A program made the translations under genes and the position numbers. This document shows, in pieces, positions 1-64,000 of a stretch of 64,000 nucleotides of DNA (position 1 is the first letter of the stretch; every line of letters begins with the position of its first letter). The notes under the pieces are model-generated. The model made no database searches. It saw only the letters and a list, made by a program, of their open reading frames with translations, and was not told the origin of the DNA. The stretch is from Nitrospirota bacterium (lineage in GTDB: Bacteria; JACPQY01): contig JACPAV010000014.1 of the NCBI GenBank assembly GCA_016180645.1, positions 18,716 through 82,715 on the forward strand, in the 5' to 3' direction.

Positions 1-576
1 GGCCTCCGGCTGGCGCGCTTCCGGCCGGGCCTCACCGTGCTGGTGATGGGCACGGGCGCCTCGGGGCTGCTGTACGTGAATGTGGCGTTCGTGCTGGGCG
101 CGGGACGAGTCTTTGGCGTGGATCTTTCCCCCATGCGTCTTGAGGCCGCCCGGACCTTCGGCGCGATTTCCACCTTCGAGGCGGAAGATGGCGTGCCGGC
201 CCGCCTCCGCTCGATGAATGAAGGGCGGCTTGCCGACCTTGTGATTCTCTGCGCGGGCGCACCGGAGGCGATCGCCCAGTCGCATCGATGCGTGGAGCGC
301 GGCGGCACGGTCCTCTTCTCGGCGCCATGCAACGGAAATCAGCCGGTCTCCCTGCCGTTCAACGACCTCTTCTGGCGGAACGAAATCACCTTGACGAGCA
401 CGTACGGCAGCGCTCCGGCCGATTCGAACGAGGCTCTCGCGCTGATCCGAAGCGGGCGGCTCCACCTGAAGAACATGATCACCCACCGGCTGGGCCTGGG
501 TGAGATCGGCAAGGGCTTTCGACTGGCACTAGAGGCCCGGGACGCCCTCAAGGTGATGATCGAGCCTCAGCGGTAG
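1..576 (+). CDS. Zinc-type alcohol/sorbitol dehydrogenase family protein, C-terminal part (5' end outside window)
   Basis: The reading frame is open from base 1, so the start lies upstream; 191 residues are visible. They form the NAD(P)-binding half of a medium-chain dehydrogenase: a Rossmann turn with the pattern GTGASG near residue 17, a VFGVDLSP strand with the acidic residue that usually selects NAD(H), and the typical tail with helices leading to 'ALEARDALKVMIEP'. The family oxidises alcohols or polyols with a catalytic zinc bound in the N-terminal half, which is not visible, so neither the zinc ligands nor the substrate can be judged. It ends in TAG six bases before a palindromic element. 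A link to the glycan genes downstream is only positional. Confidence 0.8.
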   Translation, partial: GLRLARFRPGLTVLVMGTGASGLLYVNVAFVLGAGRVFGVDLSPMRLEAARTFGAISTFEAEDGVPARLRSMNEGRLADLVILCAGAPEAIAQSHRCVERGGTVLFSAPCNGNQPVSLPFNDLFWRNEITLTSTYGSAPADSNEALALIRSGRLHLKNMITHRLGLGEIGKGFRLALEARDALKVMIEPQR

Positions 577-581
577 TCGTT

Positions 582-655
582 GGGGTCAAGTCTTGACTTG
601 ATACTTCTCACCGATCTCGGCAGGACCAAGAAGTGTCAAGTCAAGACTTGACCCC
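582..655. repeat. Palindromic element with ~27-bp inverted repeats, copy A (GGGGTCAAGTCTTGACTTGA type)
   Basis: Both ends carry nearly the same inverted repeat beginning GGGGTCAAGTCTTGACTTGA, and each arm is itself a palindrome (CAAGTCTTGACTTG). Copy B lies at 11615-11707 with a different, longer centre. The arrangement resembles REP/BIME-type elements mobilised by IS200-like (RAYT) transposases, but no transposase is present in the window, so that is inference. The right arm supplies the start region of the next gene. Confidence 0.85.
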
Positions 656-2699
656 CAGGCGGAGGATCCGCCGGGCCATCGCAGTCGGACTCCTCATCTT
701 TGTCATCCAGTTTGCCCTCTCTCTCGCGTTTCTTGCGAGTCAATCCGTGATGGGGGTCCAGGATCCCCGTTTTGAGGAGCTCTTCAAAAAGTATTTTCTC
801 CTCTCCGCCGCCTGGATGCAGCTCCGGATTCTTGGCGCCTACGTGGCGGTGGGTTTGGTGCTCTCCCTATTCTCCGCCCTGCCGTTCGTGGCCGTTCCGA
901 GCCTGTCCCGGTTGCCCGCGCGCGTGCGAGGGTACGGCTTTCTGGCCATGCTCTCCCTCCTGCACATCGGGTTTCTATGTGGAGATATTCAAGCCCACCC
1001 CCAGAACTATGCGGAGTTTCTTTATGATCGGGGGAGGGGGAGACGACTGCTCCAGATTCTTCTCACGGATCACGGGTTGGGGAACTGGGCGAGGGGATTC
1101 GCCTGGGGTCTGATGGGGGCCTGTGCCCTCGCGGGCTGCGCGGCGCTGTTTCGCCGATGGCCTCGTCGGACCTTGGCGGCGGGCGTGGCCTGTATCCTCG
1201 GGCTTTGGGTTGGATGGAAGGGCGTTGGGATTTCATCGAATTCGGGGCCCAACGTCATCGTGATTGCGGTGGACTCCTTCCGATCCGATCGCCTGTTTTC
1301 GCCGATCACGCCGCGGATCAGTCGACTGGCGGAGGACGGGGTGTCCTTCCTGCGCGCCTATCCCGACGTCGCCCGCACCTTTCCGTCCATGGTGACGATC
1401 CACACCGGCCGCTACGCGCCCCGGCACGGCATCCGGGAAATGTTTCCGACGCAGGAGCAACGGGCCCGCATCGGCACGACGCTCCCGCGGTTCCTTCGCG
1501 ACCACGGCTACGCGACGGCCGTCGTGGCCGACTACGCCGGCGATATTTTCCCCCGCGTCGACCTGGGGTTCGACCATGTGGACTGCCCGGACTTCACCGC
1601 CGAAGTGCTGATGGAACAGCGCTCGCTGGAAACCCACCCACTGCTCCTGCCCTACGTAAGCCATCCGCTTGGCATGAAGTTGTTCCCCGCGCTTCGGGAA
1701 TTCACAAGTCTCAGCGAGCCGGCTGCCCTGGCCGCGCGCGCCGACGGAATGATCGGCCGACTCTCTCGTTCGCAAAAATTCTTCCTGACGATCTTCTTTT
1801 CCTCGCCTCACTTTCCCTATTCGGCGCCGGATCCCTACTACCGGCAGTTCACTGATCCGGCCTACCGGGGGCCGTACAAGTATCACAAGGCCAATCGCAT
1901 CGATCTGGCTGAAGAAACGCTCACGGTGGATGACCGCGCCCAGGTCCGCGGGCTCTACGACGGGGCTCTCTACGCCGCCGATGAAGCGGTGGGCGCATTG
2001 GTGCGGCGAATTCAGGAATCGCCCATCGGGCCGAACACCCTCGTCATCATCACCGCGGACCACGGCGAAAACCTTTATGAGCACGGGTGGATGGGACATG
2101 GCGACGAGTTGTGGAATGAAGAAGGGATTCGAGTCCCGATGGTGTTTCTGGGAGCCGGACTCACGCCGAGAAAAATCAGCGACGATCCCATCTCACTCGC
2201 GAGCTTCACGCCCACACTGGTGGAATGGCTGGGATTCCGGCTGGAGCAGTACGGCCCAACAGACGGAAAGAGTCTGGCGCCGGCGCTCCGCGGCGGGCTT
2301 CCACCGAGTGATCCCATTTATCTTGAGACAGGAGCATGGTTCGTGCCGAAAGGGAGCGCCCGGTTCCACCGCGAGCGCATTCCGTACGCGAGCCTGCTCG
2401 ATTTCACCGAGATGGACGTGGACCACCGTTTCGAGATTGTGGTGCGCCCGGAGTACGAATCGATCATCAACGGCAGCAAGCATCGGGCGATCATGTCAGG
2501 AGACTCTCGACTGGTTTACAAGCCCCTGCGCGGCGGCCCGGAGTATAACTTGCTCCGGATCAAGGGTTATGACGTGGATCCCGGGTTTGATGCCGCGGAG
2601 GGACTCCGACTCCTCCTAGGGCTGAGGAGAATGGCGATGGAGATCGGTGGTGAAACCCTGTTTCACGAATTCCTTGTGGAGAATCCGGATGCTCCGTAG
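633..2699 (+). CDS. Membrane-anchored sulfatase-like protein (alkaline phosphatase superfamily)
   Basis: 688 residues. The N-terminal ~200 residues hold about five hydrophobic segments (near 14-34, 63-87, 101-115, 150-173, 179-195), then a sulfatase-type domain from about 207 (PNVIVIAVDSFRSD) to the C terminus, probably periplasmic. Metal-ligand motifs are present: the first Asp in AVDSFRSD, and ITADHGEN near 474-480 followed by GHGDELWNEEGIRVP. The residue at the sulfatase Cys/Ser position is Thr249 in ARTFPSM, and the usual Arg of CxPSR is Met. That fits phosphoglycerol/phosphoethanolamine transferases (LtaS/EptA type) better than formylglycine sulfatases, so a transferase acting on surface glycan or lipid is likely. 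The start is GTG 633 or TTG 648; both lie inside the palindromic repeat and no later start would keep the first helix. It overlaps the next gene by 11 bp. Confidence 0.85.
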   Translation: MSSQDLTPRRRIRRAIAVGLLIFVIQFALSLAFLASQSVMGVQDPRFEELFKKYFLLSAAWMQLRILGAYVAVGLVLSLFSALPFVAVPSLSRLPARVRGYGFLAMLSLLHIGFLCGDIQAHPQNYAEFLYDRGRGRRLLQILLTDHGLGNWARGFAWGLMGACALAGCAALFRRWPRRTLAAGVACILGLWVGWKGVGISSNSGPNVIVIAVDSFRSDRLFSPITPRISRLAEDGVSFLRAYPDVARTFPSMVTIHTGRYAPRHGIREMFPTQEQRARIGTTLPRFLRDHGYATAVVADYAGDIFPRVDLGFDHVDCPDFTAEVLMEQRSLETHPLLLPYVSHPLGMKLFPALREFTSLSEPAALAARADGMIGRLSRSQKFFLTIFFSSPHFPYSAPDPYYRQFTDPAYRGPYKYHKANRIDLAEETLTVDDRAQVRGLYDGALYAADEAVGALVRRIQESPIGPNTLVIITADHGENLYEHGWMGHGDELWNEEGIRVPMVFLGAGLTPRKISDDPISLASFTPTLVEWLGFRLEQYGPTDGKSLAPALRGGLPPSDPIYLETGAWFVPKGSARFHRERIPYASLLDFTEMDVDHRFEIVVRPEYESIINGSKHRAIMSGDSRLVYKPLRGGPEYNLLRIKGYDVDPGFDAAEGLRLLLGLRRMAMEIGGETLFHEFLVENPDAP

Positions 2700-5091
2700 T
2701 TTGTTCAAACTGGTCGTCGCCCTGCTGGCGCTGGTGGCGCTCCGGAAGATCGCTTTCGAATTTCCCCACTGGCGGCCCGATGTGCTGGGAGAACTTCCCG
2801 AAGGCCGGCTCTTGAAGCAGGGCGAATTCGAGGTGGCAGAGCGGCTGGCCGAGAAGCACCCCGTTTTGGTGAACTTCGATGAATCAACGGATGTGCGAAT
2901 CCAGTCGGCCTTCAACCTTGGAGTAGCGATGAAGGGGACCGGCCGTCGAGCCGGACAATCTTGGGCCGCCGTCGGGCGGCTTGGTCTCGCTCTCGAATCG
3001 ATGCCCGTGGTTCTCGTTCCTCCGGGCGGTGTGGTGGCGTACCAGGTTGTCCTGCCCCCAAAGGCCGCCTTTGAAACGCACGTCGCGTCCTGGTTTCCCG
3101 ATAGCGACTCGGCACGGCTCCTGCGGTTCAGACTGGACGTTATCTCTGAGGGGAGCGCTACCACGGTGATGGACGAATCGGGGCCCTCCCACCACCCTCC
3201 GCATTCTTCCCTCCTCTCGCGGGGCTTGGCCGCGATTGAAAAGTGGTTCGCGCGGGGTGCGCGACCGAAGCGGTGGCTGTTCAAGAGGGTGGAGACGGAT
3301 CTTTCTCGATGGAGCGGTCGGTCTGTCATCCTGCGATTTCGAGTGGAGGGGGAAGGACGGGATTCCGCCGGCGTCGGCCTGTGGGGCGCACCGATCGTGA
3401 TCGGAGAGCGGACCGCCCCGAAACCGAATCTCCTCTTTCTGGTGATCGACGGACTCAGCCCCCAATTCACCGACTGCCTGGAAGACCGCCCTTGGACGGA
3501 CACTCCGGTCATTGCCGAACTATGCCGGAGTGGAGAGGTGGTGAGGCGGATGTACACGGCGGCGAACGGAACGAGGGCGAGCGTGGCTGCGCTTGCGTAT
3601 GGTGTCCGCGCCTCCGATCTTCTGCTGCCGATTTACGACCGCGAAATCCCGGACCGTGTGCGCCGGCTCCGCGCTTGGGGGCCGCCGTCGATCTTCGAAC
3701 AGTTGGCGGAGCGGGGATATCGGACCGCCGGCATCCACGACAATATCTTTGCCGTTGAAACCCACGAGGCGGGCTACGATCTCGGCATCGAGGAGAGCTA
3801 CATCGTGCACGGCACGATGCAAGACACGCCGAACATCGTGCATCTTGCATCGAACTGGATCCGGAACCACCGCGGATTGCCTTTCGCTATGTACGTTCAC
3901 GTGGATGTGACGCACGACTTGTTCAAAGTTCCGCCGATTCGCGACATGGCCGCGACGCTGGTCCACGCGCCGAGCTCCGTATTCAAAGCCTTCCGATATG
4001 CCTCAGGAGCCCACTACAGCGATCGCGTGGCCGGGTGGTTGCGGGATCTCCTGAAAGAGGAAGGGCTGGAGGACGATACGATTTTCGTCGTCCTCTCGGA
4101 CCACGGCAACATTTTCAGCCGGGACAAGAAGCGTTCGTATTTCTCGAAGCGCGATGGCCGATGGCAGTGGAGCGATCCGTATGGGTGGCACGGAGGAACG
4201 ACGTATGAAGACGACCTCCGCGTGCTGTGGGTCCTGAATGGACCGGGCGTGAAGCCGGGGGAGCGTGAATTCGGGTGGCTGCCCGAGGAGGCGGGGAAAT
4301 GGGCGCGAGCGGCGGGCGACGACCTGCCCGATCCCGCTGAATCTTTCACCGATTCCTGCCGGCCGATTGACATGCAAATGGGGGAGGCATGGGTGTGTCC
4401 CGACTCGCTGAAGTTCGTTCGTTTTGCAGAAGGAATTCGGGTCAAAGGGGATGGCCCCGAGCGCCGCGCGGTGGATGAGGCGTGGCGAGTTTCGGATGAT
4501 TTCCGTGAACACGTGCTTTCGGGAGCCGACAGCGAAGAGGCGTTTCGCCGAAATCCGCATCCCAATACCCATTCACCGCGAGGATGGGTGCTGAGGATAC
4601 CCCCAAGTTCCTCGATCGATGGGCGCGTGGATTGGGAGCGGGGGGGGGGGCCGTCCGGGAAGAAGACAACAGCCGCGTCTCCTTCGTTGCCCGTCGTGGC
4701 GTCGGACGAATCGCTCGGATGCACGATTCAAGAACTGACCCCAAGCGGGATGGCATTACGGGCGAGGACGCAAACGGAATGGTGCGAATTCTATTTTGAA
4801 TCCCCCGAAACCCGGATCCACCTGGACTTGAGCGAAAATGGGCAAGAAGTGAAAACGCTTTCGCTCGGCCCGTTGGGAGTAATCGAGAAGGGGTCTCGTT
4901 TTGAATTCGACTCGTCGAAAGCCCCGCTCCTGACAGCGGGCAAAGGGATGCCCTCGGTCTTTCTCACCGAGTTCCCCGTCCTCTTCATCACCGGGCGGCG
5001 AACGTGGGCCTATTCGAACCTTCCGACGAATCTGAGTCGCCAGACCCCCGAGGTCGTCCAGATCATGAAGGATTGGGGCTATCTCAAGTGA
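2689..5091 (+). CDS. Second sulfatase-like (alkaline phosphatase superfamily) protein, signal-anchored
   Basis: 800 residues from ATG 2689, chosen because it begins a signal anchor (MLRSLFKLVVALLALVAL) after a GTGGAG ribosome site; the frame is open to 2647. A ~240-residue N-terminal region of unknown type precedes a sulfatase-like core beginning PNLLFLVIDGLS and containing FVVLSDHGN (metal ligands). The nucleophile position reads GTRASV (Thr295), again Thr rather than Cys or Ser, as in the upstream neighbour. A C-terminal extension of about 200 residues resembles nothing I recognise. The coding sequence has an 11-G run at 4640-4650, a possible slippage site. It is translationally coupled to the upstream sulfatase, so the two probably act on the same surface polymer; the substrate is unknown. 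Confidence 0.8.
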   Translation: MLRSLFKLVVALLALVALRKIAFEFPHWRPDVLGELPEGRLLKQGEFEVAERLAEKHPVLVNFDESTDVRIQSAFNLGVAMKGTGRRAGQSWAAVGRLGLALESMPVVLVPPGGVVAYQVVLPPKAAFETHVASWFPDSDSARLLRFRLDVISEGSATTVMDESGPSHHPPHSSLLSRGLAAIEKWFARGARPKRWLFKRVETDLSRWSGRSVILRFRVEGEGRDSAGVGLWGAPIVIGERTAPKPNLLFLVIDGLSPQFTDCLEDRPWTDTPVIAELCRSGEVVRRMYTAANGTRASVAALAYGVRASDLLLPIYDREIPDRVRRLRAWGPPSIFEQLAERGYRTAGIHDNIFAVETHEAGYDLGIEESYIVHGTMQDTPNIVHLASNWIRNHRGLPFAMYVHVDVTHDLFKVPPIRDMAATLVHAPSSVFKAFRYASGAHYSDRVAGWLRDLLKEEGLEDDTIFVVLSDHGNIFSRDKKRSYFSKRDGRWQWSDPYGWHGGTTYEDDLRVLWVLNGPGVKPGEREFGWLPEEAGKWARAAGDDLPDPAESFTDSCRPIDMQMGEAWVCPDSLKFVRFAEGIRVKGDGPERRAVDEAWRVSDDFREHVLSGADSEEAFRRNPHPNTHSPRGWVLRIPPSSSIDGRVDWERGGGPSGKKTTAASPSLPVVASDESLGCTIQELTPSGMALRARTQTEWCEFYFESPETRIHLDLSENGQEVKTLSLGPLGVIEKGSRFEFDSSKAPLLTAGKGMPSVFLTEFPVLFITGRRTWAYSNLPTNLSRQTPEVVQIMKDWGYLK

Positions 5092-5126
5092 CAGCTTGCT
5101 TGGAGCCGACCTCCGGACTGGGTTGT

Positions 5127-5214
5127 GTTCCGGGCCGGAACCCGGTAGCCGCGGGCTTTAGCCCGCGTCTAGTACGCAGCCTGAAGGCTGCGGCTACCCG
5201 GAACGGCCTGGAAC
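5127..5214. repeat. Double-hairpin GTAGC...GCTAC element
   Basis: Two adjacent hairpins (GCGGGCTTTAGCCCGC and GCAGCCTGAAGGCTGC) are enclosed by GGTAGCC / GGCTACC and by an outer GTTCC...GGAAC arm, so the whole 88 bp can fold into a cloverleaf-like shape. It fills the gap 5092-5218 between the sulfatase pair and the lipoate-ligase-like gene. Related copies are at 19259, 24576, 48971, 51862 and 57434. Confidence 0.8.
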
Positions 5215-5218
5215 AGGG

Positions 5219-6322
5219 ATGGAATTCGGGTGTGGATCGAACAAGAAGAAGGGTAGTGGTAGAAGGGCGTGGAGCGTGAGAGCGAATTTCCATTGGGCGG
5301 GAGGGAGCGAGGCCGCCGACGTCGTTGCCCGCGAGCGAGCACTGCTCTCGGGAATGGGATCGGGCGAGATCGAACCGGTTCCTTGGATGGTCTGCTCCGC
5401 CTTCCGTTCGGAGTTCGTTGCGGCAGGCGCGTATCAACGGCACGATTCCGCTCTGAACCTCGATGCGTGCGCCCGCATGAAAACTCCGATCATGACGCGA
5501 TGGACCGGCGGGATCTCCACGCGATGGGGCCCCGGCGTCCTTCACATGGCTCTGTTTCTTCCGAACGCTTCGGCATGGACGGAAACACCCATGGATCGCA
5601 TCATCAACCGATACGTGAGAGGCATTCTGTCAGGCCTTGGATCAATGGGACTGGAAGCGGCTTATAACGGAAAGGAATTCCTCTGGGCGAACGGGAAACA
5701 CATCGGGTATCTCTCGTTCGAGGTCGCCCCCGGTGGCGCCGTGTTGTTCGAGTGTTTGCTGGCCATGACAGGCCCGTGGGTCTTGCCGAAAGAGTTCCTC
5801 GCCTACCCGGCCGGTGAATCGTATCTGAGCGGAGGATTCCCTTCCGCCTGTCTCAAGGAATTCGACCTGGAGGCCCTCGCGCCGGACGTCCTGGCCCGGA
5901 AGTTGGCGGAAGGTTTTGAACGTCGATTCGGGGTTTCATTCGAGGAGGCGAAAGCGCCCGTCTCATCCGCTCCTGCGGTCGAGGAGGCCCCTCGAAGGAC
6001 CGATGATCGCTTGCGGAGGGGTGGAGTGGGCCGGGCGAGATCCCGAGTCAGCATCGGGTTTCTTGAAGTCTACGCGTCCATCGAGAACGAACGGTTCTCG
6101 GACTTGGAGGTGTGTGGGGATTTTCTCGCCGATTCAGATGGAATCCGGCGACTGCGTGAAGGTCTGCTTGGCCGGGGAATTCGCAACGACGACGTCGAAG
6201 GTGTGGTCCGCTCGATTTTCGATCAGAAGAAGCACGTCCTCCTCGGGGCGCGGTTGGCGGAACTGACCTCGACCATTTTGGCGGCTGGGGAAGCTGCGAC
6301 CGAATCGAAGTTGCACCCATGA
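5219..6322 (+). CDS. Lipoate-protein ligase A-like protein with C-terminal ligase domain
   Basis: 367 residues. The central part has the biotin/lipoate ligase fold: a substrate-loop motif TRWTGGIST near residues 92-101 (compare RRxGGG in LplA), the run RWGPGVLHMALFLP, a conserved catalytic-type lysine in NGKHIGY (about Lys160; KxxG spacing as in LplA), and GAVLFECLL where LplA has HGTLL. Residues ~280-367 resemble the lipoate-ligase accessory domain (FLEVYASIENERFSDLEVCGDFL). Known family members attach lipoate or octanoate to E2/GcvH lysines; the motifs are divergent, so the true substrate is open. The ATG at 5219 follows a weak site; GTG 5276 is an alternative. ATGA overlap couples it to the next glycosyltransferase, an unexpected partner. 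Confidence 0.65.
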   Translation: MEFGCGSNKKKGSGRRAWSVRANFHWAGGSEAADVVARERALLSGMGSGEIEPVPWMVCSAFRSEFVAAGAYQRHDSALNLDACARMKTPIMTRWTGGISTRWGPGVLHMALFLPNASAWTETPMDRIINRYVRGILSGLGSMGLEAAYNGKEFLWANGKHIGYLSFEVAPGGAVLFECLLAMTGPWVLPKEFLAYPAGESYLSGGFPSACLKEFDLEALAPDVLARKLAEGFERRFGVSFEEAKAPVSSAPAVEEAPRRTDDRLRRGGVGRARSRVSIGFLEVYASIENERFSDLEVCGDFLADSDGIRRLREGLLGRGIRNDDVEGVVRSIFDQKKHVLLGARLAELTSTILAAGEAATESKLHP

Positions 6323-7458
6323 AGATCGCCGTTGACCTCAAAGCCGTGGCGCGCGAAACGATGGGCATCGGTGTCTATGCAATGGAGTTGGCCCGTCGAT
6401 TTCCTGCCCTGGCCCCGGCGCATCGACTCACGTATCTCGTCCGATCAAACGATATCTTCGAGGTGGCCGAATGGAATCGCTCCGTGCGATTCATCGCCGC
6501 CCCTCCCGCTCTCCGGAGCAAGACGGGTTTCATCGCGTGGGAGCATTTCTTGATGCCGGGCGACTTCGAGCGATTCGAGGCCGACGTCGTCTTTTTCCCG
6601 GAGACGGTGGTTCCGATCCGACGCTTCGACGCGCCCGCCGTCGTGACGGTCCACGATCTGGCCTACGCCGAAGCCGGTGAAACCCTGACGATGTCGAAGA
6701 GGCTTTATAAGGCGTGGTCTGCACGTCACGCCTCGCGCCGGGCAGCCCGCTTTATTGCCGATTCAGCCTACACGGCCGAGAGCATGGAACGCGTCCTCGG
6801 AATCCGGCGACAGCGGATCACGGTCGTTCCGCTCGGGGTGGACCCGGCCGTGTTTCGTCCTGTTCGGGATCCGGATCGTCGGCACTTGCTTTGGGACCGC
6901 GTCGGAATTGGCAATGCCCCATACCTCCTATACGCGGGAAACATCAACCCGAAGAAGAACATCGGCGTTCTGATCGACGCGTTTCGGGAAGTCCGGAAAG
7001 AGTGGGGGAAAGACCTTCGGCTCGTCTTTTCCGGAAAAGTGGGCTGGAAGTTGGACGAGATCGCACCCTGGATGACGGGGGAATGGAAGGATGGGATTCG
7101 GCACGTGGGATTTCTCTCGCGAGAGGAGTTGGTGAGGCTCTACTCGGAAGCGGCGACGTTTGTGTATCCGAGCAGCCATGAAGGATTTGGTCTGCCGCTG
7201 GCGGAGGCGATGGCCTGCGGGTGTCCCGTCGTTTCGACACGGCGGACGTCCATTCCCGAAGTGGTGGGAGAGGCAGGAATTCTGCTGGACGAAATGTCAT
7301 CGGCCACGCTCAGCGCCGCCATTCTTCGTCTCCTCCGGGATCCGGGACTTCGCTCCGATCTCGTCGGGCGTGGCCTCGAACGCGCCCGCGCCTTTTCCTG
7401 GGATCGCGCAGCGCGGCTGACTCTGGACGTGCTGGAAGAAACGGCGCGAACGACCTGA
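6319..7458 (+). CDS. GT4-family glycosyltransferase
   Basis: 379 residues, two Rossmann halves of GT-B type. The N-terminal half starts MKIAVDLKAVA with GIGVYAMEL; the C-terminal half has LLYAGNINPKKN (start of the donor-binding domain), HVGFLSREELVRLYSEA and the EX7E signature in SHEGFGLPLAEAMACG. Such enzymes move a sugar from a nucleotide donor to a lipid-linked glycan at the inner face of the membrane. It overlaps the lipoate-ligase-like gene by 4 bp (ATGA) and converges on a flippase gene with only 8 bp between stop codons. Part of the glycan region 633-12854. Confidence 0.9.
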   Translation: MKIAVDLKAVARETMGIGVYAMELARRFPALAPAHRLTYLVRSNDIFEVAEWNRSVRFIAAPPALRSKTGFIAWEHFLMPGDFERFEADVVFFPETVVPIRRFDAPAVVTVHDLAYAEAGETLTMSKRLYKAWSARHASRRAARFIADSAYTAESMERVLGIRRQRITVVPLGVDPAVFRPVRDPDRRHLLWDRVGIGNAPYLLYAGNINPKKNIGVLIDAFREVRKEWGKDLRLVFSGKVGWKLDEIAPWMTGEWKDGIRHVGFLSREELVRLYSEAATFVYPSSHEGFGLPLAEAMACGCPVVSTRRTSIPEVVGEAGILLDEMSSATLSAAILRLLRDPGLRSDLVGRGLERARAFSWDRAARLTLDVLEETARTT

Positions 7459-7466
7459 ACTTTCCG

Positions 7467-9041
7467 CTACGCGCGGCCCAAGTTCTTCACGCTTCGCAGG
7501 AGGTCTCGCGTCCACGCCTTTGTCATGAAGGCGAGAGCGAGGAAGAGGGCCAGGGAGGCTAGTGCGCCGCCGAATCGCCACAGCGGTTCGGCTTGGGAGA
7601 GCGAAAGGCCCAGACCCGCGGTCATCGGGATTCCGGCCACCAGGATTCTGGAGATGTTCACGCCATCCAAGAGTTCCCACGCCCGCGTCCGGATCGCGCG
7701 GGCCACGAGGATCAGAGTCAGAACGGCCATCAAGGCGTACGAGATCAGCCCCGCCGCGGCCGAGCCGCTCAATCCCCACACGGGAATCAGGAGAAGGTTC
7801 AGGCCGACGTTCAGCAGGGAGCCGACACCGATGGGGATGGATGCTTGGAACGGCCGATTCGTCGCTAGAAGAATGTTTCCCGTAAGTTGGGCGACGCTGT
7901 GCAAGAGGCACCCGGCGAGCAGGATGCGGAGCGCCGGGGTGGCCTGCCGGAAATCGTCTCCAAACCATCCCATGATGACATCTGAAAATCCGATCCCCGC
8001 GAGCATGATGGGCCAGCCCAGTAGGACGAGGTAGCGGTGGGTATCGCGGTAGGTCTTGAGAACCTGATGGCTCTCCCCGCGGTGCCAGAGCCCCGAGAGG
8101 GAGGAGAAAAGCATCTGGGCGGGCAATCTCGTAATCATGTCGAACACTTTGAAAACCGAGTAGGCGCTGGCGTAGTAGCCCAGTTGCTCCACCGTGAGCA
8201 GGAGGGGGATGATCAGGCGGTCGGCGTATTCAATGACGATTTCCGAAAGCTGCTGCGGCAGCGCGCGCGCGTTGTAACTGATCACGGAGCGGGAAGAAGG
8301 AATTGACCCGCCCGCCTCGGTGGTGCGTCGTCGGTATTCAAGCCATACGAAAATCCCGCCACCAATGAACGCGCAGAACGGGAAAAACACTTTGTACATC
8401 GCAGCCGATTGGGCCGATCGACCCAGAAGCCAGGGAAGCGCGAAGACGAAACCCAGCGTGAGATACTGCGCCGCGGTTTCCGCGCGGAAAAAGAATTTCA
8501 TCCGTTGCGTGGCGCGGAAACGGCATTGGGCGAACTGCCAACTGTGCTCCAGGAACGCCGCGGCGAGAACGAGCGGGATCAGCGCCTTCCACAGTGATCC
8601 CTGACCGTACGCACGATCGAGAACGATCGCCGACATCGGTATCAACACCGCCGAGGAAAGCGCCATCATCCAGATGGATGTCCGGTAGGTTTTCCAGAAG
8701 AGCGACCAGCCGCGCGAGCTGTCCGGCGGATAGGCGGTGAGGGCATGGGCGAGCCCCGCCCCTCCCGTCAACCGGGAGACATAGGCCAGGAGGCCCGAGA
8801 AAAAGAGGAGCAGGGTGACCTGTCCCACCACCTCCGCCCCGAAAAGGCGGGCGAGCGCGACATTGATTCCAACGACGGCCGGGAACGGGATGATCCGTGC
8901 CATCGTGTTGTAGACGACGGCCGAGACGAGTTGCCTGGAAACAGTGGAAGGCGGGGGCCCCCCACTGCCCGAAAAGGGACGCGGAGCGGACTCGGAGCCT
9001 GTCGGCTCGCTCGGCGAGCCGGATTCAGGTGGTGGGGTCAA
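7467..9041 (-). CDS. Polysaccharide flippase (Wzx/MATE-like oligosaccharide transporter)
   Basis: 524 residues from TTG 9041. A Pro/Ser-rich N-terminal stretch of ~35 residues is followed by 12-14 hydrophobic segments with the order and short polar loops of the Wzx/polysaccharide-export branch of the MOP superfamily. It probably flips lipid-linked oligosaccharide across the inner membrane. The TTG start overlaps the TGA stop of the upstream glycosyltransferase (TTGA), indicating translational coupling; a start nearer MARIIPF would also give a complete transporter. A second flippase is encoded two genes upstream in the same operon. Confidence 0.85.
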   Translation of the reverse strand: MTPPPESGSPSEPTGSESAPRPFSGSGGPPPSTVSRQLVSAVVYNTMARIIPFPAVVGINVALARLFGAEVVGQVTLLLFFSGLLAYVSRLTGGAGLAHALTAYPPDSSRGWSLFWKTYRTSIWMMALSSAVLIPMSAIVLDRAYGQGSLWKALIPLVLAAAFLEHSWQFAQCRFRATQRMKFFFRAETAAQYLTLGFVFALPWLLGRSAQSAAMYKVFFPFCAFIGGGIFVWLEYRRRTTEAGGSIPSSRSVISYNARALPQQLSEIVIEYADRLIIPLLLTVEQLGYYASAYSVFKVFDMITRLPAQMLFSSLSGLWHRGESHQVLKTYRDTHRYLVLLGWPIMLAGIGFSDVIMGWFGDDFRQATPALRILLAGCLLHSVAQLTGNILLATNRPFQASIPIGVGSLLNVGLNLLLIPVWGLSGSAAAGLISYALMAVLTLILVARAIRTRAWELLDGVNISRILVAGIPMTAGLGLSLSQAEPLWRFGGALASLALFLALAFMTKAWTRDLLRSVKNLGRA

Positions 9042-10207
9042 ACGCGGCCTCGCAAGGCGGTCTGGTAGACGGCGAGAGTGTCTGTCGTGAAGCGTGCGAG
9101 CGAGAACATCCCGCGGGCACGCTGCCGGCCCGCGTCTCCAAAACGCCGTTCCCCCGAAGGCTCTTTCAGGACTCTGATCAGGGCAGGTGCGAGAAGCTCC
9201 GGGTGGTCATGCGGCACCACGAGGCCACAACGCTCATGTTCGACGACCTCGGGCAGGCCGCCCGTGTTCGACACGACGACCGGCACGCCCTCGGCCATCG
9301 CTTCCGCGACGGACAGGCCGAAACCTTCGATGGAGGAACCGGCAGGGAGACTGAACAGCACGAGGGTGTCGGCCACGGCGAAAAAAGCGGCGGCATCGGG
9401 CGCCTCGCCGCAGAATCGTACGGCGCCATCGAGTCCCATCGCATGGGCCTCCAACTTGAGCTCGGTCATCGAATCCCCGCTCCCCACCATGACGTAAGCC
9501 GCCTCCGGGACGGTCCGCAGAATCTCCGGAAGGGCACGGATCACCTCCATCTGTCCCTTGCGGGGGTGAAGATGCGCGATCGTGAGGATGACTTTCTTTC
9601 CGTAGAGGTCGAATCGCGACCGAAGATCAGATGCCGCCTCCGGAGCATGATATCGGGGGCGTGTGTCCACTCCGTTGTAGACCACGTGCAGCTTGTCGGC
9701 CGGCAGACCGTGTGATTCGGCCAGCGATCGCGTGAACCGACTTACACAGATAATACGGTCGGCCTCCAAGTAAGCCGGACGAAACAGTCGATCTCTCAGG
9801 CGGAGCCCTCGGCGATTCAGGTTTCGGAGCAGTTCCGTGCCGTGAACGGTCATGACGCGCGGAAGGGCCGGGGTTTCCATCCGCCCCAAAGCCAGATGGG
9901 CTATCGAACTCACCGCATGGAGGACGTCGGGCCGCACGCTATTCAGAACCTCTTCCATCGCTTCGACTCCCTTCCGATAGCGGTGGAAATCCGACCCGGT
10001 GGCATCGAAACGATGGATGTAGGGTCGCTGTCCGCCGGCATCCCACGGTGTTCCGGGGCAGACCACGTGCACTTCATGACCCAACTCGCCCAGACCGACC
10101 GCGAGACTTCGCGCATAGGCCGAAATCCCACCGATGAAGGGAGGGAAATCGTAGGTGAACAGAACAATCGTCAGTCGGCCCTGAGGAGTTTGCGTTTCCA
10201 GATCCAT
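9038..10207 (-). CDS. GT4-family glycosyltransferase
   Basis: 389 residues from ATG 10207. The frame stays open to 10702, but that part is antisense to the upstream flippase reading frame and reads as nonsense, so the ATG before LTIVLFTYDFPPFIGG is chosen. GT-B features: N-terminal FIGGISAYARSLAVGLGELG, donor-domain opening KVILTIAHLHPRKGQ, and the EX7E motif in IEGFGLSVAEAMAEG with GGLPEVV after it. Predicted to add a hexose-type sugar to a lipid-linked glycan. It overlaps the upstream flippase by 37 bp and the downstream flippase by 3 bp. Confidence 0.9.
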   Translation of the reverse strand: MDLETQTPQGRLTIVLFTYDFPPFIGGISAYARSLAVGLGELGHEVHVVCPGTPWDAGGQRPYIHRFDATGSDFHRYRKGVEAMEEVLNSVRPDVLHAVSSIAHLALGRMETPALPRVMTVHGTELLRNLNRRGLRLRDRLFRPAYLEADRIICVSRFTRSLAESHGLPADKLHVVYNGVDTRPRYHAPEAASDLRSRFDLYGKKVILTIAHLHPRKGQMEVIRALPEILRTVPEAAYVMVGSGDSMTELKLEAHAMGLDGAVRFCGEAPDAAAFFAVADTLVLFSLPAGSSIEGFGLSVAEAMAEGVPVVVSNTGGLPEVVEHERCGLVVPHDHPELLAPALIRVLKEPSGERRFGDAGRQRARGMFSLARFTTDTLAVYQTALRGRV

Positions 10208-11637
10208 CCTCCGAAGAGTGCACAAAATAGGAGCGCGAGTCCACCCATCTCCAAGGGCGTATCCACGGTGATCCACGCCCCCAAGGCCCAGAGCAGGGCG
10301 GCCAGTGCGGCGCCGGCGGCGAGGACTTCGATCTGCGACAAACTGAAAGTCTGCACTCGGGTTTTGGAGTTCATGAGGAGGACGAGGGGAATTTTGGAAA
10401 CGGCCGTCCCGGCGCAGGTGATCCACGCGGCGGTCACACCCGCACCCCCCGGGATCAGGAGCGGACCGAGTACCAGCGTGAGAATCATAGGGAGGCTGTT
10501 GAAGAGCGTGTAGGCGTAGGGTCTGCCCGTTGCCGCGAGAACCTCGCCGGCCGGCCCACCCGCCGTATACGCGAAGTGACCGAGGACCAGCAGGATGAGC
10601 GGCGCATGCCCGAAGCGCGGCTCCATTCCAAACGCTTCCATCAAGGGCGCCCCGAAGAGGAGGGCGAGAACCACGGCGGGAATCGTGGCCACGGTGCTCC
10701 ACAGGGCTGCGGCGCGCGCCGATTCCCTGAGCCGCTTGTGGTCTCCGGTGGTTGAAGCCTCCGCCAGCAGGGGCGACATGATGGGGGGAAACGCGGCACG
10801 AATCTTGACGATAATGAATGCCACTTCCGTGGCAAGGTTATACGCGGCGACCTGCGGGAGAGGGAGGTAACGCCCGACCAGAAAAATATCGACGCGGCGG
10901 GAAAGAAGGGTGGACATGTTCACGCCGCCGAGCGCCACCGAGTAGGAAAAAGTCTCGCGGTGAAACCACGCAGGGTGCGGCATGAACATTTGGCCCAGGG
11001 AGAAATGGCGCCGTGTGGTGACGAACGCCACCAAGACCACGGCGAATTCGGCGACAAGATGCGCCACGAAAGGTCCCTCCGCTTTGGGGATCGGCAGCTG
11101 GAACTGTAGAAAGAGCAGGGCCAGAGAAACCATCGCGAGAGGCTCAAACATCTCGATCCCGATGACGTAGTACTTCATGATCTTGAGACCCCGCGTGGCG
11201 GCGAACAGGATTCGAGCCAGCGTGGCCAGCGGAAGGATGGCCCCCATCCACCGGAGTCCGGGGGCGACCTCCGGCTTGCGGAACAGCAGACTCGCCACCG
11301 GTTCGGCGCCCAGGACCAGTCCCGCGCCGAGGACGAGGGATGCGAACGCGGGCAGCAGTATCGCCGTTTGGAGGCAGGACCGCTCACGAGCCCTGTCGGT
11401 TCCCCGGTACCGCGGAATGAAGTTCCAGAGTGCGTTGTCGAATCCCGCGAGGCAGAGGAAGAGAAGAACGTCGTATACGGCGAAACTGAGGGAGTACACC
11501 GCGTACTCCGACGTGCCGTAGAGTTTGGCAACGATCCAGAGAAAACCCACGCGCGAGGTGCGAAGCGCGATGCCGGTGAAATTCGTCAGGACCCCCCGGC
11601 CCAGCGAAGACGAAGGGGTCAAGTCTTGATTTGGCAC
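10171..11637 (-). CDS. Polysaccharide flippase-like membrane protein
   Basis: 488 residues with about 14 predicted membrane helices, of the same MOP/Wzx type as the product of 7467-9041 but clearly divergent from it. Having two flippases in one operon suggests two glycan species or two steps. The start is GTG 11637 or TTG 11622. Both sit inside the left arm of palindromic element B, so residues 2-7 (PNQDLT) come from the repeat. The first sulfatase gene begins with nearly the same residues (SSQDLT) for the same reason. It overlaps the next glycosyltransferase by 37 bp. Confidence 0.85.
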   Translation of the reverse strand: MPNQDLTPSSSLGRGVLTNFTGIALRTSRVGFLWIVAKLYGTSEYAVYSLSFAVYDVLLFLCLAGFDNALWNFIPRYRGTDRARERSCLQTAILLPAFASLVLGAGLVLGAEPVASLLFRKPEVAPGLRWMGAILPLATLARILFAATRGLKIMKYYVIGIEMFEPLAMVSLALLFLQFQLPIPKAEGPFVAHLVAEFAVVLVAFVTTRRHFSLGQMFMPHPAWFHRETFSYSVALGGVNMSTLLSRRVDIFLVGRYLPLPQVAAYNLATEVAFIIVKIRAAFPPIMSPLLAEASTTGDHKRLRESARAAALWSTVATIPAVVLALLFGAPLMEAFGMEPRFGHAPLILLVLGHFAYTAGGPAGEVLAATGRPYAYTLFNSLPMILTLVLGPLLIPGGAGVTAAWITCAGTAVSKIPLVLLMNSKTRVQTFSLSQIEVLAAGAALAALLWALGAWITVDTPLEMGGLALLFCALFGGWIWKRKLLRAD

Positions 11638-11707
11638 AACTTCCGCGGATGGGGGTTACGGGCGGTCGGGCCGCGGCCCAAGAAGTATCAAGTCAAGACT
11701 CGACCCC
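11615..11707. repeat. Palindromic element with ~27-bp inverted repeats, copy B
   Basis: Same terminal arms as copy A at 582-655 (GGGGTCAAGTCTTGA... and ...TCAAGTCAAGACTCGACCCC), with a GC-rich centre containing its own GGGCCGCGGCCC palindrome. It fills the gap between the glycosyltransferase ending at 11715 and the flippase starting at 11637, so it separates two cotranscribed genes while contributing the flippase start codon. Confidence 0.85.
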
Positions 11708-11714
11708 ATGGGGC

Positions 11715-12854
11715 TCATACGGGGTCGAGGACCGATTCGATGCGGCGGGCCATCACCGGAGCGGCGAAATTCTTTCGAACGTGATCCGATGCCGCGCGGG
11801 CGATCCGTCCGGCCAGGGCCGGATCGTCCAAGAGTTTCAGAATCCCTTCCGCGAATTCGAGCGGCGCACCGGGCGGCACAAGGACTCCATCCTCGCCATC
11901 GTGGATGATTTCCGGGATACCACCGACCGCCGTGGCCACCACCGGCACGCCCATGGCCATCGCCTCGATGACGACCCGCCCGAACGGCTCTTGAAGCGAA
12001 GGAATGGCGGCCACGTTCACCTCGCTCAAATAGGGCCGGATGTCCGGAACGGCGCCGGTGAAATGGACCGCGCTTTCGACGCCCAATTGACGGACACGGT
12101 CGGCCAACCGTTGTCTAAATCGGCCGCTGCCTCCGACGGGCTCGTCGCCGACGAGAACGAACTGTGCGTCGCGTTGTCGTCGAAGCACGTGCGGTGCGGA
12201 TTCGACGAGGATCTGCGGTCCCTTCCGTGGGATCAGATTTCCGAAATATCCGACGAGCGGCGCCGATCGCTCCAGCTTCAGCGCGCTTCTGACGGCTCCG
12301 GACGCGTTTTGCGCGGAGAAGCGATCGAGGTCCACCCCGTTGTGAATCACGACGGTCTTGCCGCCCACCCATCGCGCGTACGGTTCCCGCGAAGCCTCCG
12401 AATTGCAGATCACCTTTTTCACCCGCGGCGAGCGCGCGAGCATCGGATAGAAAGTCGCTCGGGCTCGCGTGTCATGGATATTCCGACAGTGAAAGACGAC
12501 CGGCCTCCTGGCGCTTCCCCCCGCCAGCCAGCCGACCGGTTTTGTGAGCATATTGTTGCAGTAGATCAGATCGAACTCTCCGGATTGGGCGAGCGCGGCG
12601 ACCTCCCGCGCGGCGAGCGCGAGCCCGATGACGCGCCGGGGCGCCGAGGCCGGAGACTCCATTCGTTCAGGCAGGCTTCGGATCTCGGTCAGCGGAACAC
12701 GCAAGCCTCGATACAGTTCCCCGAAAATGCCCGAGGAGGGCACGACCACATGGGGTTCGAATCGGGTCCGATCGAGGTTCTTGATCAGGCTGTAGAGGCT
12801 CCAGCCGGCGCCGCCGCCTCGAACGCATGTGGAAAGGAAGAGGATCTTCTTCAT
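11715..12854 (-). CDS. GT4-family glycosyltransferase
   Basis: 379 residues from ATG 12854 (MKKILFLSTCVRGGG); a GTG at 12869 would add five residues. GT-B fold: an N-terminal G-rich loop CVRGGGAGWSL, donor domain starting PLVGYFGNLIPRKGP, and EX7E in LQEPFGRVVIEAMAMG followed by GGIPEIIHDGEDG. Probably the first gene of the minus-strand glycan operon 12854 -> 7467, a GT-flippase-GT-flippase order. A stretch with the sequence TAGCAT sits just upstream of the GTG and could be a -10 box. The ferredoxin terminator lies immediately upstream. Confidence 0.9.
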   Translation of the reverse strand: MKKILFLSTCVRGGGAGWSLYSLIKNLDRTRFEPHVVVPSSGIFGELYRGLRVPLTEIRSLPERMESPASAPRRVIGLALAAREVAALAQSGEFDLIYCNNMLTKPVGWLAGGSARRPVVFHCRNIHDTRARATFYPMLARSPRVKKVICNSEASREPYARWVGGKTVVIHNGVDLDRFSAQNASGAVRSALKLERSAPLVGYFGNLIPRKGPQILVESAPHVLRRQRDAQFVLVGDEPVGGSGRFRQRLADRVRQLGVESAVHFTGAVPDIRPYLSEVNVAAIPSLQEPFGRVVIEAMAMGVPVVATAVGGIPEIIHDGEDGVLVPPGAPLEFAEGILKLLDDPALAGRIARAASDHVRKNFAAPVMARRIESVLDPV

Positions 12855-12889
12855 GGGGTGGAGGCCCACATGCTATTGCGTTTGGCCCG

Positions 12890-12924
12890 AAAAAAAAAGC
12901 GCCTCGGGGGATACCCAAGGCGCC
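12890..12924 (-). terminator. Rho-independent terminator of the ferredoxin gene
   Basis: On the minus strand GGCGCCTT, a 13-nt loop and AGGCGC are followed by nine T. It lies 20 bp after the ferredoxin stop codon and before the glycan operon, so it separates the two transcription units. Confidence 0.85.
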
Positions 12925-12943
12925 GATTAGACTCCAGGGGAGA

Positions 12944-13276
12944 TCAGGCGGCCTTCTTCCCTCCGAGGGACATCAGCTTGTTGTACTTTTCAGTGAGCTG
13001 CTCCTTGGATTCGACGATCTCCGAGTGTTTGGGGATGCAGTCCACGGGGCAGACATCCACGCACTGGGAAGTCTCGTAATGGCCGACGCACTCCGTGCAT
13101 TTGGTGGGAACGATATAGTAGACGTCATTGCCGATCTTGGCGGCTTCAACGGGATCATGGTCACCCGACTCGCCGGGGTAGATCCAGCGGACACCGGCTT
13201 CGTAAATCGCGTCGTTCGGGCATTCCGGCTCGCACACGCCGCAATTGGTGCATTCTTCTGTGATCATCAACGCCAT
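12944..13276 (-). CDS. 2[4Fe-4S] ferredoxin (YfhL / Allochromatium type)
   Basis: 110 residues. The first cluster motif is CTNCGVCEPECP; the second is CTEC-x8-CVDVCPVDC, with the 8-residue insertion typical of Alvin-type ferredoxins. A loop of ~35 residues separates the two motifs and a charged helix ends the protein (SKEQLTEKYNKLM). A strong ribosome site (GGAAGGAGAG) fixes ATG 13276. It is a likely low-potential electron carrier, and a possible partner of the 2-oxoacid:ferredoxin oxidoreductase encoded at 51932-54946, though the genes are far apart. A terminator follows at once, so it is the end of its unit or monocistronic. Confidence 0.95.
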   Translation of the reverse strand: MALMITEECTNCGVCEPECPNDAIYEAGVRWIYPGESGDHDPVEAAKIGNDVYYIVPTKCTECVGHYETSQCVDVCPVDCIPKHSEIVESKEQLTEKYNKLMSLGGKKAA

Positions 13277-13360
13277 GTTTTGCTCTCTCCTTCCGGGGTA
13301 ATAATTGCCGGAAACACTATGCTACGCCTGCGGGAAACAGGAGTCAAATCGGGGAAACCG

Positions 13361-13386
13361 TCAGCTCTCAGCTTTCGGCTCTCAGC
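13361..13386. repeat. Heptamer tandem repeat (AGCTCTC-like units)
   Basis: The stretch reads as degenerate 7-base units (cagctct cagcttt cggctct cagc). It is the only pattern seen in the 170-bp gap 13277-13446 between the ferredoxin and CYTH genes. Similar 7-base tandem arrays with other units occur at 24178-24209 and 45291-45324. Confidence 0.5.
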
Positions 13387-13446
13387 CACGAAATCCGAGC
13401 CGGTCCTGTTGATCCGATCGCTGCGCGCTGAACACTGATCGCTTTT

Positions 13447-13968
13447 CTACTTCTTCAGAGTCGCGATCCGATGCAGCTCGTCGTAGGTGTAGCTGGTCAA
13501 TTCGCGGTCGGTAAATCGAAATTTCTTCACCAGATCGTCGACGTGCTTCTTCGCGTCGTGAACCGGGGTGGTTGGGTCCACCGGTGCCTCGATCTTGACG
13601 AACTTGCCGATGTCCAGCACGTCGTCCAGGAAGATCCGGATGGAGTCGAGCATGTAGCGGGATCGCTTGCGCTTGATCTCCACGCCCTGGCCGAAATTCG
13701 CCTGCAGGAACTGGCTCATCTTCCCGCGCTCTTTGAGCGGAAGTTTTTCGCACACGCAGAGCTTGGCGCCCTTGACCGCATCTTTGAAGTAGAAAAGGAG
13801 CGCCGACTTGCCGTCCTCGTCCGTCTTGAGCTTGTATTTGCCGCGCTTGACCTTGAAGTAGACGTCCTTCTCTTCCCACTCTCCCCCGCGGCGCGCCCCG
13901 AGGTCTTTGAGTGTCTTCTGGACGTCCGTGAACTCGTCCACCCTCGCCTTCGCTTCAACGGCTCTCAT
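13447..13968 (-). CDS. CYTH-domain protein (class IV adenylate cyclase / thiamine-triphosphatase superfamily)
   Basis: 173 residues, close to one CYTH domain. The N terminus has the family signature with alternating acidic residues (VEAKARV), then YFKVKRGKYKLK, a basic strand IKRKRSRYML, and DDVLDIGKFVKIEAPV, giving the charged tunnel that binds triphosphates and metal. Known members make cAMP or cleave inorganic or thiamine triphosphate; which applies here cannot be told from sequence. It follows the VWA gene on the same strand with 57 bp between, so it may belong to that unit. The end reads as normal length. Confidence 0.85.
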   Translation of the reverse strand: MRAVEAKARVDEFTDVQKTLKDLGARRGGEWEEKDVYFKVKRGKYKLKTDEDGKSALLFYFKDAVKGAKLCVCEKLPLKERGKMSQFLQANFGQGVEIKRKRSRYMLDSIRIFLDDVLDIGKFVKIEAPVDPTTPVHDAKKHVDDLVKKFRFTDRELTSYTYDELHRIATLKK

Positions 13969-14025
13969 GGAATGTCAATACTCTCTACTGAAAAAGGGCG
14001 GTGAAATCAAGTGGCATCGTGGCTA

Positions 14026-15426
14026 CTAAATGGCCCACGCGATTTTCTCCATGATGTTCTGGAGGTGGCGCGGAGTGGAGCATTCGGAGGCCACTTGGCA
14101 GAAATGGCCGTAGATGTGCATCAGGCTGTCGCCCGTGCCCCAGAGGAGGGGACTCTCGGGGTTGAGCCAGACCAGCATCCGCGATTTCTTGCGGATTTCC
14201 TGAAGGACCCATTCCTGACCCGGCCCGTAGTTGTTCCGGCCGTCGCCCAGAACGACCACAACGGTGGAGGACCTCACGTGGTTGAAATGCTCGTGGTAGA
14301 ACTGTTCGAGCGCGGAACCGTAATCGGTGTACAGGTGCGGGTTCACCACCTTGCCCGTGAGGGCGAGCTGGATTGCGTCGTTGAGATCGTGCGCCTTGAA
14401 AAGATCCGTGCTCTCGCCGAGGTCCCCCGCGAACAGGAAGCTGCGCACTCTCCGGAACGCCCGCTGGAGTTGATGCACGAAGATGAGCATGAACCGCGCG
14501 GCGTGACGGACGGAGCTGGAAATGTCGCAGATGACGATCAGCTCGGGCTGGTTGTACGGCCGCTTGCGGTTGAACAGTTCCAGCGGCAGGAGATCGTGCT
14601 TGATGTTGTGGCGGAGAATGCGGCGGATGTCCGGCACCCCCGTGTTTTCGCGGTGCTTCTTGCGGGACAGTACATCGTAGAAATACTGGCTGAGGTTCTT
14701 GAGGATCTGCTGGACCTCCTTCGCCTCGTTCTCGCTGATGTTGTAGAAGGGGCGATCCATCAGGTAGTGCTCCCCGACCTTCCGTTCGGGCTTCACGTGC
14801 AGATCGCCGGGGAAGGCCGTTTCGATCTTCTTGGCCATTTCGGTGAGGATCCGGCGGAACTCCTCGGACATCGCCTGGATGACATTTCCCGGGAGGCCCT
14901 CGGCCTGGAGTGCCTCCTCGATCTTTCGGAGGTCGTCGAACAGAAATCCCTTGATTCGCATCGGCCGGCGGAACATGCGAAAGATGGGCGAGTCGGCCAG
15001 GTCGCGGTCCTCCCCGTAAAGGTCTTCGAGCATTTCGCGGAGGACTTCGAGCCGCCTCGGATCGGTGGAGAGGAGGTATCGGGCAAGGGGTGATAGGCGG
15101 TCCAGCAGCTTCGCCAGAACTTTCTCGATCGCCTCTTTCTGCGCGGGCGTGAGCTGGAGTTGGGAAAGCATGTCCCCCAGGCCGGGAAGATTGGCGTGGA
15201 GGCCGGTCGTCTGCCCGTAGAGGAAGAACAAGTTGTAGAGTTTGCGGAAAACTTCGAGGTCCACTTCACGCTTGATCAGGGCGGATTCGAGGACGGCTTC
15301 GACGGCTACGGAGTCGAGCAGGTCGATTTTGCAGAGTCCCTGCATGGCATCGAGAAGTTCCGCGGGGGAAACCTGCACCCCTTCCTCGCGAAGTTTCTGG
15401 ATGAAATCGAGCAGACGGTTCTGCAT
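14026..15426 (-). CDS. VWA-domain protein, CoxE-like
   Basis: 466 residues from ATG 15426 (MQNRLLDFIQKLREEGVQVS, the usual beginning of this family); the frame is open to an ATG at 15486. The N-terminal ~270 residues are helical; the C-terminal VWA domain has the metal-site motif CDISSSV (DxSxS) and VVVLGDGRNNYGPG. CoxE-type proteins work with a MoxR/CoxD ATPase to insert metals into, or remodel, other proteins; such an ATPase is encoded just upstream at 15778-16734. The partner enzyme is not in the window. The two genes are separated by a 350-bp stretch with a small opposite-strand ORF. Confidence 0.85.
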   Translation of the reverse strand: MQNRLLDFIQKLREEGVQVSPAELLDAMQGLCKIDLLDSVAVEAVLESALIKREVDLEVFRKLYNLFFLYGQTTGLHANLPGLGDMLSQLQLTPAQKEAIEKVLAKLLDRLSPLARYLLSTDPRRLEVLREMLEDLYGEDRDLADSPIFRMFRRPMRIKGFLFDDLRKIEEALQAEGLPGNVIQAMSEEFRRILTEMAKKIETAFPGDLHVKPERKVGEHYLMDRPFYNISENEAKEVQQILKNLSQYFYDVLSRKKHRENTGVPDIRRILRHNIKHDLLPLELFNRKRPYNQPELIVICDISSSVRHAARFMLIFVHQLQRAFRRVRSFLFAGDLGESTDLFKAHDLNDAIQLALTGKVVNPHLYTDYGSALEQFYHEHFNHVRSSTVVVVLGDGRNNYGPGQEWVLQEIRKKSRMLVWLNPESPLLWGTGDSLMHIYGHFCQVASECSTPRHLQNIMEKIAWAI

Positions 15427-15507
15427 GGAGGGGATTGTAGTCGTCGGCGCCGTGTGGGGCAAGTTCCGACTTGCACTGGGATTCATTCCGTGTCAAGAAT
15501 CCTCCGA

Positions 15508-15720
15508 ATGGATTGGCAGACCGTTGAAGTCACCGCAAAGAGCTTCAACGAGGCCGCACGGAGGATCTCGGCCTTGGTTGGGGATTCGATCGCCGAGGAC
15601 GAAGTTCGGGTGACATACTCCGGCTGCCCCTCGTGCGGCCACCGCGTCTTCGCCTACGACATCCTGCCGAGACCCCAGCGGCTCACGGATATCCCGGCCG
15701 AGTTCTTCCTGGGCGCCTGA
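15508..15720 (+). CDS. Small hypothetical protein with CPSC motif
   Basis: 70 residues from ATG 15508 (or 76 from GTG 15490). It contains GCPSCGHRVFAYDI, a possible half zinc ribbon, and otherwise ordinary amino-acid composition. It lies in the gap between the MoxR-like and CoxE-like genes but on the opposite strand. There is no clear ribosome site. It may be real because its codons look like those of neighbours and nothing opposite is coding, but the evidence is thin. Confidence 0.4.
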   Translation: MDWQTVEVTAKSFNEAARRISALVGDSIAEDEVRVTYSGCPSCGHRVFAYDILPRPQRLTDIPAEFFLGA

Positions 15721-15777
15721 ACCAACTTCCTGGCGAGCTCGATCGAGCCGCGGTCCGGGATCAGAGCCGGGAGCGGC

Positions 15778-16734
15778 TCAGTTCAGCGAGGAGCGGACGG
15801 CGGACTTGATGGGAGTGACGGGGGTGGAGGTGTCGGCGAGGACTTCGTCGAGACGGGAGCGGACTTTCTTGAGATCCTGTTCGTACTTCAAAAGCACGTT
15901 CAACGTTTCATCCACGAGCTTCGGATCGAGTTCCTTGGCGCTCAGCAAAACGAACACGCGCGCCCAATCGATGGATTCGCTCACGCCCGGTACTTTCTTC
16001 AAATCCATTCGGCGGATCTGCTGAATGGTGTCCACGACTTTCGCGGCCAAGGCGGCGGGGAGCTCGGGCACGCGGGTGCGGATGATCGTCGCCTCCCGGT
16101 CTTTCTCCGGGTAGTTGATGAAGAGATGAAGGCACCGGCGCCGCAGGGCGTCGGACAAGTCCCGCTGCCGGTTATTTGTAAGAATCACCAGGGGAATGTG
16201 GTTCGCCTTCACGGTGCCGATTTCGGGGAGCGTCACCTGCATGTCGCTCAGAATCTCAAGCAGAAAAGCTTCGAACTCCGACTCCGCGCGGTCGATTTCG
16301 TCGATCAGCAGCACGGTCTTCTCTTTTTTCAGGATCGCCTTCAGGAGCGGCCTCGGTTGAACAAAATCCATGGAGAAGAAAAGGCTGTCTTCCTTATGAA
16401 GGAGTTTCACGGCCTCGGCCAGGGAGGGGGCCTTGTCCAGAAATCCCTTGAGCCGGTCGCGCAGAATCTGTGTGTAGAGGAGCTGCTTGGAATACTCCCA
16501 CTCGTATAGGGCCTTCGATTCGTCAAGCCCCTCGTAGCATTGGAGGCGGACCAATTCGCAGTCGAGCACGGAGGCCAGAGCCTTCGCGAGTTCCGTCTTC
16601 CCCACACCGGAGGGTCCCTCGATGAGGAGCGGTTTTTCGAGACGCAGGGCCAGGAAGACCGACGCGGCGATCCGGCGGTCGGCCACGTAGCCTGCGTTCA
16701 ACAGGCGCTTCTCGACTTCTTCTATGCTGTCCAC
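15778..16734 (-). CDS. MoxR-type AAA+ ATPase (CoxD-like)
   Basis: 318 residues from GTG 16734, chosen because GAGGAAA lies just upstream; the frame is open to 16842. Walker A is EGPSGVGKTE (about 39-48) and Walker B VLLIDEIDRAE, followed by LVILTNNRQRDLSDALRRRC (sensor region) and the C-terminal lid. MoxR ATPases remodel proteins together with VWA partners; the CoxE-like gene at 14026-15426 is the obvious partner. Divergently transcribed from the SurA-N-like gene with only 23 bp between the start codons. Confidence 0.9.
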   Translation of the reverse strand: MDSIEEVEKRLLNAGYVADRRIAASVFLALRLEKPLLIEGPSGVGKTELAKALASVLDCELVRLQCYEGLDESKALYEWEYSKQLLYTQILRDRLKGFLDKAPSLAEAVKLLHKEDSLFFSMDFVQPRPLLKAILKKEKTVLLIDEIDRAESEFEAFLLEILSDMQVTLPEIGTVKANHIPLVILTNNRQRDLSDALRRRCLHLFINYPEKDREATIIRTRVPELPAALAAKVVDTIQQIRRMDLKKVPGVSESIDWARVFVLLSAKELDPKLVDETLNVLLKYEQDLKKVRSRLDEVLADTSTPVTPIKSAVRSSLN

Positions 16735-16757
16735 GCTGTTTCCTCTATTATTCTTCT

Positions 16758-17468
16758 GTGATGCTCGCGTCGCGCGTTTCCTACGGGCTTTTTCGAATGT
16801 CGCTGGCGCTCGGGTTGTCGGCCACGCCCCTGATGTTTCCATGCCGGGGGACGGCCGAAACGGCTTCGAGCCCGCCCAAAGCAGCGCGCATCGTGGACGG
16901 AATCATCGCAAAAGTCAACGGAGAGCCCGTGTTTCTGAGGGGAATGAAGGCCGATTACTGGCTCGCCCAGGGGGGGGGCGCCAAAACCAGAATCCGCGAT
17001 CGGATGGACCGAGTCCTCGACCGCAAGCTGCTCGCGCAGGAGGCGGAGCGGCTCAAGATGGGGGCCGGCGATGCCGAGGAGTTGGCCCGTGAAGTTCAGA
17101 AGAAGGTGCGGGATCTTGGTGCACGAACAGGCGGGGGGAAGGGTGGGGTGTCGCGGGAGGAAATCGAACGGTGGGTGCGGGAGGATCTGGCCATTCGGGT
17201 GCTGAAAGAAAAGCGGATCGGCCTCCTTGTCGTGGTGTCCGATTCGGACGTGGAGACCTACTATGCCGAGCATGCCGGTGAGTTCGGCGGGGCGGCGCTT
17301 ACGGGTGTCCGCCACAAGGTGGTGGATCGGATTTACCGGAAGAAATTCGATGAGCAGTATGATCGGTGGTTCACGTCGCTCAAACGTCGGAGCCAATTCG
17401 AGGTGTTTCTCGATGAAGACCCCTGGAAGACGTTCGATTTCGAAGCGTATTTCCAATCGGGGCCGTGA
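16758..17468 (+). CDS. Secreted SurA-N-like chaperone domain protein without PPIase domain
   Basis: 236 residues. A signal peptide of about 33 residues precedes a SurA/PpiD N-terminal-type segment (IVDGIIAKVNGEPVFLRGMKADYW) and long charged helices (RMDRVLDRKLLAQEAERLKM, SDSDVETYYAEH). No parvulin domain follows, so it probably binds unfolded outer-membrane or periplasmic proteins without isomerase activity. GTG 16758 and ATG 16761 are adjacent. A -10-like TATTAT at 16746-16751 lies six bases before GTG, suggesting a leaderless mRNA. A nine-G run occurs at 16970-16978. Confidence 0.65.
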   Translation: MMLASRVSYGLFRMSLALGLSATPLMFPCRGTAETASSPPKAARIVDGIIAKVNGEPVFLRGMKADYWLAQGGGAKTRIRDRMDRVLDRKLLAQEAERLKMGAGDAEELAREVQKKVRDLGARTGGGKGGVSREEIERWVREDLAIRVLKEKRIGLLVVVSDSDVETYYAEHAGEFGGAALTGVRHKVVDRIYRKKFDEQYDRWFTSLKRRSQFEVFLDEDPWKTFDFEAYFQSGP

Positions 17469-17495
17469 GTCCGAGTCCGGATCCTGCGCGGCGAG

Positions 17496-17526
17496 TTGAC
17501 TTGACCGGATTTTCACGCGATAAACT
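17496..17526 (+). promoter_or_regulatory. Putative trxA promoter giving an almost leaderless mRNA
   Basis: TTGACT (17496-17501) and TAAACT (17521-17526) are separated by 19 bp; an overlapping TTGACC at 17501 has a 14-bp spacer. The -10 box ends five bases before ATG 17532 and there is no ribosome site. The spacing is not ideal. Confidence 0.45.
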
Positions 17527-17531
17527 TACTC

Positions 17532-17846
17532 ATGCAAACCGTATCGGATGACAGCTTCGACAAAGATGTCCTGAAATCACCGGTCCCGGTGCTGGTGGAT
17601 TTCTGGGCCGAATGGTGCGCCCCCTGCCGGGCCATCAGCCCGATGGTGGAGGAGCTGGCCAAGGAATACGACGGCAAACTCAAGGTTGTGAAGATGAACG
17701 TGGACGACAACCCAGGCACGCCGTCGAAATACCAGGTCATGGGCATCCCCACGCTGATTCTGTTCAAGGCGGGAAGCCCCATCGATCAGGTCGTGGGCGC
17801 CGTGCCCAAGGCGAAGCTGGTCCAGCTCCTTCAGGGCAACCTGTAG
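17532..17846 (+). CDS. trxA: Thioredoxin
   Basis: 104 residues, full length for thioredoxin. The redox site is FWAEWCAPCRAISP, with Ala in place of the common Gly (WCAPC). The buried Asp is in VLVDFWAEW, VKMNVDDNP follows, and the cis-proline loop is GIPTLILFKAG. No signal peptide, so it is a cytoplasmic disulfide reductase. No Shine-Dalgarno motif is visible before the ATG; see the promoter entry. It lies alone between the SurA-N-like gene and a lipoprotein gene. Confidence 0.97.
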   Translation: MQTVSDDSFDKDVLKSPVPVLVDFWAEWCAPCRAISPMVEELAKEYDGKLKVVKMNVDDNPGTPSKYQVMGIPTLILFKAGSPIDQVVGAVPKAKLVQLLQGNL

Positions 17847-17878
17847 CGCCCCCATCCTGGTTCCCCGGAATGCGCCGG

Positions 17879-17970
17879 TGGTTCGACACGCTCACCACGA
17901 ACGGGCTCTTTCGGCTGGACAGACGGAAACACCGCTCGCCCTGTCCGCCTCAGGCGGATTGTCGAAGGGT
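17879..17970. repeat. Inverted-repeat element (TTCGACA...TGTCGAA)
   Basis: The ends GGTTCGACA and TGTCGAAGG are inverted copies, with CGCTCACCACGAACGG inside one arm. This is the familiar 'TTCGACA-GCTCA-CCACGAACGG' type of dispersed intergenic repeat. Its right end provides the GAAGG ribosome site of the following lipoprotein gene. Confidence 0.6.
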
Positions 17971-19017
17971 GTGCACTCCATCCCGAGATCGGCTCTCTCC
18001 GGATTGATCGCCGTGGGGGTACTGCTCCTCCCCGCCTGCGGGTCTGAGGAAACCGTCACCGAATGCCGGACAGAACTCCATGTGTCCTCCGCCAAACTCA
18101 TTTGCCCAGCTTTCTCGGTGGTGTACGACTTCCAGAGGTCCCGGACTTCGATTGCCGACCGGAGCGGGCGGGTGGTGGTTCGCAACGCGACGGCCACCTA
18201 CCAGGTTCTTGATCCCAACACGTTCGAGGAGAGGCGGCTCACGAACTACGATGTGTCGGACGCCGAGCCGTTCGAAGGAGCACGCCTGGGCCCAAAAGAG
18301 CGGCACGGCACCAATGTAAAGTTTCCCTCTCCATTGACGGAGACGGAATCCGATTTCGGGAAGCAGGTTTTCATGATGGTGACGGCGGGAGGTGGACTGG
18401 GCGGATTTGAACAGAGATTCGTCGGCTTCTCCAGGAAGGATTTCCTTCTCATCTACACCTCCTTTTCGAGCGGGGTGAAGTGCCCGGCGAAGCTTCTGCG
18501 CCTCTCCCCGCTTGAGGTGGACGGCGCCAAGCAGCCGTGGTCTTCCGAATCCGAAAGGAGTGGGTTGTTCGTTGCGGGGCGGCCCGAGGACACGTCCGTC
18601 GATTGGCCGGAACCTTCCTATCAGATCATCCGCGACCTCCGTTCAGACCGGATGCTGCTCACGGGCGTCTTGCGGAGCGCCTTTGAGGTTGCCGCTCGCC
18701 AGGTGCCCGGAGAGCCGGCGGAATGCTCGATCGCTGGGCAAGCCCCGCCCACGACGTTCACCGAGCCGGAGCGAATCGAGAAACTTGCCTTGCGCGATCG
18801 CGGTCGAACCGGCTACGGCCGGTGGTCCGTGGAACAGAAATTCGATGGAGTGATCATGGATACCTCCGCAGGTCTCTACCCCATGGCGGTGCTGTACTTG
18901 GACCTCGGCCGCCGTCCTCGTGAAGAAGCCGAAGCGGATTTCCTTTTCTACCGCGAGCATTTCCGACCAGACGGCCTGCCGGGCGAATTCCCCTTCGCCT
19001 TCGCCGAGCCCGAATGA
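17971..19017 (+). CDS. Hypothetical lipoprotein
   Basis: 348 residues from GTG 17971, chosen because it follows GAAGGGT and begins a lipoprotein signal (SGLIAVGVLLLPAC, lipobox LPAC). The frame is open back to 17878 through the repeat. The mature part has about six cysteines and mostly beta-type sequence; no domain is recognised. Probably outer-membrane or periplasmic. It stands between trxA and another large lipoprotein gene on the same strand, with a 290-bp gap to the latter. Confidence 0.75.
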   Translation: MHSIPRSALSGLIAVGVLLLPACGSEETVTECRTELHVSSAKLICPAFSVVYDFQRSRTSIADRSGRVVVRNATATYQVLDPNTFEERRLTNYDVSDAEPFEGARLGPKERHGTNVKFPSPLTETESDFGKQVFMMVTAGGGLGGFEQRFVGFSRKDFLLIYTSFSSGVKCPAKLLRLSPLEVDGAKQPWSSESERSGLFVAGRPEDTSVDWPEPSYQIIRDLRSDRMLLTGVLRSAFEVAARQVPGEPAECSIAGQAPPTTFTEPERIEKLALRDRGRTGYGRWSVEQKFDGVIMDTSAGLYPMAVLYLDLGRRPREEAEADFLFYREHFRPDGLPGEFPFAFAEPE

Positions 19018-19258
19018 TCTCGGGCCGACCACGGGCCACTGACCACAAATAACGATCCTGGGTACTCCTGTCCCCATCGCATAGAAAAAAAGTCAGGAAA
19101 AATCGACGCAGAGAGTCCAAGAGAGCTTGAATTTGAAGTTGGCACGCCGTTGCTGTAAGACGGTGCCCCATGAGCCATAGGGAACACTTCACAAATCGAG
19201 CCAGAGCAAGTCTCCAGGCCATTGAAATCGACTCAAACATCAGCCCCAATGTTTTCTC

Positions 19259-19290
19259 TGTAGCCGCGGGCTTCAGCCTGCGTCCGAGAG
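19259..19290. repeat. Single hairpin of the GTAGC family (gap 19018-19307)
   Basis: GTAGCCGCGGGCTTCAGCC begins a single hairpin corresponding to half of the GTAGC double-hairpin element. It ends seven bases before the ribosome site of the next gene. The rest of the 290-bp gap holds no gene; a GGCCACTGACCAC run at 19030 looks like decayed heptamer repeat. Confidence 0.6.
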
Positions 19291-19296
19291 TAATAG

Positions 19297-19304
19297 AAGG
19301 AGGT
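19297..19304 (+). promoter_or_regulatory. Strong ribosome binding site deciding the start at 19308
   Basis: AAGGAGGT lies four bases before ATG 19308, which starts a lipoprotein signal. The longer frame from 19170 has no such site and reads through the repeat hairpin. Confidence 0.85.
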
Positions 19305-19307
19305 CAC

Positions 19308-22160
19308 ATGAAATCCAGGTTTCTGACATTGATCGGCGCCGGTCTGGCCATTGCATTGGCTGGATGTAGCGCCGAAGAACTGGCCGCGCTCAATGCGCAA
19401 ATGCAGGCCGCCGGAGTCCAAGGCGCGCAGACGGGCACCGCCGTCACAGCCGTCGGCTCAACGACGACCACGATCAACAGCACCGTGCAGACCATTCAAA
19501 CGGTGACCGACATGGCTTCAAGCGTGTCGGACATGAGCAGCTCGAGCGAGAGCCTGTCGGACAGCTCGTCCACCGCCTCCTCAGGCAGCGCCACCAACAG
19601 CTCGTCGCTCATGGGCGGCCTCCGCGGCGCGCCGATGAGACAGACGACCTCCACCACCACCGCCTGCGATCCAGCGAAAATGCTGTGCCCCCCACCCCCC
19701 TGTGATCCGGCCAAGATGCTGTGCCCTCCCCCCCCAACGGGAACGACAACGACCACTCAGCCCGTCCAGCCTCCGCCGCCCCCGAAGCCGCCGGATCCGG
19801 AAACCGTCTGCACCACAACACCCCCCGCAGGCTCTTACATTCCCTGCTTCTGCGTGTTCCACAAGCCGGCTCTGTTCGCCGACCAAGGCGCTGTAACCTG
19901 CGAAGAGCAGCGTCCACCCGCGCCCGGCGAAGGAAGCAACTTCCAGAAAATGACAGGCACGATTACCGTGGTTACTCAGGAGGACGGCTGTCTCAACGCC
20001 TCCTTTGCGATCGCCGGCATGCCGAGCGACGCCCAGGTGGGCGATGATATGAAAAAGAACTGCACGGCCTCCGGGAGCACCATGAGCTGCAAGCTGGGCA
20101 TGCTCGTCTGCCCGGTCACCGCCAAATGCCAGGACGGGAGCGTGAAGACCTTCTATAACCCGGCTCAGCAGCAGCAGGGTGGCCCTCCAACCCTTCGAGG
20201 CCGGTTCCAATTTCCTCCGGGGCTGGAACCCCCCAAGGAGTTCACGAAGGACAACAAGGAAGACACGAAGGCGTGGCTCCGAAAGCTCGTGGACACCATC
20301 GAGGCGGCGAAAGACGAGAGCAACCTCCGCGCGCTGCTCAAAACGTTCGTCACCTCCGAATCCGGCTGGGTGACGATGGTCAATGTCGAGCGGTGCAACA
20401 ACAACGGTGGAAAGCCTTGCCCTCCGGATCCGGATCCCAACGGACCGAAGGAGGTCAAAGCGACCATGATCCAGTTCGGCACGCAGCAGCTGCCTCCGGC
20501 CGTCTGCCCCGGTGAACAAGGACCCACCGCGCCCCCGTTGATGGTGAACTACCAAACGGGTTTCGCCGCGATCACGGTGGATGGGAAAGTGCCGGGCATC
20601 GGACAGATCAGCATGGACGTGTTCCACGCTGAGTTCGAGAGACCCTCCGACGAAGCGTGCACGCCAAACAAACTGGATGGCACACCGCTATCGGACAGTG
20701 TGAAGGGCAAGGGACGTCTGATCAACGGCCGTCGAGCCGAAATCGGCAGCCAGGGCGACTACTTCGCCGCGGGCAAGACCACCCGCTGCCAGGCCCTCGA
20801 GGCCGTGGCCGCCGCGAGCACCGCAGGCGCACAGTTCACCCCGCCGATCACCTACGTGGACGAGCTGCGGAACGACGTTCGCCAACTTCCTAAACCGCAA
20901 GCGAACAAGGACGGCAAATTGCCGTTCCGCTATCCGGTGTTGATGAATGAAGAAACACGCATGTCCATGGTGGTGAAACCGCAGGGCTTGCGCAGCGAAG
21001 CAGGCAAGTATGGCGGTGATCTCCCCCCCGTGCCGCAGGCGAGACCCGGTCAACCCGGTCCCGGTCAGCCCGGCCCCGGACCCATTGTCGGCCCGCCGCC
21101 GGCACCGGTTGGCCTTCCGGGTCCCGGAACCCCGCCTCCTCCGGCCATAGCCGTGAGCGAACTCAGATTGCAGGTTCAACGGCCCGGCGGTGATCAAACC
21201 AAGCCCGGCACCGGAGTCCAGGGCGGCCAACCCGGCCAAGGCCCCGGTGGCCCCGGCCAGATGATGGGCGGATGCCCCGGCGAAGGCGCGGGCCAACGCA
21301 CGGAGGTCATCACGTTCTCCGACGACAAAACCGAAACCCGTGTCCAGTCTTTCATCAAGAAGGAAGGCCAGTGCCGTCCGACCCCGATCGGAAAAGACGG
21401 CAAGCCCCTCGAGATCACGGAGGACGACAAGGGCAACCTGAAAACGAAGCTGAAGGATGAAGCGACCGGCGAGGAGATCGAGGCGACCGTGGAGAACCCC
21501 GACTCTGAGAACAAGGTCGTGAAGATCAGCGCGGGCTTTGTGACGGGATCGATCTCGTATCACGCGGCCGACGAAAACGGCATCATCGCCGAGGGCGAGC
21601 TCAAGGTGAAAGTGCTGAAGACCGAGGTCGAAGTGACGATCCTCTTGAGCGAAGCCGGCTGGCAGCACGTGCGCGGCAAGGTTGGAACGTCGGATAGCAA
21701 GACGGTCACCTTCTGGCAAAACCGCACGACCTTCAAGGATGAAGCGACCGGCACCGACCGTGATGGCGCGGAGATCGTGTTCGCGCTCGGCAGCCAACCC
21801 CCGGCGAAGCTGACCGAAACGCCCGACACCACGGGCGCCGAAGCCACGGGATCGATCAACATGTTCGTCCCCGGCACCCCGGACAAGAAGGACTGCGAGA
21901 ACACCGGCAATGGTGTGATGAAGCTCGTCACCGGAGGGGATTCGGGCCAGGAACTCACGCTCGCGCTCTTCGAGGATGAAACGTCCATCGTGAAAACGAA
22001 GGACGGCACGGTAGCTAACGAGCCGCTCGAAGGCTGTGCGCTCGCGAAAGGCGGAACGGGCAAAGCCACGTCCGCTTCCACCACGGGTCAGACCGCATCC
22101 AGCGGTCAGGCGACCACGACGGGCGGAACCACCGCGACAGCGACGGCCTACCGCTTCTAG
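19308..22160 (+). CDS. Large low-complexity lipoprotein, function unknown
   Basis: 950 residues. Lipoprotein signal MKSRFLTLIGAGLAIALAGC with Cys20, then a Ser/Thr-rich stretch (~40-110). At about 119-144 a 12-residue unit CDPAKMLCPPPP is present twice in tandem, followed by a Thr/Pro-rich linker. A Cys-containing central region (~160-570) is followed by a Gly/Pro-rich, collagen-like segment (~575-660; GQPGPGQPGPG and GGQPGQGPGGPGQ). A C-terminal region of mainly beta-type sequence (~670-930) ends in a Thr/Ser/Gly tail. It looks like a long surface-exposed or spacer lipoprotein. Own ribosome site and terminator make it a monocistronic unit. Confidence 0.85.
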   Translation: MKSRFLTLIGAGLAIALAGCSAEELAALNAQMQAAGVQGAQTGTAVTAVGSTTTTINSTVQTIQTVTDMASSVSDMSSSSESLSDSSSTASSGSATNSSSLMGGLRGAPMRQTTSTTTACDPAKMLCPPPPCDPAKMLCPPPPTGTTTTTQPVQPPPPPKPPDPETVCTTTPPAGSYIPCFCVFHKPALFADQGAVTCEEQRPPAPGEGSNFQKMTGTITVVTQEDGCLNASFAIAGMPSDAQVGDDMKKNCTASGSTMSCKLGMLVCPVTAKCQDGSVKTFYNPAQQQQGGPPTLRGRFQFPPGLEPPKEFTKDNKEDTKAWLRKLVDTIEAAKDESNLRALLKTFVTSESGWVTMVNVERCNNNGGKPCPPDPDPNGPKEVKATMIQFGTQQLPPAVCPGEQGPTAPPLMVNYQTGFAAITVDGKVPGIGQISMDVFHAEFERPSDEACTPNKLDGTPLSDSVKGKGRLINGRRAEIGSQGDYFAAGKTTRCQALEAVAAASTAGAQFTPPITYVDELRNDVRQLPKPQANKDGKLPFRYPVLMNEETRMSMVVKPQGLRSEAGKYGGDLPPVPQARPGQPGPGQPGPGPIVGPPPAPVGLPGPGTPPPPAIAVSELRLQVQRPGGDQTKPGTGVQGGQPGQGPGGPGQMMGGCPGEGAGQRTEVITFSDDKTETRVQSFIKKEGQCRPTPIGKDGKPLEITEDDKGNLKTKLKDEATGEEIEATVENPDSENKVVKISAGFVTGSISYHAADENGIIAEGELKVKVLKTEVEVTILLSEAGWQHVRGKVGTSDSKTVTFWQNRTTFKDEATGTDRDGAEIVFALGSQPPAKLTETPDTTGAEATGSINMFVPGTPDKKDCENTGNGVMKLVTGGDSGQELTLALFEDETSIVKTKDGTVANEPLEGCALAKGGTGKATSASTTGQTASSGQATTTGGTTATATAYRF

Positions 22161-22184
22161 ACCGTCTAACTCAAGCCAACAACG

Positions 22185-22219
22185 CCCCCCATCACGAAAG
22201 TGATGGGGGGTTCTTTTTT
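22185..22219 (+). terminator. Rho-independent terminator
   Basis: Perfect 11-bp stem (CCCCCCATCAC / GTGATGGGGGG) with a GAAA loop, followed by TTCTTTTTT. It ends the large lipoprotein gene 24 bp after its stop. Confidence 0.95.
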
Positions 22220-22473
22220 CCGGCCAGAATCAGCCACGCTCAGGGTGGTTTTGGCGAAATCCGGCAATATCTCAAAATTGCACTGTGGCGCGCTCCATCT
22301 CCAATTCAGCCCCGAAGACCTCCGAATCTGGGCTGTAGCAAAATACTTGTAATTATATTGACTTATGAGAACGCTCCTTGGGTTTCCTATTCGAGCACTT
22401 TCAGAGCATTTGGATGGAGTGGAACCATTGTTGCACTTGAAAGACTGTGACGGGCACGGCCACGAGAAAACGC

Positions 22474-22502
22474 TTGACACGAAAAACTTGTGGTGCTTTA
22501 GT
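22474..22502 (+). promoter_or_regulatory. Sigma-70-type promoter for the lipoprotein at 22522
   Basis: TTGACA (22474-22479), a 17-bp spacer and TTTAGT (22497-22502). The gene starts 20 bp after the -10 box with TGGAGGTG as ribosome site. The rest of the gap 22220-22473 contains an AT-rich patch near 22340-22370 but no gene that I can support. Confidence 0.6.
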
Positions 22503-22521
22503 ACGCGCGTTGGAGGTGCAC

Positions 22522-24084
22522 ATGCGACACCAAGTTGTGAGAACTAAGTTTCTAGCTGTCTTCATGGTTTCGCTCTCGGCCCTGATCGTGGGCTGCGCGA
22601 AAGGGGGGCCCGATCCGGAGCGAACTCTGAATCTCCGCATGTATGACGCGCAAGTCCCAAAGGCCCTCGCCAAACTCCAACTGCGCGCCGTCACCTTCGG
22701 CGGGTTCCAGGATTTCAACACCGATGGCGAAGCGAAAATCAATCTCCCGGAAGGGCGTACGCAAGTCGGTGTCGTCGTCGAGCGGAAGACCGATCGTATG
22801 GTGCTCCTCTCCTACAGCTTCCCCGAATGGATCGAACGCGATGCCCTCCGTCCCTTCACCAGCCGGAACGACAAAGTCAAAGTCAACGCCGAAAGCACCG
22901 CCCTCGCGCTCACCATGATCAACCCCCTGTTCTTCGGGACGACGATCGAGCAGAAGGCCGACATCGCGGAAAAAGCCGTGATCCTGCCCGAATTCAATGA
23001 ACTTACCAGGCAAATCCGGAAGGCGTGGGATGACGATCCGACGAACGCCCTCGACTACAACCGCAATCCGCATCTTTTCTATCTGGCCCATGATGTGTCC
23101 GTCAGCGCCGCGAAGATGCTCGTCGATGAGCGCGTGCCTCAGAACGCCCCCCGCCGAGCCGCCTCCATCGACAAAGATGCCGCGTGGATCGAGCAAATCT
23201 CCGGCCTGAACGCCGTTTTCAAGAATCCGAAAATGATCTACTACGGCGCGGGCGTGTACACCCAGTCGGCCAGCGACAAGAATCCGACGGCCACCGTATT
23301 GGTGAACGACAAGGAGAAAGTCATCGATTTCAGCATCTGGCCCCCGAAGGTGGAAATCGCGGCGCCTCGCGAAACCCCCTACACGCTGCCGGGCCCCGGA
23401 CTCTGGCGCGTGGGCATCTTCAAAGGCATGGACATCAACATGCCGCTCGAGGAGATGTGGGCCACTCCGCCCGCGCAGCTCGCCTTTATCGGCAACACCT
23501 GGCAGACAGTCATCATGATCATCAGCCTTGCGGGCGACACGGGCCTCGTGCCGGGCGCCGGCCAGGTCGGTTCCTTCATGCGAAGCATGATGGACTTTGA
23601 CGACATCTACCCGATCTACCAGGCCATCCAGACGGGGGACCAAATGACGATCATCAACGCCTTCGTGAAGTTTTTCCAAGACCACTGGACGGACATCGCC
23701 GGCTTCATCTTCAACTCCGTGAAGTCCAACGGCGGCGACACCCAGGCCGCGTCCAGCCTCCTGGGCAAAGTCGGCGAACTCGCCGGCATTGCCACAAGCC
23801 TGTTCAACGTGGTGAATGTCGAGGTCCCGTTCTTCTATGATCTGATCACGGCCCATCCGAAAGCCGTCTACCTCATGCAGGACGGCGTCGTCTCCAGCAG
23901 CCAGGTTCAGACCAGCTCCTGCGCGCAGGTGTACTACGGCGCCGTTCCAGTGGGCGGACTCAAAGACGCTGCCGTGTCCGTGGTGTTGCTCATCGCACCC
24001 CTCCTCATTGTCATCTATATCCGTCGGCAAGAACGAAAGGTGCGCCCCCGGCGCCCCGTATCCATTAGCCTCGACAGAGGCTAG
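22522..24084 (+). CDS. Hypothetical lipoprotein with C-terminal membrane tail
   Basis: 520 residues from ATG 22522 after TGGAGGTG. Lipoprotein signal with Cys25 (SALIVGC). The mature part has no domain I recognise; it includes a hydrophobic stretch around 335-355 (IGNTWQTVIMIISLAG). The C terminus has a cysteine (SSCAQVYYG), a Gly-Gly, a hydrophobic helix (AAVSVVLLIAPLLIVIYI) and a basic end RRQERKVRPRR. That order resembles C-terminal sorting tails such as MYXO-CTERM, which would be odd on a protein that also has a lipobox. It has its own promoter and terminator, so it is a monocistronic unit. Confidence 0.8.
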   Translation: MRHQVVRTKFLAVFMVSLSALIVGCAKGGPDPERTLNLRMYDAQVPKALAKLQLRAVTFGGFQDFNTDGEAKINLPEGRTQVGVVVERKTDRMVLLSYSFPEWIERDALRPFTSRNDKVKVNAESTALALTMINPLFFGTTIEQKADIAEKAVILPEFNELTRQIRKAWDDDPTNALDYNRNPHLFYLAHDVSVSAAKMLVDERVPQNAPRRAASIDKDAAWIEQISGLNAVFKNPKMIYYGAGVYTQSASDKNPTATVLVNDKEKVIDFSIWPPKVEIAAPRETPYTLPGPGLWRVGIFKGMDINMPLEEMWATPPAQLAFIGNTWQTVIMIISLAGDTGLVPGAGQVGSFMRSMMDFDDIYPIYQAIQTGDQMTIINAFVKFFQDHWTDIAGFIFNSVKSNGGDTQAASSLLGKVGELAGIATSLFNVVNVEVPFFYDLITAHPKAVYLMQDGVVSSSQVQTSSCAQVYYGAVPVGGLKDAAVSVVLLIAPLLIVIYIRRQERKVRPRRPVSISLDRG

Positions 24085-24103
24085 CTCCCCAGTACTCGCA
24101 GGG

Positions 24104-24134
24104 AGAGGCCCCGCTTCCGGGGCCCTCTTTTTTT
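24104..24134 (+). terminator. Rho-independent terminator
   Basis: Stem AGAGGCCCCG / CGGGGCCCTCT with a short loop and seven T. It follows the stop at 24084 and sits just before the next gene's -10 box. Confidence 0.9.
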
Positions 24135-24149
24135 GTGTAGCATAGCCGG

Positions 24150-24539
24150 GTGAATCCTCTTCCCCGCTCCGCACTGCTGTTCACTGTTCACTGTTTACTG
24201 TTCACTGCTTCGTGCGGCAGCGACAACCCCTGCGAGGGCAAGGCCGGCGGCCTTCCCGCCTTGAAGGTCATCAATCCGACGGATTGCGACTTGAACGTAA
24301 CGGTAGAGCAGGGCCGGCTACTCTATGTTCCGGCGAAGGGCATCGGCTGCCAGGCGGATTTGGGATCTACTCCCCTGACAGGCGATCACACCGTCCAGGC
24401 AACGAAGAACAAGACCGGCGAAGTGTGCGAGACCCAAAGTGTGGATTTCGGTTCGGCCCCCTCCGATCCGGCGGCCCAAGGCCGCGTCGTGACCTACCAG
24501 CCCTCGCTGGCAAGCTGTATTTGCGAAGTCCCGAAGTAG
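24150..24539 (+). CDS. Small Cys-rich lipoprotein, function unknown
   Basis: 129 residues from GTG 24150. The signal peptide ends LLFTASC (Cys22, a weak lipobox). Much of its hydrophobic core is encoded by tandem copies of the 7-base unit TTCACTG (24178-24209). The mature part has seven cysteines after Cys22, probably disulfide-bonded, and no known domain. TAGCAT at 24138-24143 lies six bases before the GTG and could be a -10 box for a leaderless mRNA, although no good -35 is visible. A mobile-element-like repeat starts seven bases after the stop. Confidence 0.65.
   Translation: MNPLPRSALLFTVHCLLFTASCGSDNPCEGKAGGLPALKVINPTDCDLNVTVEQGRLLYVPAKGIGCQADLGSTPLTGDHTVQATKNKTGEVCETQSVDFGSAPSDPAAQGRVVTYQPSLASCICEVPK
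24178..24209. repeat. TTCACTG heptamer tandem repeat inside a signal-peptide sequence
   Basis: About four units (ttcactg ttcactg tttactg ttcactg). Units of seven bases shift the frame each time, so three units encode seven residues; the result here is the hydrophobic run FTVHCLLFT of the lipoprotein signal. Confidence 0.7.
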
Positions 24540-24545
24540 CGGCGA

Positions 24546-24743
24546 CTAGGCTCTGTTTGAAAACGCGATGGACCGGTAGCCGCAGGCTTCAGCCTGCGTC
24601 CGAAGACGCACCCTAAAGGCCATGTGACATGCCGTGCCATCCGTGGCACGGCGACATCTCATGGCCCCATACCGTCCTCGGCATGGGGGTGCGACTACCC
24701 AGAGATGCGCCTTGGCAATGATGGGTTTTTCAAGCAGCGCCTA
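24546..24743. mobile_element. MITE-like element, longer copy (ends CTAGGCTCTGTTTGAAAAC)
   Basis: The left end CTAGGCTCTGTTTGAAAAC is identical to one end of the element at 57391-57523 (in the opposite orientation), and the right part (cagagatgc..cttggcaatg.tggg.tttttca..gccta) matches that element's other end with some decay. Inside are a GTAGC-family hairpin and a copy of the CATG cruciform repeat (24611-24692). No transposase is encoded. The ends suggest an IS5-like origin with CTAG-type targets. It fills the whole gap between convergent genes, and its right edge coincides with the TAG stop of the minus-strand gene. Confidence 0.65.
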
Positions 24744-25514
24744 CGCGCCGAGGGCCTGCTTGATGCGCGAGAGGGATTCCGGAATGGCGTCCCGCTCCAC
24801 GAGCTCCAGAGTGAGCAAGGGACGGCCCACCAGAGGCAAGTCTTCCTTCAAGATTTTTTCAAAGTCGATCTTCCCCCGGCCGAGCGGAAGGTGCTGGTCC
24901 TCGGTCCCGTCATTGTCGTGCAGGTGAAGCTCGATGATGTGGTCCTTCAGCGCGTCGAACCAATTCCGAACGGAAACCTTGGAATAGAGGTTGGCATGCC
25001 CCACGTCGATGCAGATCCCCATGCTGTCGTCCTTCAGGAGTTCGAGCAATTTCTGGTGCAGCACGGGGGAGTCTTCGTAGACATTCTCCAGCGCAATCCG
25101 AATTCCGGCATTCTGCGCCGTTTCCGCCAGATGGGACCAGGTTTCGACGCTGTTTTGAAGCCACTCATCGGTGTGCCGGTGGTGTTGCTTCGGCTCGTAG
25201 CCCAGATGGCACACAACCGATCGAGCGCGTAACACCTCGGCCACCTCCAGCAGTTCTTCCAGCCGCTCCCGGGTCGCCGTCCGCACCCGGCGGTCGAACG
25301 CGCCGGGGCTCAAGTCGCGGTAAGGAGCGTGAACGGTGACGTGAAGGGACTGGGGCAACTCGCGCGCGAGCTTTTCCACGTCCTTCATCTTCAGGGAATC
25401 GAGATCCTCCGCGTTGAGGCGAACTTCGGGTTGCACCGCGTGCGGAGTGAGGAATTCGAGATCCTGCCTCAGACGGCTGAAAGGTATGTATGCGTGATAC
25501 GAGTAGGGTTCCAT
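24741..25514 (-). CDS. Sugar phosphate isomerase/epimerase-like TIM-barrel protein
   Basis: 257 residues, a complete xylose-isomerase-like TIM barrel (AP-endonuclease 2 superfamily). Metal-site candidates are the His of HVTVHAPYRDL, Glu in IALENVYED, Asp/His in GICIDVGHANLY, His in IIELHLHDND, and the end LTLELVERD. Members isomerise or epimerise sugars or cyclitols, or cut DNA at abasic sites; the short length and motifs favour the sugar group. The stop codon lies at the edge of the MITE-like element. A TAATAT ten bases before the ATG could be a -10 box. Gap 25515-25628 holds nothing recognised. Confidence 0.8.
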   Translation of the reverse strand: MEPYSYHAYIPFSRLRQDLEFLTPHAVQPEVRLNAEDLDSLKMKDVEKLARELPQSLHVTVHAPYRDLSPGAFDRRVRTATRERLEELLEVAEVLRARSVVCHLGYEPKQHHRHTDEWLQNSVETWSHLAETAQNAGIRIALENVYEDSPVLHQKLLELLKDDSMGICIDVGHANLYSKVSVRNWFDALKDHIIELHLHDNDGTEDQHLPLGRGKIDFEKILKEDLPLVGRPLLTLELVERDAIPESLSRIKQALGA

Positions 25515-25628
25515 AGTGCGCGGGATATTACAGTGTTTATTTTCCCCCGTCCATGGGTTGACTCACTTTTCTGTTCGCCGTCAGTGCTTGGGAGTGGGTT
25601 TTCGGTCTGGGGTCGCGGCGCAGGGGGC

Positions 25629-26720
25629 CTATGACCCTTCCGATCGCCGTCCCCCCGCGTTCCGCGGAGGGGCTGAGGCGTTTTTCCTGAAGGCGCGCTT
25701 CTGTACGATCGTCTGCGCAGCGTGACTGACCGCGCCGGACACTTCCCTGCTCTTGGCCAACCGCTCGAGTTCGAGCAGGCTGCCGATCCCTTCGAGAAAC
25801 CGGAGGACCAGAAAATGCGGTGTCTTGGGATTCTTGACGAGGAGATTCCGCACACGCGCATCCTTGGACCAATCGGTATGCGTTCCGATTCGGCGCAGGA
25901 TGTCCTGCGACACGTTTCGGAGCTGGCAGAACTGGACGACCTCATCCACCGTCAGCGCCGGATTGGACAACACGCCCATCGCAACGTCCAGGAAACCATC
26001 CTGCACCAGGATGTATCGGACGAAACGATTCGCGATCGGCGCAAGGAGCACTCGCCGAGGTCCCTCCATGTCCTTGAGCAGAGACCGGATGGCCGGGAGT
26101 TGGTCCTCCGGCGTGCCGGCGTCGATCAGTGCGCTTGGGAAGAAGGATGCGTCCGGTGCGCCCTCGGAAGGGAGCCGCGCGGGTGCGGTCGCCTCGGGGG
26201 CGGCCGGTTCGGGCAGGGGAGGCGCCGTCGGTGCGACGAGGCCGGGAATGTCTCCCTCAAGCTGGAGGAGAAGCCACTGGGGGGTCAGGGGATTCTTGCG
26301 AAGGGAATGAAAGATTTTCGGAGCGGCGCGGATGCGGTCGTGGCGCTCGGCGATGATGCGGAGGATGAGCGGATCTTCGCAGTATTCTGAGAGGAAGCAG
26401 AGGGTGTCTTCCGGCATGGCCGGAAGAGCAACGAGTTTTCCGATGACGGCGCTTTCCTGCCGGTACTTCTGCGCCAGAAATCCGATCAGCCCGGGATCGT
26501 CCACGTGTTCGCACGCCGCCACCACGAGATTCTTCGGGAAGGATTCCAAGGTCTCGAGGGCCGTCTCGCGCACGGCGTCCTCATCCGCCTGGGTCAGAAC
26601 GTGGAGAACATACAGTTGTTCCGGCGGCGAGAGCGGGAGCAGGCGGCGCGCGGCCAGCATGCGCGTCGCGGTCGGGCTGTCGGCCGCAATCGCCTTGCGG
26701 GCGGCTTCGGAGAGAATCAC
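25629..26720 (-). CDS. Hypothetical helical-repeat protein
   Basis: 363 residues from GTG 26720. Almost entirely amphipathic helices in HEAT-like pairs (LPLSPPEQLYVLHVLTQADED, VRETALETLESFP, DPGLIGFLAQKYRQ), split by an Ala/Pro-rich linker (about 168-190). No known family is certain. The repeats suggest protein-protein contacts in the cytoplasm. It starts 18 bp after the stop of the SPOR-domain gene and is probably cotranscribed with it. Confidence 0.7.
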   Translation of the reverse strand: MILSEAARKAIAADSPTATRMLAARRLLPLSPPEQLYVLHVLTQADEDAVRETALETLESFPKNLVVAACEHVDDPGLIGFLAQKYRQESAVIGKLVALPAMPEDTLCFLSEYCEDPLILRIIAERHDRIRAAPKIFHSLRKNPLTPQWLLLQLEGDIPGLVAPTAPPLPEPAAPEATAPARLPSEGAPDASFFPSALIDAGTPEDQLPAIRSLLKDMEGPRRVLLAPIANRFVRYILVQDGFLDVAMGVLSNPALTVDEVVQFCQLRNVSQDILRRIGTHTDWSKDARVRNLLVKNPKTPHFLVLRFLEGIGSLLELERLAKSREVSGAVSHAAQTIVQKRAFRKNASAPPRNAGGRRSEGS

Positions 26721-26738
26721 AAGAGGAAAGTGGACCGG

Positions 26739-27674
26739 CTACTCTTCGAGAATCTTGGGCTCGTACCCTTTCTCCTTGAGCTTGCCGACGAGTCTTTGTG
26801 CCTGTGGCCGCGTAAGATGATCCACCCGCACGACGCGAACCTGCTTGGCCCCTTCCTCCTTGCGAATGTTGCTGGGCAGGCCCAGCGAGCGCACTTTCTT
26901 GACGCGGCGGTCCAACAGGCCCTGATCGCTGACGGCCTCAAACGTGATGAGATAAAGGATGCTTTCATCCTTCCTGCGGAACGTTCGGAGGGACATCTCG
27001 GTGGGCTTGAATCCGTGCTCCGGAAGATTCCGGAACACCAGCTCGGCGTCCTCGCGCTCCGGGAACGGACCGATCCTCAATTCATACGAGGTCCCTCCGG
27101 AATTCTTCCGGGTGACCAACGGCTCGTACCCGATCCGCCGAATTTCCCGGAGGGCGCGCTGGTAGTACGTTTGGCTCGCATAGCTGCCGATCTGAACGCT
27201 GAGGTCGCCTGCAGGCATTCGGACCGGCTTGGGCGCGCTCGGCCCCAAGCCACCACGAGATTCGGAGCGCGTCCGCGCTGTGCCCTCACCCGGCCTCCGG
27301 CCACCCTCTCCCGCTTGCGGGATAGGGATGGGGTGAGGGGTATCGGGGCGGTTTTCATATGCGCTCTCGATGTTGTCTTCACTGGAGGGCAGCAGAAGGT
27401 CTGAGGGGCCCGGTGTTTGGTTGGGGGGAGGGGCCACCGCCACCTCCCCGGGAAGTTCGGGGCGTTCCAGAAAGGAGGCCACGTTCCGGTACACGAAGAA
27501 AGCACCGAGCGCGATTCCCCCGAGGAGAACCATCAGAATAGGGAGGGGCGTGATGCGGACCACGCGTTCGCGAGGCGGCGAGAAATCCCGGCGCGCGGGC
27601 GCGGGAGAGCCGATGGCATCGGAAACGAGGTCTTCGAGGAGTTTGTCTTCGTCGCCTTCCGGATCGTCCGGCAT
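26739..27674 (-). CDS. SPOR-domain membrane protein
   Basis: 311 residues from ATG 27674 (a TTG at 27695 would add seven). A charged cytoplasmic N terminus, one membrane helix (TPLPILMVLLGGIALGAFFV), a long Pro-rich linker and a C-terminal region with two SPOR-like repeats (DLSVQIGSYASQTYYQRAL and GAKQVRVVRVDHLTRPQAQR). SPOR domains bind denuded septal peptidoglycan, so a role in cell division or envelope maintenance is likely. The linker contains an in-frame copy of a palindromic repeat (27282-27340) translated as TPHPIPIPQAGEGG..., which has no place in the family. Confidence 0.85.
   Translation of the reverse strand: MPDDPEGDEDKLLEDLVSDAIGSPAPARRDFSPPRERVVRITPLPILMVLLGGIALGAFFVYRNVASFLERPELPGEVAVAPPPNQTPGPSDLLLPSSEDNIESAYENRPDTPHPIPIPQAGEGGRRPGEGTARTRSESRGGLGPSAPKPVRMPAGDLSVQIGSYASQTYYQRALREIRRIGYEPLVTRKNSGGTSYELRIGPFPEREDAELVFRNLPEHGFKPTEMSLRTFRRKDESILYLITFEAVSDQGLLDRRVKKVRSLGLPSNIRKEEGAKQVRVVRVDHLTRPQAQRLVGKLKEKGYEPKILEE
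27282..27340. repeat. CCCTCACC-type palindromic repeat in frame in the SPOR gene
   Basis: Ends CCCTCACC and GGTGAGGG are inverted; the interior contains CCCTCTCCCGCTTGCGGGA with a near-palindromic core. This repeat type is otherwise intergenic, but here it encodes about 20 residues of linker without breaking the frame. A related copy lies inside pcm at 48938-49076. Confidence 0.75.
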
Positions 27675-27740
27675 CTTTCCTTGATAGTACGGCAACTCCG
27701 AAATTGCAATCGAGGTCCAACACCTGGTTCCGCTTCTCCG

Positions 27741-27878
27741 GTAGCCGAACCCTTTACGGGTGCGTCTTTCCGCGCCCGCGTGTTTCCGTCATTCCCGCGA
27801 AAGCGGGAATCCCGTGCCCAGGAAGGTACGGGACCATGCAATGTCGCCGCGCCAGGGATGGCGCGGCATGGGCCATGG
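27741..27878. repeat. Composite repeat region: GTAGC half-element, ATTCCCGC hairpin and CATG cruciform (gap 27675-27901)
   Basis: Three repeat types in series fill this gap: GTAGCCG..CCCTTTACGGGTGCG (27741-27764), the hairpin ATTCCCGC-GAAA-GCGGGAAT (27791-27810), and CCATGCAATGTCGCC...GGCGCGGCATGGGCCATGG (about 27812-27878). The last is homologous to segments at 24611-24692 and 58951-59022. No gene is seen. Confidence 0.75.
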
Positions 27879-27901
27879 TCCAGATTCCTTCTGACCGACT
27901 C

Positions 27902-29098
27902 CTACCGCGGAAGTACCCTGCACACGAGCACCTTGAGGTACTGCGACTCGGGCATGGACAGGAGCACGGGATGGTCGGGGGCCTGATTCAGCGTGGCCAG
28001 GACTTGGAGACTCACGTTCGCGCGCACAGCGGCCTCTTGGAGGACTTCTTGGAAGGTGTCGGCAAAAATGTGGTGCGAGCAGGAGGCCGTAATAACGATG
28101 CCTCCGGATTCCACGAGAGCCAGAGCTTCCGCATTGAGGCGGAGGTAGGCCTTTTTCGCGCCGGGAACTTCTTTTCGCGAGTGGGCGAAGGAGGGGGGGT
28201 CCACCACCACCCGGTCGAACTTCCGCTCCTCCCCACGCAGGCGAGCGAGAGTCTCAAACACGTCGTCTTTGATGAATTCGCAACGCTCCTGCACGCCATT
28301 GATCTCGGCATTTTTCCGGGCACGTTCAAGGGCGCGATCAGAGGCATCGATGCCGAGCACGTTTGCGGCGCCCGATTTCGCGGCCCGGATGGCGAATGCC
28401 CCCTCACAGCAAAAGAGATCGAGCACCCTTGTCCCCTGCGAGGTTCCCGCGAGGAAGGCTCGTGCTTCACGCTGGTCGTAAAAGAATCCCGTCTTCTGAC
28501 CCTCCAGGAGATCCACCTCGAACTCAGCCTCACCTTCCCGGATGAGCCGGACCGCGGGTCCGCGGCCTGCAAGAATGCCTTTCCGGCGCGGGAGGCCTTC
28601 CGCGTCGCGGAGCGAGGAGTCGTTCCTCTCAACGACGAGTTCCGGATGGAAAAGCTCCTCCAAGGCTGAAAGGATTTCCGGCGTGTGCCGGTCCATGCCG
28701 GCGGACACGGCTTGAAGGGAATAGGCTTCGCCGTAGCGATCGATGATCAGCCCCGGGAGGCCATCCGATTCGCCGTGTACGAGGCGATAGAACGGGTTCC
28801 CAGGGAGCAGGGCTTCGCGCAATCCTGCCGCCCCTCGGAGGCGATCGCGAAGAATCACATCGAAGGCCGCACCGCCATCCAGAGAAAGGATCCGAAGCGC
28901 AATGAGCGAGTGGGGGTGATAGAAAGCCGTGGCCGCGGGATGGCCCGAGGCGTCCGCGATCCGCACAATCGTCCCCGCCGCGAGCGGGGGATCGGGATGC
29001 TTGAGCTCATTCGAGTAAATCCAGGGATAGCCCTCCCGGGCATGTCGCAACGCGCGCGCGGAGACGGCCACAAGCGGAAGATCAGGTGCTGGACCCAT
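27902..29098 (-). CDS. Class I rRNA (cytosine-C5)-methyltransferase, RlmI/RlmK-like
   Basis: 398 residues from ATG 29098; the open frame continues to 30322 but that part is antisense to the DsbA-like gene. N-terminal PUA-type domain (VSARALRHAREGYPWIYSNE), the RlmI hallmark NPFYRLVHGESDGLPGLIID, then a SAM domain with DLFCCEGAFAIRAAKSGA (motif I), GIDASDRAL, and the catalytic VVVDPPSFAHSRKEV and ITASCSHHI. Family members methylate 23S rRNA at cytosine C5. It is divergent from the DsbA-like gene, with 69 bp between starts. Confidence 0.9.
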   Translation of the reverse strand: MGPAPDLPLVAVSARALRHAREGYPWIYSNELKHPDPPLAAGTIVRIADASGHPAATAFYHPHSLIALRILSLDGGAAFDVILRDRLRGAAGLREALLPGNPFYRLVHGESDGLPGLIIDRYGEAYSLQAVSAGMDRHTPEILSALEELFHPELVVERNDSSLRDAEGLPRRKGILAGRGPAVRLIREGEAEFEVDLLEGQKTGFFYDQREARAFLAGTSQGTRVLDLFCCEGAFAIRAAKSGAANVLGIDASDRALERARKNAEINGVQERCEFIKDDVFETLARLRGEERKFDRVVVDPPSFAHSRKEVPGAKKAYLRLNAEALALVESGGIVITASCSHHIFADTFQEVLQEAAVRANVSLQVLATLNQAPDHPVLLSMPESQYLKVLVCRVLPR

Positions 29099-29128
29099 GC
29101 AGGCGCCATTGTACCGTGAATCTCGCGT

Positions 29129-29157
29129 TTGTAACGATGTGGGGTGGCGGGTATACT
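29129..29157 (+). promoter_or_regulatory. Promoter of the dsb operon, near-leaderless
   Basis: TTGTAA (29129-29134), 17-bp spacer, TATACT (29152-29157). The -10 ends ten bases before ATG 29168, so the mRNA would begin about four bases before the start codon. No ribosome site is visible. Confidence 0.7.
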
Positions 29158-29167
29158 GTGCCCTCCA

Positions 29168-30577
29168 ATGAAAAAATGGATTCTGCTGATGGGCGTGGCC
29201 GCCGCCGCTGCGGCCGTCTGGGTGATGTGGAAGCCCCTCTTTCGGGGCATGGGCAAAGGGCCTGTGGCGGAGGCGTATCTCGACTTTCAGGATATGTCCT
29301 CGCGCGATTTCTATGGCCGCGCGTTCAAGCCCCTGAAGGGGAAATACGGCAAAGACGTTTCCTTTGAAGTCGTTCCGTTCCCCATGCCCCTCCATCCGCG
29401 GTCGCGTCGGGCGGGCGTGGCCATTGAATGCGCCCAGGAACTGGGGAAGGCGGATGTCTTTATCGATGCTCTCCTCGAGTTTTTTTCGTTTACGGAGAGC
29501 GAACTGGTCCGCGCCGCCAAGAAAGCGCAACTCCCCATCGAAACATTTTCGAAGTGCCTGGCCAAAGCCCGACGCGAAGAAAACCTGGCGAAAAAGCTGG
29601 AGGGGTATCGCAAATCGGGCATCGTCAATGTGCCGACGTTCGTCCTTGGGGACGAACGAATCACGGGGAGCCAGCCGGTCGAGGTGTACGAGCGGGCGGT
29701 GCTGAAAGTTCTCGGAAAGCCCGTTGAAGAGCTCAAGACGTACGGAGTGAAAATCGTCTACGATCCGTCGTGCGACGTCTGCGAGCACACCGCCTACATG
29801 CGAGCCCTGAAAGAGAATTTCTATCCGAGTTTGGAGTCTCAGGACGTTGACTGCTCGTCGGACGAGGGCCGGGCGCTGATGGAGTCGGCCAAGTCGAGGG
29901 CCGTTCCCCTCTACGTATTTGAAAAGGGCATCGAGGCGATCACCTCGTTCCCGCAGATCCGTCCGATTTTCGGCGACATGGCGGAGGGCTTTTACATACG
30001 CCCGGACGCCTACCGATTCACCATGCGCGTACTCGATTCTCCGAATCTGACGGGCCTCCCGGAGAAGGGGAGTCCCAAGGCGAAAGTCAGGGTGATCGAG
30101 TTCATGGATTTCCACTGCCCCCACTGCGGGCAGTTCGCGCAGAATCAGTTGCCGATTCTCGTTGAGAAGTTCGTGAAGCCGGGAATCGCCCGGTGGTCGG
30201 TGGCCGTCTACCCGCTTGGCGCAGAGAGCGTGCCCGTGGCGCAGGCCGCGTACTGCGCGGGCGAGCAGGGGAAGTTCTGGGAGTACCACGACCAACTGTT
30301 CAAAAGCCAAACGCATCGGCACGGGCGGGAAGATCTCCTCAAGGTTGCCACGGAGATCAAGCTGGGCATGGAGCCGTTCAAGAAATGCCTGGATAGCCCC
30401 GCCATGCGGGAGAAAGTCCAGAAGATCTCCAAGGCCGCCGCCGAGCTGGGTGTAAACTCGACACCAACGTTTTTTGTGGGCGATCTGAGGATCAAGGGGG
30501 GCCAGTCCGTACCGGTCTTCGAGGAAGCGATCCAGCAGAAGTTGAAGGACAAGGGACCGGCCTGCAGGAAATCATGA
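29168..30577 (+). CDS. Three-domain thioredoxin-fold (DsbA-like) periplasmic protein
   Basis: 469 residues from ATG 29168. One N-terminal anchor or signal (KKWILLMGVAAAAAAVWVMW). Domain 1 (~30-180) has a DsbA-like fold with the cis-Pro loop IVNVPTFVLGD, but SSRD stands where CxxC should be, so it is redox-dead. Domain 2 (~190-290) is a short thioredoxin-like unit with CDVC (Cys202, Cys205). Domain 3 (~300-465) is a complete DsbA-like thiol oxidoreductase with FHCPHCGQF (Cys317, Cys320) and GVNSTPTFFVGD. It probably introduces or shuffles disulfides in the periplasm. The following gene, overlapping by ATGA, encodes a DsbB-like partner. Confidence 0.85.
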   Translation: MKKWILLMGVAAAAAAVWVMWKPLFRGMGKGPVAEAYLDFQDMSSRDFYGRAFKPLKGKYGKDVSFEVVPFPMPLHPRSRRAGVAIECAQELGKADVFIDALLEFFSFTESELVRAAKKAQLPIETFSKCLAKARREENLAKKLEGYRKSGIVNVPTFVLGDERITGSQPVEVYERAVLKVLGKPVEELKTYGVKIVYDPSCDVCEHTAYMRALKENFYPSLESQDVDCSSDEGRALMESAKSRAVPLYVFEKGIEAITSFPQIRPIFGDMAEGFYIRPDAYRFTMRVLDSPNLTGLPEKGSPKAKVRVIEFMDFHCPHCGQFAQNQLPILVEKFVKPGIARWSVAVYPLGAESVPVAQAAYCAGEQGKFWEYHDQLFKSQTHRHGREDLLKVATEIKLGMEPFKKCLDSPAMREKVQKISKAAAELGVNSTPTFFVGDLRIKGGQSVPVFEEAIQQKLKDKGPACRKS

Positions 30578-31023
30578 CCCCGGGAAACCTGCGCCTCGTT
30601 CGGTGGGGTGTTTTTGTCCTGGGTGCACTGCTGACCGCAGGGAGCTTCTCTCTGAGTCTCGTGGGCGGTTGGACGCCCTGCATCTACTGTCTTACCTTGA
30701 GATACACCGGGCTGGTCCTGTCGGCGGCGGCGCTGGCGAATGCGATCCGTCCCCGAAGATTCCTTGGAGTGGCCGTGGTGGTCCTTTCCCTCGCCGCCCT
30801 CGGTGTGGCCGGATATCTCGTCCGCAAAGACTTCAAACGGCTTGGAATCATCAAGCCCGATCCCCTCAAAGCCCTCACGGGCGGGGATGAATCCTGCGCC
30901 CCCGGGCAGGATTGCTCAACGCCCGTTCTGGGAGGCCTGCCGGCTTCGGCCTACGCTCTGGGTGGGTTTGCGGTCCTCTTGGCGGGCTCCGTTTTGGTGA
31001 CTTTCAAGACCCCAAAAGGCTGA
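30574..31023 (+). CDS. DsbB-like disulfide-bond oxidoreductase
   Basis: 149 residues with four membrane helices. The first periplasmic pair is CIYC (Cys36, Cys39) after the first helix, with an Arg four residues on (LTLRYTG) as in DsbB; the second pair Cys108/Cys114 is in ESCAPGQDCSTP before the last helix. This is the DsbB layout: quinone-linked reoxidation of a DsbA. It overlaps the DsbA-like gene by 4 bp, so the two form a working pair. The following gap to lpxC carries a direct repeat. Confidence 0.88.
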   Translation: MTPGNLRLVRWGVFVLGALLTAGSFSLSLVGGWTPCIYCLTLRYTGLVLSAAALANAIRPRRFLGVAVVVLSLAALGVAGYLVRKDFKRLGIIKPDPLKALTGGDESCAPGQDCSTPVLGGLPASAYALGGFAVLLAGSVLVTFKTPKG

Positions 31024-31030
31024 CAACATA

Positions 31031-31060
31031 AACGCAACGCGTTGTATTAACGCAACGCGT
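31031..31060. promoter_or_regulatory. 12-bp direct repeat upstream of lpxC (possible operator)
   Basis: AACGCAACGCGT occurs twice, perfectly, at 31031-31042 and 31049-31060 (18-bp period), each containing the palindrome ACGCGT. It lies 8 bp after the DsbB-like stop and 79 bp before the lpxC start. A protein binding the two copies could control lpxC, but no regulator is identified. Confidence 0.5.
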
Positions 31061-31138
31061 CACGGGAAAAAGTCCTCTGTAAGTGCCCAATAGTTCGATT
31101 GTTCCGATGGCACACCTATTGCGGTGAATTCTAGCAGA

Positions 31139-31990
31139 ATGACGCAAAGGACCATCGGAAACAACATCGAATTGGAAGGGGCGGGTCTCCACACCGGTAG
31201 GGCCTGCCGAATTCGGGTTCGTCCTTCGGAAGCCGGCACGGGGATTCGATTCCAGAAAAAGAATGGATCGATGGGACCGGTGACGGAAGTGTCGTGGAAA
31301 AACGTATCCCATACCGAATACGCCACAACCTTGGGCACGAATGGGATTCGCTTTGCCACGATCGAGCACTTGGTCAGTGCGCTCAGCGGCCTCGGTGTAG
31401 ACAACGCTCACGTTGAAGTTGAAGGTGGTGAAGTTCCCATTCTCGACGGCAGCGCGCGCCCGTTCGTGGACGCGATTCGAGCGGCGGGGATCGTGGAAAT
31501 GGATGCGCCGCGAAAGACCCTCCGGGTCCTCCGTCCGGTCCATGTCGAAGCAGATGGGAAATCGGCCGGTCTGATTCCTTTCGATGGATTCCGCGTCGAG
31601 TGCGGCATTCACTTTGAATCGCCGCTCGTTCGCCACCAAGAGTACGACATGGAAATCACCCCTTCCCGGTACGCGGACGAAATTGCTCCGGCGCGCACGT
31701 TCTGCATGCGGGCGGAAGTGGACAAACTTTGGTCCCTGGGCCTCGCGAAAGGCGGATCGCTGGCGAACTCCGTCGTCTTCGAAAACGGCCATATCCTCAA
31801 TCCGGAAGGGCTCCGCTTCAAGGATGAGCCGGTCCGGCACAAGATTCTCGACGCCGTGGGGGACATGGCCCTCGCCGGCTCTCCGATCAGCGGCGCCTAC
31901 GTGGCCTCCCGATCCGGCCACACGCTCAATCTGGCCCTCCTCCGCGAACTCTTCTCCTCTCCCGACAACTACTCTCTCGAAGAAGCCTGA
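31139..31990 (+). CDS. lpxC: UDP-3-O-acyl-N-acetylglucosamine deacetylase
   Basis: 283 residues from ATG 31139 (MTQRTIGNNIELEGAGLHTG, the normal LpxC beginning; GTG 31124 would add five residues). Zinc and catalytic motifs are present: TIEHLVSALSGLGVDN, the HKILD motif in VRHKILDAVGDMAL, and SGHTLNLALLREL. It catalyses the committed step of lipid A synthesis, direct evidence of a lipopolysaccharide-bearing outer membrane. It stands just before the exbB-exbD-tonB block but is separated from it by a promoter. Confidence 0.97.
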   Translation: MTQRTIGNNIELEGAGLHTGRACRIRVRPSEAGTGIRFQKKNGSMGPVTEVSWKNVSHTEYATTLGTNGIRFATIEHLVSALSGLGVDNAHVEVEGGEVPILDGSARPFVDAIRAAGIVEMDAPRKTLRVLRPVHVEADGKSAGLIPFDGFRVECGIHFESPLVRHQEYDMEITPSRYADEIAPARTFCMRAEVDKLWSLGLAKGGSLANSVVFENGHILNPEGLRFKDEPVRHKILDAVGDMALAGSPISGAYVASRSGHTLNLALLRELFSSPDNYSLEEA

Positions 31991-32006
31991 CCTCGGTTCC
32001 GCTAGA

Positions 32007-32035
32007 TGTAAATTCCCGCGCCAGGGGTCTATAAT
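32007..32035 (+). promoter_or_regulatory. Promoter of the exbB-tonB operon, leaderless
   Basis: A perfect TATAAT (32030-32035) ends six bases before ATG 32042; 17 bp upstream is TGTAAA (weak -35). With normal start-site spacing the transcript begins at the ATG itself. Confidence 0.65.
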
Positions 32036-32041
32036 CCAGCC

Positions 32042-32668
32042 ATGCGTATCCAGGCCCTTTTCCTTGCCCTGACGCTCGTGGGAGCCCAGTGGGTCCTCTA
32101 CCTGCTGATCGCCCTCAGCATCGGATCGGTGGCCGTGATGGTCGATCGATGGCTCCATCTTCGAAAGCGCCTCGCCTCCGCCTTGGTTCTGCGCCGCGAG
32201 TCGCCGGCGCTCATCCGCGACGGCCACTCCAAGGACCTTGACGCGCTTTTTCGAAAGCACAATCCCGGCGTCGGAAAGGTTTTGGCCGTTGCTCTCGAAG
32301 CGTATCCCAGGGGCCGCACGGCGTTTGAAGGCGTCCTGGCCGCCGAACGATCGCAGGAGAAGGAAGCCAACGAGAAATATCTGGCCTATCTGGGGACGCT
32401 CGGAAACAACGCCCCCTTCATCGGACTCTTCGGCACGGTTCTCGGCATCATCAAGGCCTTCCATGATCTCTCCATCAGCCAGGAGGCCGGTCCGAGCGTG
32501 GTGATGGGTGGCATCGCGGAAGCCCTCGTCGCCACCGCGGTCGGACTCATGGTGGCGATCCCCGCCGTCGTCGCGTTCAACCTGTTCCAGCAGCGTTCGC
32601 GCCGCATCCTGGCGGTCATCGACGAAATCGGCAACCTCCTGGTCGCACAGATCCCCCCTCCAAAGTAA
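32042..32668 (+). CDS. exbB: ExbB/TolQ-type proton channel subunit
   Basis: 208 residues with three membrane helices in the MotA/TolQ/ExbB order: one at 10-35, then a cytoplasmic region (RKRLASALVLRRES...), then LGNNAPFIGLFGTVLGIIKAF and the pore helix VATAVGLMVAIPAVVAFNLF with the conserved Thr. Works with ExbD to turn proton flow into force on TonB in the inner membrane. First gene of the block to 45266; ExbD starts 3 bp after its stop. Confidence 0.93.
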   Translation: MRIQALFLALTLVGAQWVLYLLIALSIGSVAVMVDRWLHLRKRLASALVLRRESPALIRDGHSKDLDALFRKHNPGVGKVLAVALEAYPRGRTAFEGVLAAERSQEKEANEKYLAYLGTLGNNAPFIGLFGTVLGIIKAFHDLSISQEAGPSVVMGGIAEALVATAVGLMVAIPAVVAFNLFQQRSRRILAVIDEIGNLLVAQIPPPK

Positions 32669-32670
32669 CT

Positions 32671-33093
32671 TTGACGGCCCCGGAAAAAGAAGACGATCTT
32701 ATCACGGGCATCAACGTGACGCCGTTGGTGGATATCACGCTGGTCCTCCTCATCATCTTCATGGTCACCGCCGTCTACATCGTCGCCCCAGCCATCAAGG
32801 TCAAGCTTCCCAAAGCCGCCACTGCCGAAAGCACGCCCATCACGAGCGTCGCCCTCGTCCTCGACATCAACCGGGTGCTGTACTTCAATGGAACGCCGAC
32901 GAATGAGGAGGATGTCCGCAAGATTCTGGGCGACCTCGTCCGGGAGAAGACGGACGTGCAGGCCATGATCAGCGCCGACAAGGATGTGACACACGGCGAG
33001 GTGATTCATCTGATGGATCTCGTCCGACAACTCGGTATCACCAAGTTTGCCGTAAACGTCGAAGGCCCGCGTGTCGCTCCGGCGCCACATTAA
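32671..33093 (+). CDS. exbD: ExbD/TolR-type energy-transduction protein
   Basis: 140 residues from TTG 32671. One membrane helix with the essential aspartate in GINVTPLVDITLVLLIIFMV, then the periplasmic ExbD domain (SADKDVTHGEVIHLMDLVRQLG). Pairs with ExbB as the proton-driven motor. Its end overlaps the tonB start by 23 bp, so the three proteins are made together. Confidence 0.93.
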   Translation: MTAPEKEDDLITGINVTPLVDITLVLLIIFMVTAVYIVAPAIKVKLPKAATAESTPITSVALVLDINRVLYFNGTPTNEEDVRKILGDLVREKTDVQAMISADKDVTHGEVIHLMDLVRQLGITKFAVNVEGPRVAPAPH

Positions 33094-33706
33094 CCCCATC
33101 CATCTCGGGATCGGCCTCTCGCTGGCGATCCACCTCGTCGGTCTGGGCGGATTGAGCCGGATCGCGCCGGCCCTCGCGCAGTTCCTTCCCATCGAAGTCG
33201 AATTGGTGGAAGAGGAAAAGCCGCCGGACCCGCCGCCGAAACCGCCCGAACCGGAAAAGCCTCCCGAGCCGAAACCGGCCGAAGAAGTCACGGATCTTCG
33301 CGACGTGCGGGCGAGCGAGGTGCGCGACGTGTTCGGCGTCACTCCCGACTCGGTTGCCGCGGAAGGGGATTTCGAGGCGCCCATCGGTACCACGCTGATG
33401 AAAGAGCCCGAGCCCGAATACGTCCCCCTCCCGGCGGTCTCCGCTTTGCCGAGCTTCAAGACGAAAATCGAACCGGAGTACCCGGATCAAGCGCGCCGCG
33501 CCGGCCTCGACGGCCTCGTGGTCCTTGAGGTCGGGATCGACTCGGCGGGCAGGGTGTTCGAAGTTTCGGTCGTCCAATCTGCCGGGCACGGGTTTGACGA
33601 AGCCGCCATGACGGCGATGAAGAACTCGGTGTTCTATCCCGCTCGTCGCGGAAACGAGCCGGTGGCCGTGCGCCTTCGCATCCCCGTGAGGTTCACCCTC
33701 CGGTGA
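33071..33706 (+). CDS. tonB: TonB-family energy transducer
   Basis: 211 residues from GTG 33071. One N-terminal membrane helix (IHLGIGLSLAIHLVGLGGL), a Pro/Glu/Lys-rich spacer (PPDPPPKPPEPEKPPEPKP), and a C-terminal TonB domain with EPEYPDQARRAGLDGLVVLE and AMTAMKNSVFYPARR. It carries energy from ExbBD to the receptor encoded immediately downstream. Overlaps exbD by 23 bp and the receptor by 4 bp. Confidence 0.93.
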   Translation: MSLRRHINPIHLGIGLSLAIHLVGLGGLSRIAPALAQFLPIEVELVEEEKPPDPPPKPPEPEKPPEPKPAEEVTDLRDVRASEVRDVFGVTPDSVAAEGDFEAPIGTTLMKEPEPEYVPLPAVSALPSFKTKIEPEYPDQARRAGLDGLVVLEVGIDSAGRVFEVSVVQSAGHGFDEAAMTAMKNSVFYPARRGNEPVAVRLRIPVRFTLR

Positions 33707-36234
33707 GGGCATCCCGGCCGTTTGTTCTCGGTATTCTGATTGCTTTTCCGTCCTTGGTCCTTGGCGCGTGGGCCGATCCCAGCGGCACTCCGTCTGAACC
33801 GGCCGGCCATGCGCGCATCGTCTTGAAGGGAAAAGTCCGGGAAAACGGGAACCGGAAGCCGATCGTGGGCGCGACGATCATGCTCATGGGACAGGCCAAC
33901 CTCACGCTTACTGAATTTTCGGATGAGCAAGGACTCTACACATTCAAGGACCTCGCGCCCGGCCCGTACCAGATCTCCGTTCTGGCCGCCTCCTACGTGG
34001 TTGAAAAGCCGCGCTCCGTCGATCTTCAACCCTCGGACGAGCCCATCGAAGTGAACTTTTTCCTGACGCTCGATGTGACCGGCGGACTCTTCCTCGAAGT
34101 GGAACGCGAACGGGAGAAGCGATCCGTCTCCACCCAGAAGGTTCGCAAGGAGGAAATTCGCCGGGTGCCCGGCACGCTGGGCGATCCCCTCCGCGTCATC
34201 CAGCTCCTGCCGGGCGTCACCGTGCTCAACGAGGTCTTCGCGGACCTGATCGTGCAGGGCGGGGGGCCGGACGACAACAAGATCTGGTTGGACCGTACCC
34301 CGATGGCGTTCCCTTACCACCTTCTCAACAGCTCAAGTGTGCTCTCGGGTGAGTTCGTCGAGTCCCAGGAGCTCCACGCGGCCGGGTTCGGCGTGCAGTA
34401 TGGCGATGCCACGGGCGGTGTACTGGAGATCACATCCTCCGACGGAAAGGAACAAGGCATCGGGGGTCACCTCAGCGTGGTAGGCGTGCGGGCCTATGAA
34501 GCCGAGAAATTCAGCGTGGGCCGCGTGGAGGGCAGCCTCCAGGCGGGCGACCCCGCGGTGGGCTCGGTGATTGCGGCGGGGCGATACCTGTTCCCACCGC
34601 CGACGATTCCCGGGTTTGAACTTCCCGGGCAAGGTCCGGTCTTCCAGTTTTCGCCGGTGGGCTGGGATTATCAGAGCAAGTACACCGGGAAAACGGGGCG
34701 AATGGGGACGTTCCGTCTTTTGAGCTATGGCGCGGTGGACGAAGAAAAACAGAACATCCACTTCGAAGGGCCGGTCCCTCAGACGGGCCAAAACCTGACG
34801 TTCGAGATCAAGTTCCTCCAGGAGAAGCAATTCCACACGCAAGGAATCCTATGGGACTTGCCGGTGGGACCCGTCACTTCACGCCTGTCCCTCTATCGGA
34901 CCGAGAACGTGGACGATTTCAAGATCAGTCTCCCCCTGCTGCAACTGGAGGATTTTATCGACCGCCGGGAAGCCAATCGAGAGTTCGGAATATGGGACGA
35001 TCTTGAGATCCTGGCCGGCAAGCATCAGACGATTATTCTGGGGGTCCAGGCCGAGCGGGTGAGATCGAAAATCGGGGGGGTCGCACCGGTGTTTATCGCA
35101 GCAGGAGGAGCGCAGTTTCGCCCGCCGGAAGACGGCGCCGTACCGGGGTCCTTCGCCGGCGGCGGCGCGCCCGCCAGGCAGGAAAGTGAGAGTGAGGGTG
35201 GAGGTGAGGAGGAGGCGGAAGAGGAAGAAGAAGAGGAGGAATTCACGCCGCTCTCGTTCAAGCCGTTCAGCGTGAAAGAGACGTTCAACGCGTACGGCTT
35301 TTACCTTGCGGACAAGGTTCGCCCGGTGGAGCGGTTGACGTTGGTCCCCGGCGTGCGCCTCGATCGCTCCACTCTCGTCTGGAAGAACTCCGACGTTCAC
35401 TACCGCGACGTCTTCATGCCGCGAGCCCATGGTACGTTCCAACTCTTTTCCAAGACCAAGCTCCGCGGCGGGTGGGGGATCTACCGCCGGTTCCCCGAGG
35501 CGGACCAGGCAACCGATCAGGGGCAGGTGGATCAGGATGGCAATGTGACGCGGAAGTTCGGGAACCCGTACCTGCTTCCCGAGCGGGCGGTGCACTATGT
35601 CGGGGGCGTTGAGCAGAAGCTGACGGAAGCCTTGCGCGTGGAGGCCGACGTGTTCCACAAGAAGTTGACCCGCTTGATCATGGGCGAACCGGAATCGAAC
35701 GACGGCAGCGGGTATGCCGATGGCGGCCAGGTTCTGCTACGGCACGACTTGACTCGACGGTTCTTCGGCTGGGTGTCCTATTCGTACACCAAATCGAAAC
35801 GCCGGAACCTTCGCACGGGCAAACTCATTCCGACCCAGTGGGACCAGCCCCACGTCCTCAGTGTCGTCTCCAGCGTCAAGATCACCCCGGAGTGGGAAGT
35901 CGGCGCCAGCTTCCGGTACACAAGCGGCTCTCCCGTTACACCCATTTACAACGACGAGAAGCGGGACCCTGACTTGGACGAGGATATCCATGCGGATGCG
36001 CTGCCTGCCGAACCCAACTCGGGGCGCATGAGGGATTTTCAGCGGCTGGATCTCAGGGTTGAGCGGAGTCTGAAGATACGATACGCCGAAATCGCTCTCT
36101 TCCTGGATGGTTTCAACGTGTTCAACCGAAAGAACGAAATCTTTCGCATTCCCTCCTTCGAAGACCCGAGCCAGTACATCCCACTCTCCACGGCCGGACT
36201 CCTGGTCTATGGAGGCGCTACGGCGAGATTCTGA
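33703..36234 (+). CDS. TonB-dependent outer-membrane receptor with carboxypeptidase-regulatory-like N-domain
   Basis: 843 residues from GTG 33703. Signal peptide (~1-25), a CarboxypepD-regulatory-like domain (~35-115; VRENGNRKPIVGATI, YTFKDLAPGPYQISVLA) as in SusC-type receptors, the plug (DPLRVIQLLPGVTV, IWLDRTPMAFP, QYGDATGGVLEI), then the 22-strand barrel ending FNRKNEIFRIP...YGGATARF with a terminal Phe. Residues ~488-514 form an acidic loop with a long Glu run. Its neighbours are the whole exbB-exbD-tonB set upstream and two giant lipoproteins downstream, so it is probably the channel of a dedicated uptake system. The ligand is unknown; a glycan is plausible from the lipoprotein modules. 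Confidence 0.93.
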   Translation: MRASRPFVLGILIAFPSLVLGAWADPSGTPSEPAGHARIVLKGKVRENGNRKPIVGATIMLMGQANLTLTEFSDEQGLYTFKDLAPGPYQISVLAASYVVEKPRSVDLQPSDEPIEVNFFLTLDVTGGLFLEVEREREKRSVSTQKVRKEEIRRVPGTLGDPLRVIQLLPGVTVLNEVFADLIVQGGGPDDNKIWLDRTPMAFPYHLLNSSSVLSGEFVESQELHAAGFGVQYGDATGGVLEITSSDGKEQGIGGHLSVVGVRAYEAEKFSVGRVEGSLQAGDPAVGSVIAAGRYLFPPPTIPGFELPGQGPVFQFSPVGWDYQSKYTGKTGRMGTFRLLSYGAVDEEKQNIHFEGPVPQTGQNLTFEIKFLQEKQFHTQGILWDLPVGPVTSRLSLYRTENVDDFKISLPLLQLEDFIDRREANREFGIWDDLEILAGKHQTIILGVQAERVRSKIGGVAPVFIAAGGAQFRPPEDGAVPGSFAGGGAPARQESESEGGGEEEAEEEEEEEEFTPLSFKPFSVKETFNAYGFYLADKVRPVERLTLVPGVRLDRSTLVWKNSDVHYRDVFMPRAHGTFQLFSKTKLRGGWGIYRRFPEADQATDQGQVDQDGNVTRKFGNPYLLPERAVHYVGGVEQKLTEALRVEADVFHKKLTRLIMGEPESNDGSGYADGGQVLLRHDLTRRFFGWVSYSYTKSKRRNLRTGKLIPTQWDQPHVLSVVSSVKITPEWEVGASFRYTSGSPVTPIYNDEKRDPDLDEDIHADALPAEPNSGRMRDFQRLDLRVERSLKIRYAEIALFLDGFNVFNRKNEIFRIPSFEDPSQYIPLSTAGLLVYGGATARF

Positions 36235-39200
36235 ATGAACAAGTTTGTGATGAGGTTTTTCGTCGGGTCGTGGGCGCTACCGGTTCTGCTTGCAGCGTGT
36301 GAGGCGAAGAAACAGGACGCTCCACCGCCGGTGGCCGGAGTCGGTACGATTGAAGGCCGGGTGGTCCCCGCCCGAGCAGGCGTTTTCATTCGAGTTGAGA
36401 GGACTTCCCTCGCAACGACCACCGATTCGGCAGGAAAGTTTCGGATCCATCTTGCCCCGGAGGGGCAGATAAGTGTGACGGCGGAGTACCGCGATGAAGC
36501 GGGGGCGACCTTCATCGCACGACGGACCGTTACAGTCGAAAAGGAAGAAAAGACGACCGTGGAAGACTTGAGGGTGGTTCCGGCCGGAACGATTCGAGGG
36601 ATGGCTCGACTCAAAGGGGGAAGCATACGCGCGGGGATCGAGGTTGTCCTGGTGGGGACCCGTCATGAGGCCCGAACGGAAAATGACGGATCGTTCGTGA
36701 TGGGCGCTGTCGCACCGGACGCCTACACCGTGGCCTTCGTATCCACCGGGTTTGGTGCGGTTCAGCGCGAAGACGTGGAAGTGGCTGAAGGAGAGACCAC
36801 GGACCTTGGCTGGGTGGAGCTCGAAGCGGAGTCGGATCCCGGCAATCGCACGGTGTATGGCACGGTCACCGGCATGGTTACGGATACCGAAGGGAGTCCT
36901 ATCAGTGAAGCGGTTATTTCCGCCACACCGGGAGCGGGCCTTGCCATGACGGATGAGAATGGGACCTACACCTTGGGGGGGCTCTTCCCTGTGACGGTTT
37001 CCCTTCTTGCGCAGAAAGTTGACTATGTATCACGGTCCCTGAGCGTGTTCATTACGGCGGGCCAGAAGGCGTCCGGGGATATCACCCTCACCCGCCGGCG
37101 CCGGCTGGGCGACGCACGACACACGATCTTTTCCAATGAACCTCCAACCGTTGCGCTGAACTGTCCGGATGTCCTGGCGCCGGGTGGGAAAGGGTCCGTC
37201 TCCATCCGATCGGTGGATCCGGACGGGGATCACGCAACCCTTTCGAGTATTACCGCGTTGTCGGGCGCAGTCCTGTCGGAAAGCATCATCCCGTGTGCGG
37301 GAGAGGAAAGGGCGGCGTGCGCCACCGTGGAAGTGGTTGCGCCCTCTTCGGGCGGCGAAGTGACCCTTCAGGTATCAGCAACGGATGGTTCGCTGAGAGT
37401 GGACGGTCGCTGCGAAATGGCCGTGGCGGACGGAACGGGAGGGGTCAATCAATGCCCTGTGGTCTCGATGAGCGGTCCACTCACGGTTTCACCGGGGCGA
37501 ACATTGCTGCTGCGGAACTCCCGGGTCGATGCCGACGGAGATCCCGTGTCGGTGAGATGGCAGGCGACGGGTGGGAGGATCATGGAAGCAACGGACGAGG
37601 CCGCGGCGTGGACGGCGCCGGGTCATACGGGTCAAGAAGAGATTCGGGCCTGCGTGACCGATGGAAAATGTGAACCGAGCGCCTGCGCGACGATCCGAAT
37701 CCAAGTCGCCGAGTCGCCTGCGGACAGCCGCGCCCCGACGTGCGCTCCCACGGGGGCGTCTTCCGCCCGTATCCATGAAACGGTAACCCTGACCGCGGCC
37801 GCGTCGGATCCGGACGGGGATTCGATCCGGATCTCCTGGAGCTCCTCCGGTGGCCACCTTTCTTCCAAGAGCGGGCCGGTGGTGACGTGGACGGCCGGTG
37901 ATGTGCCCGGCCCGTACGGTGTGACGTGCACGGCTCGTGACGAAAAAGGCTCCGAAGGAACCGGCCAGATCGGCATCTCCGTGACGAAGCCACCGGTGGG
38001 CAAGACGTGTCCGACCCTCGCGGCCCGCGGCCCGGCCCTGGTCTCGCCAGGCGGAAAGGTGTCCATCGATTTCCTGGCCTCGGACACGAACCAACCTGAG
38101 GAGGTCCTCACAGGCGGGTGCACAATGCCCCCGGGTTCATACGACGTGTCGAATATTCGGGCGACCGGTGCTGCGAATTTTGGCTGGACGGCGCCGGATG
38201 TTCCGGGCGTATTCGTGTTCCACTGCTCCACCTCCAATTCGGTTTGCACGCGATCGTTCGAGCATGCCGTCCAGGTGGTGGCCGCCCCAGTCCTGGGGAT
38301 CGGCGTGAGCTGTTCTTCCCCCGCGCTGCTGGGCGGCCAGTCCACTTCCTGCGCGGTGACCGCCTCCGAGCAGGCGGATTTCCGCTGGACCGCTTCCGGA
38401 GGACGCTTGTCCTCGACCACCGGATCGGAAGTGACTTGGACCGCCCCTTCCTGTCCGCGGTGCGCCGGTATGTATGCCCTGACCGTGGCTGCTTCGGCGG
38501 CCGATGGCCGGGTCAACGCCGCACAGCAGACCATCGGTGTCCAACTGGCAAATCGGGCACCCGAGGTTTCGTTGGATGGACCGGCCGAAGCGGATCCGTT
38601 GCAACTGGTCGGTCTCACGGCCCGCGCATCCGATGCCGATGATCTCCCGGCGCCCCTCGCATGCGATTGGACGGCTTCGGGGGGGACCCTCGCCAAGGCA
38701 GAAGGCTGTGGCGAACAAGTTTGGACGGCTCCCGCCGTTCCTGGGAAGTATTCCGTCTTCGTCGTTGCCGGTGATTCGGACCGATCCTCCTCCGCTTCCA
38801 CCGAGATCACGGTCAAACCGCCTGCGGGCGGGCGTCGGCCCACAGGATCCATTTCCGCGCCGGCCAAGGTCGCCGTCGGTGCGCCGGCGGATCTTGCGTG
38901 CAGCGGCATGGCCCCAGATGCCAAACTCCTCACTTACGCTTGGAACGCGACGGGTGGATCTTTTTCCCAGACGGACGGGACTTCAGCGAGCGCTGGGACC
39001 GTTCGGACCCGGTGGACGGCTCCGAATGCCGCAGGACCGGTCACGATAACCTGCATCATTCAGGACGACGCGTCACCGCCGAGCATCTTTCAAGATCGGC
39101 ACATCGTGGAGGTGACCGCTCTCCCCTCCGGAGCCGCCTACGAGTGCGATGAGAATACCCTCGCTCTCTACCACCTCGATGAAACGACGGGGACGGTTGC

Positions 39201-41394
39201 GTTCGACGCATGCGGCGAGCGCCATGGAGTTCGCAAAGAGGGGGAAATCGATCAGGACGGTGTTGCGGGTCGTTCCTATTTCTTCGATGGGGCGGACGAT
39301 TTCCTGAAGATTCCCGATGCCCTCAATCCGGGAGTGGAATCGCGCTTCACGATCGAGGCGTGGTTCAAGCTCAAGTGCGATTGCCCCGGCTCCGGGCTGA
39401 CGCTGGTCTCGAAGGGTGGGGGAAGCGAGGGGACGTTTGATCTGCGCGTGATGGAGAACGGACAGATTCGATTTTCGATGACGCCTTTCGATCGGTCCGC
39501 TCTGTCGCCCGTGGCCTCGGTGCGAACCGTGCATGATGACGGATGGCACCACGCCGCCGCCGCGTACGATGGTCGAACCCTCAGCCTCCATCTGGACGGA
39601 CGCTTGGAGTCGAGCGGCGCGTATCACAAGACCCTCGGGGACTCGGATTTCCCGCTCCTGATCGGCGCGTCGGATTCCGATGAGGATGGAAGGCCCGATG
39701 CGAGGTTTTTCAAGGGTTGGATCGATGAGGTCCGTATTTCTTCGGCGGCGAGAGCTTCCAACGAGATGAACGTGGTCCGGGAGAGCCGGGCGCTGAAATG
39801 GGCGAAAAGCAGCGGGAATCCGATCTTTGCAGCCACCGATCTCTGGGAAATGGCGAGCGTTGCGTATCCGTCGGTCCTCAAAGTCTCGTCGACCTATGTC
39901 ATGTTCTATCAAGGGGGAAGCATTGCCGCATGGAACATCGGCGAGGCCACGTCCAAGGATGGAATCTCATGGACACGGCTGCCGGTGCCCATCGTTACCA
40001 TCGGTTCGTCCGGCGCGTGGGACGCCGGTCGGGTGCAAATGCCTTCCATCTACTACGACGGAGCGGAGTACTGGATGTATTATGGCGGGAAGGCCAAGAC
40101 AACCGATACCTCGAGCAAGCTGGGCCTGGCGAAATCGACGGACGGCCTCAAGTTCACCAAGCATGAGTCCAATCCTCTCCTCGAACCGGGAGGGACCGCT
40201 GCCTGGGATGAAATCACCGGATTTCCAGGATCCGTGGTGAGGGAGAGTGGAGAGTTCAGGATCTACTACACCGGATACACCGCGTCCGAATCCACCAAAG
40301 GCCGCATCGGACTCGCGACATCCTCCGACGGGGTGAAGTGGACGCGCCACGACTCGAACCCGTTGCTCGCGCCGGGCGATACCGGCCAATTCGACGACAC
40401 GTCGGTTCAGAATCCACGGGCCGTCAAGATTGGCGCGATCTGGTATCTCTTCTACGAGGGCGTGAAGAAGGGGGGAACGACCACCATCGGCTTGGCCACC
40501 TCTCTGGATGGCATTCGATGGACCAAAGCCGACTCCAATCCCGTCCTCGGCGCCGGCCAGGCGTGGGAAGTGCTTCCCCAACTTCAGACGGGCTTTCCCC
40601 TCTTGGACGGGGACCAGATCAAACTCTACTACTCGGCCACAACCCTGACCGGAGCCAAGATCGCCCTTGCGTACGAACTCCCGGAGACTTTCATCCCGGC
40701 CGGGCGCTTTGTGATGGGGAGCGATGCCGATGAAGGCCTGGCGACGGAACGCCCGGAGCACGTTGTCTATCTGTCACCGTACTGGATGGACCGCTTCGAA
40801 GTTACAAACGCGGCCTTCCGATCGTGCGTAGATACGGGCCCGTGCAGCGCTCCAAGCGGCGGGTCGGGGTCGGCCACGCGATCGTCCTACTACGGCGATG
40901 CCGCGTTCGATCTCCACCCGGTCGTCCGAGTGACGTGGAACCAGGCCGACCAGTATTGCCGTTGGATCGGGAAGCGATTGCCCACGGAGGCGGAGTGGGA
41001 GAAAGCGGCCCGGGGGCCCTATCCGGACGAGCGCCCCTATCCATGGGGAGATGGAGAGCCATCCTGCTGGCCGGCGAATATTCGAGGTTGCGTGGGCGAT
41101 ACGGAAAGGGTCGGCTTCATGGCCGGAAGTTCCGCCTCCCCGTATGGCCTCTTCGATTTGGGCGGCAATGTGGCCGAATGGGTAGGCGATTGGTCCGACT
41201 CGACGTATTACGGCGTGAGTCTCCCTCGTGATCCTGCCGGTCCGGCTACCGGTTCCCTCAAAACGGCTCGCGGGGGCTCGTGGAATGATGCGGAGCCGAA
41301 ACAGACGACTCGCGTGTCGTACCGTGAATCCTCGGCGGGTGCGGAGAGTTTCGCGAGCACCGAAGTGGGGTTCCGTTGCGCGCGGAATCCGTGA
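36235..41394 (+). CDS. Giant modular lipoprotein: CarboxypepD-reg / Ig-like array / LamG / five-blade propeller / SUMF1-like
   Basis: 1719 residues starting directly after the receptor stop. Lipoprotein signal with Cys22 (ALPVLLAAC). Modules in order: about three carboxypeptidase-regulatory-like domains (~35-285), a run of degenerate Ig/PKD-like domains (~300-965) each closing with a W-T-A motif before a G-x-Y or G-x-V strand (WTAPGHTG, WTAPDVPG, WTAPAVPG and others), a LamG-like domain (~968-1180; LALYHLDETTG, RFTIEAWFKL), a GH43/GH32-like propeller (~1185-1480; repeated 'ATSKDGISWTRL', 'AKSTDGLKFTK', 'ATSSDGVKWTR'), and a SUMF1-like domain (~1484-1719; PAGRFVMGSD, LPTEAEWEKAARG, GNVAEWVGD, GFRCARNP). 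The two catalytic cysteines of formylglycine enzymes are absent (GGSWNDAEPKQTTRVSYR). A surface glycan-binding role is inferred. Confidence 0.88.
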   Translation: MNKFVMRFFVGSWALPVLLAACEAKKQDAPPPVAGVGTIEGRVVPARAGVFIRVERTSLATTTDSAGKFRIHLAPEGQISVTAEYRDEAGATFIARRTVTVEKEEKTTVEDLRVVPAGTIRGMARLKGGSIRAGIEVVLVGTRHEARTENDGSFVMGAVAPDAYTVAFVSTGFGAVQREDVEVAEGETTDLGWVELEAESDPGNRTVYGTVTGMVTDTEGSPISEAVISATPGAGLAMTDENGTYTLGGLFPVTVSLLAQKVDYVSRSLSVFITAGQKASGDITLTRRRRLGDARHTIFSNEPPTVALNCPDVLAPGGKGSVSIRSVDPDGDHATLSSITALSGAVLSESIIPCAGEERAACATVEVVAPSSGGEVTLQVSATDGSLRVDGRCEMAVADGTGGVNQCPVVSMSGPLTVSPGRTLLLRNSRVDADGDPVSVRWQATGGRIMEATDEAAAWTAPGHTGQEEIRACVTDGKCEPSACATIRIQVAESPADSRAPTCAPTGASSARIHETVTLTAAASDPDGDSIRISWSSSGGHLSSKSGPVVTWTAGDVPGPYGVTCTARDEKGSEGTGQIGISVTKPPVGKTCPTLAARGPALVSPGGKVSIDFLASDTNQPEEVLTGGCTMPPGSYDVSNIRATGAANFGWTAPDVPGVFVFHCSTSNSVCTRSFEHAVQVVAAPVLGIGVSCSSPALLGGQSTSCAVTASEQADFRWTASGGRLSSTTGSEVTWTAPSCPRCAGMYALTVAASAADGRVNAAQQTIGVQLANRAPEVSLDGPAEADPLQLVGLTARASDADDLPAPLACDWTASGGTLAKAEGCGEQVWTAPAVPGKYSVFVVAGDSDRSSSASTEITVKPPAGGRRPTGSISAPAKVAVGAPADLACSGMAPDAKLLTYAWNATGGSFSQTDGTSASAGTVRTRWTAPNAAGPVTITCIIQDDASPPSIFQDRHIVEVTALPSGAAYECDENTLALYHLDETTGTVAFDACGERHGVRKEGEIDQDGVAGRSYFFDGADDFLKIPDALNPGVESRFTIEAWFKLKCDCPGSGLTLVSKGGGSEGTFDLRVMENGQIRFSMTPFDRSALSPVASVRTVHDDGWHHAAAAYDGRTLSLHLDGRLESSGAYHKTLGDSDFPLLIGASDSDEDGRPDARFFKGWIDEVRISSAARASNEMNVVRESRALKWAKSSGNPIFAATDLWEMASVAYPSVLKVSSTYVMFYQGGSIAAWNIGEATSKDGISWTRLPVPIVTIGSSGAWDAGRVQMPSIYYDGAEYWMYYGGKAKTTDTSSKLGLAKSTDGLKFTKHESNPLLEPGGTAAWDEITGFPGSVVRESGEFRIYYTGYTASESTKGRIGLATSSDGVKWTRHDSNPLLAPGDTGQFDDTSVQNPRAVKIGAIWYLFYEGVKKGGTTTIGLATSLDGIRWTKADSNPVLGAGQAWEVLPQLQTGFPLLDGDQIKLYYSATTLTGAKIALAYELPETFIPAGRFVMGSDADEGLATERPEHVVYLSPYWMDRFEVTNAAFRSCVDTGPCSAPSGGSGSATRSSYYGDAAFDLHPVVRVTWNQADQYCRWIGKRLPTEAEWEKAARGPYPDERPYPWGDGEPSCWPANIRGCVGDTERVGFMAGSSASPYGLFDLGGNVAEWVGDWSDSTYYGVSLPRDPAGPATGSLKTARGGSWNDAEPKQTTRVSYRESSAGAESFASTEVGFRCARNP

Positions 41395-44300
41395 TGAACC
41401 TGAACCGGTCGCTGAGTGTCTTTGCCGCCCTCTTCGTCGCCTTGGCCGCGGCCTGCGAGAAGAATGATCTCGGCGACCCCCTGACTGTTCGAACAGGCTC
41501 GGTCGTCGGCCGAGTGACCCTCCTCGGCGAGGCAAAGTCCCAAGCGGCTATCCGGCTTGAGGGGACCAATACTCAAACCACATCGGATGCGAAAGGCGGC
41601 TTCCGTCTCGATCTTGCCGCGCCGGGGAAGAATGTGCTGACGGCCTTCTTCGATGCACCCGAGGGATCGACGTATGGGATTCGCCGGGACATCGAAATCG
41701 TGGAAGGCGAAGTTCTCGGCTTGGGAGAAGTAGCACTCGCCCAGGTCGGCGCCGTGGCGGGGGAAGTGAAGCTTCAAGATCGGAGGACCCATCTCGGCTC
41801 AGACGTCTTCGTACCGGGGACGGAAATGTGGACGCAGACGTCGACGGACGGTTCGTACACCCTGACGCGTGTCCCACCCGGTTTCTACCGCCTCGTGGCA
41901 GCGAATCGAGATTTTGAAATGGTCGAGTACGCCGAGTTCGAAGTGGCATCGGGAGAAACGACGGTTCTACCGGCGATTGAACTTCATCGCAGAGGGGAAG
42001 ACTCTCAGCGGGGAGCCCTTTCGGGTCGTGTCTTCAGTCTCGTGGGAAGGCCGCTTGAAGGAGCCATCGTGAGCATGATTCCACCGATTCGGACGGCCAC
42101 CACCGGGGAGGACGGGGGTTACGAATTCAAAGACCTCGATCCCGCGGAATACCTCCTCCGCGCGGAACTCGAAGGAAAAGTGACCGGCAGCAAGCGCGCG
42201 GTCGTCCGCGCCAACGAGACGGCCACGGCCCACCTGGCGCTTCCGGCGTTGCCGAATCAGGACAAACCGGGCCGGGGAGGCTGGAACTCGGAGCCTCGCC
42301 TCATGGTGACCTGTCCCGAATCTGTGCGCGTCGGAGAATCGGCGGGATTGCGGGCCGATGCGATGGATAGCGATGGCGATCCCGTCACCCTGGGCCCGTT
42401 TGCGGCAACCGGAGGGGCGTTCTCTTCGCCGAGCGATGGTGAGGCGTGCGAACCGGAAGAGGGCGGCGTCTGCGCGACCGCCGAATGGAAAGCTCCCGAT
42501 CGCCCCGGTCTGTACATGATCCGGTCGACGGCCTCGGATGGTCAACTCATGGCGGAGGCTTCCTGCGAGATCGCGGTCTCGCGGGCGTCCGGACCGGATA
42601 ATCATTGCCCCATGGTGGCGATCACCGGCGCGACCCGAACGCTTGTGGCCCGTCACGTGTCGTTGGCGGTCTCGGGGTCGGACCAGGAGGGGGATCCGAT
42701 TTCGTACAACTGGTCCGCTTCCGGCGGATCGCTCGACCGGCGGACGGGTGAAGAAGTAATCTGGACCGCCCCGCGCTCGGCAGGCGATTACGACGTTTCC
42801 GTCTGCGCATCGGACGGCCAATGCGCCAAGTCGTGCGCCACCGCGCGGATCAATGTCGGAGAAGAAGCCGAAAAGGCCACTTTTCCGGCCTGCGGGATCT
42901 CGGGCCCCACGCTGGCATCGGGGGGTTCCGTGGTCGGCCTCTGGGCGGCGACGTACGATCCCAACGCGTTTCCCGTCAAGGTCCAGTGGTCGGCCACGGG
43001 CGGAACTTTCCCCATTCCGGAAGGAGCCCTGGCCAATTGGTCGGCCCCGGCCCAAAGCGGCATGTACACCGTTTCCGCCAAAGCCACGGCCGCCAGCGGC
43101 TCGACGGCTACGTGTCAAATGGGGATCGTCGTTACCGACTCCGCCGCGGTTCGCGGCTGTCCGACGCTGGACGTTCAAGGCTCCTCCACGTCGGTTAAAG
43201 CGATGCCGGTTCGGGTTGAATTTGTCGCCGAGGGGCGCGAGTCCGGCGGTCTTTCATCGAATCTATCGTGCGACACTCCAAACGGACCGTTCCAAACGTT
43301 CGATGTCAGCGCCGAGGGAGCCGTGTTCGAGTGGTTCCCTCTTTTTGAAGGGGTCTACACATTCTCCTGCAAGATCGCAGAGGGGAGCTGCGCCGTGGGC
43401 CGCCTTCATTCCATAGCCGTCACGGACCGACCCGACGATCTCCCGCCGTTCGTCGGAGTCTCCTGCACCGCCGACAAGCTTCTTCCGGGCCAATCGACAC
43501 TTTGCCTGGCCTTCGGCAAAGATCCCAAGGATCAGGAGGTGACGTTCACATGGTCCGTGGCCGCCGGTACGCTCTCCTCCCTGGCCGGAGATTCCGTGAT
43601 GTGGACGGCGCCCCCGGCGGGCGGGGAATACCGAATCGCCATCGTGGGGAGCGATGGCGCCAACGAGGCCCGCTCGTCCCATTCGCTCCGGGTGGGCGCC
43701 CCTAGATCCGTCACCGACTTCTCCCCATCCGACGCCGTTCCGGAAGGGGAGTACGCGTGCGACGCAAGCACCGTCGCTCTCTACCATTTCAACGAAACGG
43801 AGGGGGCGACCGCGCAAGATACGTGTGGATCCCATCCGGCGGTCATTCGCGGCGCTGCCGTCAACCGGGCCGGCCGGTGGGTGGGGGCGTACTCCTTCGA
43901 TGGATGGGACGATTCGGTGGAGATCCCGGCGGCGGCGGTGTCGGGACTGGCCAACGGTACCGTCGAGGCGTGGGTGAAACTGACCGCTACATGGCGCGAC
44001 TACGAATGGGCGATCCGAAGAAGCGAGGAGGCGGATCAATGTGATCTCAGGATGAGGTACACGGCGAGAACTCAGTCCTGGGGAGCGACGTGGAACAATG
44101 AGTGCGTGGATATCAACCACAAGCTGGACCGGAACACGGCGACGGATTTTGGCTGGCATCATCTGGCCGTGACGTGGGACGGCGTGCTCTGGAAAATGTA
44201 CCAGGATGGGCTGTTGCGCGTCGCCTCGCCTGATGTGGCCGGGCTGGAATCGAACGACAACCCCTTGGTGATCGGCCTGGTGACGGCCGGGGTCGAAAGC

Positions 44301-45266
44301 GCGCTGTATGGCATGGTGGACGAGCTTCGCATTTCCGATCGCGCCCGCGAGCCGGAGGAATTTCGTGTTCTTGCGGCGCCGGTCTCTCCGATTTGGACCG
44401 ACAAGTCGGCGATGGCGGGGGCGAGAGCCGATGCCGCCTCCGCCGCGGTGGAAGGGAAGTTGTATGTATTTGGAGGCAGAAAGGAGGAGAACGAGGCGCT
44501 CTCGACCAACGAGGAATTCGATCTTCTCAAAGATTCGTGGTCCTCGAAAAAAGACATGCCCACCGATCGGTGGGATGCGGTTGCGGTGGCCATCGGCCGC
44601 CGGGTCCATCTGATCGGGGGCACCCGGTTCAAAGACAAGCCACTTCTTGTGGCAAAGAACGAGGAGTACGACACGGAGAAGGACGCTTGGTCCAAGCGCG
44701 CGGATTGGCCGCGGCCCCGATTCGGCGCCGTGGCGGCGGCAGTGGACGGGCAGGTCTTTGTGCTCGGGGGATCGAGCGAATTCCAGGACCAGGGCAGCCT
44801 GCCGCAGGTCGATCGGTATGACCCGGTGACGGACGGATGGACGGAACGCGCGCCGATACCCACGGCCCGATCGCACGCGGCCGTGGCCGTGCGGGCAGGA
44901 TCGATCTATGTCATCGGGGGAGCGAGTGATGAGGGATTTCGGAATTCCACCGAGCGATATGACGCGCGCTCCGATACCTGGTCGATTCTTGCGCCCATGC
45001 CGACTCCAAGGAAATCCGCCGTGGCGCTGGTCGATAACGATTTCATTTACGTCATTGGCGGAGAGGACGGGTCCACGCTGAAGGTCGTCGAAGCCTACGA
45101 TCCCGTTAGGAATACGTGGACATCATTGGATCCGCTTCCCGATCCTCGAACGCGGTTCGTGGGAACGGTATTTCAGAGGCTGTTGTTTCTGGTGGGTGGG
45201 TACGACGGTACAGCCGTTCTGTCATCGGTCCTTCAAGGATTTCTCTTTCCCCCCCGCCCGGAATAG
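41394..45266 (+). CDS. Giant modular lipoprotein: CarboxypepD-reg / Ig-like array / LamG / Kelch propeller
   Basis: 1290 residues from ATG 41394, which shares one base with the upstream stop (TGATG). Lipoprotein signal with Cys21 (LFVALAAAC). Carboxypeptidase-regulatory-like domains (~35-290), five Ig-like units (~300-770) with W-x-A/P closers (WKAPDRPG, WTAPRSAG, WSAPAQSG, WTAPPAGG), a LamG-like domain (~787-985; VALYHFNETEG), then six Kelch repeats (~999-1285) marked by LYVFGGR, VHLIGGT, VFVLGGS, IYVIGGA, IYVIGGE and LFLVGGY. The first two thirds are paralogous to the upstream giant; the C-terminal module was exchanged. Probably the last gene of the exbB operon and exposed at the outer membrane. 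Confidence 0.9.
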   Translation: MNLNRSLSVFAALFVALAAACEKNDLGDPLTVRTGSVVGRVTLLGEAKSQAAIRLEGTNTQTTSDAKGGFRLDLAAPGKNVLTAFFDAPEGSTYGIRRDIEIVEGEVLGLGEVALAQVGAVAGEVKLQDRRTHLGSDVFVPGTEMWTQTSTDGSYTLTRVPPGFYRLVAANRDFEMVEYAEFEVASGETTVLPAIELHRRGEDSQRGALSGRVFSLVGRPLEGAIVSMIPPIRTATTGEDGGYEFKDLDPAEYLLRAELEGKVTGSKRAVVRANETATAHLALPALPNQDKPGRGGWNSEPRLMVTCPESVRVGESAGLRADAMDSDGDPVTLGPFAATGGAFSSPSDGEACEPEEGGVCATAEWKAPDRPGLYMIRSTASDGQLMAEASCEIAVSRASGPDNHCPMVAITGATRTLVARHVSLAVSGSDQEGDPISYNWSASGGSLDRRTGEEVIWTAPRSAGDYDVSVCASDGQCAKSCATARINVGEEAEKATFPACGISGPTLASGGSVVGLWAATYDPNAFPVKVQWSATGGTFPIPEGALANWSAPAQSGMYTVSAKATAASGSTATCQMGIVVTDSAAVRGCPTLDVQGSSTSVKAMPVRVEFVAEGRESGGLSSNLSCDTPNGPFQTFDVSAEGAVFEWFPLFEGVYTFSCKIAEGSCAVGRLHSIAVTDRPDDLPPFVGVSCTADKLLPGQSTLCLAFGKDPKDQEVTFTWSVAAGTLSSLAGDSVMWTAPPAGGEYRIAIVGSDGANEARSSHSLRVGAPRSVTDFSPSDAVPEGEYACDASTVALYHFNETEGATAQDTCGSHPAVIRGAAVNRAGRWVGAYSFDGWDDSVEIPAAAVSGLANGTVEAWVKLTATWRDYEWAIRRSEEADQCDLRMRYTARTQSWGATWNNECVDINHKLDRNTATDFGWHHLAVTWDGVLWKMYQDGLLRVASPDVAGLESNDNPLVIGLVTAGVESALYGMVDELRISDRAREPEEFRVLAAPVSPIWTDKSAMAGARADAASAAVEGKLYVFGGRKEENEALSTNEEFDLLKDSWSSKKDMPTDRWDAVAVAIGRRVHLIGGTRFKDKPLLVAKNEEYDTEKDAWSKRADWPRPRFGAVAAAVDGQVFVLGGSSEFQDQGSLPQVDRYDPVTDGWTERAPIPTARSHAAVAVRAGSIYVIGGASDEGFRNSTERYDARSDTWSILAPMPTPRKSAVALVDNDFIYVIGGEDGSTLKVVEAYDPVRNTWTSLDPLPDPRTRFVGTVFQRLLFLVGGYDGTAVLSSVLQGFLFPPRPE

Positions 45267-45290
45267 ACCGGGGCATTCATCTAATTTTCC

Positions 45291-45324
45291 TTCTGCTGAA
45301 TGCCGACGGCTGAACGCTGAAAGC
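45291..45324. repeat. Degenerate GCTGAAN heptamer repeat
   Basis: Units resembling GCTGAAC / GCTGAAA in a 7-base register fill most of the 62-bp gap between the convergent giant lipoprotein and malic enzyme genes. Confidence 0.4.
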
Positions 45325-45328
45325 TACC

Positions 45329-46786
45329 CTACAGCCCCATCTCGGGCTGGATCTTCGTGCGCTTTCGGCGGGCGACGCCTGTCTTGATCGCAGACTCGAT
45401 CACGGCCTCGGCGACGGAGAGAGAAACTTTCTTGTTGAAAACGCTCGGGATGATGTAGTCCTCGTAGATCTCGTCCTTGCCTATCGTGCCGGCAATGGCT
45501 TTCGCCGCGGCAATCTTCATCTGCATATTGATGTCCCGGGCCTGGCAATCCAACACGCCCCGGAAAAGGCCGGGGAAACAAAGGACGTTGTTGATCTGGT
45601 TCGGGTAGTCCGAGCGGCCGGTGGCGATGATCGTGGCATGGGGAGCGGCCTCTTCCGGCATGATCTCCGGAGTGGGATTGGAGAGGGCAAACACGATCGC
45701 CTTCTTGTTCATCCGCTTGATGTCCTTGGCTTCGACGAGTTTCGGACCGGACAGCCCCATGAAAAGGTCGGCCCCCACGAGCGCATCCGAAAGCGTCCCC
45801 TTGAGCCCGCTCTTGTTCGTGCGGTCGGCGAACCATTCCTTCATAAAATTCATGTTCTCTTTGCGCCCTTTGTAGATGATTCCATTCCGGTCGCAGGCAA
45901 TGATGTTTTTCACGCCCATTTCCATCAGGATTCGGCCGCATTGGATCCCCGCAGCTCCGGCGCCAAGGATGACGACTTTCAACTCCTTGTAGGACTTCTT
46001 CACGACTTTGAGCGCATTGATGAGGGCGGCCAGGACCACGACGGCGGTGCCGTGCTGATCGTCATGAAAAACGGGCACATCCAAGTCCTTCTTGAGACGT
46101 TCTTCGATTTCAAAACAACGCGGCGCCGAGATGTCTTCCAGATTGAAGCCACCGAAAACCGGCGCGACGAATTTCACGGTATTGACGATGTCGTCCACTT
46201 TTTGGGTTTTGAGGCAGAGGGGAAAGGCGTCCACGCCGCCGAACTCCTTGAACAGGGCGCACTTCCCCTCCATAACGGGGAGGGCGGCCTCGGGACCCAT
46301 GTTGCCGAGTCCCAGTACGGCGCTGCCGTCTGACAGTACGCACACCGTGTTCCGCTTGATCGTGAAGGCGAAAACTTTTGAGGGATCCTCATGGATCGCC
46401 TGGGTTACGCGGGCCACACCCGGTGTGTAGACGAGCGAGAGATCGGTCCGATTCCGAATGGGCGCCTTGAGCGAGGTCTGAATTTTTCCGCCGCGATGCT
46501 TCTGAAAAACCTGGTCGAAGACGTGAATGATTCTGACGTCGCGGAGATCCTTGACGCGGACGATGATCTGGTCCATGTGATCCGAGCCGGTCGCGTTGAT
46601 CGTGACCTCGCGGGTGACCTGATCGCGCGTGGCCTCGATGAGTTCGATGGCGCCAATGTCGCCGCCGGCCTTGCCGATCGCGGACGTGAGTTTGCCGAGC
46701 ATGCCGGGCACGTTGCGGATCTGCGCCCTCAGCGTGAAGCTGTAGCCCGGAGAAGGGCGGACTTCTGGTTTGTCTTGGGTTGTCAT
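45329..46786 (-). CDS. NAD(P)-dependent malic enzyme with N-terminal ACT domain
   Basis: 485 residues. ACT domain (~12-90; RAQIRNVPGMLGKLTSAIGKAGGDIGAI), then the malic-enzyme core: RTDLSLVYTPGVA, VLSDGSAVLGLGNMGPEAALPVMEGK, VFHDDQHGTAVV (metal ligands), VVILGAGAAGIQCGRIL (NAD fold), ATGRSDYPNQINNVLCFPG. It decarboxylates malate to pyruvate with NAD(P)+. The ACT domain suggests allosteric control by a small ligand, perhaps an amino acid. A good promoter ends nine bases before the ATG, with no ribosome site. Confidence 0.95.
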   Translation of the reverse strand: MTTQDKPEVRPSPGYSFTLRAQIRNVPGMLGKLTSAIGKAGGDIGAIELIEATRDQVTREVTINATGSDHMDQIIVRVKDLRDVRIIHVFDQVFQKHRGGKIQTSLKAPIRNRTDLSLVYTPGVARVTQAIHEDPSKVFAFTIKRNTVCVLSDGSAVLGLGNMGPEAALPVMEGKCALFKEFGGVDAFPLCLKTQKVDDIVNTVKFVAPVFGGFNLEDISAPRCFEIEERLKKDLDVPVFHDDQHGTAVVVLAALINALKVVKKSYKELKVVILGAGAAGIQCGRILMEMGVKNIIACDRNGIIYKGRKENMNFMKEWFADRTNKSGLKGTLSDALVGADLFMGLSGPKLVEAKDIKRMNKKAIVFALSNPTPEIMPEEAAPHATIIATGRSDYPNQINNVLCFPGLFRGVLDCQARDINMQMKIAAAKAIAGTIGKDEIYEDYIIPSVFNKKVSLSVAEAVIESAIKTGVARRKRTKIQPEMGL

Positions 46787-46795
46787 GGTTGCGGG

Positions 46796-46824
46796 ACCAT
46801 AGCACCGGGGACCAAACGCGTCAA
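46796..46824 (-). promoter_or_regulatory. Promoter of the malic enzyme gene, leaderless
   Basis: On the minus strand TTGACG (46824-46819), 17-bp spacer, TATGGT (46801-46796), then nine bases to ATG 46786. Transcription would start about two bases before the ATG. Confidence 0.7.
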
Positions 46825-46861
46825 GGAATGGACTCAGCTTCGAATAGTGAGCGTCAACTTG

Positions 46862-48181
46862 CTACGCTTCCGGCCTCAGGCGTTCGGCGAAATCCAGGAG
46901 GGCGTATTCGCTCCCGGGAGGGCCGAGGAGTTGGATGGAGCGGGGGAGTCCGTTTGGAAATCGGCCCCAGGGGATGGAGAGGCCGGTGGCGTCGTTCAGA
47001 TTGCCGATCTTGGCGAAGGCCATGCTGCCCGGTGATTTCAATACCGTTCCATGTGGGCGCGCCGAATAGGTGGTGGCGGGCGACAGAATCACGCCACCCG
47101 CAGCCCAAAGGTCCCGCACATGGCGACGGAGCCGTTCGACATTCTCACGCGCTCGACGGCGATAAGGCCAGGCAATCAGGAAGCCGAGTGCCATCAGGAG
47201 AAGGATGTAGGCCGATTGGCGGTGCATCTTCCGCCCCCATCCGCGAGGACCGAAGAGAAGCGATACGACGACCGCCGCCAATCCTTCGACAACCGGGAGC
47301 TCGTCGCCTTCCGTGAAGCGATCGAAATGCGACGCGAGGAAGACGTTGTAAAGCCGATCGATGCGTGAGGGAGAGGGCAAATCGTCCGCCGTGGCGAAAG
47401 GCATGTCGGCGCGACTCAGCGCTGGAATCACGTCGGGTCCGAGCGTCGGCCATTCCCCTATCGCCGGTTCATCCGGTCCGTAAAGGTGAACTTTCTTCAC
47501 TTCGAATGGGGCCGGTGCGCCGGTGCGAAGACGGGATTCGAGAGCTTTCAAGAGCGTTCGGCAATCTTCTATCGTGCTTGTGAGCGGTCCCATGCCGTTG
47601 AACGTCTTGAAGAATTCCGGGAGGTGCGGGAAATGATCCGATGGATCCCACATCACGTGGGAAAGCCTCATCCCCACGATGCCACAGAAGGCCGCGGGCA
47701 TGCGGATGCTCCCGCCGAAATCGCTTCCCCAGTCGAAGGCCGACATTCCGGTGGCGACGGCGACCGCCGCCCCTCCGCTGCTTCCGCCCGGCGATCGAGC
47801 CGGATCCTGCGGGTGGCAGGTGGCTCCGATCAGATTGTTGTCGGTCTCCGGCGGAAGCGAGAGATCCGGGCAGTTGGATTTTCCAAGGAGAACGGCGCCC
47901 AGCTCCTCAAGCGCCTGGTGAATCCGACTGCTCTTCTGCGGAACACGGTTTCGATGTCGCCACGAACCGCCGCTGGTGCGAATTCCTGCCGTGTCCCAAG
48001 CGTCTTTGAGCGTGTAGGGCACGCCAAACAATTCCGAGGTGGAAGGGCGTGCCTTCAGCTCATGCGACTTCTTTATGGCCTGATCGAGAAGCGGAAGAAG
48101 AATCGCCCGCAGATTTGGGTCTTTCTCGCGTATTCGGGCGAGGCAGGAATCGATGCTGAAATGTTGGAGGCTGGAGGCCAC
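46862..48181 (-). CDS. Amidase-signature enzyme
   Basis: 439 residues from GTG 48181. The Ser-cisSer-Lys triad is visible: Lys59 in VPYTLKDAW, the first Ser in SPGGSSGGAAVA, and the nucleophilic Ser in WGSDFGGSIRMPAAFCG. Hydrolyses an amide, substrate unknown. Unusual are a hydrophobic stretch near 335-355 (YILLLMALGFLIAWPYRRR) and another just before it, which could be a membrane-associating loop as in fatty-acid amide hydrolases. Transcribed away from a repeat element at 48195-48270, which may contain its promoter. Confidence 0.88.
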   Translation of the reverse strand: MASSLQHFSIDSCLARIREKDPNLRAILLPLLDQAIKKSHELKARPSTSELFGVPYTLKDAWDTAGIRTSGGSWRHRNRVPQKSSRIHQALEELGAVLLGKSNCPDLSLPPETDNNLIGATCHPQDPARSPGGSSGGAAVAVATGMSAFDWGSDFGGSIRMPAAFCGIVGMRLSHVMWDPSDHFPHLPEFFKTFNGMGPLTSTIEDCRTLLKALESRLRTGAPAPFEVKKVHLYGPDEPAIGEWPTLGPDVIPALSRADMPFATADDLPSPSRIDRLYNVFLASHFDRFTEGDELPVVEGLAAVVVSLLFGPRGWGRKMHRQSAYILLLMALGFLIAWPYRRRARENVERLRRHVRDLWAAGGVILSPATTYSARPHGTVLKSPGSMAFAKIGNLNDATGLSIPWGRFPNGLPRSIQLLGPPGSEYALLDFAERLRPEA

Positions 48182-48194
48182 GGTCAGGAGACTC

Positions 48195-48270
48195 TAACAG
48201 AATGTCGGTTCGTAGGGGAGCATCTTCAGATGCTCCCCTTCCTGGGCGGATCTGAAGATCCGCCCCTACC
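48195..48270. repeat. Double-hairpin CGTAGGGGAGCATCT-type element
   Basis: GGGGAGCATCTTCAGATGCTCCCC and GGCGGATCTGAAGATCCGCC form two adjacent hairpins enclosed by GTAGGGG / CCCCTAC. The left flank TAACAGAATG recurs inverted at the end of the related copy 56000-56088. It fills the gap between the amidase and pcm genes. Confidence 0.8.
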
Positions 48271-48282
48271 GCGGTTTTCACG

Positions 48283-49287
48283 TCAATGCGTTCGGATCAA
48301 CGGAACGAAGCGCACGGGCCTCACCGAGCGCTTCTCAAGCGTTCCCTCGGCTGTCTTGGTTCCGATGATGAGGTCTTGCGACAGTGCGGGAGGCCCGACG
48401 GGGATGACCAGCCGCCCTCCGGGTTTGAGCTGCTCCACGAGCGGAACCGGAATCTCATCCGCCGCCGCGGTCACCATCACGGCATCGAAAGGGGCATGCT
48501 CCGGCCAGCCTCTGTAGCCGTCCCCAATCTTCACGTGCACGTTCTTGTAGTCGAGACGCTTCAGCCTTTCCTCCGCGGATTTGCCCAGTGCCGGGATGAT
48601 CTCGATGGTAAACACCTCCGCGGCCAACTCGGCGAGCACCGCCGCCTGATATCCGGAACCCGTGCCGATCTCGAGCACGCGATCACCGCCTCGAAGCCCC
48701 ATCGACTGAGTCATCAGCCCCACGATGTACGGCTGGGAGATGGTCTGTCCCTCGCCGATCGGGAGGGGATAGTCTTCGTAAGCCTCAGGTGCCTGACTCG
48801 GGGGTACGAAAAGATGCCGCTTGACCTTTCGCATGACCCGAAGGACGGCGGGATCGATCACGTCGCGTCCTTCGAGCTGCACTTTCACCATTTGCTCTCG
48901 TAGTGTGGTCATGCGGGTCTCGTCTATGCTCGGGCGTTCACCCCCACCCAGACCCCTCAGGGGGGAGGGGGTAGGCGCAGGCTTTATGCCTGCGTCTGAA
49001 GACGCACCCATGAAGGGTGCGGCTACCAAACCTTCCCCCCTTGCGGGGGAAGGTGAGGATGGGGGGTGCGGGGTGGAAATCTTGTTTGTGATGTAATTCC
49101 AGTAGAAGGCGATGGAAGCGGCAATGATGGCCGTGCCCAGGAGTTTTCCCGCCCGGAAGGGCGTCGTTTTCCAGCGGGAGGATCTTCCCTCGCGCCGATC
49201 GAGCTGCATGTCCGACTCGCGGTGCATTCGGGAAAGTGCCCTTCGGAAGAAGGGATGTTCTTCTTCCGGTTGGGAGGGACTCCTCAT
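48283..49287 (-). CDS. pcm: Protein-L-isoaspartate O-methyltransferase, membrane-anchored
   Basis: 334 residues; the C-terminal ~210 are a normal PCMT (GEGQTISQPYIVGLMTQ, VLEIGTGSGYQAAVLAEL, VKIGDGYRGWPEHAPFDAV, LKPGGRLVIPVG) that repairs isoaspartyl residues with SAM. The N-terminal ~125 residues are extra: a charged segment, one membrane helix (GKLLGTAIIAASIAFYWNYI) and a linker encoded by two nested repeats (48938-49076). The order suggests a periplasm-facing enzyme, though cytosolic SAM would then be a problem, so orientation is open. The start overlaps the upstream gene by ATGA. Confidence 0.9.
   Translation of the reverse strand: MRSPSQPEEEHPFFRRALSRMHRESDMQLDRREGRSSRWKTTPFRAGKLLGTAIIAASIAFYWNYITNKISTPHPPSSPSPARGEGLVAAPFMGASSDAGIKPAPTPSPLRGLGGGERPSIDETRMTTLREQMVKVQLEGRDVIDPAVLRVMRKVKRHLFVPPSQAPEAYEDYPLPIGEGQTISQPYIVGLMTQSMGLRGGDRVLEIGTGSGYQAAVLAELAAEVFTIEIIPALGKSAEERLKRLDYKNVHVKIGDGYRGWPEHAPFDAVMVTAAADEIPVPLVEQLKPGGRLVIPVGPPALSQDLIIGTKTAEGTLEKRSVRPVRFVPLIRTH
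48938..49076. repeat. Nested repeats in frame inside pcm
   Basis: A GTAGG..CTACC double hairpin (48971-49027) sits inside a C/G-rich palindromic repeat (CACCCCCACCC ... GGGGGGTGCGGGGTG) of the kind seen in the SPOR gene. The combined 139 bp are translated as the linker between the anchor and the methyltransferase domain, with no stop or frameshift. Confidence 0.8.
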
Positions 49288-50843
49288 CGCGCGGTATGCG
49301 GCGGCGAAGCGCAGGGCGGATCGGAGACCGCACCTGCCGACGCGAGCACCGGAGTCGGAGCGGCAAAGCAGGCGCGCGCCCGGTCGAAGTCGGAGGCCAG
49401 GGCTTGAGTGAGCCGCTCGATCAGGGAGAGGAATTCCTGCCGCGCCTCATATGGCATGGACCGCCTGAATTGATTAAATGTTTTCAGGAAGAACGAGAGG
49501 AGTGAGGAGTTCTGGAGCGGCAGTTCGTAGGTATGGGTGAGCGTGTTCGCCGTCTCCTTCACGTCGATGGGGCTGAAATGCCCCTCGAAGGTCATCCCCT
49601 GCCCGTTGTTTCCGTCGTAAAGGACCTCGTAGTACGAACGAATGAACGGCCCGAGGATTTGTTTGATGATGGGAGGGAGAATCGGCTTCGGAACCCCGTC
49701 AACCATTCCCCGGCGACGGTCATCCTCCCGGACCACGCTGAATCCCAATTGTTCCATTCCCATTTTCATCCCGAAGGCGACGATCCAATTCCGGATCTCG
49801 ATGCGATGCGGCTGTGAGAGGGCTTCGTCCAATCGGACCCCTTCGGGCGAGGGCAGTCCCGTCGCAGGATCCATGGGAAAGACGAGCCCATCCCGCGTGA
49901 TCAACGTCAGGCCCATCTCGCCCCCACCGGTCATGATCACTAACAGATCGCGCCCCTTCGGATCTTTCACTTTCATCTGGAGATGTGAGGCCGAGAGCAC
50001 TTTGTGGACCTTGCCCAGATGTGGGTACTCACGTCGGAGGCGGTCGCCATCCGTAACGGAAACGAGATTCACGCGCGTGAGGCGCCCGGCGCCGTCCGCG
50101 GATGGAATTCGTTCCACCGTGCTTCTCATCCGGATGAACGGCAGCGCGGTCCGGCTGAATTCCGGAAAGCTCGCGGCGAAGTGCTCCCGAATCTCCCGAT
50201 CCCCGGCACTGGAGTCCCCCGCGTACGTGTCGTCGGACACATCCAGGAGCCGAAGCCACTCCCGGTTGATGTCGCGCCAGACCTTTGTGTTGAGGGGGCC
50301 CATGAACCAGGACTGTGTGTAACGGATGAGATAGACGTTCTTGTGACGCCCTTCCGTGACGGGACGGACCGAGAAAGTGGCTTCCGTGTCGCCGAAGGTC
50401 GTCAAGTACTGGGGTTTGGTGATGAAGGCGAAGTGGTAGTCCTCGGGCTCGATGCGTCCTCCAAAGGTGAAGGACTTGAGACCCTCTTCCCCCGCTTGCC
50501 AGGGGATTTTGGGATTTTCGTAGAGTCCCTTGAGATCGAGGCTTGTGGAATTCAGGAGGATCAAGTCCAAGACTTGGTCCAAATCCGGCTCGTAGCGCGA
50601 GACGAAGAGGAACTTCTTGAACGGTTGCCCCAGCCCCGCGGCGGCTTCGAAGGCCTGGTCAATCCCTCGGGGGTCATCTGAAGATCCGAGAGGCAGAACC
50701 ACCCGCCAAAAATTGCGAGGGGTCGGCATCCCTGCGGAAGCGGCATGGAGGATGGCGGACGGAGCGGCATGAGCAGGGCGGGGACTCGATGCAATGGCAC
50801 CGATGAGAAACAAGATTGCTGCGCTCTTCCTGCCCGCCCTCAC
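49284..50843 (-). CDS. Secreted protein of unknown function
   Basis: 519 residues from GTG 50843. The frame is open to 50939 but the promoter and the signal peptide (RKSAAILFLIGAIASSPRPAHA) both place the start at the GTG. The mature part reads as a mixed globular domain (NFWRVVLPLGSSDDPRG, DRDLLVIMTGGGEMGLTLI-type segments); no family is recognised. It ends by ATGA overlap with pcm, so the two are coexpressed and may act in the same compartment. Divergent from the methyltransferase gene at 50930 with 86 bp between. Confidence 0.8.
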   Translation of the reverse strand: MRAGRKSAAILFLIGAIASSPRPAHAAPSAILHAASAGMPTPRNFWRVVLPLGSSDDPRGIDQAFEAAAGLGQPFKKFLFVSRYEPDLDQVLDLILLNSTSLDLKGLYENPKIPWQAGEEGLKSFTFGGRIEPEDYHFAFITKPQYLTTFGDTEATFSVRPVTEGRHKNVYLIRYTQSWFMGPLNTKVWRDINREWLRLLDVSDDTYAGDSSAGDREIREHFAASFPEFSRTALPFIRMRSTVERIPSADGAGRLTRVNLVSVTDGDRLRREYPHLGKVHKVLSASHLQMKVKDPKGRDLLVIMTGGGEMGLTLITRDGLVFPMDPATGLPSPEGVRLDEALSQPHRIEIRNWIVAFGMKMGMEQLGFSVVREDDRRRGMVDGVPKPILPPIIKQILGPFIRSYYEVLYDGNNGQGMTFEGHFSPIDVKETANTLTHTYELPLQNSSLLSFFLKTFNQFRRSMPYEARQEFLSLIERLTQALASDFDRARACFAAPTPVLASAGAVSDPPCASPPHTAR

Positions 50844-50850
50844 CCGTTGA

Positions 50851-50879
50851 ACTATACCTGCGCCCGACCCTTGCGGCAA
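50851..50879 (-). promoter_or_regulatory. Promoter of the secreted-protein/pcm unit, leaderless
   Basis: On the minus strand TTGCCG (50879-50874), 17-bp spacer, TATAGT (50856-50851), then seven bases to GTG 50843. On the plus strand TTGGCC (50891-50896) and TAAAAG (50915-50920) may serve the divergent gene at 50930, again only nine bases before its ATG. Confidence 0.7.
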
Positions 50880-50929
50880 GGTGGGAAGGGTTGGCCCGAA
50901 GGGGGAGGGCGTGGTAAAAGCGAGCCAGT

Positions 50930-51844
50930 ATGGTTCCACCTTGGGTCAATAGATTGGACGAGCACCAGCGCGAGGTGGTGCGGAGGGTTCTCAAGAAAGC
51001 ACGGGCGCCCTTCGCCTTGGCGCCGGAAAAACGGTTTCGCGAGTCGGTTCGGAAGGTGTGGGCGGACTATCAATCTGAGATTTCAAACGGGACGCCCAAG
51101 GGCCTCTTGCGTCTTGCCCACAAGGTGGATCGCGCGCTGTACGTTCGGAACCGGGAAGAGCACATGGACGATCCGGCGCTGGACCCTCAGGTGCGAACGG
51201 GACTCGTCAAAGGGCTGGACCGGCTGAACCGCGCGATTGGAACCTACTTTTTCTTTTTCCGGGCGATGGAGAAGCACTTGCACCCTCTTCCCGATGGTCA
51301 GTTATCAGTATTGGACATAGGTAGCGGTCACGGCGCGTTTCCCATCCGCCTCGCGCGGAAAGGGAAACTGGGCCGTCATGTGCTTCGCGTGGTGGGGAGC
51401 GACGTGGTGCCGGCGTACGTCGAGGCGGCCACGGCGGAGGCGCGAAAGAACAAGTCGCCGGTGGAGTTCCGCACGATCGATGCCCTCAAGCTCGATCAAT
51501 TGGAAGATCGCTTTGATGTGATCACGTGCACCCAGGCGATTCACCACTTCCCGCCGGATTTTCTGGCCGAGCTGATGGCGCGCGCGCGGGCCAACGCGCG
51601 GAAAAGCGTGTTTTTCTTTGACGCGCGGCGCGCCCCCGGGTCCGTGGCGGGGGTGGCCACGGCGACCTACCTACTGACGCGGAACGCGATGCTGGTGCAC
51701 GATGGCATCGTTTCGGTCCGCCGCATGTACAGTCCCGCTGAGCTTGAACTTCTGGCGAGGTGCGCCCCCGGCGGTGAGATCTTTCGCGCCCGGAACTTCA
51801 GTACGCGATACGTTCTGCTGGAAGCCTACGCAGGCCGAGGCTAG
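50930..51844 (+). CDS. SAM-dependent methyltransferase (class I)
   Basis: 304 residues. A helical N-terminal ~120 residues precede a Rossmann methyltransferase domain: VLDIGSGHGAFPIRLARKG (motif I), VVGSDVVPAYVEAATAEA, FRTIDALKLDQL, and FDVITCTQAIHHFPP. The HHFPP motif is common in small-molecule and lipid methyltransferases; substrate unknown. The C terminus has KSVFFFDARRAP and a long helix. It stands alone, followed by a GTAGC double-hairpin. Confidence 0.85.
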   Translation: MVPPWVNRLDEHQREVVRRVLKKARAPFALAPEKRFRESVRKVWADYQSEISNGTPKGLLRLAHKVDRALYVRNREEHMDDPALDPQVRTGLVKGLDRLNRAIGTYFFFFRAMEKHLHPLPDGQLSVLDIGSGHGAFPIRLARKGKLGRHVLRVVGSDVVPAYVEAATAEARKNKSPVEFRTIDALKLDQLEDRFDVITCTQAIHHFPPDFLAELMARARANARKSVFFFDARRAPGSVAGVATATYLLTRNAMLVHDGIVSVRRMYSPAELELLARCAPGGEIFRARNFSTRYVLLEAYAGRG

Positions 51845-51861
51845 ACTCGGTGGCGGCCTGC

Positions 51862-51914
51862 GTAGCGTCCGGCTTCAGCCGGACGGAGCTCGCCCGCCTG
51901 AAGGCGGGCGCTAC
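51862..51914. repeat. Double-hairpin GTAGC...GCTAC element
   Basis: Hairpins GTCCGGCTTCAGCCGGAC and CGCCCGCCTGAAGGCGGGCG enclosed by GTAGC / GCTAC. The stems differ from the other copies but keep perfect pairing and the TTCA/TGAA loops. It lies between two convergent genes. Confidence 0.85.
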
Positions 51915-51931
51915 AGCCGTGGCCGCTCGCG

Positions 51932-53032
51932 TCAGCCTTTGATTTCCCAAGTCTCGCCGGAGTTGAGGAGCTTCGCGAGATCCCCCGGCCCGCGCTTCGC
52001 GGTGACGTCGCTAATTTGCTTGTGAATCAGCGACTCATAAGACGGCTGGGCGACTTCTCGGAAGACGCCGATCGGCATCGGGAACTCAGGCGGTTGCAGG
52101 TGGGCCAGAAGGTGGGCCAAGGACCTGTCGGTTGAGTCGTAAGTGAGAACGTCTTTCTCGGTGACCGATCCACCCAACTGCACGATTTCCGGTTTGTGAC
52201 CGGCCACGCGGATGCCTTTCTCCTTGTTCTTCCCGAAAAGGAGTGGCTTCCCGTGGGCGACTTCCACGTTCTGGTCGTCCCGCACATCTTTCTCCGTGAA
52301 CGGCTCGAATGCGCCGTCGTTGTAAACCGGGCAGTTCTGATAGACCTGAATGAAAGCGCATCCCTTGTGTGCGGCGGCACGACCCAGGATGTCCACGAGA
52401 TGTTTTTGGTAGATGGCGGCGGATCGCGCCACGAAGGTTGCACCGCAGGTCAGTGCCAATGAAACGGGATCGACCGGCGGTTCCACGGTCCCGAACGGCG
52501 CCGTCTTGTTCACCTGCCCGAGACGGCTGGTCGGCGAATATTGCCCCTTCGTCAATCCATAGATCCGGTTGTCGAACAGAATGATCTTGAGGTTGACGTT
52601 GCGCCGCATGGCGTGCATCAGGTGATTGCCGCCGATCGCCAACCCATCCCCGTCGCCCGTCATAACCCAGACGAGCAAGTCCGGATTGGTGGCGGCCACG
52701 CCGGTAGCGACGGCCGGCGCGCGGCCGTGGAGGGTGTGAAACCCGTACGTGTTGACGTAGTAGGGGAACCGCGAGGAGCAGCCGATTCCGGAGACGACGA
52801 CGAATCGCTCACGCGGAATATTGAGATGGGTGAAGGCCGTGGTGGCGGCATTCAGAATGGAGTAGTCGCCGCAACCGGGGCACCATCGAACCTCCTGGTC
52901 AGAAAGAAAGTCCTTGCGTGTCAGCTTGACGGCCGCCGGCGCGGAGGCCGCTCCAGACTCCTGACTTCTCGCGGCACTTCCGCCGTCCTGGCGGTCGGCC
53001 GCCGCGGATTTCTGTGGAGCTAGGGATGCCAT
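51932..53032 (-). CDS. korB: 2-oxoglutarate (2-oxoacid):ferredoxin oxidoreductase, beta subunit
   Basis: 366 residues. An Ala/Ser-rich N-terminal tail of ~35 residues, partly repeat-derived (DRQDGGSAARSQ), is followed by the thiamine-diphosphate beta subunit: VRWCPGCGDYSIL, SGIGCSSRFPYYVNTYGFHTLHGRAPAVA, VMTGDGDGLAIGGNH (ThDP motif GDGD...N). With KorA it makes succinyl-CoA and reduced ferredoxin from 2-oxoglutarate, or the reverse. Start ATG 53032 follows AGAGGTGA; 3 bp after korA. Confidence 0.93.
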   Translation of the reverse strand: MASLAPQKSAAADRQDGGSAARSQESGAASAPAAVKLTRKDFLSDQEVRWCPGCGDYSILNAATTAFTHLNIPRERFVVVSGIGCSSRFPYYVNTYGFHTLHGRAPAVATGVAATNPDLLVWVMTGDGDGLAIGGNHLMHAMRRNVNLKIILFDNRIYGLTKGQYSPTSRLGQVNKTAPFGTVEPPVDPVSLALTCGATFVARSAAIYQKHLVDILGRAAAHKGCAFIQVYQNCPVYNDGAFEPFTEKDVRDDQNVEVAHGKPLLFGKNKEKGIRVAGHKPEIVQLGGSVTEKDVLTYDSTDRSLAHLLAHLQPPEFPMPIGVFREVAQPSYESLIHKQISDVTAKRGPGDLAKLLNSGETWEIKG

Positions 53033-53035
53033 CGA

Positions 53036-54946
53036 TCACCTCTTTGAGAGCTGTTTCTTGAATTCGTCCTGGAGTTCCGAAACGCTGAACGGCTGGCCGG
53101 TGACCCGGTTGTAGCCGATCGTTTCTACCAGGTAGTTTGCGCGGATCAGGAAACTCAACTGGCCGAGGTTGTTTTCGGGGACCAGGATTCGCTTGTGTTT
53201 CTTCAGGATGGAACCCAGATCGGAGGGAAGCGGATTCAGCCAGCGAAGATGCAGGTGTCCAATGGAGAGTCCCTGTTCCACCGATCGCTCGACGGCCGTG
53301 CGAATGGGTCCGAACGTGCTGCCCCAACTGACCACGAGCAGGTCGGGGTTGGCCTTGCCGACGATCTCGGTCGGCGGGAGTTCCTGGGCGATCCGGGCCA
53401 CCTTCTCCGCCCTCATCTTGACCATGAGATCGTGATTGGGAGGATCGTAGGAGATGTGGCCGAGGATGTTGCTTTTCTCGAGTCCCCCGATGCGGTGTTC
53501 GAGACCCGGCGTGCCGGGAAGGGCCCACGGCCGCGCCAGCGTCTTTTCGTCCCTGGCGTACGGCTGGAATCCTCCATTGGATCCGGCCTTGAGGGCCCGG
53601 AGGCGGGGCGACACGTCCATGGCCGGCAACGCATTGACGTCGGCGATCCGCCACGGCTCGGAACCGAAGACCGTGTACAGATCGGTGAGAAGGATTACCG
53701 GCGTCATGTACTTGATCGCGATCCGGGTGGCCTCCACGGCGCAGTCGAAGGCATCCGAGGCGGAAGCCACGGCGACAATGGGAACGGGCGATTCGGAGGG
53801 CCGGCCGAAAAGCGCGAACAGGAGATCGGCCTGTTCCGTTTTGGTCGGCATTCCGGTGGAGGGTCCGGCGCGCTGAACATCGACGACGATGATCGGGAGT
53901 TCCGTAATGACGGCCAGTCCGAGCGCTTCGCTTTTTAGCGCGAGGCCGGGACCGCTCGTTCCGGTGGCCCCCAGCCCCCCGGCGAACGAGGCGCCGATGG
54001 CCGCGTTCATCGAGGCAATCTCATCTTCGAACTGCATCGTGATCACGCCGAAATTCTTGAGCGACGAAAGTTCCTGCAAGATCTCCGTCGCGGGCGTGAT
54101 CGGATAGCTGCAGTAGACCAGCTTCAGGTCGGCCTTCTGCGTGGCGGCCACCATGCCGTAGACGATGCCTTGGTAGCCGGTCAGGTTCTTGTAGCGTCCG
54201 GGGCGCAGCTTGGCGGGCGGCACCTCGTAAGCGACGGAAAAGAGTTCGACGGTTTCGGCGTAATTGAAACCGGCCTTGAGGACCCGAGTGTTAGCCTCGA
54301 CGAAATCCGGCGACTTGGCGAATTTGTTCTTGATCCAGCGTTCGATCGGATCGAGCGGCCGGCCGTAGAGCCAGCAGACCACGCCCAGCGCAAAAAAGTT
54401 GCGACACCGTTCGCGATCTTTGTGGGAAACGGACGCCATGTCCTCGATGGTCTTCACCGTGATCGAGGTCATGGGGATCTTCACCACGCGCAGTCCGGAG
54501 AGAGAATTGTCCTCAAGCGGATTGGCCTGGTAGCCCGCCTTCTCAAGGTTCTTTTCCGTGAATTCGTCTGTGTTCACGATAATCGTTGCGTTCGGAGCGA
54601 TCCGGTTGAGATTCGCCTTCAACGCCGCCGGATTAAAAGCGATCAGGACCTGCGCTTTGTCGCCCGGCGTATGGATGTCATACGACGAAAATTGGATCTG
54701 GTACCCTGAGACACCCGGCACCGAGCCCGCCGGGGCGCGGATCTCCGCGGGAAAATCGGGGAAGGTGGAGAGGTCGTTCCCCGCGATGGCGGTAACGTTG
54801 GTGAACTGGCTTCCGGTGAGTTGAATACCGTCGCCCGAGTCGCCGGCAAACCGGATGATGGCTTCGCGGACCTGCTGTCGGCTGATCCTCTTCTTTCCGC
54901 CTTCAGGCGAATCGAGGCGGTCTTCGGGTGATGGTGTTTGTGCCAT
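53036..54946 (-). CDS. korA: 2-oxoglutarate (2-oxoacid):ferredoxin oxidoreductase, fused gamma-alpha subunit
   Basis: 636 residues with the gamma domain at the N terminus (AIIRFAGDSGDGIQLTGSQF, ~30-210) fused to the alpha pyrimidine-binding domain (GNLTGYQGIVYG-type region, YCSYPITPATEILQELS, GLGATGTSGPGLALKSEALG, VDVQRAGPSTGMPTKTEQ) and the C-terminal domain (VVSWGSTFGPIRTAVE). This is the usual Kor fusion. GGGAGAAGC precedes the ATG. Third gene of the operon sucC-sucD-korA-korB, which argues for 2-oxoglutarate as substrate. Confidence 0.93.
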   Translation of the reverse strand: MAQTPSPEDRLDSPEGGKKRISRQQVREAIIRFAGDSGDGIQLTGSQFTNVTAIAGNDLSTFPDFPAEIRAPAGSVPGVSGYQIQFSSYDIHTPGDKAQVLIAFNPAALKANLNRIAPNATIIVNTDEFTEKNLEKAGYQANPLEDNSLSGLRVVKIPMTSITVKTIEDMASVSHKDRERCRNFFALGVVCWLYGRPLDPIERWIKNKFAKSPDFVEANTRVLKAGFNYAETVELFSVAYEVPPAKLRPGRYKNLTGYQGIVYGMVAATQKADLKLVYCSYPITPATEILQELSSLKNFGVITMQFEDEIASMNAAIGASFAGGLGATGTSGPGLALKSEALGLAVITELPIIVVDVQRAGPSTGMPTKTEQADLLFALFGRPSESPVPIVAVASASDAFDCAVEATRIAIKYMTPVILLTDLYTVFGSEPWRIADVNALPAMDVSPRLRALKAGSNGGFQPYARDEKTLARPWALPGTPGLEHRIGGLEKSNILGHISYDPPNHDLMVKMRAEKVARIAQELPPTEIVGKANPDLLVVSWGSTFGPIRTAVERSVEQGLSIGHLHLRWLNPLPSDLGSILKKHKRILVPENNLGQLSFLIRANYLVETIGYNRVTGQPFSVSELQDEFKKQLSKR

Positions 54947-55000
54947 GTTGTGCTTCTCCCAGCTTAGGTTCTTCGTTGCATCGCCAGGGATGCCTCTCCG

Positions 55001-55984
<984 letters not shown>

Positions 55985-56030
55985 CGTGCAAAGACCGCCT
56001 AACGGAATCTCTGTTCGTAGGGGAGCATCT

Positions 56031-57290
<1,260 letters not shown>

Positions 57291-57390
57291 AGTGTGTAAT
57301 CCTTGTCAGTATTGAAACCTGTTCAAAACCGCGCGCGTAGTGTGTCCACTTCCCCCTTCCGGGAATATGATCGCGGTCAACCTGGATGTT

Positions 57391-57523
57391 CTAGGCTCTA
57401 TGTGAAAACCCCACCATTGCCTTGGGGAGCATCTCTTGGTAGCCGCACCCTTTACGGGTGCGTCTTCGGACGCAGGCTGAAGCCTGCGCCTACCGGTCCA
57501 ACGCGTTTTCAAACAGAGCCTAG
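57391..57523. mobile_element. MITE-like element, short copy
   Basis: Terminal inverted repeats CTAGGCTCTATGTGAAAAC (57391-57409) and the complement of CTAGGCTCTGTTTGAAAAC (57505-57523) match in 17 of 19 positions. The 133-bp interior holds a GTAGC-family double hairpin (GCACCCTTTACGGGTGC and GCAGGCTGAAGCCTGC). No protein is encoded. Its right end supplies the TAG stop of the minus-strand gene 57520-58839. The rest of the gap 57291-57390 has no gene. Confidence 0.75.
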
Positions 57524-58839
57524 AACCCTTCGCTCGAGATGGCGGAAGGGGTGGGTTGAACCACGGCGGAGGAAAACGCCTGCATCAACACGGACACCAT
57601 GCCGACGCGCAGGCCCGTGCCGAACCCCGCGATGTTGTCCATGAGCATCTTGAGGAAAAAGCCGCCCGAACGCAGATCGTTGAACACCGTGTGGCTCATG
57701 AGCGTTTTTCCGTCCATCGGATAGAAATCCCACGCACCCCATTCGCCGTCGATCGTATGGTCCCGCAGGCGATTGAGCGAAAAGGAAAGGCGGTTGCCGC
57801 CCGGCTGCCAAACGTAGTCGTAGGACTGCTCGAACGTGAGCGGGAAAATGATCTTGTACTTCATCTTGAATTCCATGGTGAAGGCGTTGGCATCGCCTTT
57901 GATCTTCCGGACGTCCTCCATCACTTTGAAGAACTTGGGATAGCGGCCGAAGTCGGTGACGACGGCCTTGCACCGTTCGGGTGGCGCGTCCACGAGCGCC
58001 AGCGAGGAGAAGAAACGGATCCCGTTTGAATCGGGATACCATGACAGCACGACTTTCTTGAATTGGCGGACGAGTCCTTCCAGCGCGGCGCTGTTTTCGA
58101 TGGGTGGAGGGAGGGTGACTTTCTGCCAATCGAAGGACTTGGCCTCCGCAATCACCTTGATGCCTTCCACGCGTTCCTTCACGGATTCGGGGAAGAGCGT
58201 GCCGACCGAAACGAGCGTCGGCGTTTCCAACTCGGGAAACGTCTTGAACATGAGCTTCGCCAGCGCCCCGAATGAGGAGAGATTCGCGTATGAGGTGTAG
58301 GTCATCACCGTCCGGTTCTCATCGACTGGGAAGTAGATCTCCCGATAATTCACTTCCGTGAACGCCTGCTCGCCTTTCTTTGCCGGCAAGCCCCAAATCA
58401 GATGCTCATCCTTTTCGAGGTGCTGTTCGAGCGTCCACACGATGCCGAGTTCGATCGGCCCGGCCTTGATACCGGTCTTGTACTCGGAGTCCTGCGACCG
58501 TTGTTCGGGCCGTTTCTCCAGCACCTTCACGTGAATCACGTTCGGAACAAACTCGTGATAGTGGTCGTAGTCGGTGACCGTCGCCCAAACTTTTTCGAAC
58601 GGGGCCTTGATCAGAAGGATGCCGGTGACGAACGTGGGCTTTCCCGGCTGCTCGTGAATGATGACGATCGTGGCTTTTTCGAGCAGCGGGACGAGCGCCT
58701 TCGGATCGAACGTCCCGCGGATCTCCGGGTAGACCCCTTCCGGCTCGTGGGCGAAAAGCGGCGCCGAAGGAAGGGCGAGGAATATGGCTGCGGCAACCAA
58801 CGCCCGAAGGCAAAGTAACACCCTCCCGTTCAAAGTCAT
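57520..58839 (-). CDS. Secreted protein with two SRPBCC/START-like domains
   Basis: 439 residues. Signal peptide (ALVAAAIFLALPSAPLFA). Two polyketide-cyclase/START-type domains share a signature: IKAPFEKVWATVTDYDHYHEFVP (~78-100) and LVDAPPERCKAVVTDFGRYPKFF (~285-307). Such domains bind lipids or other hydrophobic molecules in a deep cleft; tandem secreted copies could carry lipid in the periplasm. No enzyme motif is seen. The stop codon lies within the terminal repeat of the MITE-like element. A promoter-like pair ends nine bases before the ATG. Confidence 0.8.
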   Translation of the reverse strand: MTLNGRVLLCLRALVAAAIFLALPSAPLFAHEPEGVYPEIRGTFDPKALVPLLEKATIVIIHEQPGKPTFVTGILLIKAPFEKVWATVTDYDHYHEFVPNVIHVKVLEKRPEQRSQDSEYKTGIKAGPIELGIVWTLEQHLEKDEHLIWGLPAKKGEQAFTEVNYREIYFPVDENRTVMTYTSYANLSSFGALAKLMFKTFPELETPTLVSVGTLFPESVKERVEGIKVIAEAKSFDWQKVTLPPPIENSAALEGLVRQFKKVVLSWYPDSNGIRFFSSLALVDAPPERCKAVVTDFGRYPKFFKVMEDVRKIKGDANAFTMEFKMKYKIIFPLTFEQSYDYVWQPGGNRLSFSLNRLRDHTIDGEWGAWDFYPMDGKTLMSHTVFNDLRSGGFFLKMLMDNIAGFGTGLRVGMVSVLMQAFSSAVVQPTPSAISSEGF

Positions 58840-58848
58840 GATGGCCCT

Positions 58849-58877
58849 TGTCTACCAAACCCACTCGCGGCTTTCAA
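58849..58877 (-). promoter_or_regulatory. Putative near-leaderless promoter of the SRPBCC gene
   Basis: On the minus strand TTGAAA (58877-58872), 17-bp spacer, TAGACA (58854-58849), nine bases before ATG 58839. The -10 box is weak (3 of 6). Confidence 0.4.
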
Positions 58878-58918
58878 CCTGAAAACTGCGTCCGCCCTTG
58901 CCTTCAGGGCTCAAACGT

Positions 58919-59109
58919 AGAGCCTCTAACGTAATGACGCGGGCTGAAGCCCCATGCCACGGAGGGTATGGGACCATGGTATGTCGCCGCACCACGGATG
59001 GTGCGGCATGTAACATGGCCCGCGGCTACCGGGAATGCGCATCCGTGGTAGGCGCAGGCTTTATGCCTGCGGAAGACGCTTACTGGTTCCCCATTGTGTT
59101 AGAGGCTCT
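58919..59109. repeat. Element with perfect 12-bp terminal inverted repeats (gap 58840-59355)
   Basis: AGAGCCTCTAAC (58919-58930) and GTTAGAGGCTCT (59098-59109) are exact inverted copies. Inside are the CATG cruciform repeat (58951-59022; core GCCGCACCACGGATGGTGCGGC) and a GTAGG-family hairpin (59049-59071). No coding sequence. The remaining 59110-59355 has no gene or clear signal. Confidence 0.7.
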
Positions 59110-59355
59110 TAGTCGCACGGAGCCGCAACGACCATTCCGTGTGCGGTTTTCCGCCGGGCCGGGTATCATCCTGCCGTACCATGAACCCTGCGAGGACTGA
59201 TCGGTCGGGGGGCACGGGGAATCCGGTCTCCCCCAAGCCCCTGTGGACAAATTACGACCTGTGTTGATGTGATCTCCCTCGTCACTGCCCGAAAAGACTG
59301 CCGAGGTGATATTATCAGGCCACATTTTCCTCTGAATGAATGGATAGAAAGCATC

Positions 59356-59967
59356 ATGTCCAAAGCTAAGCCGACGGCCGAAAAAGCCGGGGATGAAATG
59401 GCGGCGTTTCCGGGTCCACAGGACAGATTGTTTGAATTCGCGGCCAAAGGGACAGTCACTCCGTCGGAATTTTCCAGGAGACAGGCTTGGCACTTCTACG
59501 TAAACGGCTACAAAGACGCCGCTGATTTCCTAGTCACACATGCTGCAACAGAGGGAGACCCGCGTAAGATCGGGTACCCCATCTTATTCTTGTACCGCCA
59601 GCACCTCGAACTGGCACTCAAAGCCCTAATTCGCGATTGCGGCCGTATGGCTGGGAGGCGCGAGGCCTTTCCCAAAACACATCGAATCGATGACCTATGG
59701 CAGATTTGCTGTCGTTTACTCAACGAAATATCGTCAGGCACGTCCAACAACGATGAAATACAACAGACCACTCGGCTAATCGCTGAGTTCTCCAAGGTAG
59801 ATCCAACGTCCGAGGCGTCTCGATATCCGGAAGATAAAGACGGTAATCCACCCGCGGTTGACGTGGAAGTTGTTCTGAGCACGGTGAAAGAATCTGTTGG
59901 AAAGCTGTCACTGCTTCTGGACTGCATAGGCACGCATGTCAACATACGTGAAGACGACGCTTTCTAA
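59356..59967 (+). CDS. Hypothetical protein, HEPN-like
   Basis: 203 residues from ATG 59356 (GTG 59269 would add 29). Helical; the segment YRQHLELALKALIRDCGRM followed by HRIDDLWQICCRLL recalls HEPN-type proteins (helical dimers found in toxins and defence systems), but the RNase motif RxxxxH is not visible. The stop TAA lies inside an attC-like site, as in integron cassettes. It has lower GC than the glycan and TonB regions, suggesting transfer. Next to the type I R-M operon. Confidence 0.6.
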   Translation: MSKAKPTAEKAGDEMAAFPGPQDRLFEFAAKGTVTPSEFSRRQAWHFYVNGYKDAADFLVTHAATEGDPRKIGYPILFLYRQHLELALKALIRDCGRMAGRREAFPKTHRIDDLWQICCRLLNEISSGTSNNDEIQQTTRLIAEFSKVDPTSEASRYPEDKDGNPPAVDVEVVLSTVKESVGKLSLLLDCIGTHVNIREDDAF

Positions 59968-60045
59968 CATCGGCTCGCAGCGGAACGGAACCGCAACGGC
60001 GACATTGCGCATGCCGTCGCGGTCCGCTGAAGCCGGGCGTCAGCC
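59962..60045 (+). other. attC-like imperfect palindrome (possible integron cassette site)
   Basis: TTCTAAC overlaps the stop of the upstream gene (R''-like). CGGCTCGCAGCGGA and TCCGCTGAAGCCG can pair with one unpaired base (L''/L'-like), inside them ACCGC and GCGGT pair, and GGCGTCAGCC stands where GTTRRRY would be, so that core is degenerate. Layout and length (84 bp) fit an attC, but no integrase or attI is seen. It also fills the gap before hsdM. Confidence 0.45.
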
Positions 60046-60091
60046 CGCACGAGGCGCGACCGGAAAACGAAAATGACTGCGTCGAGGATGG

Positions 60092-61561
60092 GTGACTGTG
60101 TTTGAACAAGCCTTCAAGAACATCGACGATGTCCTCTGGAAAGAGGCGGGGTGCACAACCGAGCTTGACTACACCGAGCAGACTTCCTGGCTGCTGTTCC
60201 TGAAATACCTCGACGGGCTGGAGCAGGACCTCGCCGATGAGGCCGCGCTTGAGAGGAAGAAGTACGGCTACATCCTCGACAAGCCGTACCGATGGGAAAG
60301 TTGGGCCGCGCCCAAAGGCAAGGACGGCAAGCTCGACCACAACAAGGCCCTGACCGGCGACGACCTTCGCGACTTCGTCAATCAGAAGCTCTTTCCCTAC
60401 CTCCACGGCTTCAAGCAAAAGGCCAGCGGGCCGAACACGATCGAATACAAGATCGGGGAAATCTTCGGCGAGATCAAGAACAAGATCTCCAGCGGCTACA
60501 ACATGCGGGAGATCATCGATCACATCGACGAACTGCGCTTCCGCTCACAGGCCGAGAAGCACGAACTCTCGCACCTCTACGAAGCCAAGATCAAGAACAT
60601 GGGCAACGCCGGTCGCAACGGCGGCGAGTATTACACCCCGCGTCCGCTCATCCGCGCCATCGTGCAAGTGGTCAAGCCGAAGCTTGGCGAGCGCATCTAC
60701 GACGGCGCGGTCGGCTCGGCGGGCTTCTTGTGCGAAGCGTACGAATACCTCAAAGAGGCCCATCCCAAGCGTACCACCTCGCAGGACCGCATCCTTCAGG
60801 AGCGCACCTTCCACGGGAAGGAAAAGAAGTCCCTCGCCTACGTTATCGCGATCATGAACATGATCCTGCACGGCATCGAAGCGCCCAACATCATCCACAC
60901 CAACACGCTCACGGAAAACCTCGCCGACATTCAGGAGAAGGACCGCTACGACGTGGTGCTCGCCAATCCGCCCTTCGGCGGCAAGGAGCGCCAGGAGGTC
61001 CAGCAGAACTTCCCCATCCGCACCGGCGAGACCGCCTTCCTCTTCCTCCAGCACTTCATCAAGATCCTCAAGGCCGGCGGGCGCGCCGGCGTGGTCATCA
61101 AGAACACCTTCCTCTCCAACACCGATAACGCCTCCGTGAGCCTGCGCAAACTCCTGTTGGAAAGCTGCAACCTCCACACCGTCCTCGACTGTCCCGGGGG
61201 GACGTTCCAGGGCGCAGGCGTGAAGACCGTCGTTCTTTTCTTCGAGAAAGGCAGCAAGACCCGCAAGGTTTGGTTCTACCAACTCGACCCCGGCCGCAAC
61301 CTGGGCAAGACCAACCCGCTGAATGACGACGACCTCGCCGAGTTCGTGAAGTTGCAGAAGACCCTCGCCGACTCTCCCAAGAGCTGGTCTGTTGACACCC
61401 ATGCCCTGAGCGAAGTCGAAGGGTTTGATCTCTCCGTGAAGAACCCGAACGGCGGCGAGGAAATCGTGCATCGCAGCCCACAGAAAATCATGGACGAAAT
61501 CGCAGCGCTGGACGCCGAGAGCGCAGAGGTGCTGTCGAAAATCAGGGGGATGCTTGAATGA
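60092..61561 (+). CDS. hsdM: Type I restriction-modification system, DNA methyltransferase subunit
   Basis: 489 residues from GTG 60092 (MTVFEQAFKNIDDVLWKEAG, a usual HsdM N terminus). SAM motif DGAVGSAGFLCEAYEYL, catalytic NPPFGG in VVLANPPFGGKERQEV, then GGRAGVVIKNTFLSN. An N6-adenine methylase that works with HsdS for specificity and HsdR for cutting; hsdR is not in the window. The 3' end (LDAESAEVLSKIRGMLE) is duplicated as untranslated or out-of-unit DNA before the four-helix gene. ATGA overlap with the next gene. Confidence 0.95.
   Translation: MTVFEQAFKNIDDVLWKEAGCTTELDYTEQTSWLLFLKYLDGLEQDLADEAALERKKYGYILDKPYRWESWAAPKGKDGKLDHNKALTGDDLRDFVNQKLFPYLHGFKQKASGPNTIEYKIGEIFGEIKNKISSGYNMREIIDHIDELRFRSQAEKHELSHLYEAKIKNMGNAGRNGGEYYTPRPLIRAIVQVVKPKLGERIYDGAVGSAGFLCEAYEYLKEAHPKRTTSQDRILQERTFHGKEKKSLAYVIAIMNMILHGIEAPNIIHTNTLTENLADIQEKDRYDVVLANPPFGGKERQEVQQNFPIRTGETAFLFLQHFIKILKAGGRAGVVIKNTFLSNTDNASVSLRKLLLESCNLHTVLDCPGGTFQGAGVKTVVLFFEKGSKTRKVWFYQLDPGRNLGKTNPLNDDDLAEFVKLQKTLADSPKSWSVDTHALSEVEGFDLSVKNPNGGEEIVHRSPQKIMDEIAALDAESAEVLSKIRGMLE
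61505..61554 (+). repeat. hsdM 3'-tail repeat, copy 1
   Basis: 50 bases at the end of hsdM (gcgctggacgc...agggggatgct) recur at 62430-62479 with six differences. Both copies run straight into an ATGA start. Confidence 0.85.
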
Positions 61562-62406
61562 AAAAAGACCTGGCCATTTTTGAGGGACACGGAATCCGCC
61601 GCCTTTACGACGAAAAGACCGAGACGTGGTGGTTCTCGGTCGTGGACATCATTCAGGTGCTGACCCAACAGCCGGACCATCAGGCGTCCAGAAAGTATTG
61701 GAAGGTTCTAAAAGGCCGCTTGGCTAAAGAGGGAAGTGAACTGGTAACAAACTGTTACCAATTGAAAATGGCAGCGGATGACGGGAAGCAGCGCCTCACC
61801 GACGTGGCCTCTGCCGAGACCCTCCTGCGTCTGGTGCAGAGCGTTCCCAGCCCCAAAGCCGAGCCCATCAAGCTCTGGCTCGCCAAGGTGGGCCATGAGC
61901 GAATGCAGGAGATGACTGACCCCGCACGGGCGCTCGACCGTGCCCGCGAGACGTGGCAGAAGCATGGCCGCAGCGAAAAGTGGATCCAGCAACGGATGAC
62001 CGGGCAGGAAACCCGAAACAAACTCACCGACTACTGGGCCGGCCACGAGATCAAGAAGGGGGAAGAATACGCCATCCTGGCCAACATCATCCACCAAGAG
62101 TGGTCGGACGTCACGGTGCAGGATCACAAGGCTATCAAGGGCCTCGAATCCCAGAACCTGCGCGACCACATGAGCGAGGCCGAACTCATTTTTACCGCCC
62201 TCGCCGAACTTTCCACCCGTCAGATCGCCGAGACCGCCGACGCCACCGGCATGCCCGAAAACAAGGCCGCCGCAAGGACCGGCGGCAAGATTGCAAAACG
62301 CGCCCGCTTGGAACTCGAAGCCAAGACCGGCAAACGAGTTGTGACCGGCGAGAACTACCTGCCGCCGGGAAGCGTCAAACGAATCAAAGGCGCAAACGAT
62401 GAATGA
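61558..62406 (+). CDS. Bro-N / DinD-like protein inside the R-M operon
   Basis: 282 residues. The Bro-N domain (WWFSVVDIIQVLTQQPDHQASRKYW) is followed by the DNA-damage-inducible-D-like region with RDHMSEAELIFTALAELSTRQIAE and ARLELEAKTGKRVVTGENYL. Function of these proteins is not settled; they are DNA-linked and are common as extra genes in type I R-M loci. Start overlaps hsdM by ATGA; after its stop a 24-bp gap leads to the duplicated hsdM tail. Confidence 0.85.
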   Translation: MKKDLAIFEGHGIRRLYDEKTETWWFSVVDIIQVLTQQPDHQASRKYWKVLKGRLAKEGSELVTNCYQLKMAADDGKQRLTDVASAETLLRLVQSVPSPKAEPIKLWLAKVGHERMQEMTDPARALDRARETWQKHGRSEKWIQQRMTGQETRNKLTDYWAGHEIKKGEEYAILANIIHQEWSDVTVQDHKAIKGLESQNLRDHMSEAELIFTALAELSTRQIAETADATGMPENKAAARTGGKIAKRARLELEAKTGKRVVTGENYLPPGSVKRIKGANDE

Positions 62407-62429
62407 AACCGTCGCCATCGCAAAGCCTC

Positions 62430-62479
62430 GCGCTGGACGCGGAGAGAGCGAAGGTGCTGTCGAGAATTAGGGGGATGCT
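62430..62479 (+). repeat. hsdM 3'-tail repeat, copy 2
   Basis: Copy of 61505-61554; if translated in the matching frame it reads LDAERAKVLSRIRGML before the stop that overlaps ATG 62480 (ATGA). It is not attached to any methylase reading frame. Confidence 0.85.
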
Positions 62480-63181
62480 ATGAGAAAAGATGGGAAGAAT
62501 GAGAATAATGTGAGTGATGGAAAACATTCTGCCCATTTCTCCCATCCTTCCCATCACTCCGATGAGCCCGACCGGCTGCTCCCTCCGCGCGGCGACTACC
62601 AGACGCTGCTGTCGTTCCAGAAGGCCGAAGTGGTTTACGACCTCACATTCCGCTTTGCCCACAAGTATCTCTCCAGAGGCGACCGCACCATCGACCAGAT
62701 GATCCAGTCCGCGCGGTCGGGAAAGAAAAACATTCTGGAGGGCAGCAAGGCCGCGCTCACTTCCAAGGAAACCGAGATCAAGCTCACCAACGTCGCCCGC
62801 GCCAGCCTGGAGGAATTGCTGGATGACTACAAAGACTACCTCCGCGCCCGCGACCTCAAGATTTGGGACAAGGATTCCAAGGAAGCCCAGTACGTCCGCA
62901 GTCTGGGCCGCAAAACGCCGCAGACCTACGAGGACTACCGTGAGTTCGTGGAGTCCCGCCCGCCCGAAGTCATCGCCAACATCGCCCTCTGCCTCATCCA
63001 CCAGACTAATTACCTGATTGACCAACAGCTCCGCCGTTTGGAGAAAGACTTTCTCGAACAGGGCGGCCTGCGCGAGCGCATGACCCGTGCCCGCTTGCGG
63101 TATCGGAATAGGAATTCTGCGCCATACGAGTCCCAGGATGGGCATAGGCCGCCGCCCAGGAAACCCGGAGGCCGGCCATGA
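62480..63181 (+). CDS. Four-helix-bundle (23S rRNA IVS-like) protein
   Basis: 233 residues. A low-complexity His-rich N terminus (AHFSHPSHHSDE) encoded by short CCCATCC-type repeats, then a four-helix-bundle domain (~40-185; FQKAEVVYDLTFRFAHKYLS, IDQMIQSARSGKKNILEG, ASLEELLDDYKDYLRARDL, IANIALCLIHQTNYLIDQQL). Such proteins frequently sit in type I R-M loci; their job is unknown. The C-terminal ~30 residues are basic and look repeat-derived. A possible later start is near the helix bundle. Confidence 0.75.
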   Translation: MRKDGKNENNVSDGKHSAHFSHPSHHSDEPDRLLPPRGDYQTLLSFQKAEVVYDLTFRFAHKYLSRGDRTIDQMIQSARSGKKNILEGSKAALTSKETEIKLTNVARASLEELLDDYKDYLRARDLKIWDKDSKEAQYVRSLGRKTPQTYEDYREFVESRPPEVIANIALCLIHQTNYLIDQQLRRLEKDFLEQGGLRERMTRARLRYRNRNSAPYESQDGHRPPPRKPGGRP

Positions 63182-63251
63182 CTCCCATCCGTCCCATCAT
63201 TCCCATTTTGCCCCCAATCGCGGAGGTGCGGGGGAATATCAAGGCGCTGAT

Positions 63252-63953
63252 ATGAAGAAGGGGTGGGAAGTCAAAGAACTCGCAGCGGTGTCTGCCATTA
63301 ACTACGGCTACACGGAAAGCGCAACTAGCGAGCCAGTCGGCCCTCGATTTCTCCGCATAACCGACATTCAAGACGACCGGGTCGATTGGGGAAGCGTGCC
63401 CTACTGCAAAATCGAATCAGCGGACCTTCCCAAATACCGCCTTGCCAGTGGAGACATAGTTTTTGCGCGAACAGGTGCAACGACAGGCAAAAGCTTCCTC
63501 GTGTCCCATCCGCCCAATGCGGTATTCGCATCATATTTGATTCGTTTACGGTTGTTCGACAAGAAACTGTTGCCCGAGTTCGTGTCGTTCTTCTTCCAAA
63601 CCGACGGTTACTGGAAGTCGATTGAGGATGGTTCAGCCGGTAGCGCACAAGGCGGCTTCAACGCGACCAAGCTTGGCGCTCTCACCATCCCCGTCCCCCC
63701 GCTTCCCGAACAGCGGCGGATCGTCGGCATTCTCGACGAAGCGTTTGAGGGCATCGCCACCGCCAAGGCCAATACCGAAAAGAACCTCGAAAACGCCCGC
63801 GCCCTATTCGAAAGCCACCTTCAATCCGTCTTCACCCGGCGCGGCAAGGGGTGGATTGATGCGAAGTTGGGTGATGTCTGCCACAAAATCACAGACGGCA
63901 CTCGGAGCTTACCCCCATCGTTTGGACAGATTTCAGCCAAAGTTAAGCTATAG
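63252..63953 (+). CDS. hsdS: Type I restriction specificity subunit, truncated
   Basis: 233 residues from ATG 63252, against about 400 in complete HsdS. First target-recognition domain (~1-145; GWEVKELAAVSAINYG, FLRITDIQDDRVDW, VPPLPEQRRIVGILDEAF) and the conserved helix (TEKNLENARALFESHLQSVF) are intact. The second half begins (GWIDAKLGDVCHKITDGT) but after about residue 218 the sequence stops resembling HsdS and ends in TAG. It is preceded by another hsdM-tail-like segment (EVRGNIKALI then ATGA). Probably interrupted by an insertion at 63898-63920. Confidence 0.8.
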   Translation: MKKGWEVKELAAVSAINYGYTESATSEPVGPRFLRITDIQDDRVDWGSVPYCKIESADLPKYRLASGDIVFARTGATTGKSFLVSHPPNAVFASYLIRLRLFDKKLLPEFVSFFFQTDGYWKSIEDGSAGSAQGGFNATKLGALTIPVPPLPEQRRIVGILDEAFEGIATAKANTEKNLENARALFESHLQSVFTRRGKGWIDAKLGDVCHKITDGTRSLPPSFGQISAKVKL

Positions 63954-64000
63954 GAATTCTTTGTCAAGTTCTTGATTTCTTGGTCCCCCGCCTTCCTGGG
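63915..64000. other. Possible end of an inserted element interrupting hsdS
   Basis: From about 63915 (TTTGGACAGATTTCAGCC) base composition becomes AT-rich and the HsdS frame is lost. This could be the terminal repeat of an insertion sequence continuing beyond the window; no transposase is visible to prove it. Confidence 0.35.

Follow-up and report, generated by a model that had tools for sequence, protein, structure and literature searches.

A putative Ton-powered outer-membrane transport operon with two giant modular lipoproteins in Candidatus Figaniota

Introduction

Gene clusters that join ExbB, ExbD and TonB with a TonB-dependent transporter (TBDT) are already known from M. xanthus, which has three of them (PMC6434023). 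Its transporter Oar carries an NTE domain (PF13620), has an associated Ton gene cluster and is needed for the secretion of PopC, and the Oar architecture accounts for 28% of TBDTs and is dominant in Bacteroidetes (PMC6434023). Lipoprotein lids on TBDTs have been proven for BtuG (PMC10404256) and XusB, a seven-bladed propeller (PMC13142918). Structural detail of lipoprotein-assisted TonB transport is known mainly from Bacteroides.

In this study, we analysed a locus from a rare groundwater bacterium of the candidate phylum JACPQY01, or Candidatus Figaniota, which comprises two groundwater genomes of 3.29-4.72 Mb (PMC11382960). The whole stretch of 64,000 nucleotides is referred to as the window, the source genome (4,716,505 bases, 97% complete) as G000, and the other Figaniota genome (3.3 Mb; JACPQY010000056.1 and companion contigs, a groundwater MAG submitted under Nitrospirae) as G001. 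Groundwater metagenomes are the sole source of both organisms. G001 is the nearest genome to G000, and the comparison within the phylum rests on these two genomes, which are all the Figaniota in the search set.

Results

Six plus-strand open reading frames (ORFs) occupy positions 32042-45266 of the window and encode ExbB, ExbD, TonB, a TBDT and two very large lipoproteins, LP1 and LP2 (Table 1). Their best domain E-values in Pfam or NCBIfam range from 1e-18 to 1e-51, so that they are not chance ORFs. The MotA_ExbB, ExbD and TonB_C matches all lie far past the cut-off, in agreement with the preliminary description of a tip-to-tail set of six genes that includes a complete Ton motor; encoded together, these three proteins qualify as a Ton system. 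The junctions had been given as 0-3 bp, and the close packing holds, with a 2-bp gap between exbB and exbD, a 4-bp overlap between tonB and the TBDT gene, no gap between the TBDT and LP1 genes and a 1-bp overlap between those of LP1 and LP2, but exbD and tonB overlap by 23 bp. For LP2, a TTG at 41376 is also open as an alternative start.

Table 1. Features of the locus in the window, and positions of four A3 lipoprotein genes in related loci
Feature	Position	Strand	Basis or remark
lpxC, upstream neighbour	31124-31990	+	PF03331, 7e-99
TATAAT, possible -10 element	32030-32035	+	sequence; scan not above chance
exbB, exbB/tolQ-family proton channel, 208 aa	32042-32668	+	PF01618 (MotA_ExbB), 2.8e-32; adjoins exbD and tonB
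exbD, 140 aa, TTG start	32671-33093	+	PF02472, 8.2e-26
tonB, 211 aa, GTG start	33071-33706	+	PF03544 (TonB_C), 7.2e-20; G001 orthologue, 74% identical over its visible 141 aa
TBDT, 843 aa, GTG start	33703-36234	+	Pfam, AlphaFold2 model; 66% identical orthologue in L102 (G001)
LP1, lipoprotein, 1719 aa	36235-41394	+	lipobox and Pfam; conserved in L102 (55% identity)
LP2, lipoprotein, 1290 aa, ATG start	41394-45266	+	lipobox and Pfam; conserved in L102 (about 50% identity)
Hairpin 3' of LP2, lacking a T tract, possible end of the transcript	45272-45306	+	fold z = -1.9
Malic-enzyme gene, convergent with LP2	45329-46786	-	
A3 lipoprotein, locus L055	13945-14862		
A3 lipoprotein, locus L058	7749-8624		
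A3 lipoprotein, locus L125	12214-13224		
A3 lipoprotein, locus L158	12336-13265		

The six genes are probably co-transcribed; a start from one promoter, as had been proposed, was not borne out by a promoter scan. The TATAAT upstream of exbB is perfect, and an exbB transcript from there would be nearly leaderless. A promoter scan of the region found no passing -35 partner for it, and the number of promoter-like sites equalled that in shuffled sequence. As lpxC ends 51 bp before exbB on the same strand, read-through from lpxC is possible. Upstream of lpxC, at 29144-31023, overlapping genes encode a DsbA/thioredoxin-like double-domain protein and a DsbB-like protein.

The receptor has the Oar architecture, with an N-terminal CarboxypepD_reg domain ahead of plug and barrel. 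Pfam places CarboxypepD_reg (PF13620) at residues 41-120 (6e-10), which confirms the carboxypeptidase-regulatory-like domain noted there earlier; the barrel (PF00593, 5e-18) is over the cut-off and the Plug domain (1.1e-3) below it. By region, the NTE domain spans about 39-122 and the plug about 140-245, followed by the barrel. AlphaFold2 predicts a normal plugged barrel (pLDDT 78, pTM 0.72), whose top matches among solved structures are FecA, Cir, Fiu and BtuB (FecA with Z 37.5 and an rmsd of 2.8 over 553 residues). The barrel match and the FecA-like predicted fold together place the protein among the TBDTs. BtuB3, from the BtuB3-BtuG3 complex, ranks 11 among the structural matches listed and the levan SusC (6zlt) ranks 40 of the best 50, in an order in which rows of close Z are tied.

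The receptor had been called SusC-like. We rejected its membership of that class on the basis of this structural distance, the lack of any match to the SusC/RagA model TIGR04056 at E 0.01, and the absence of SusD/RagB (PF07980) from both Figaniota genomes in a search with a positive Bacteroides control; the likeness to SusC is limited to the CarboxypepD_reg NTE. In the receptor tree, the window TBDT and its G001 orthologue sit on a long branch beside a Myxococcota group. Residues of about 480-516 form an acidic, Glu-rich tract (EEEAEEEEEEEE) that is disordered in the model and lies between two long strands, a pattern that makes an extracellular position likely. This tract is present in both orthologues and absent from the paralogous C60/C63 receptors, and is possibly a cation-binding loop.

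LP1 and LP2 are built on a common plan. Each begins with a lipobox that predicts lipidation (LLAAC in LP1, LAAAC in LP2), followed by three CarboxypepD_reg domains, a string of PKD and Ig domains and a Laminin_G_3 (LamG) domain. LP1 continues with a five-bladed GH32/43/130-like propeller and a C-terminal FGE-sulfatase domain (Pfam, 2e-49) that was unnamed in the first reading, whereas LP2 ends in a Kelch propeller (5e-51). Stalk and LamG are common to both proteins, which are 32% identical over about 740 aa of stalk, so that the claim of two paralogous, modular giants with different heads is borne out. Propeller-bearing lipoproteins, a feature of lids of the BtuG/XusB type, are thereby encoded beside the TBDT. 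For the head of LP1, from LamG through propeller to FGE, AlphaFold2 gave no usable model (pLDDT 44).

At the copper site, where solved FGEs read GGSYLCHDSYC, LP1 reads GGSWNDAEPKQ, and the copper-site cysteine pair is absent from the LP1 of both the window and G001. LP1 is therefore unlikely to be a formylglycine-generating enzyme, and a functional FGE was rejected. The fold of this domain resembles TvpA (2y3c). A role of LP1 as the target of a diversity-generating retroelement was set aside because its C-terminus shows high conservation across the two genera.

At C3:196500-219000 (L056, L057), G000 encodes three more giants of 1499-1725 aa, lipoproteins or similar to lipoproteins, with a triple CarboxypepD_reg. 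Two of them carry NHL-repeat heads, and no TBDT was seen near the three in the stretches read. Together with those on C29 and C50 of G001, five related giants lie away from any TBDT in the stretches read, which indicates that the design does not need a receptor.

G001, which belongs to a different genus, carries tonB-TBDT-LP1-LP2 (L102/L054) in identical order and with the same heads; exbB and exbD are not visible there because the contig begins inside tonB. The preliminary description had named receptor and lipoproteins in unrelated places in related genomes as the observation that would speak against a unit, and G001 keeps them together. As order and heads are kept in a second genome, the tonB-TBDT-LP1-LP2 unit is no accident. 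Identity between the LP1 orthologues climbs from 44% in the stalk through 64% in the propeller to 72% in the FGE-fold tip, which marks the head as the constrained part; along LP2 it is flatter (45-57%). The LP1-LP2 junction of G001 spans roughly 150 bp and contains repeat-like palindromic sequence (L054:8112-8250).

The TonB of the window is the sole PF03544-type TonB found in a search of G000, and G001 likewise has one TonB_C protein, at its tonB-TBDT-LP1-LP2 locus. G000 encodes five TBDTs, one of which lies in a B12-type locus, next to genes for a BtuF-like binding protein and a cobinamide kinase. A single TonB against five TBDTs does not fit the private energy supply proposed earlier; in the simplest view, the window motor is the cell's general Ton motor, its genes lying next to that of one client, and it would also serve the other TBDTs. 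Elsewhere in the genome are a TolA-like protein (PF13103) and a TolQ/ExbB protein. Among the other three MotA/ExbB matches, the one inspected closely (C2) resembles MotA, with a MotB-like gene behind it.

Scanning 85,000 genomes with a profile yielded 80 related loci. The TBDT is preceded by exbB-exbD-tonB, or by as much of that set as is visible, in one FCPU426 locus and five loci of the Myxococcota type (L125, L135, L156, L158, L166), and in the latter a lipoprotein of 280-350 aa comes after it. The second TBDT (C60/C63) of both Figaniota genomes is also followed by a small lipoprotein of ~300 aa. We labelled the family of ~280-350 aa lipoproteins adjoining Oar-architecture TBDTs A3 and built an HMM from eight members. 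Neither Pfam nor PDB gave a match for these lipoproteins, and NCBIfam gave an isolated one for a single member. The HMM recovered a held-out ninth member beside a Lujinxingia TBDT (7.7e-29) and matched 128 of 146 Myxococcota genomes. An A3 lipoprotein adjoins a TBDT, in either gene order, in 48 of 50 Myxococcota loci, a sample of 30 best hits (largely one family) and 20 loci picked mainly from other families, with mechanical ORF calls in which several overlaps are due to over-long ORFs. A neighbouring lipoprotein is common within the Myxococcota-Figaniota TBDT group, and the motor-linked Figaniota TBDT has two giants in that place. Homology between A3 and the giants was not counted, as the A3 HMM (--max) gave no match to the window ORFs at 1e-3 and hhalign of the A3 profile against the giants gave E 0.0018 with a probability of 14.6%.

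In Poribacteria (L106, L108, L111, L116 and others; >12 loci), a TBDT pair has an FGE-domain gene on its upstream side and often a tonB downstream. This pattern was not used as evidence because another gene intervenes in L111, the locus inspected; a DUF5916/CBM9-like gene stands between the TBDTs and tonB there.

Discussion

The explanation that we favour, and to which we give about an even chance, is that of a Ton-powered outer-membrane transport operon in which the giants would be surface lipoproteins that catch a ligand for import by the TBDT. ExbB-ExbD-TonB would couple the proton gradient to a pull on the plug of the Oar-architecture TBDT. LP1 and LP2 would be anchored at the outer membrane by their lipid and three transthyretin-like domains, with the Ig string keeping the heads away from the membrane. 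The LP1 head, made up of LamG, propeller and FGE-fold, and the LP2 head, of LamG and Kelch, may capture a ligand of glycan or chelate type and deliver it to the TBDT, which would import it. The giants would then stand in for the ~300-aa lipoprotein found beside related TBDTs. This picture is weakened by the giants seen away from TBDTs, by the low hhalign probability between A3 and the giants, and by the roughly 150-bp LP1-LP2 junction in G001. The analogy with BtuG and XusB and the conserved LP1 tip both point to ligand capture, and the giants are most likely accessory lipoproteins of the cell surface, catching substrate as these lids do but with a different architecture.

A wider proposal can be made tentatively and with less than even confidence: the TBDTs of Myxococcota and Figaniota may use dedicated lipoproteins other than SusD. 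In most Myxococcota this partner would be the A3 family, and in Figaniota a pair of stalked giants with exchangeable heads would have replaced it as long ligand-capturing arms of one motor-linked receptor. If the conserved Myxococcota pairing and the giant version in this deep candidate phylum are indeed of this kind, TBDTs have enlisted lipoproteins of several unrelated types. The conserved pairing also yields concrete pairs of TBDT and lipoprotein for purification and testing.

The giants could instead be adhesins with a general role at the surface or in the matrix, which belong to the operon for dosage only and make no contact with the TBDT, as might be expected from the further giants that combine the same CarboxypepD_reg domains with other heads (NHL) away from TBDTs. 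However, the gene order is kept between genera, in the two genomes known for the phylum, the spacing in the window is near zero, and the adjacency of lipoprotein and TBDT is general in the receptor group; we regard this explanation as unlikely, though deserving of attention. In another scenario, TBDT and motor would move protein outward, in the manner of Oar and PopC, and so place the giants or other cargo on the surface. The operon does contain lipoproteins of cargo size, but only 34 residues of the TBDT match PF25183, the Oar-like barrel model, and no TBDT was seen near the paralogous giants. The window TBDT has the same NTE domain (PF13620) as Oar, itself needed for PopC secretion, but the Oar architecture is found in 28% of TBDTs and is dominant in Bacteroidetes (PMC6434023). 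The known examples there are importers, and export appears improbable. Finally, the giants might be enzymes whose products feed the TBDT: LP1 would activate sulfatases or cleave glycans at the surface, and LP2 would act as a Kelch oxidase or as a mutarotase. The FGE-sulfatase and GH32/43/130-like matches in LP1 and the N-acetylneuraminate epimerase-like Kelch matches in LP2 might suggest this, but the missing copper-site cysteines in both LP1 orthologues and the weak, partial nature of the glycosidase matches make it very doubtful.

The transport operon that we favour can be set beside several known systems. A literature search returned no paper combining TBDT, FGE, Kelch and lipoprotein, and the locus had been thought to have no described counterpart, but clusters of motor and TBDT are already on record for M. 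xanthus (PMC6434023). There, the Ton(Oar)-Oar cluster and two others keep motor and TBDT together as the window does, and Oar likewise has the CarboxypepD_reg NTE; in contrast to the window, the available text on these clusters mentions no giant lipoproteins and describes an Oar system that has two ExbDs and is needed for protein secretion (PMC6434023). The exbB-exbD-tonB-TBDT operons of Myxococcota have the same first four genes, then a lipoprotein gene at or near the TBDT stop, with one small (~300-aa) product where the window encodes two modular lipoproteins of 1300-1700 aa. BtuB-BtuG and XusA-XusB of Bacteroides also join a TBDT with a cognate lipoprotein, and the window TBDT counts BtuB3 among its structural matches. 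However, BtuG and XusB are small lids with proven contact, and the accessible portions of the reports on these lids describe neither a CarboxypepD_reg stalk nor a LamG domain or FGE fold. The SusCD utilisomes of Bacteroidetes resemble the arrangement proposed for the window, as their TBDT is joined by several accessory lipoproteins at the surface, glycan binders among them, but they have a SusD lid and a larger SusC (PMC7618045), whereas the window is without SusD. The layout of motor and TBDT is thus already known, and the giant lipoprotein partners are the unusual addition.
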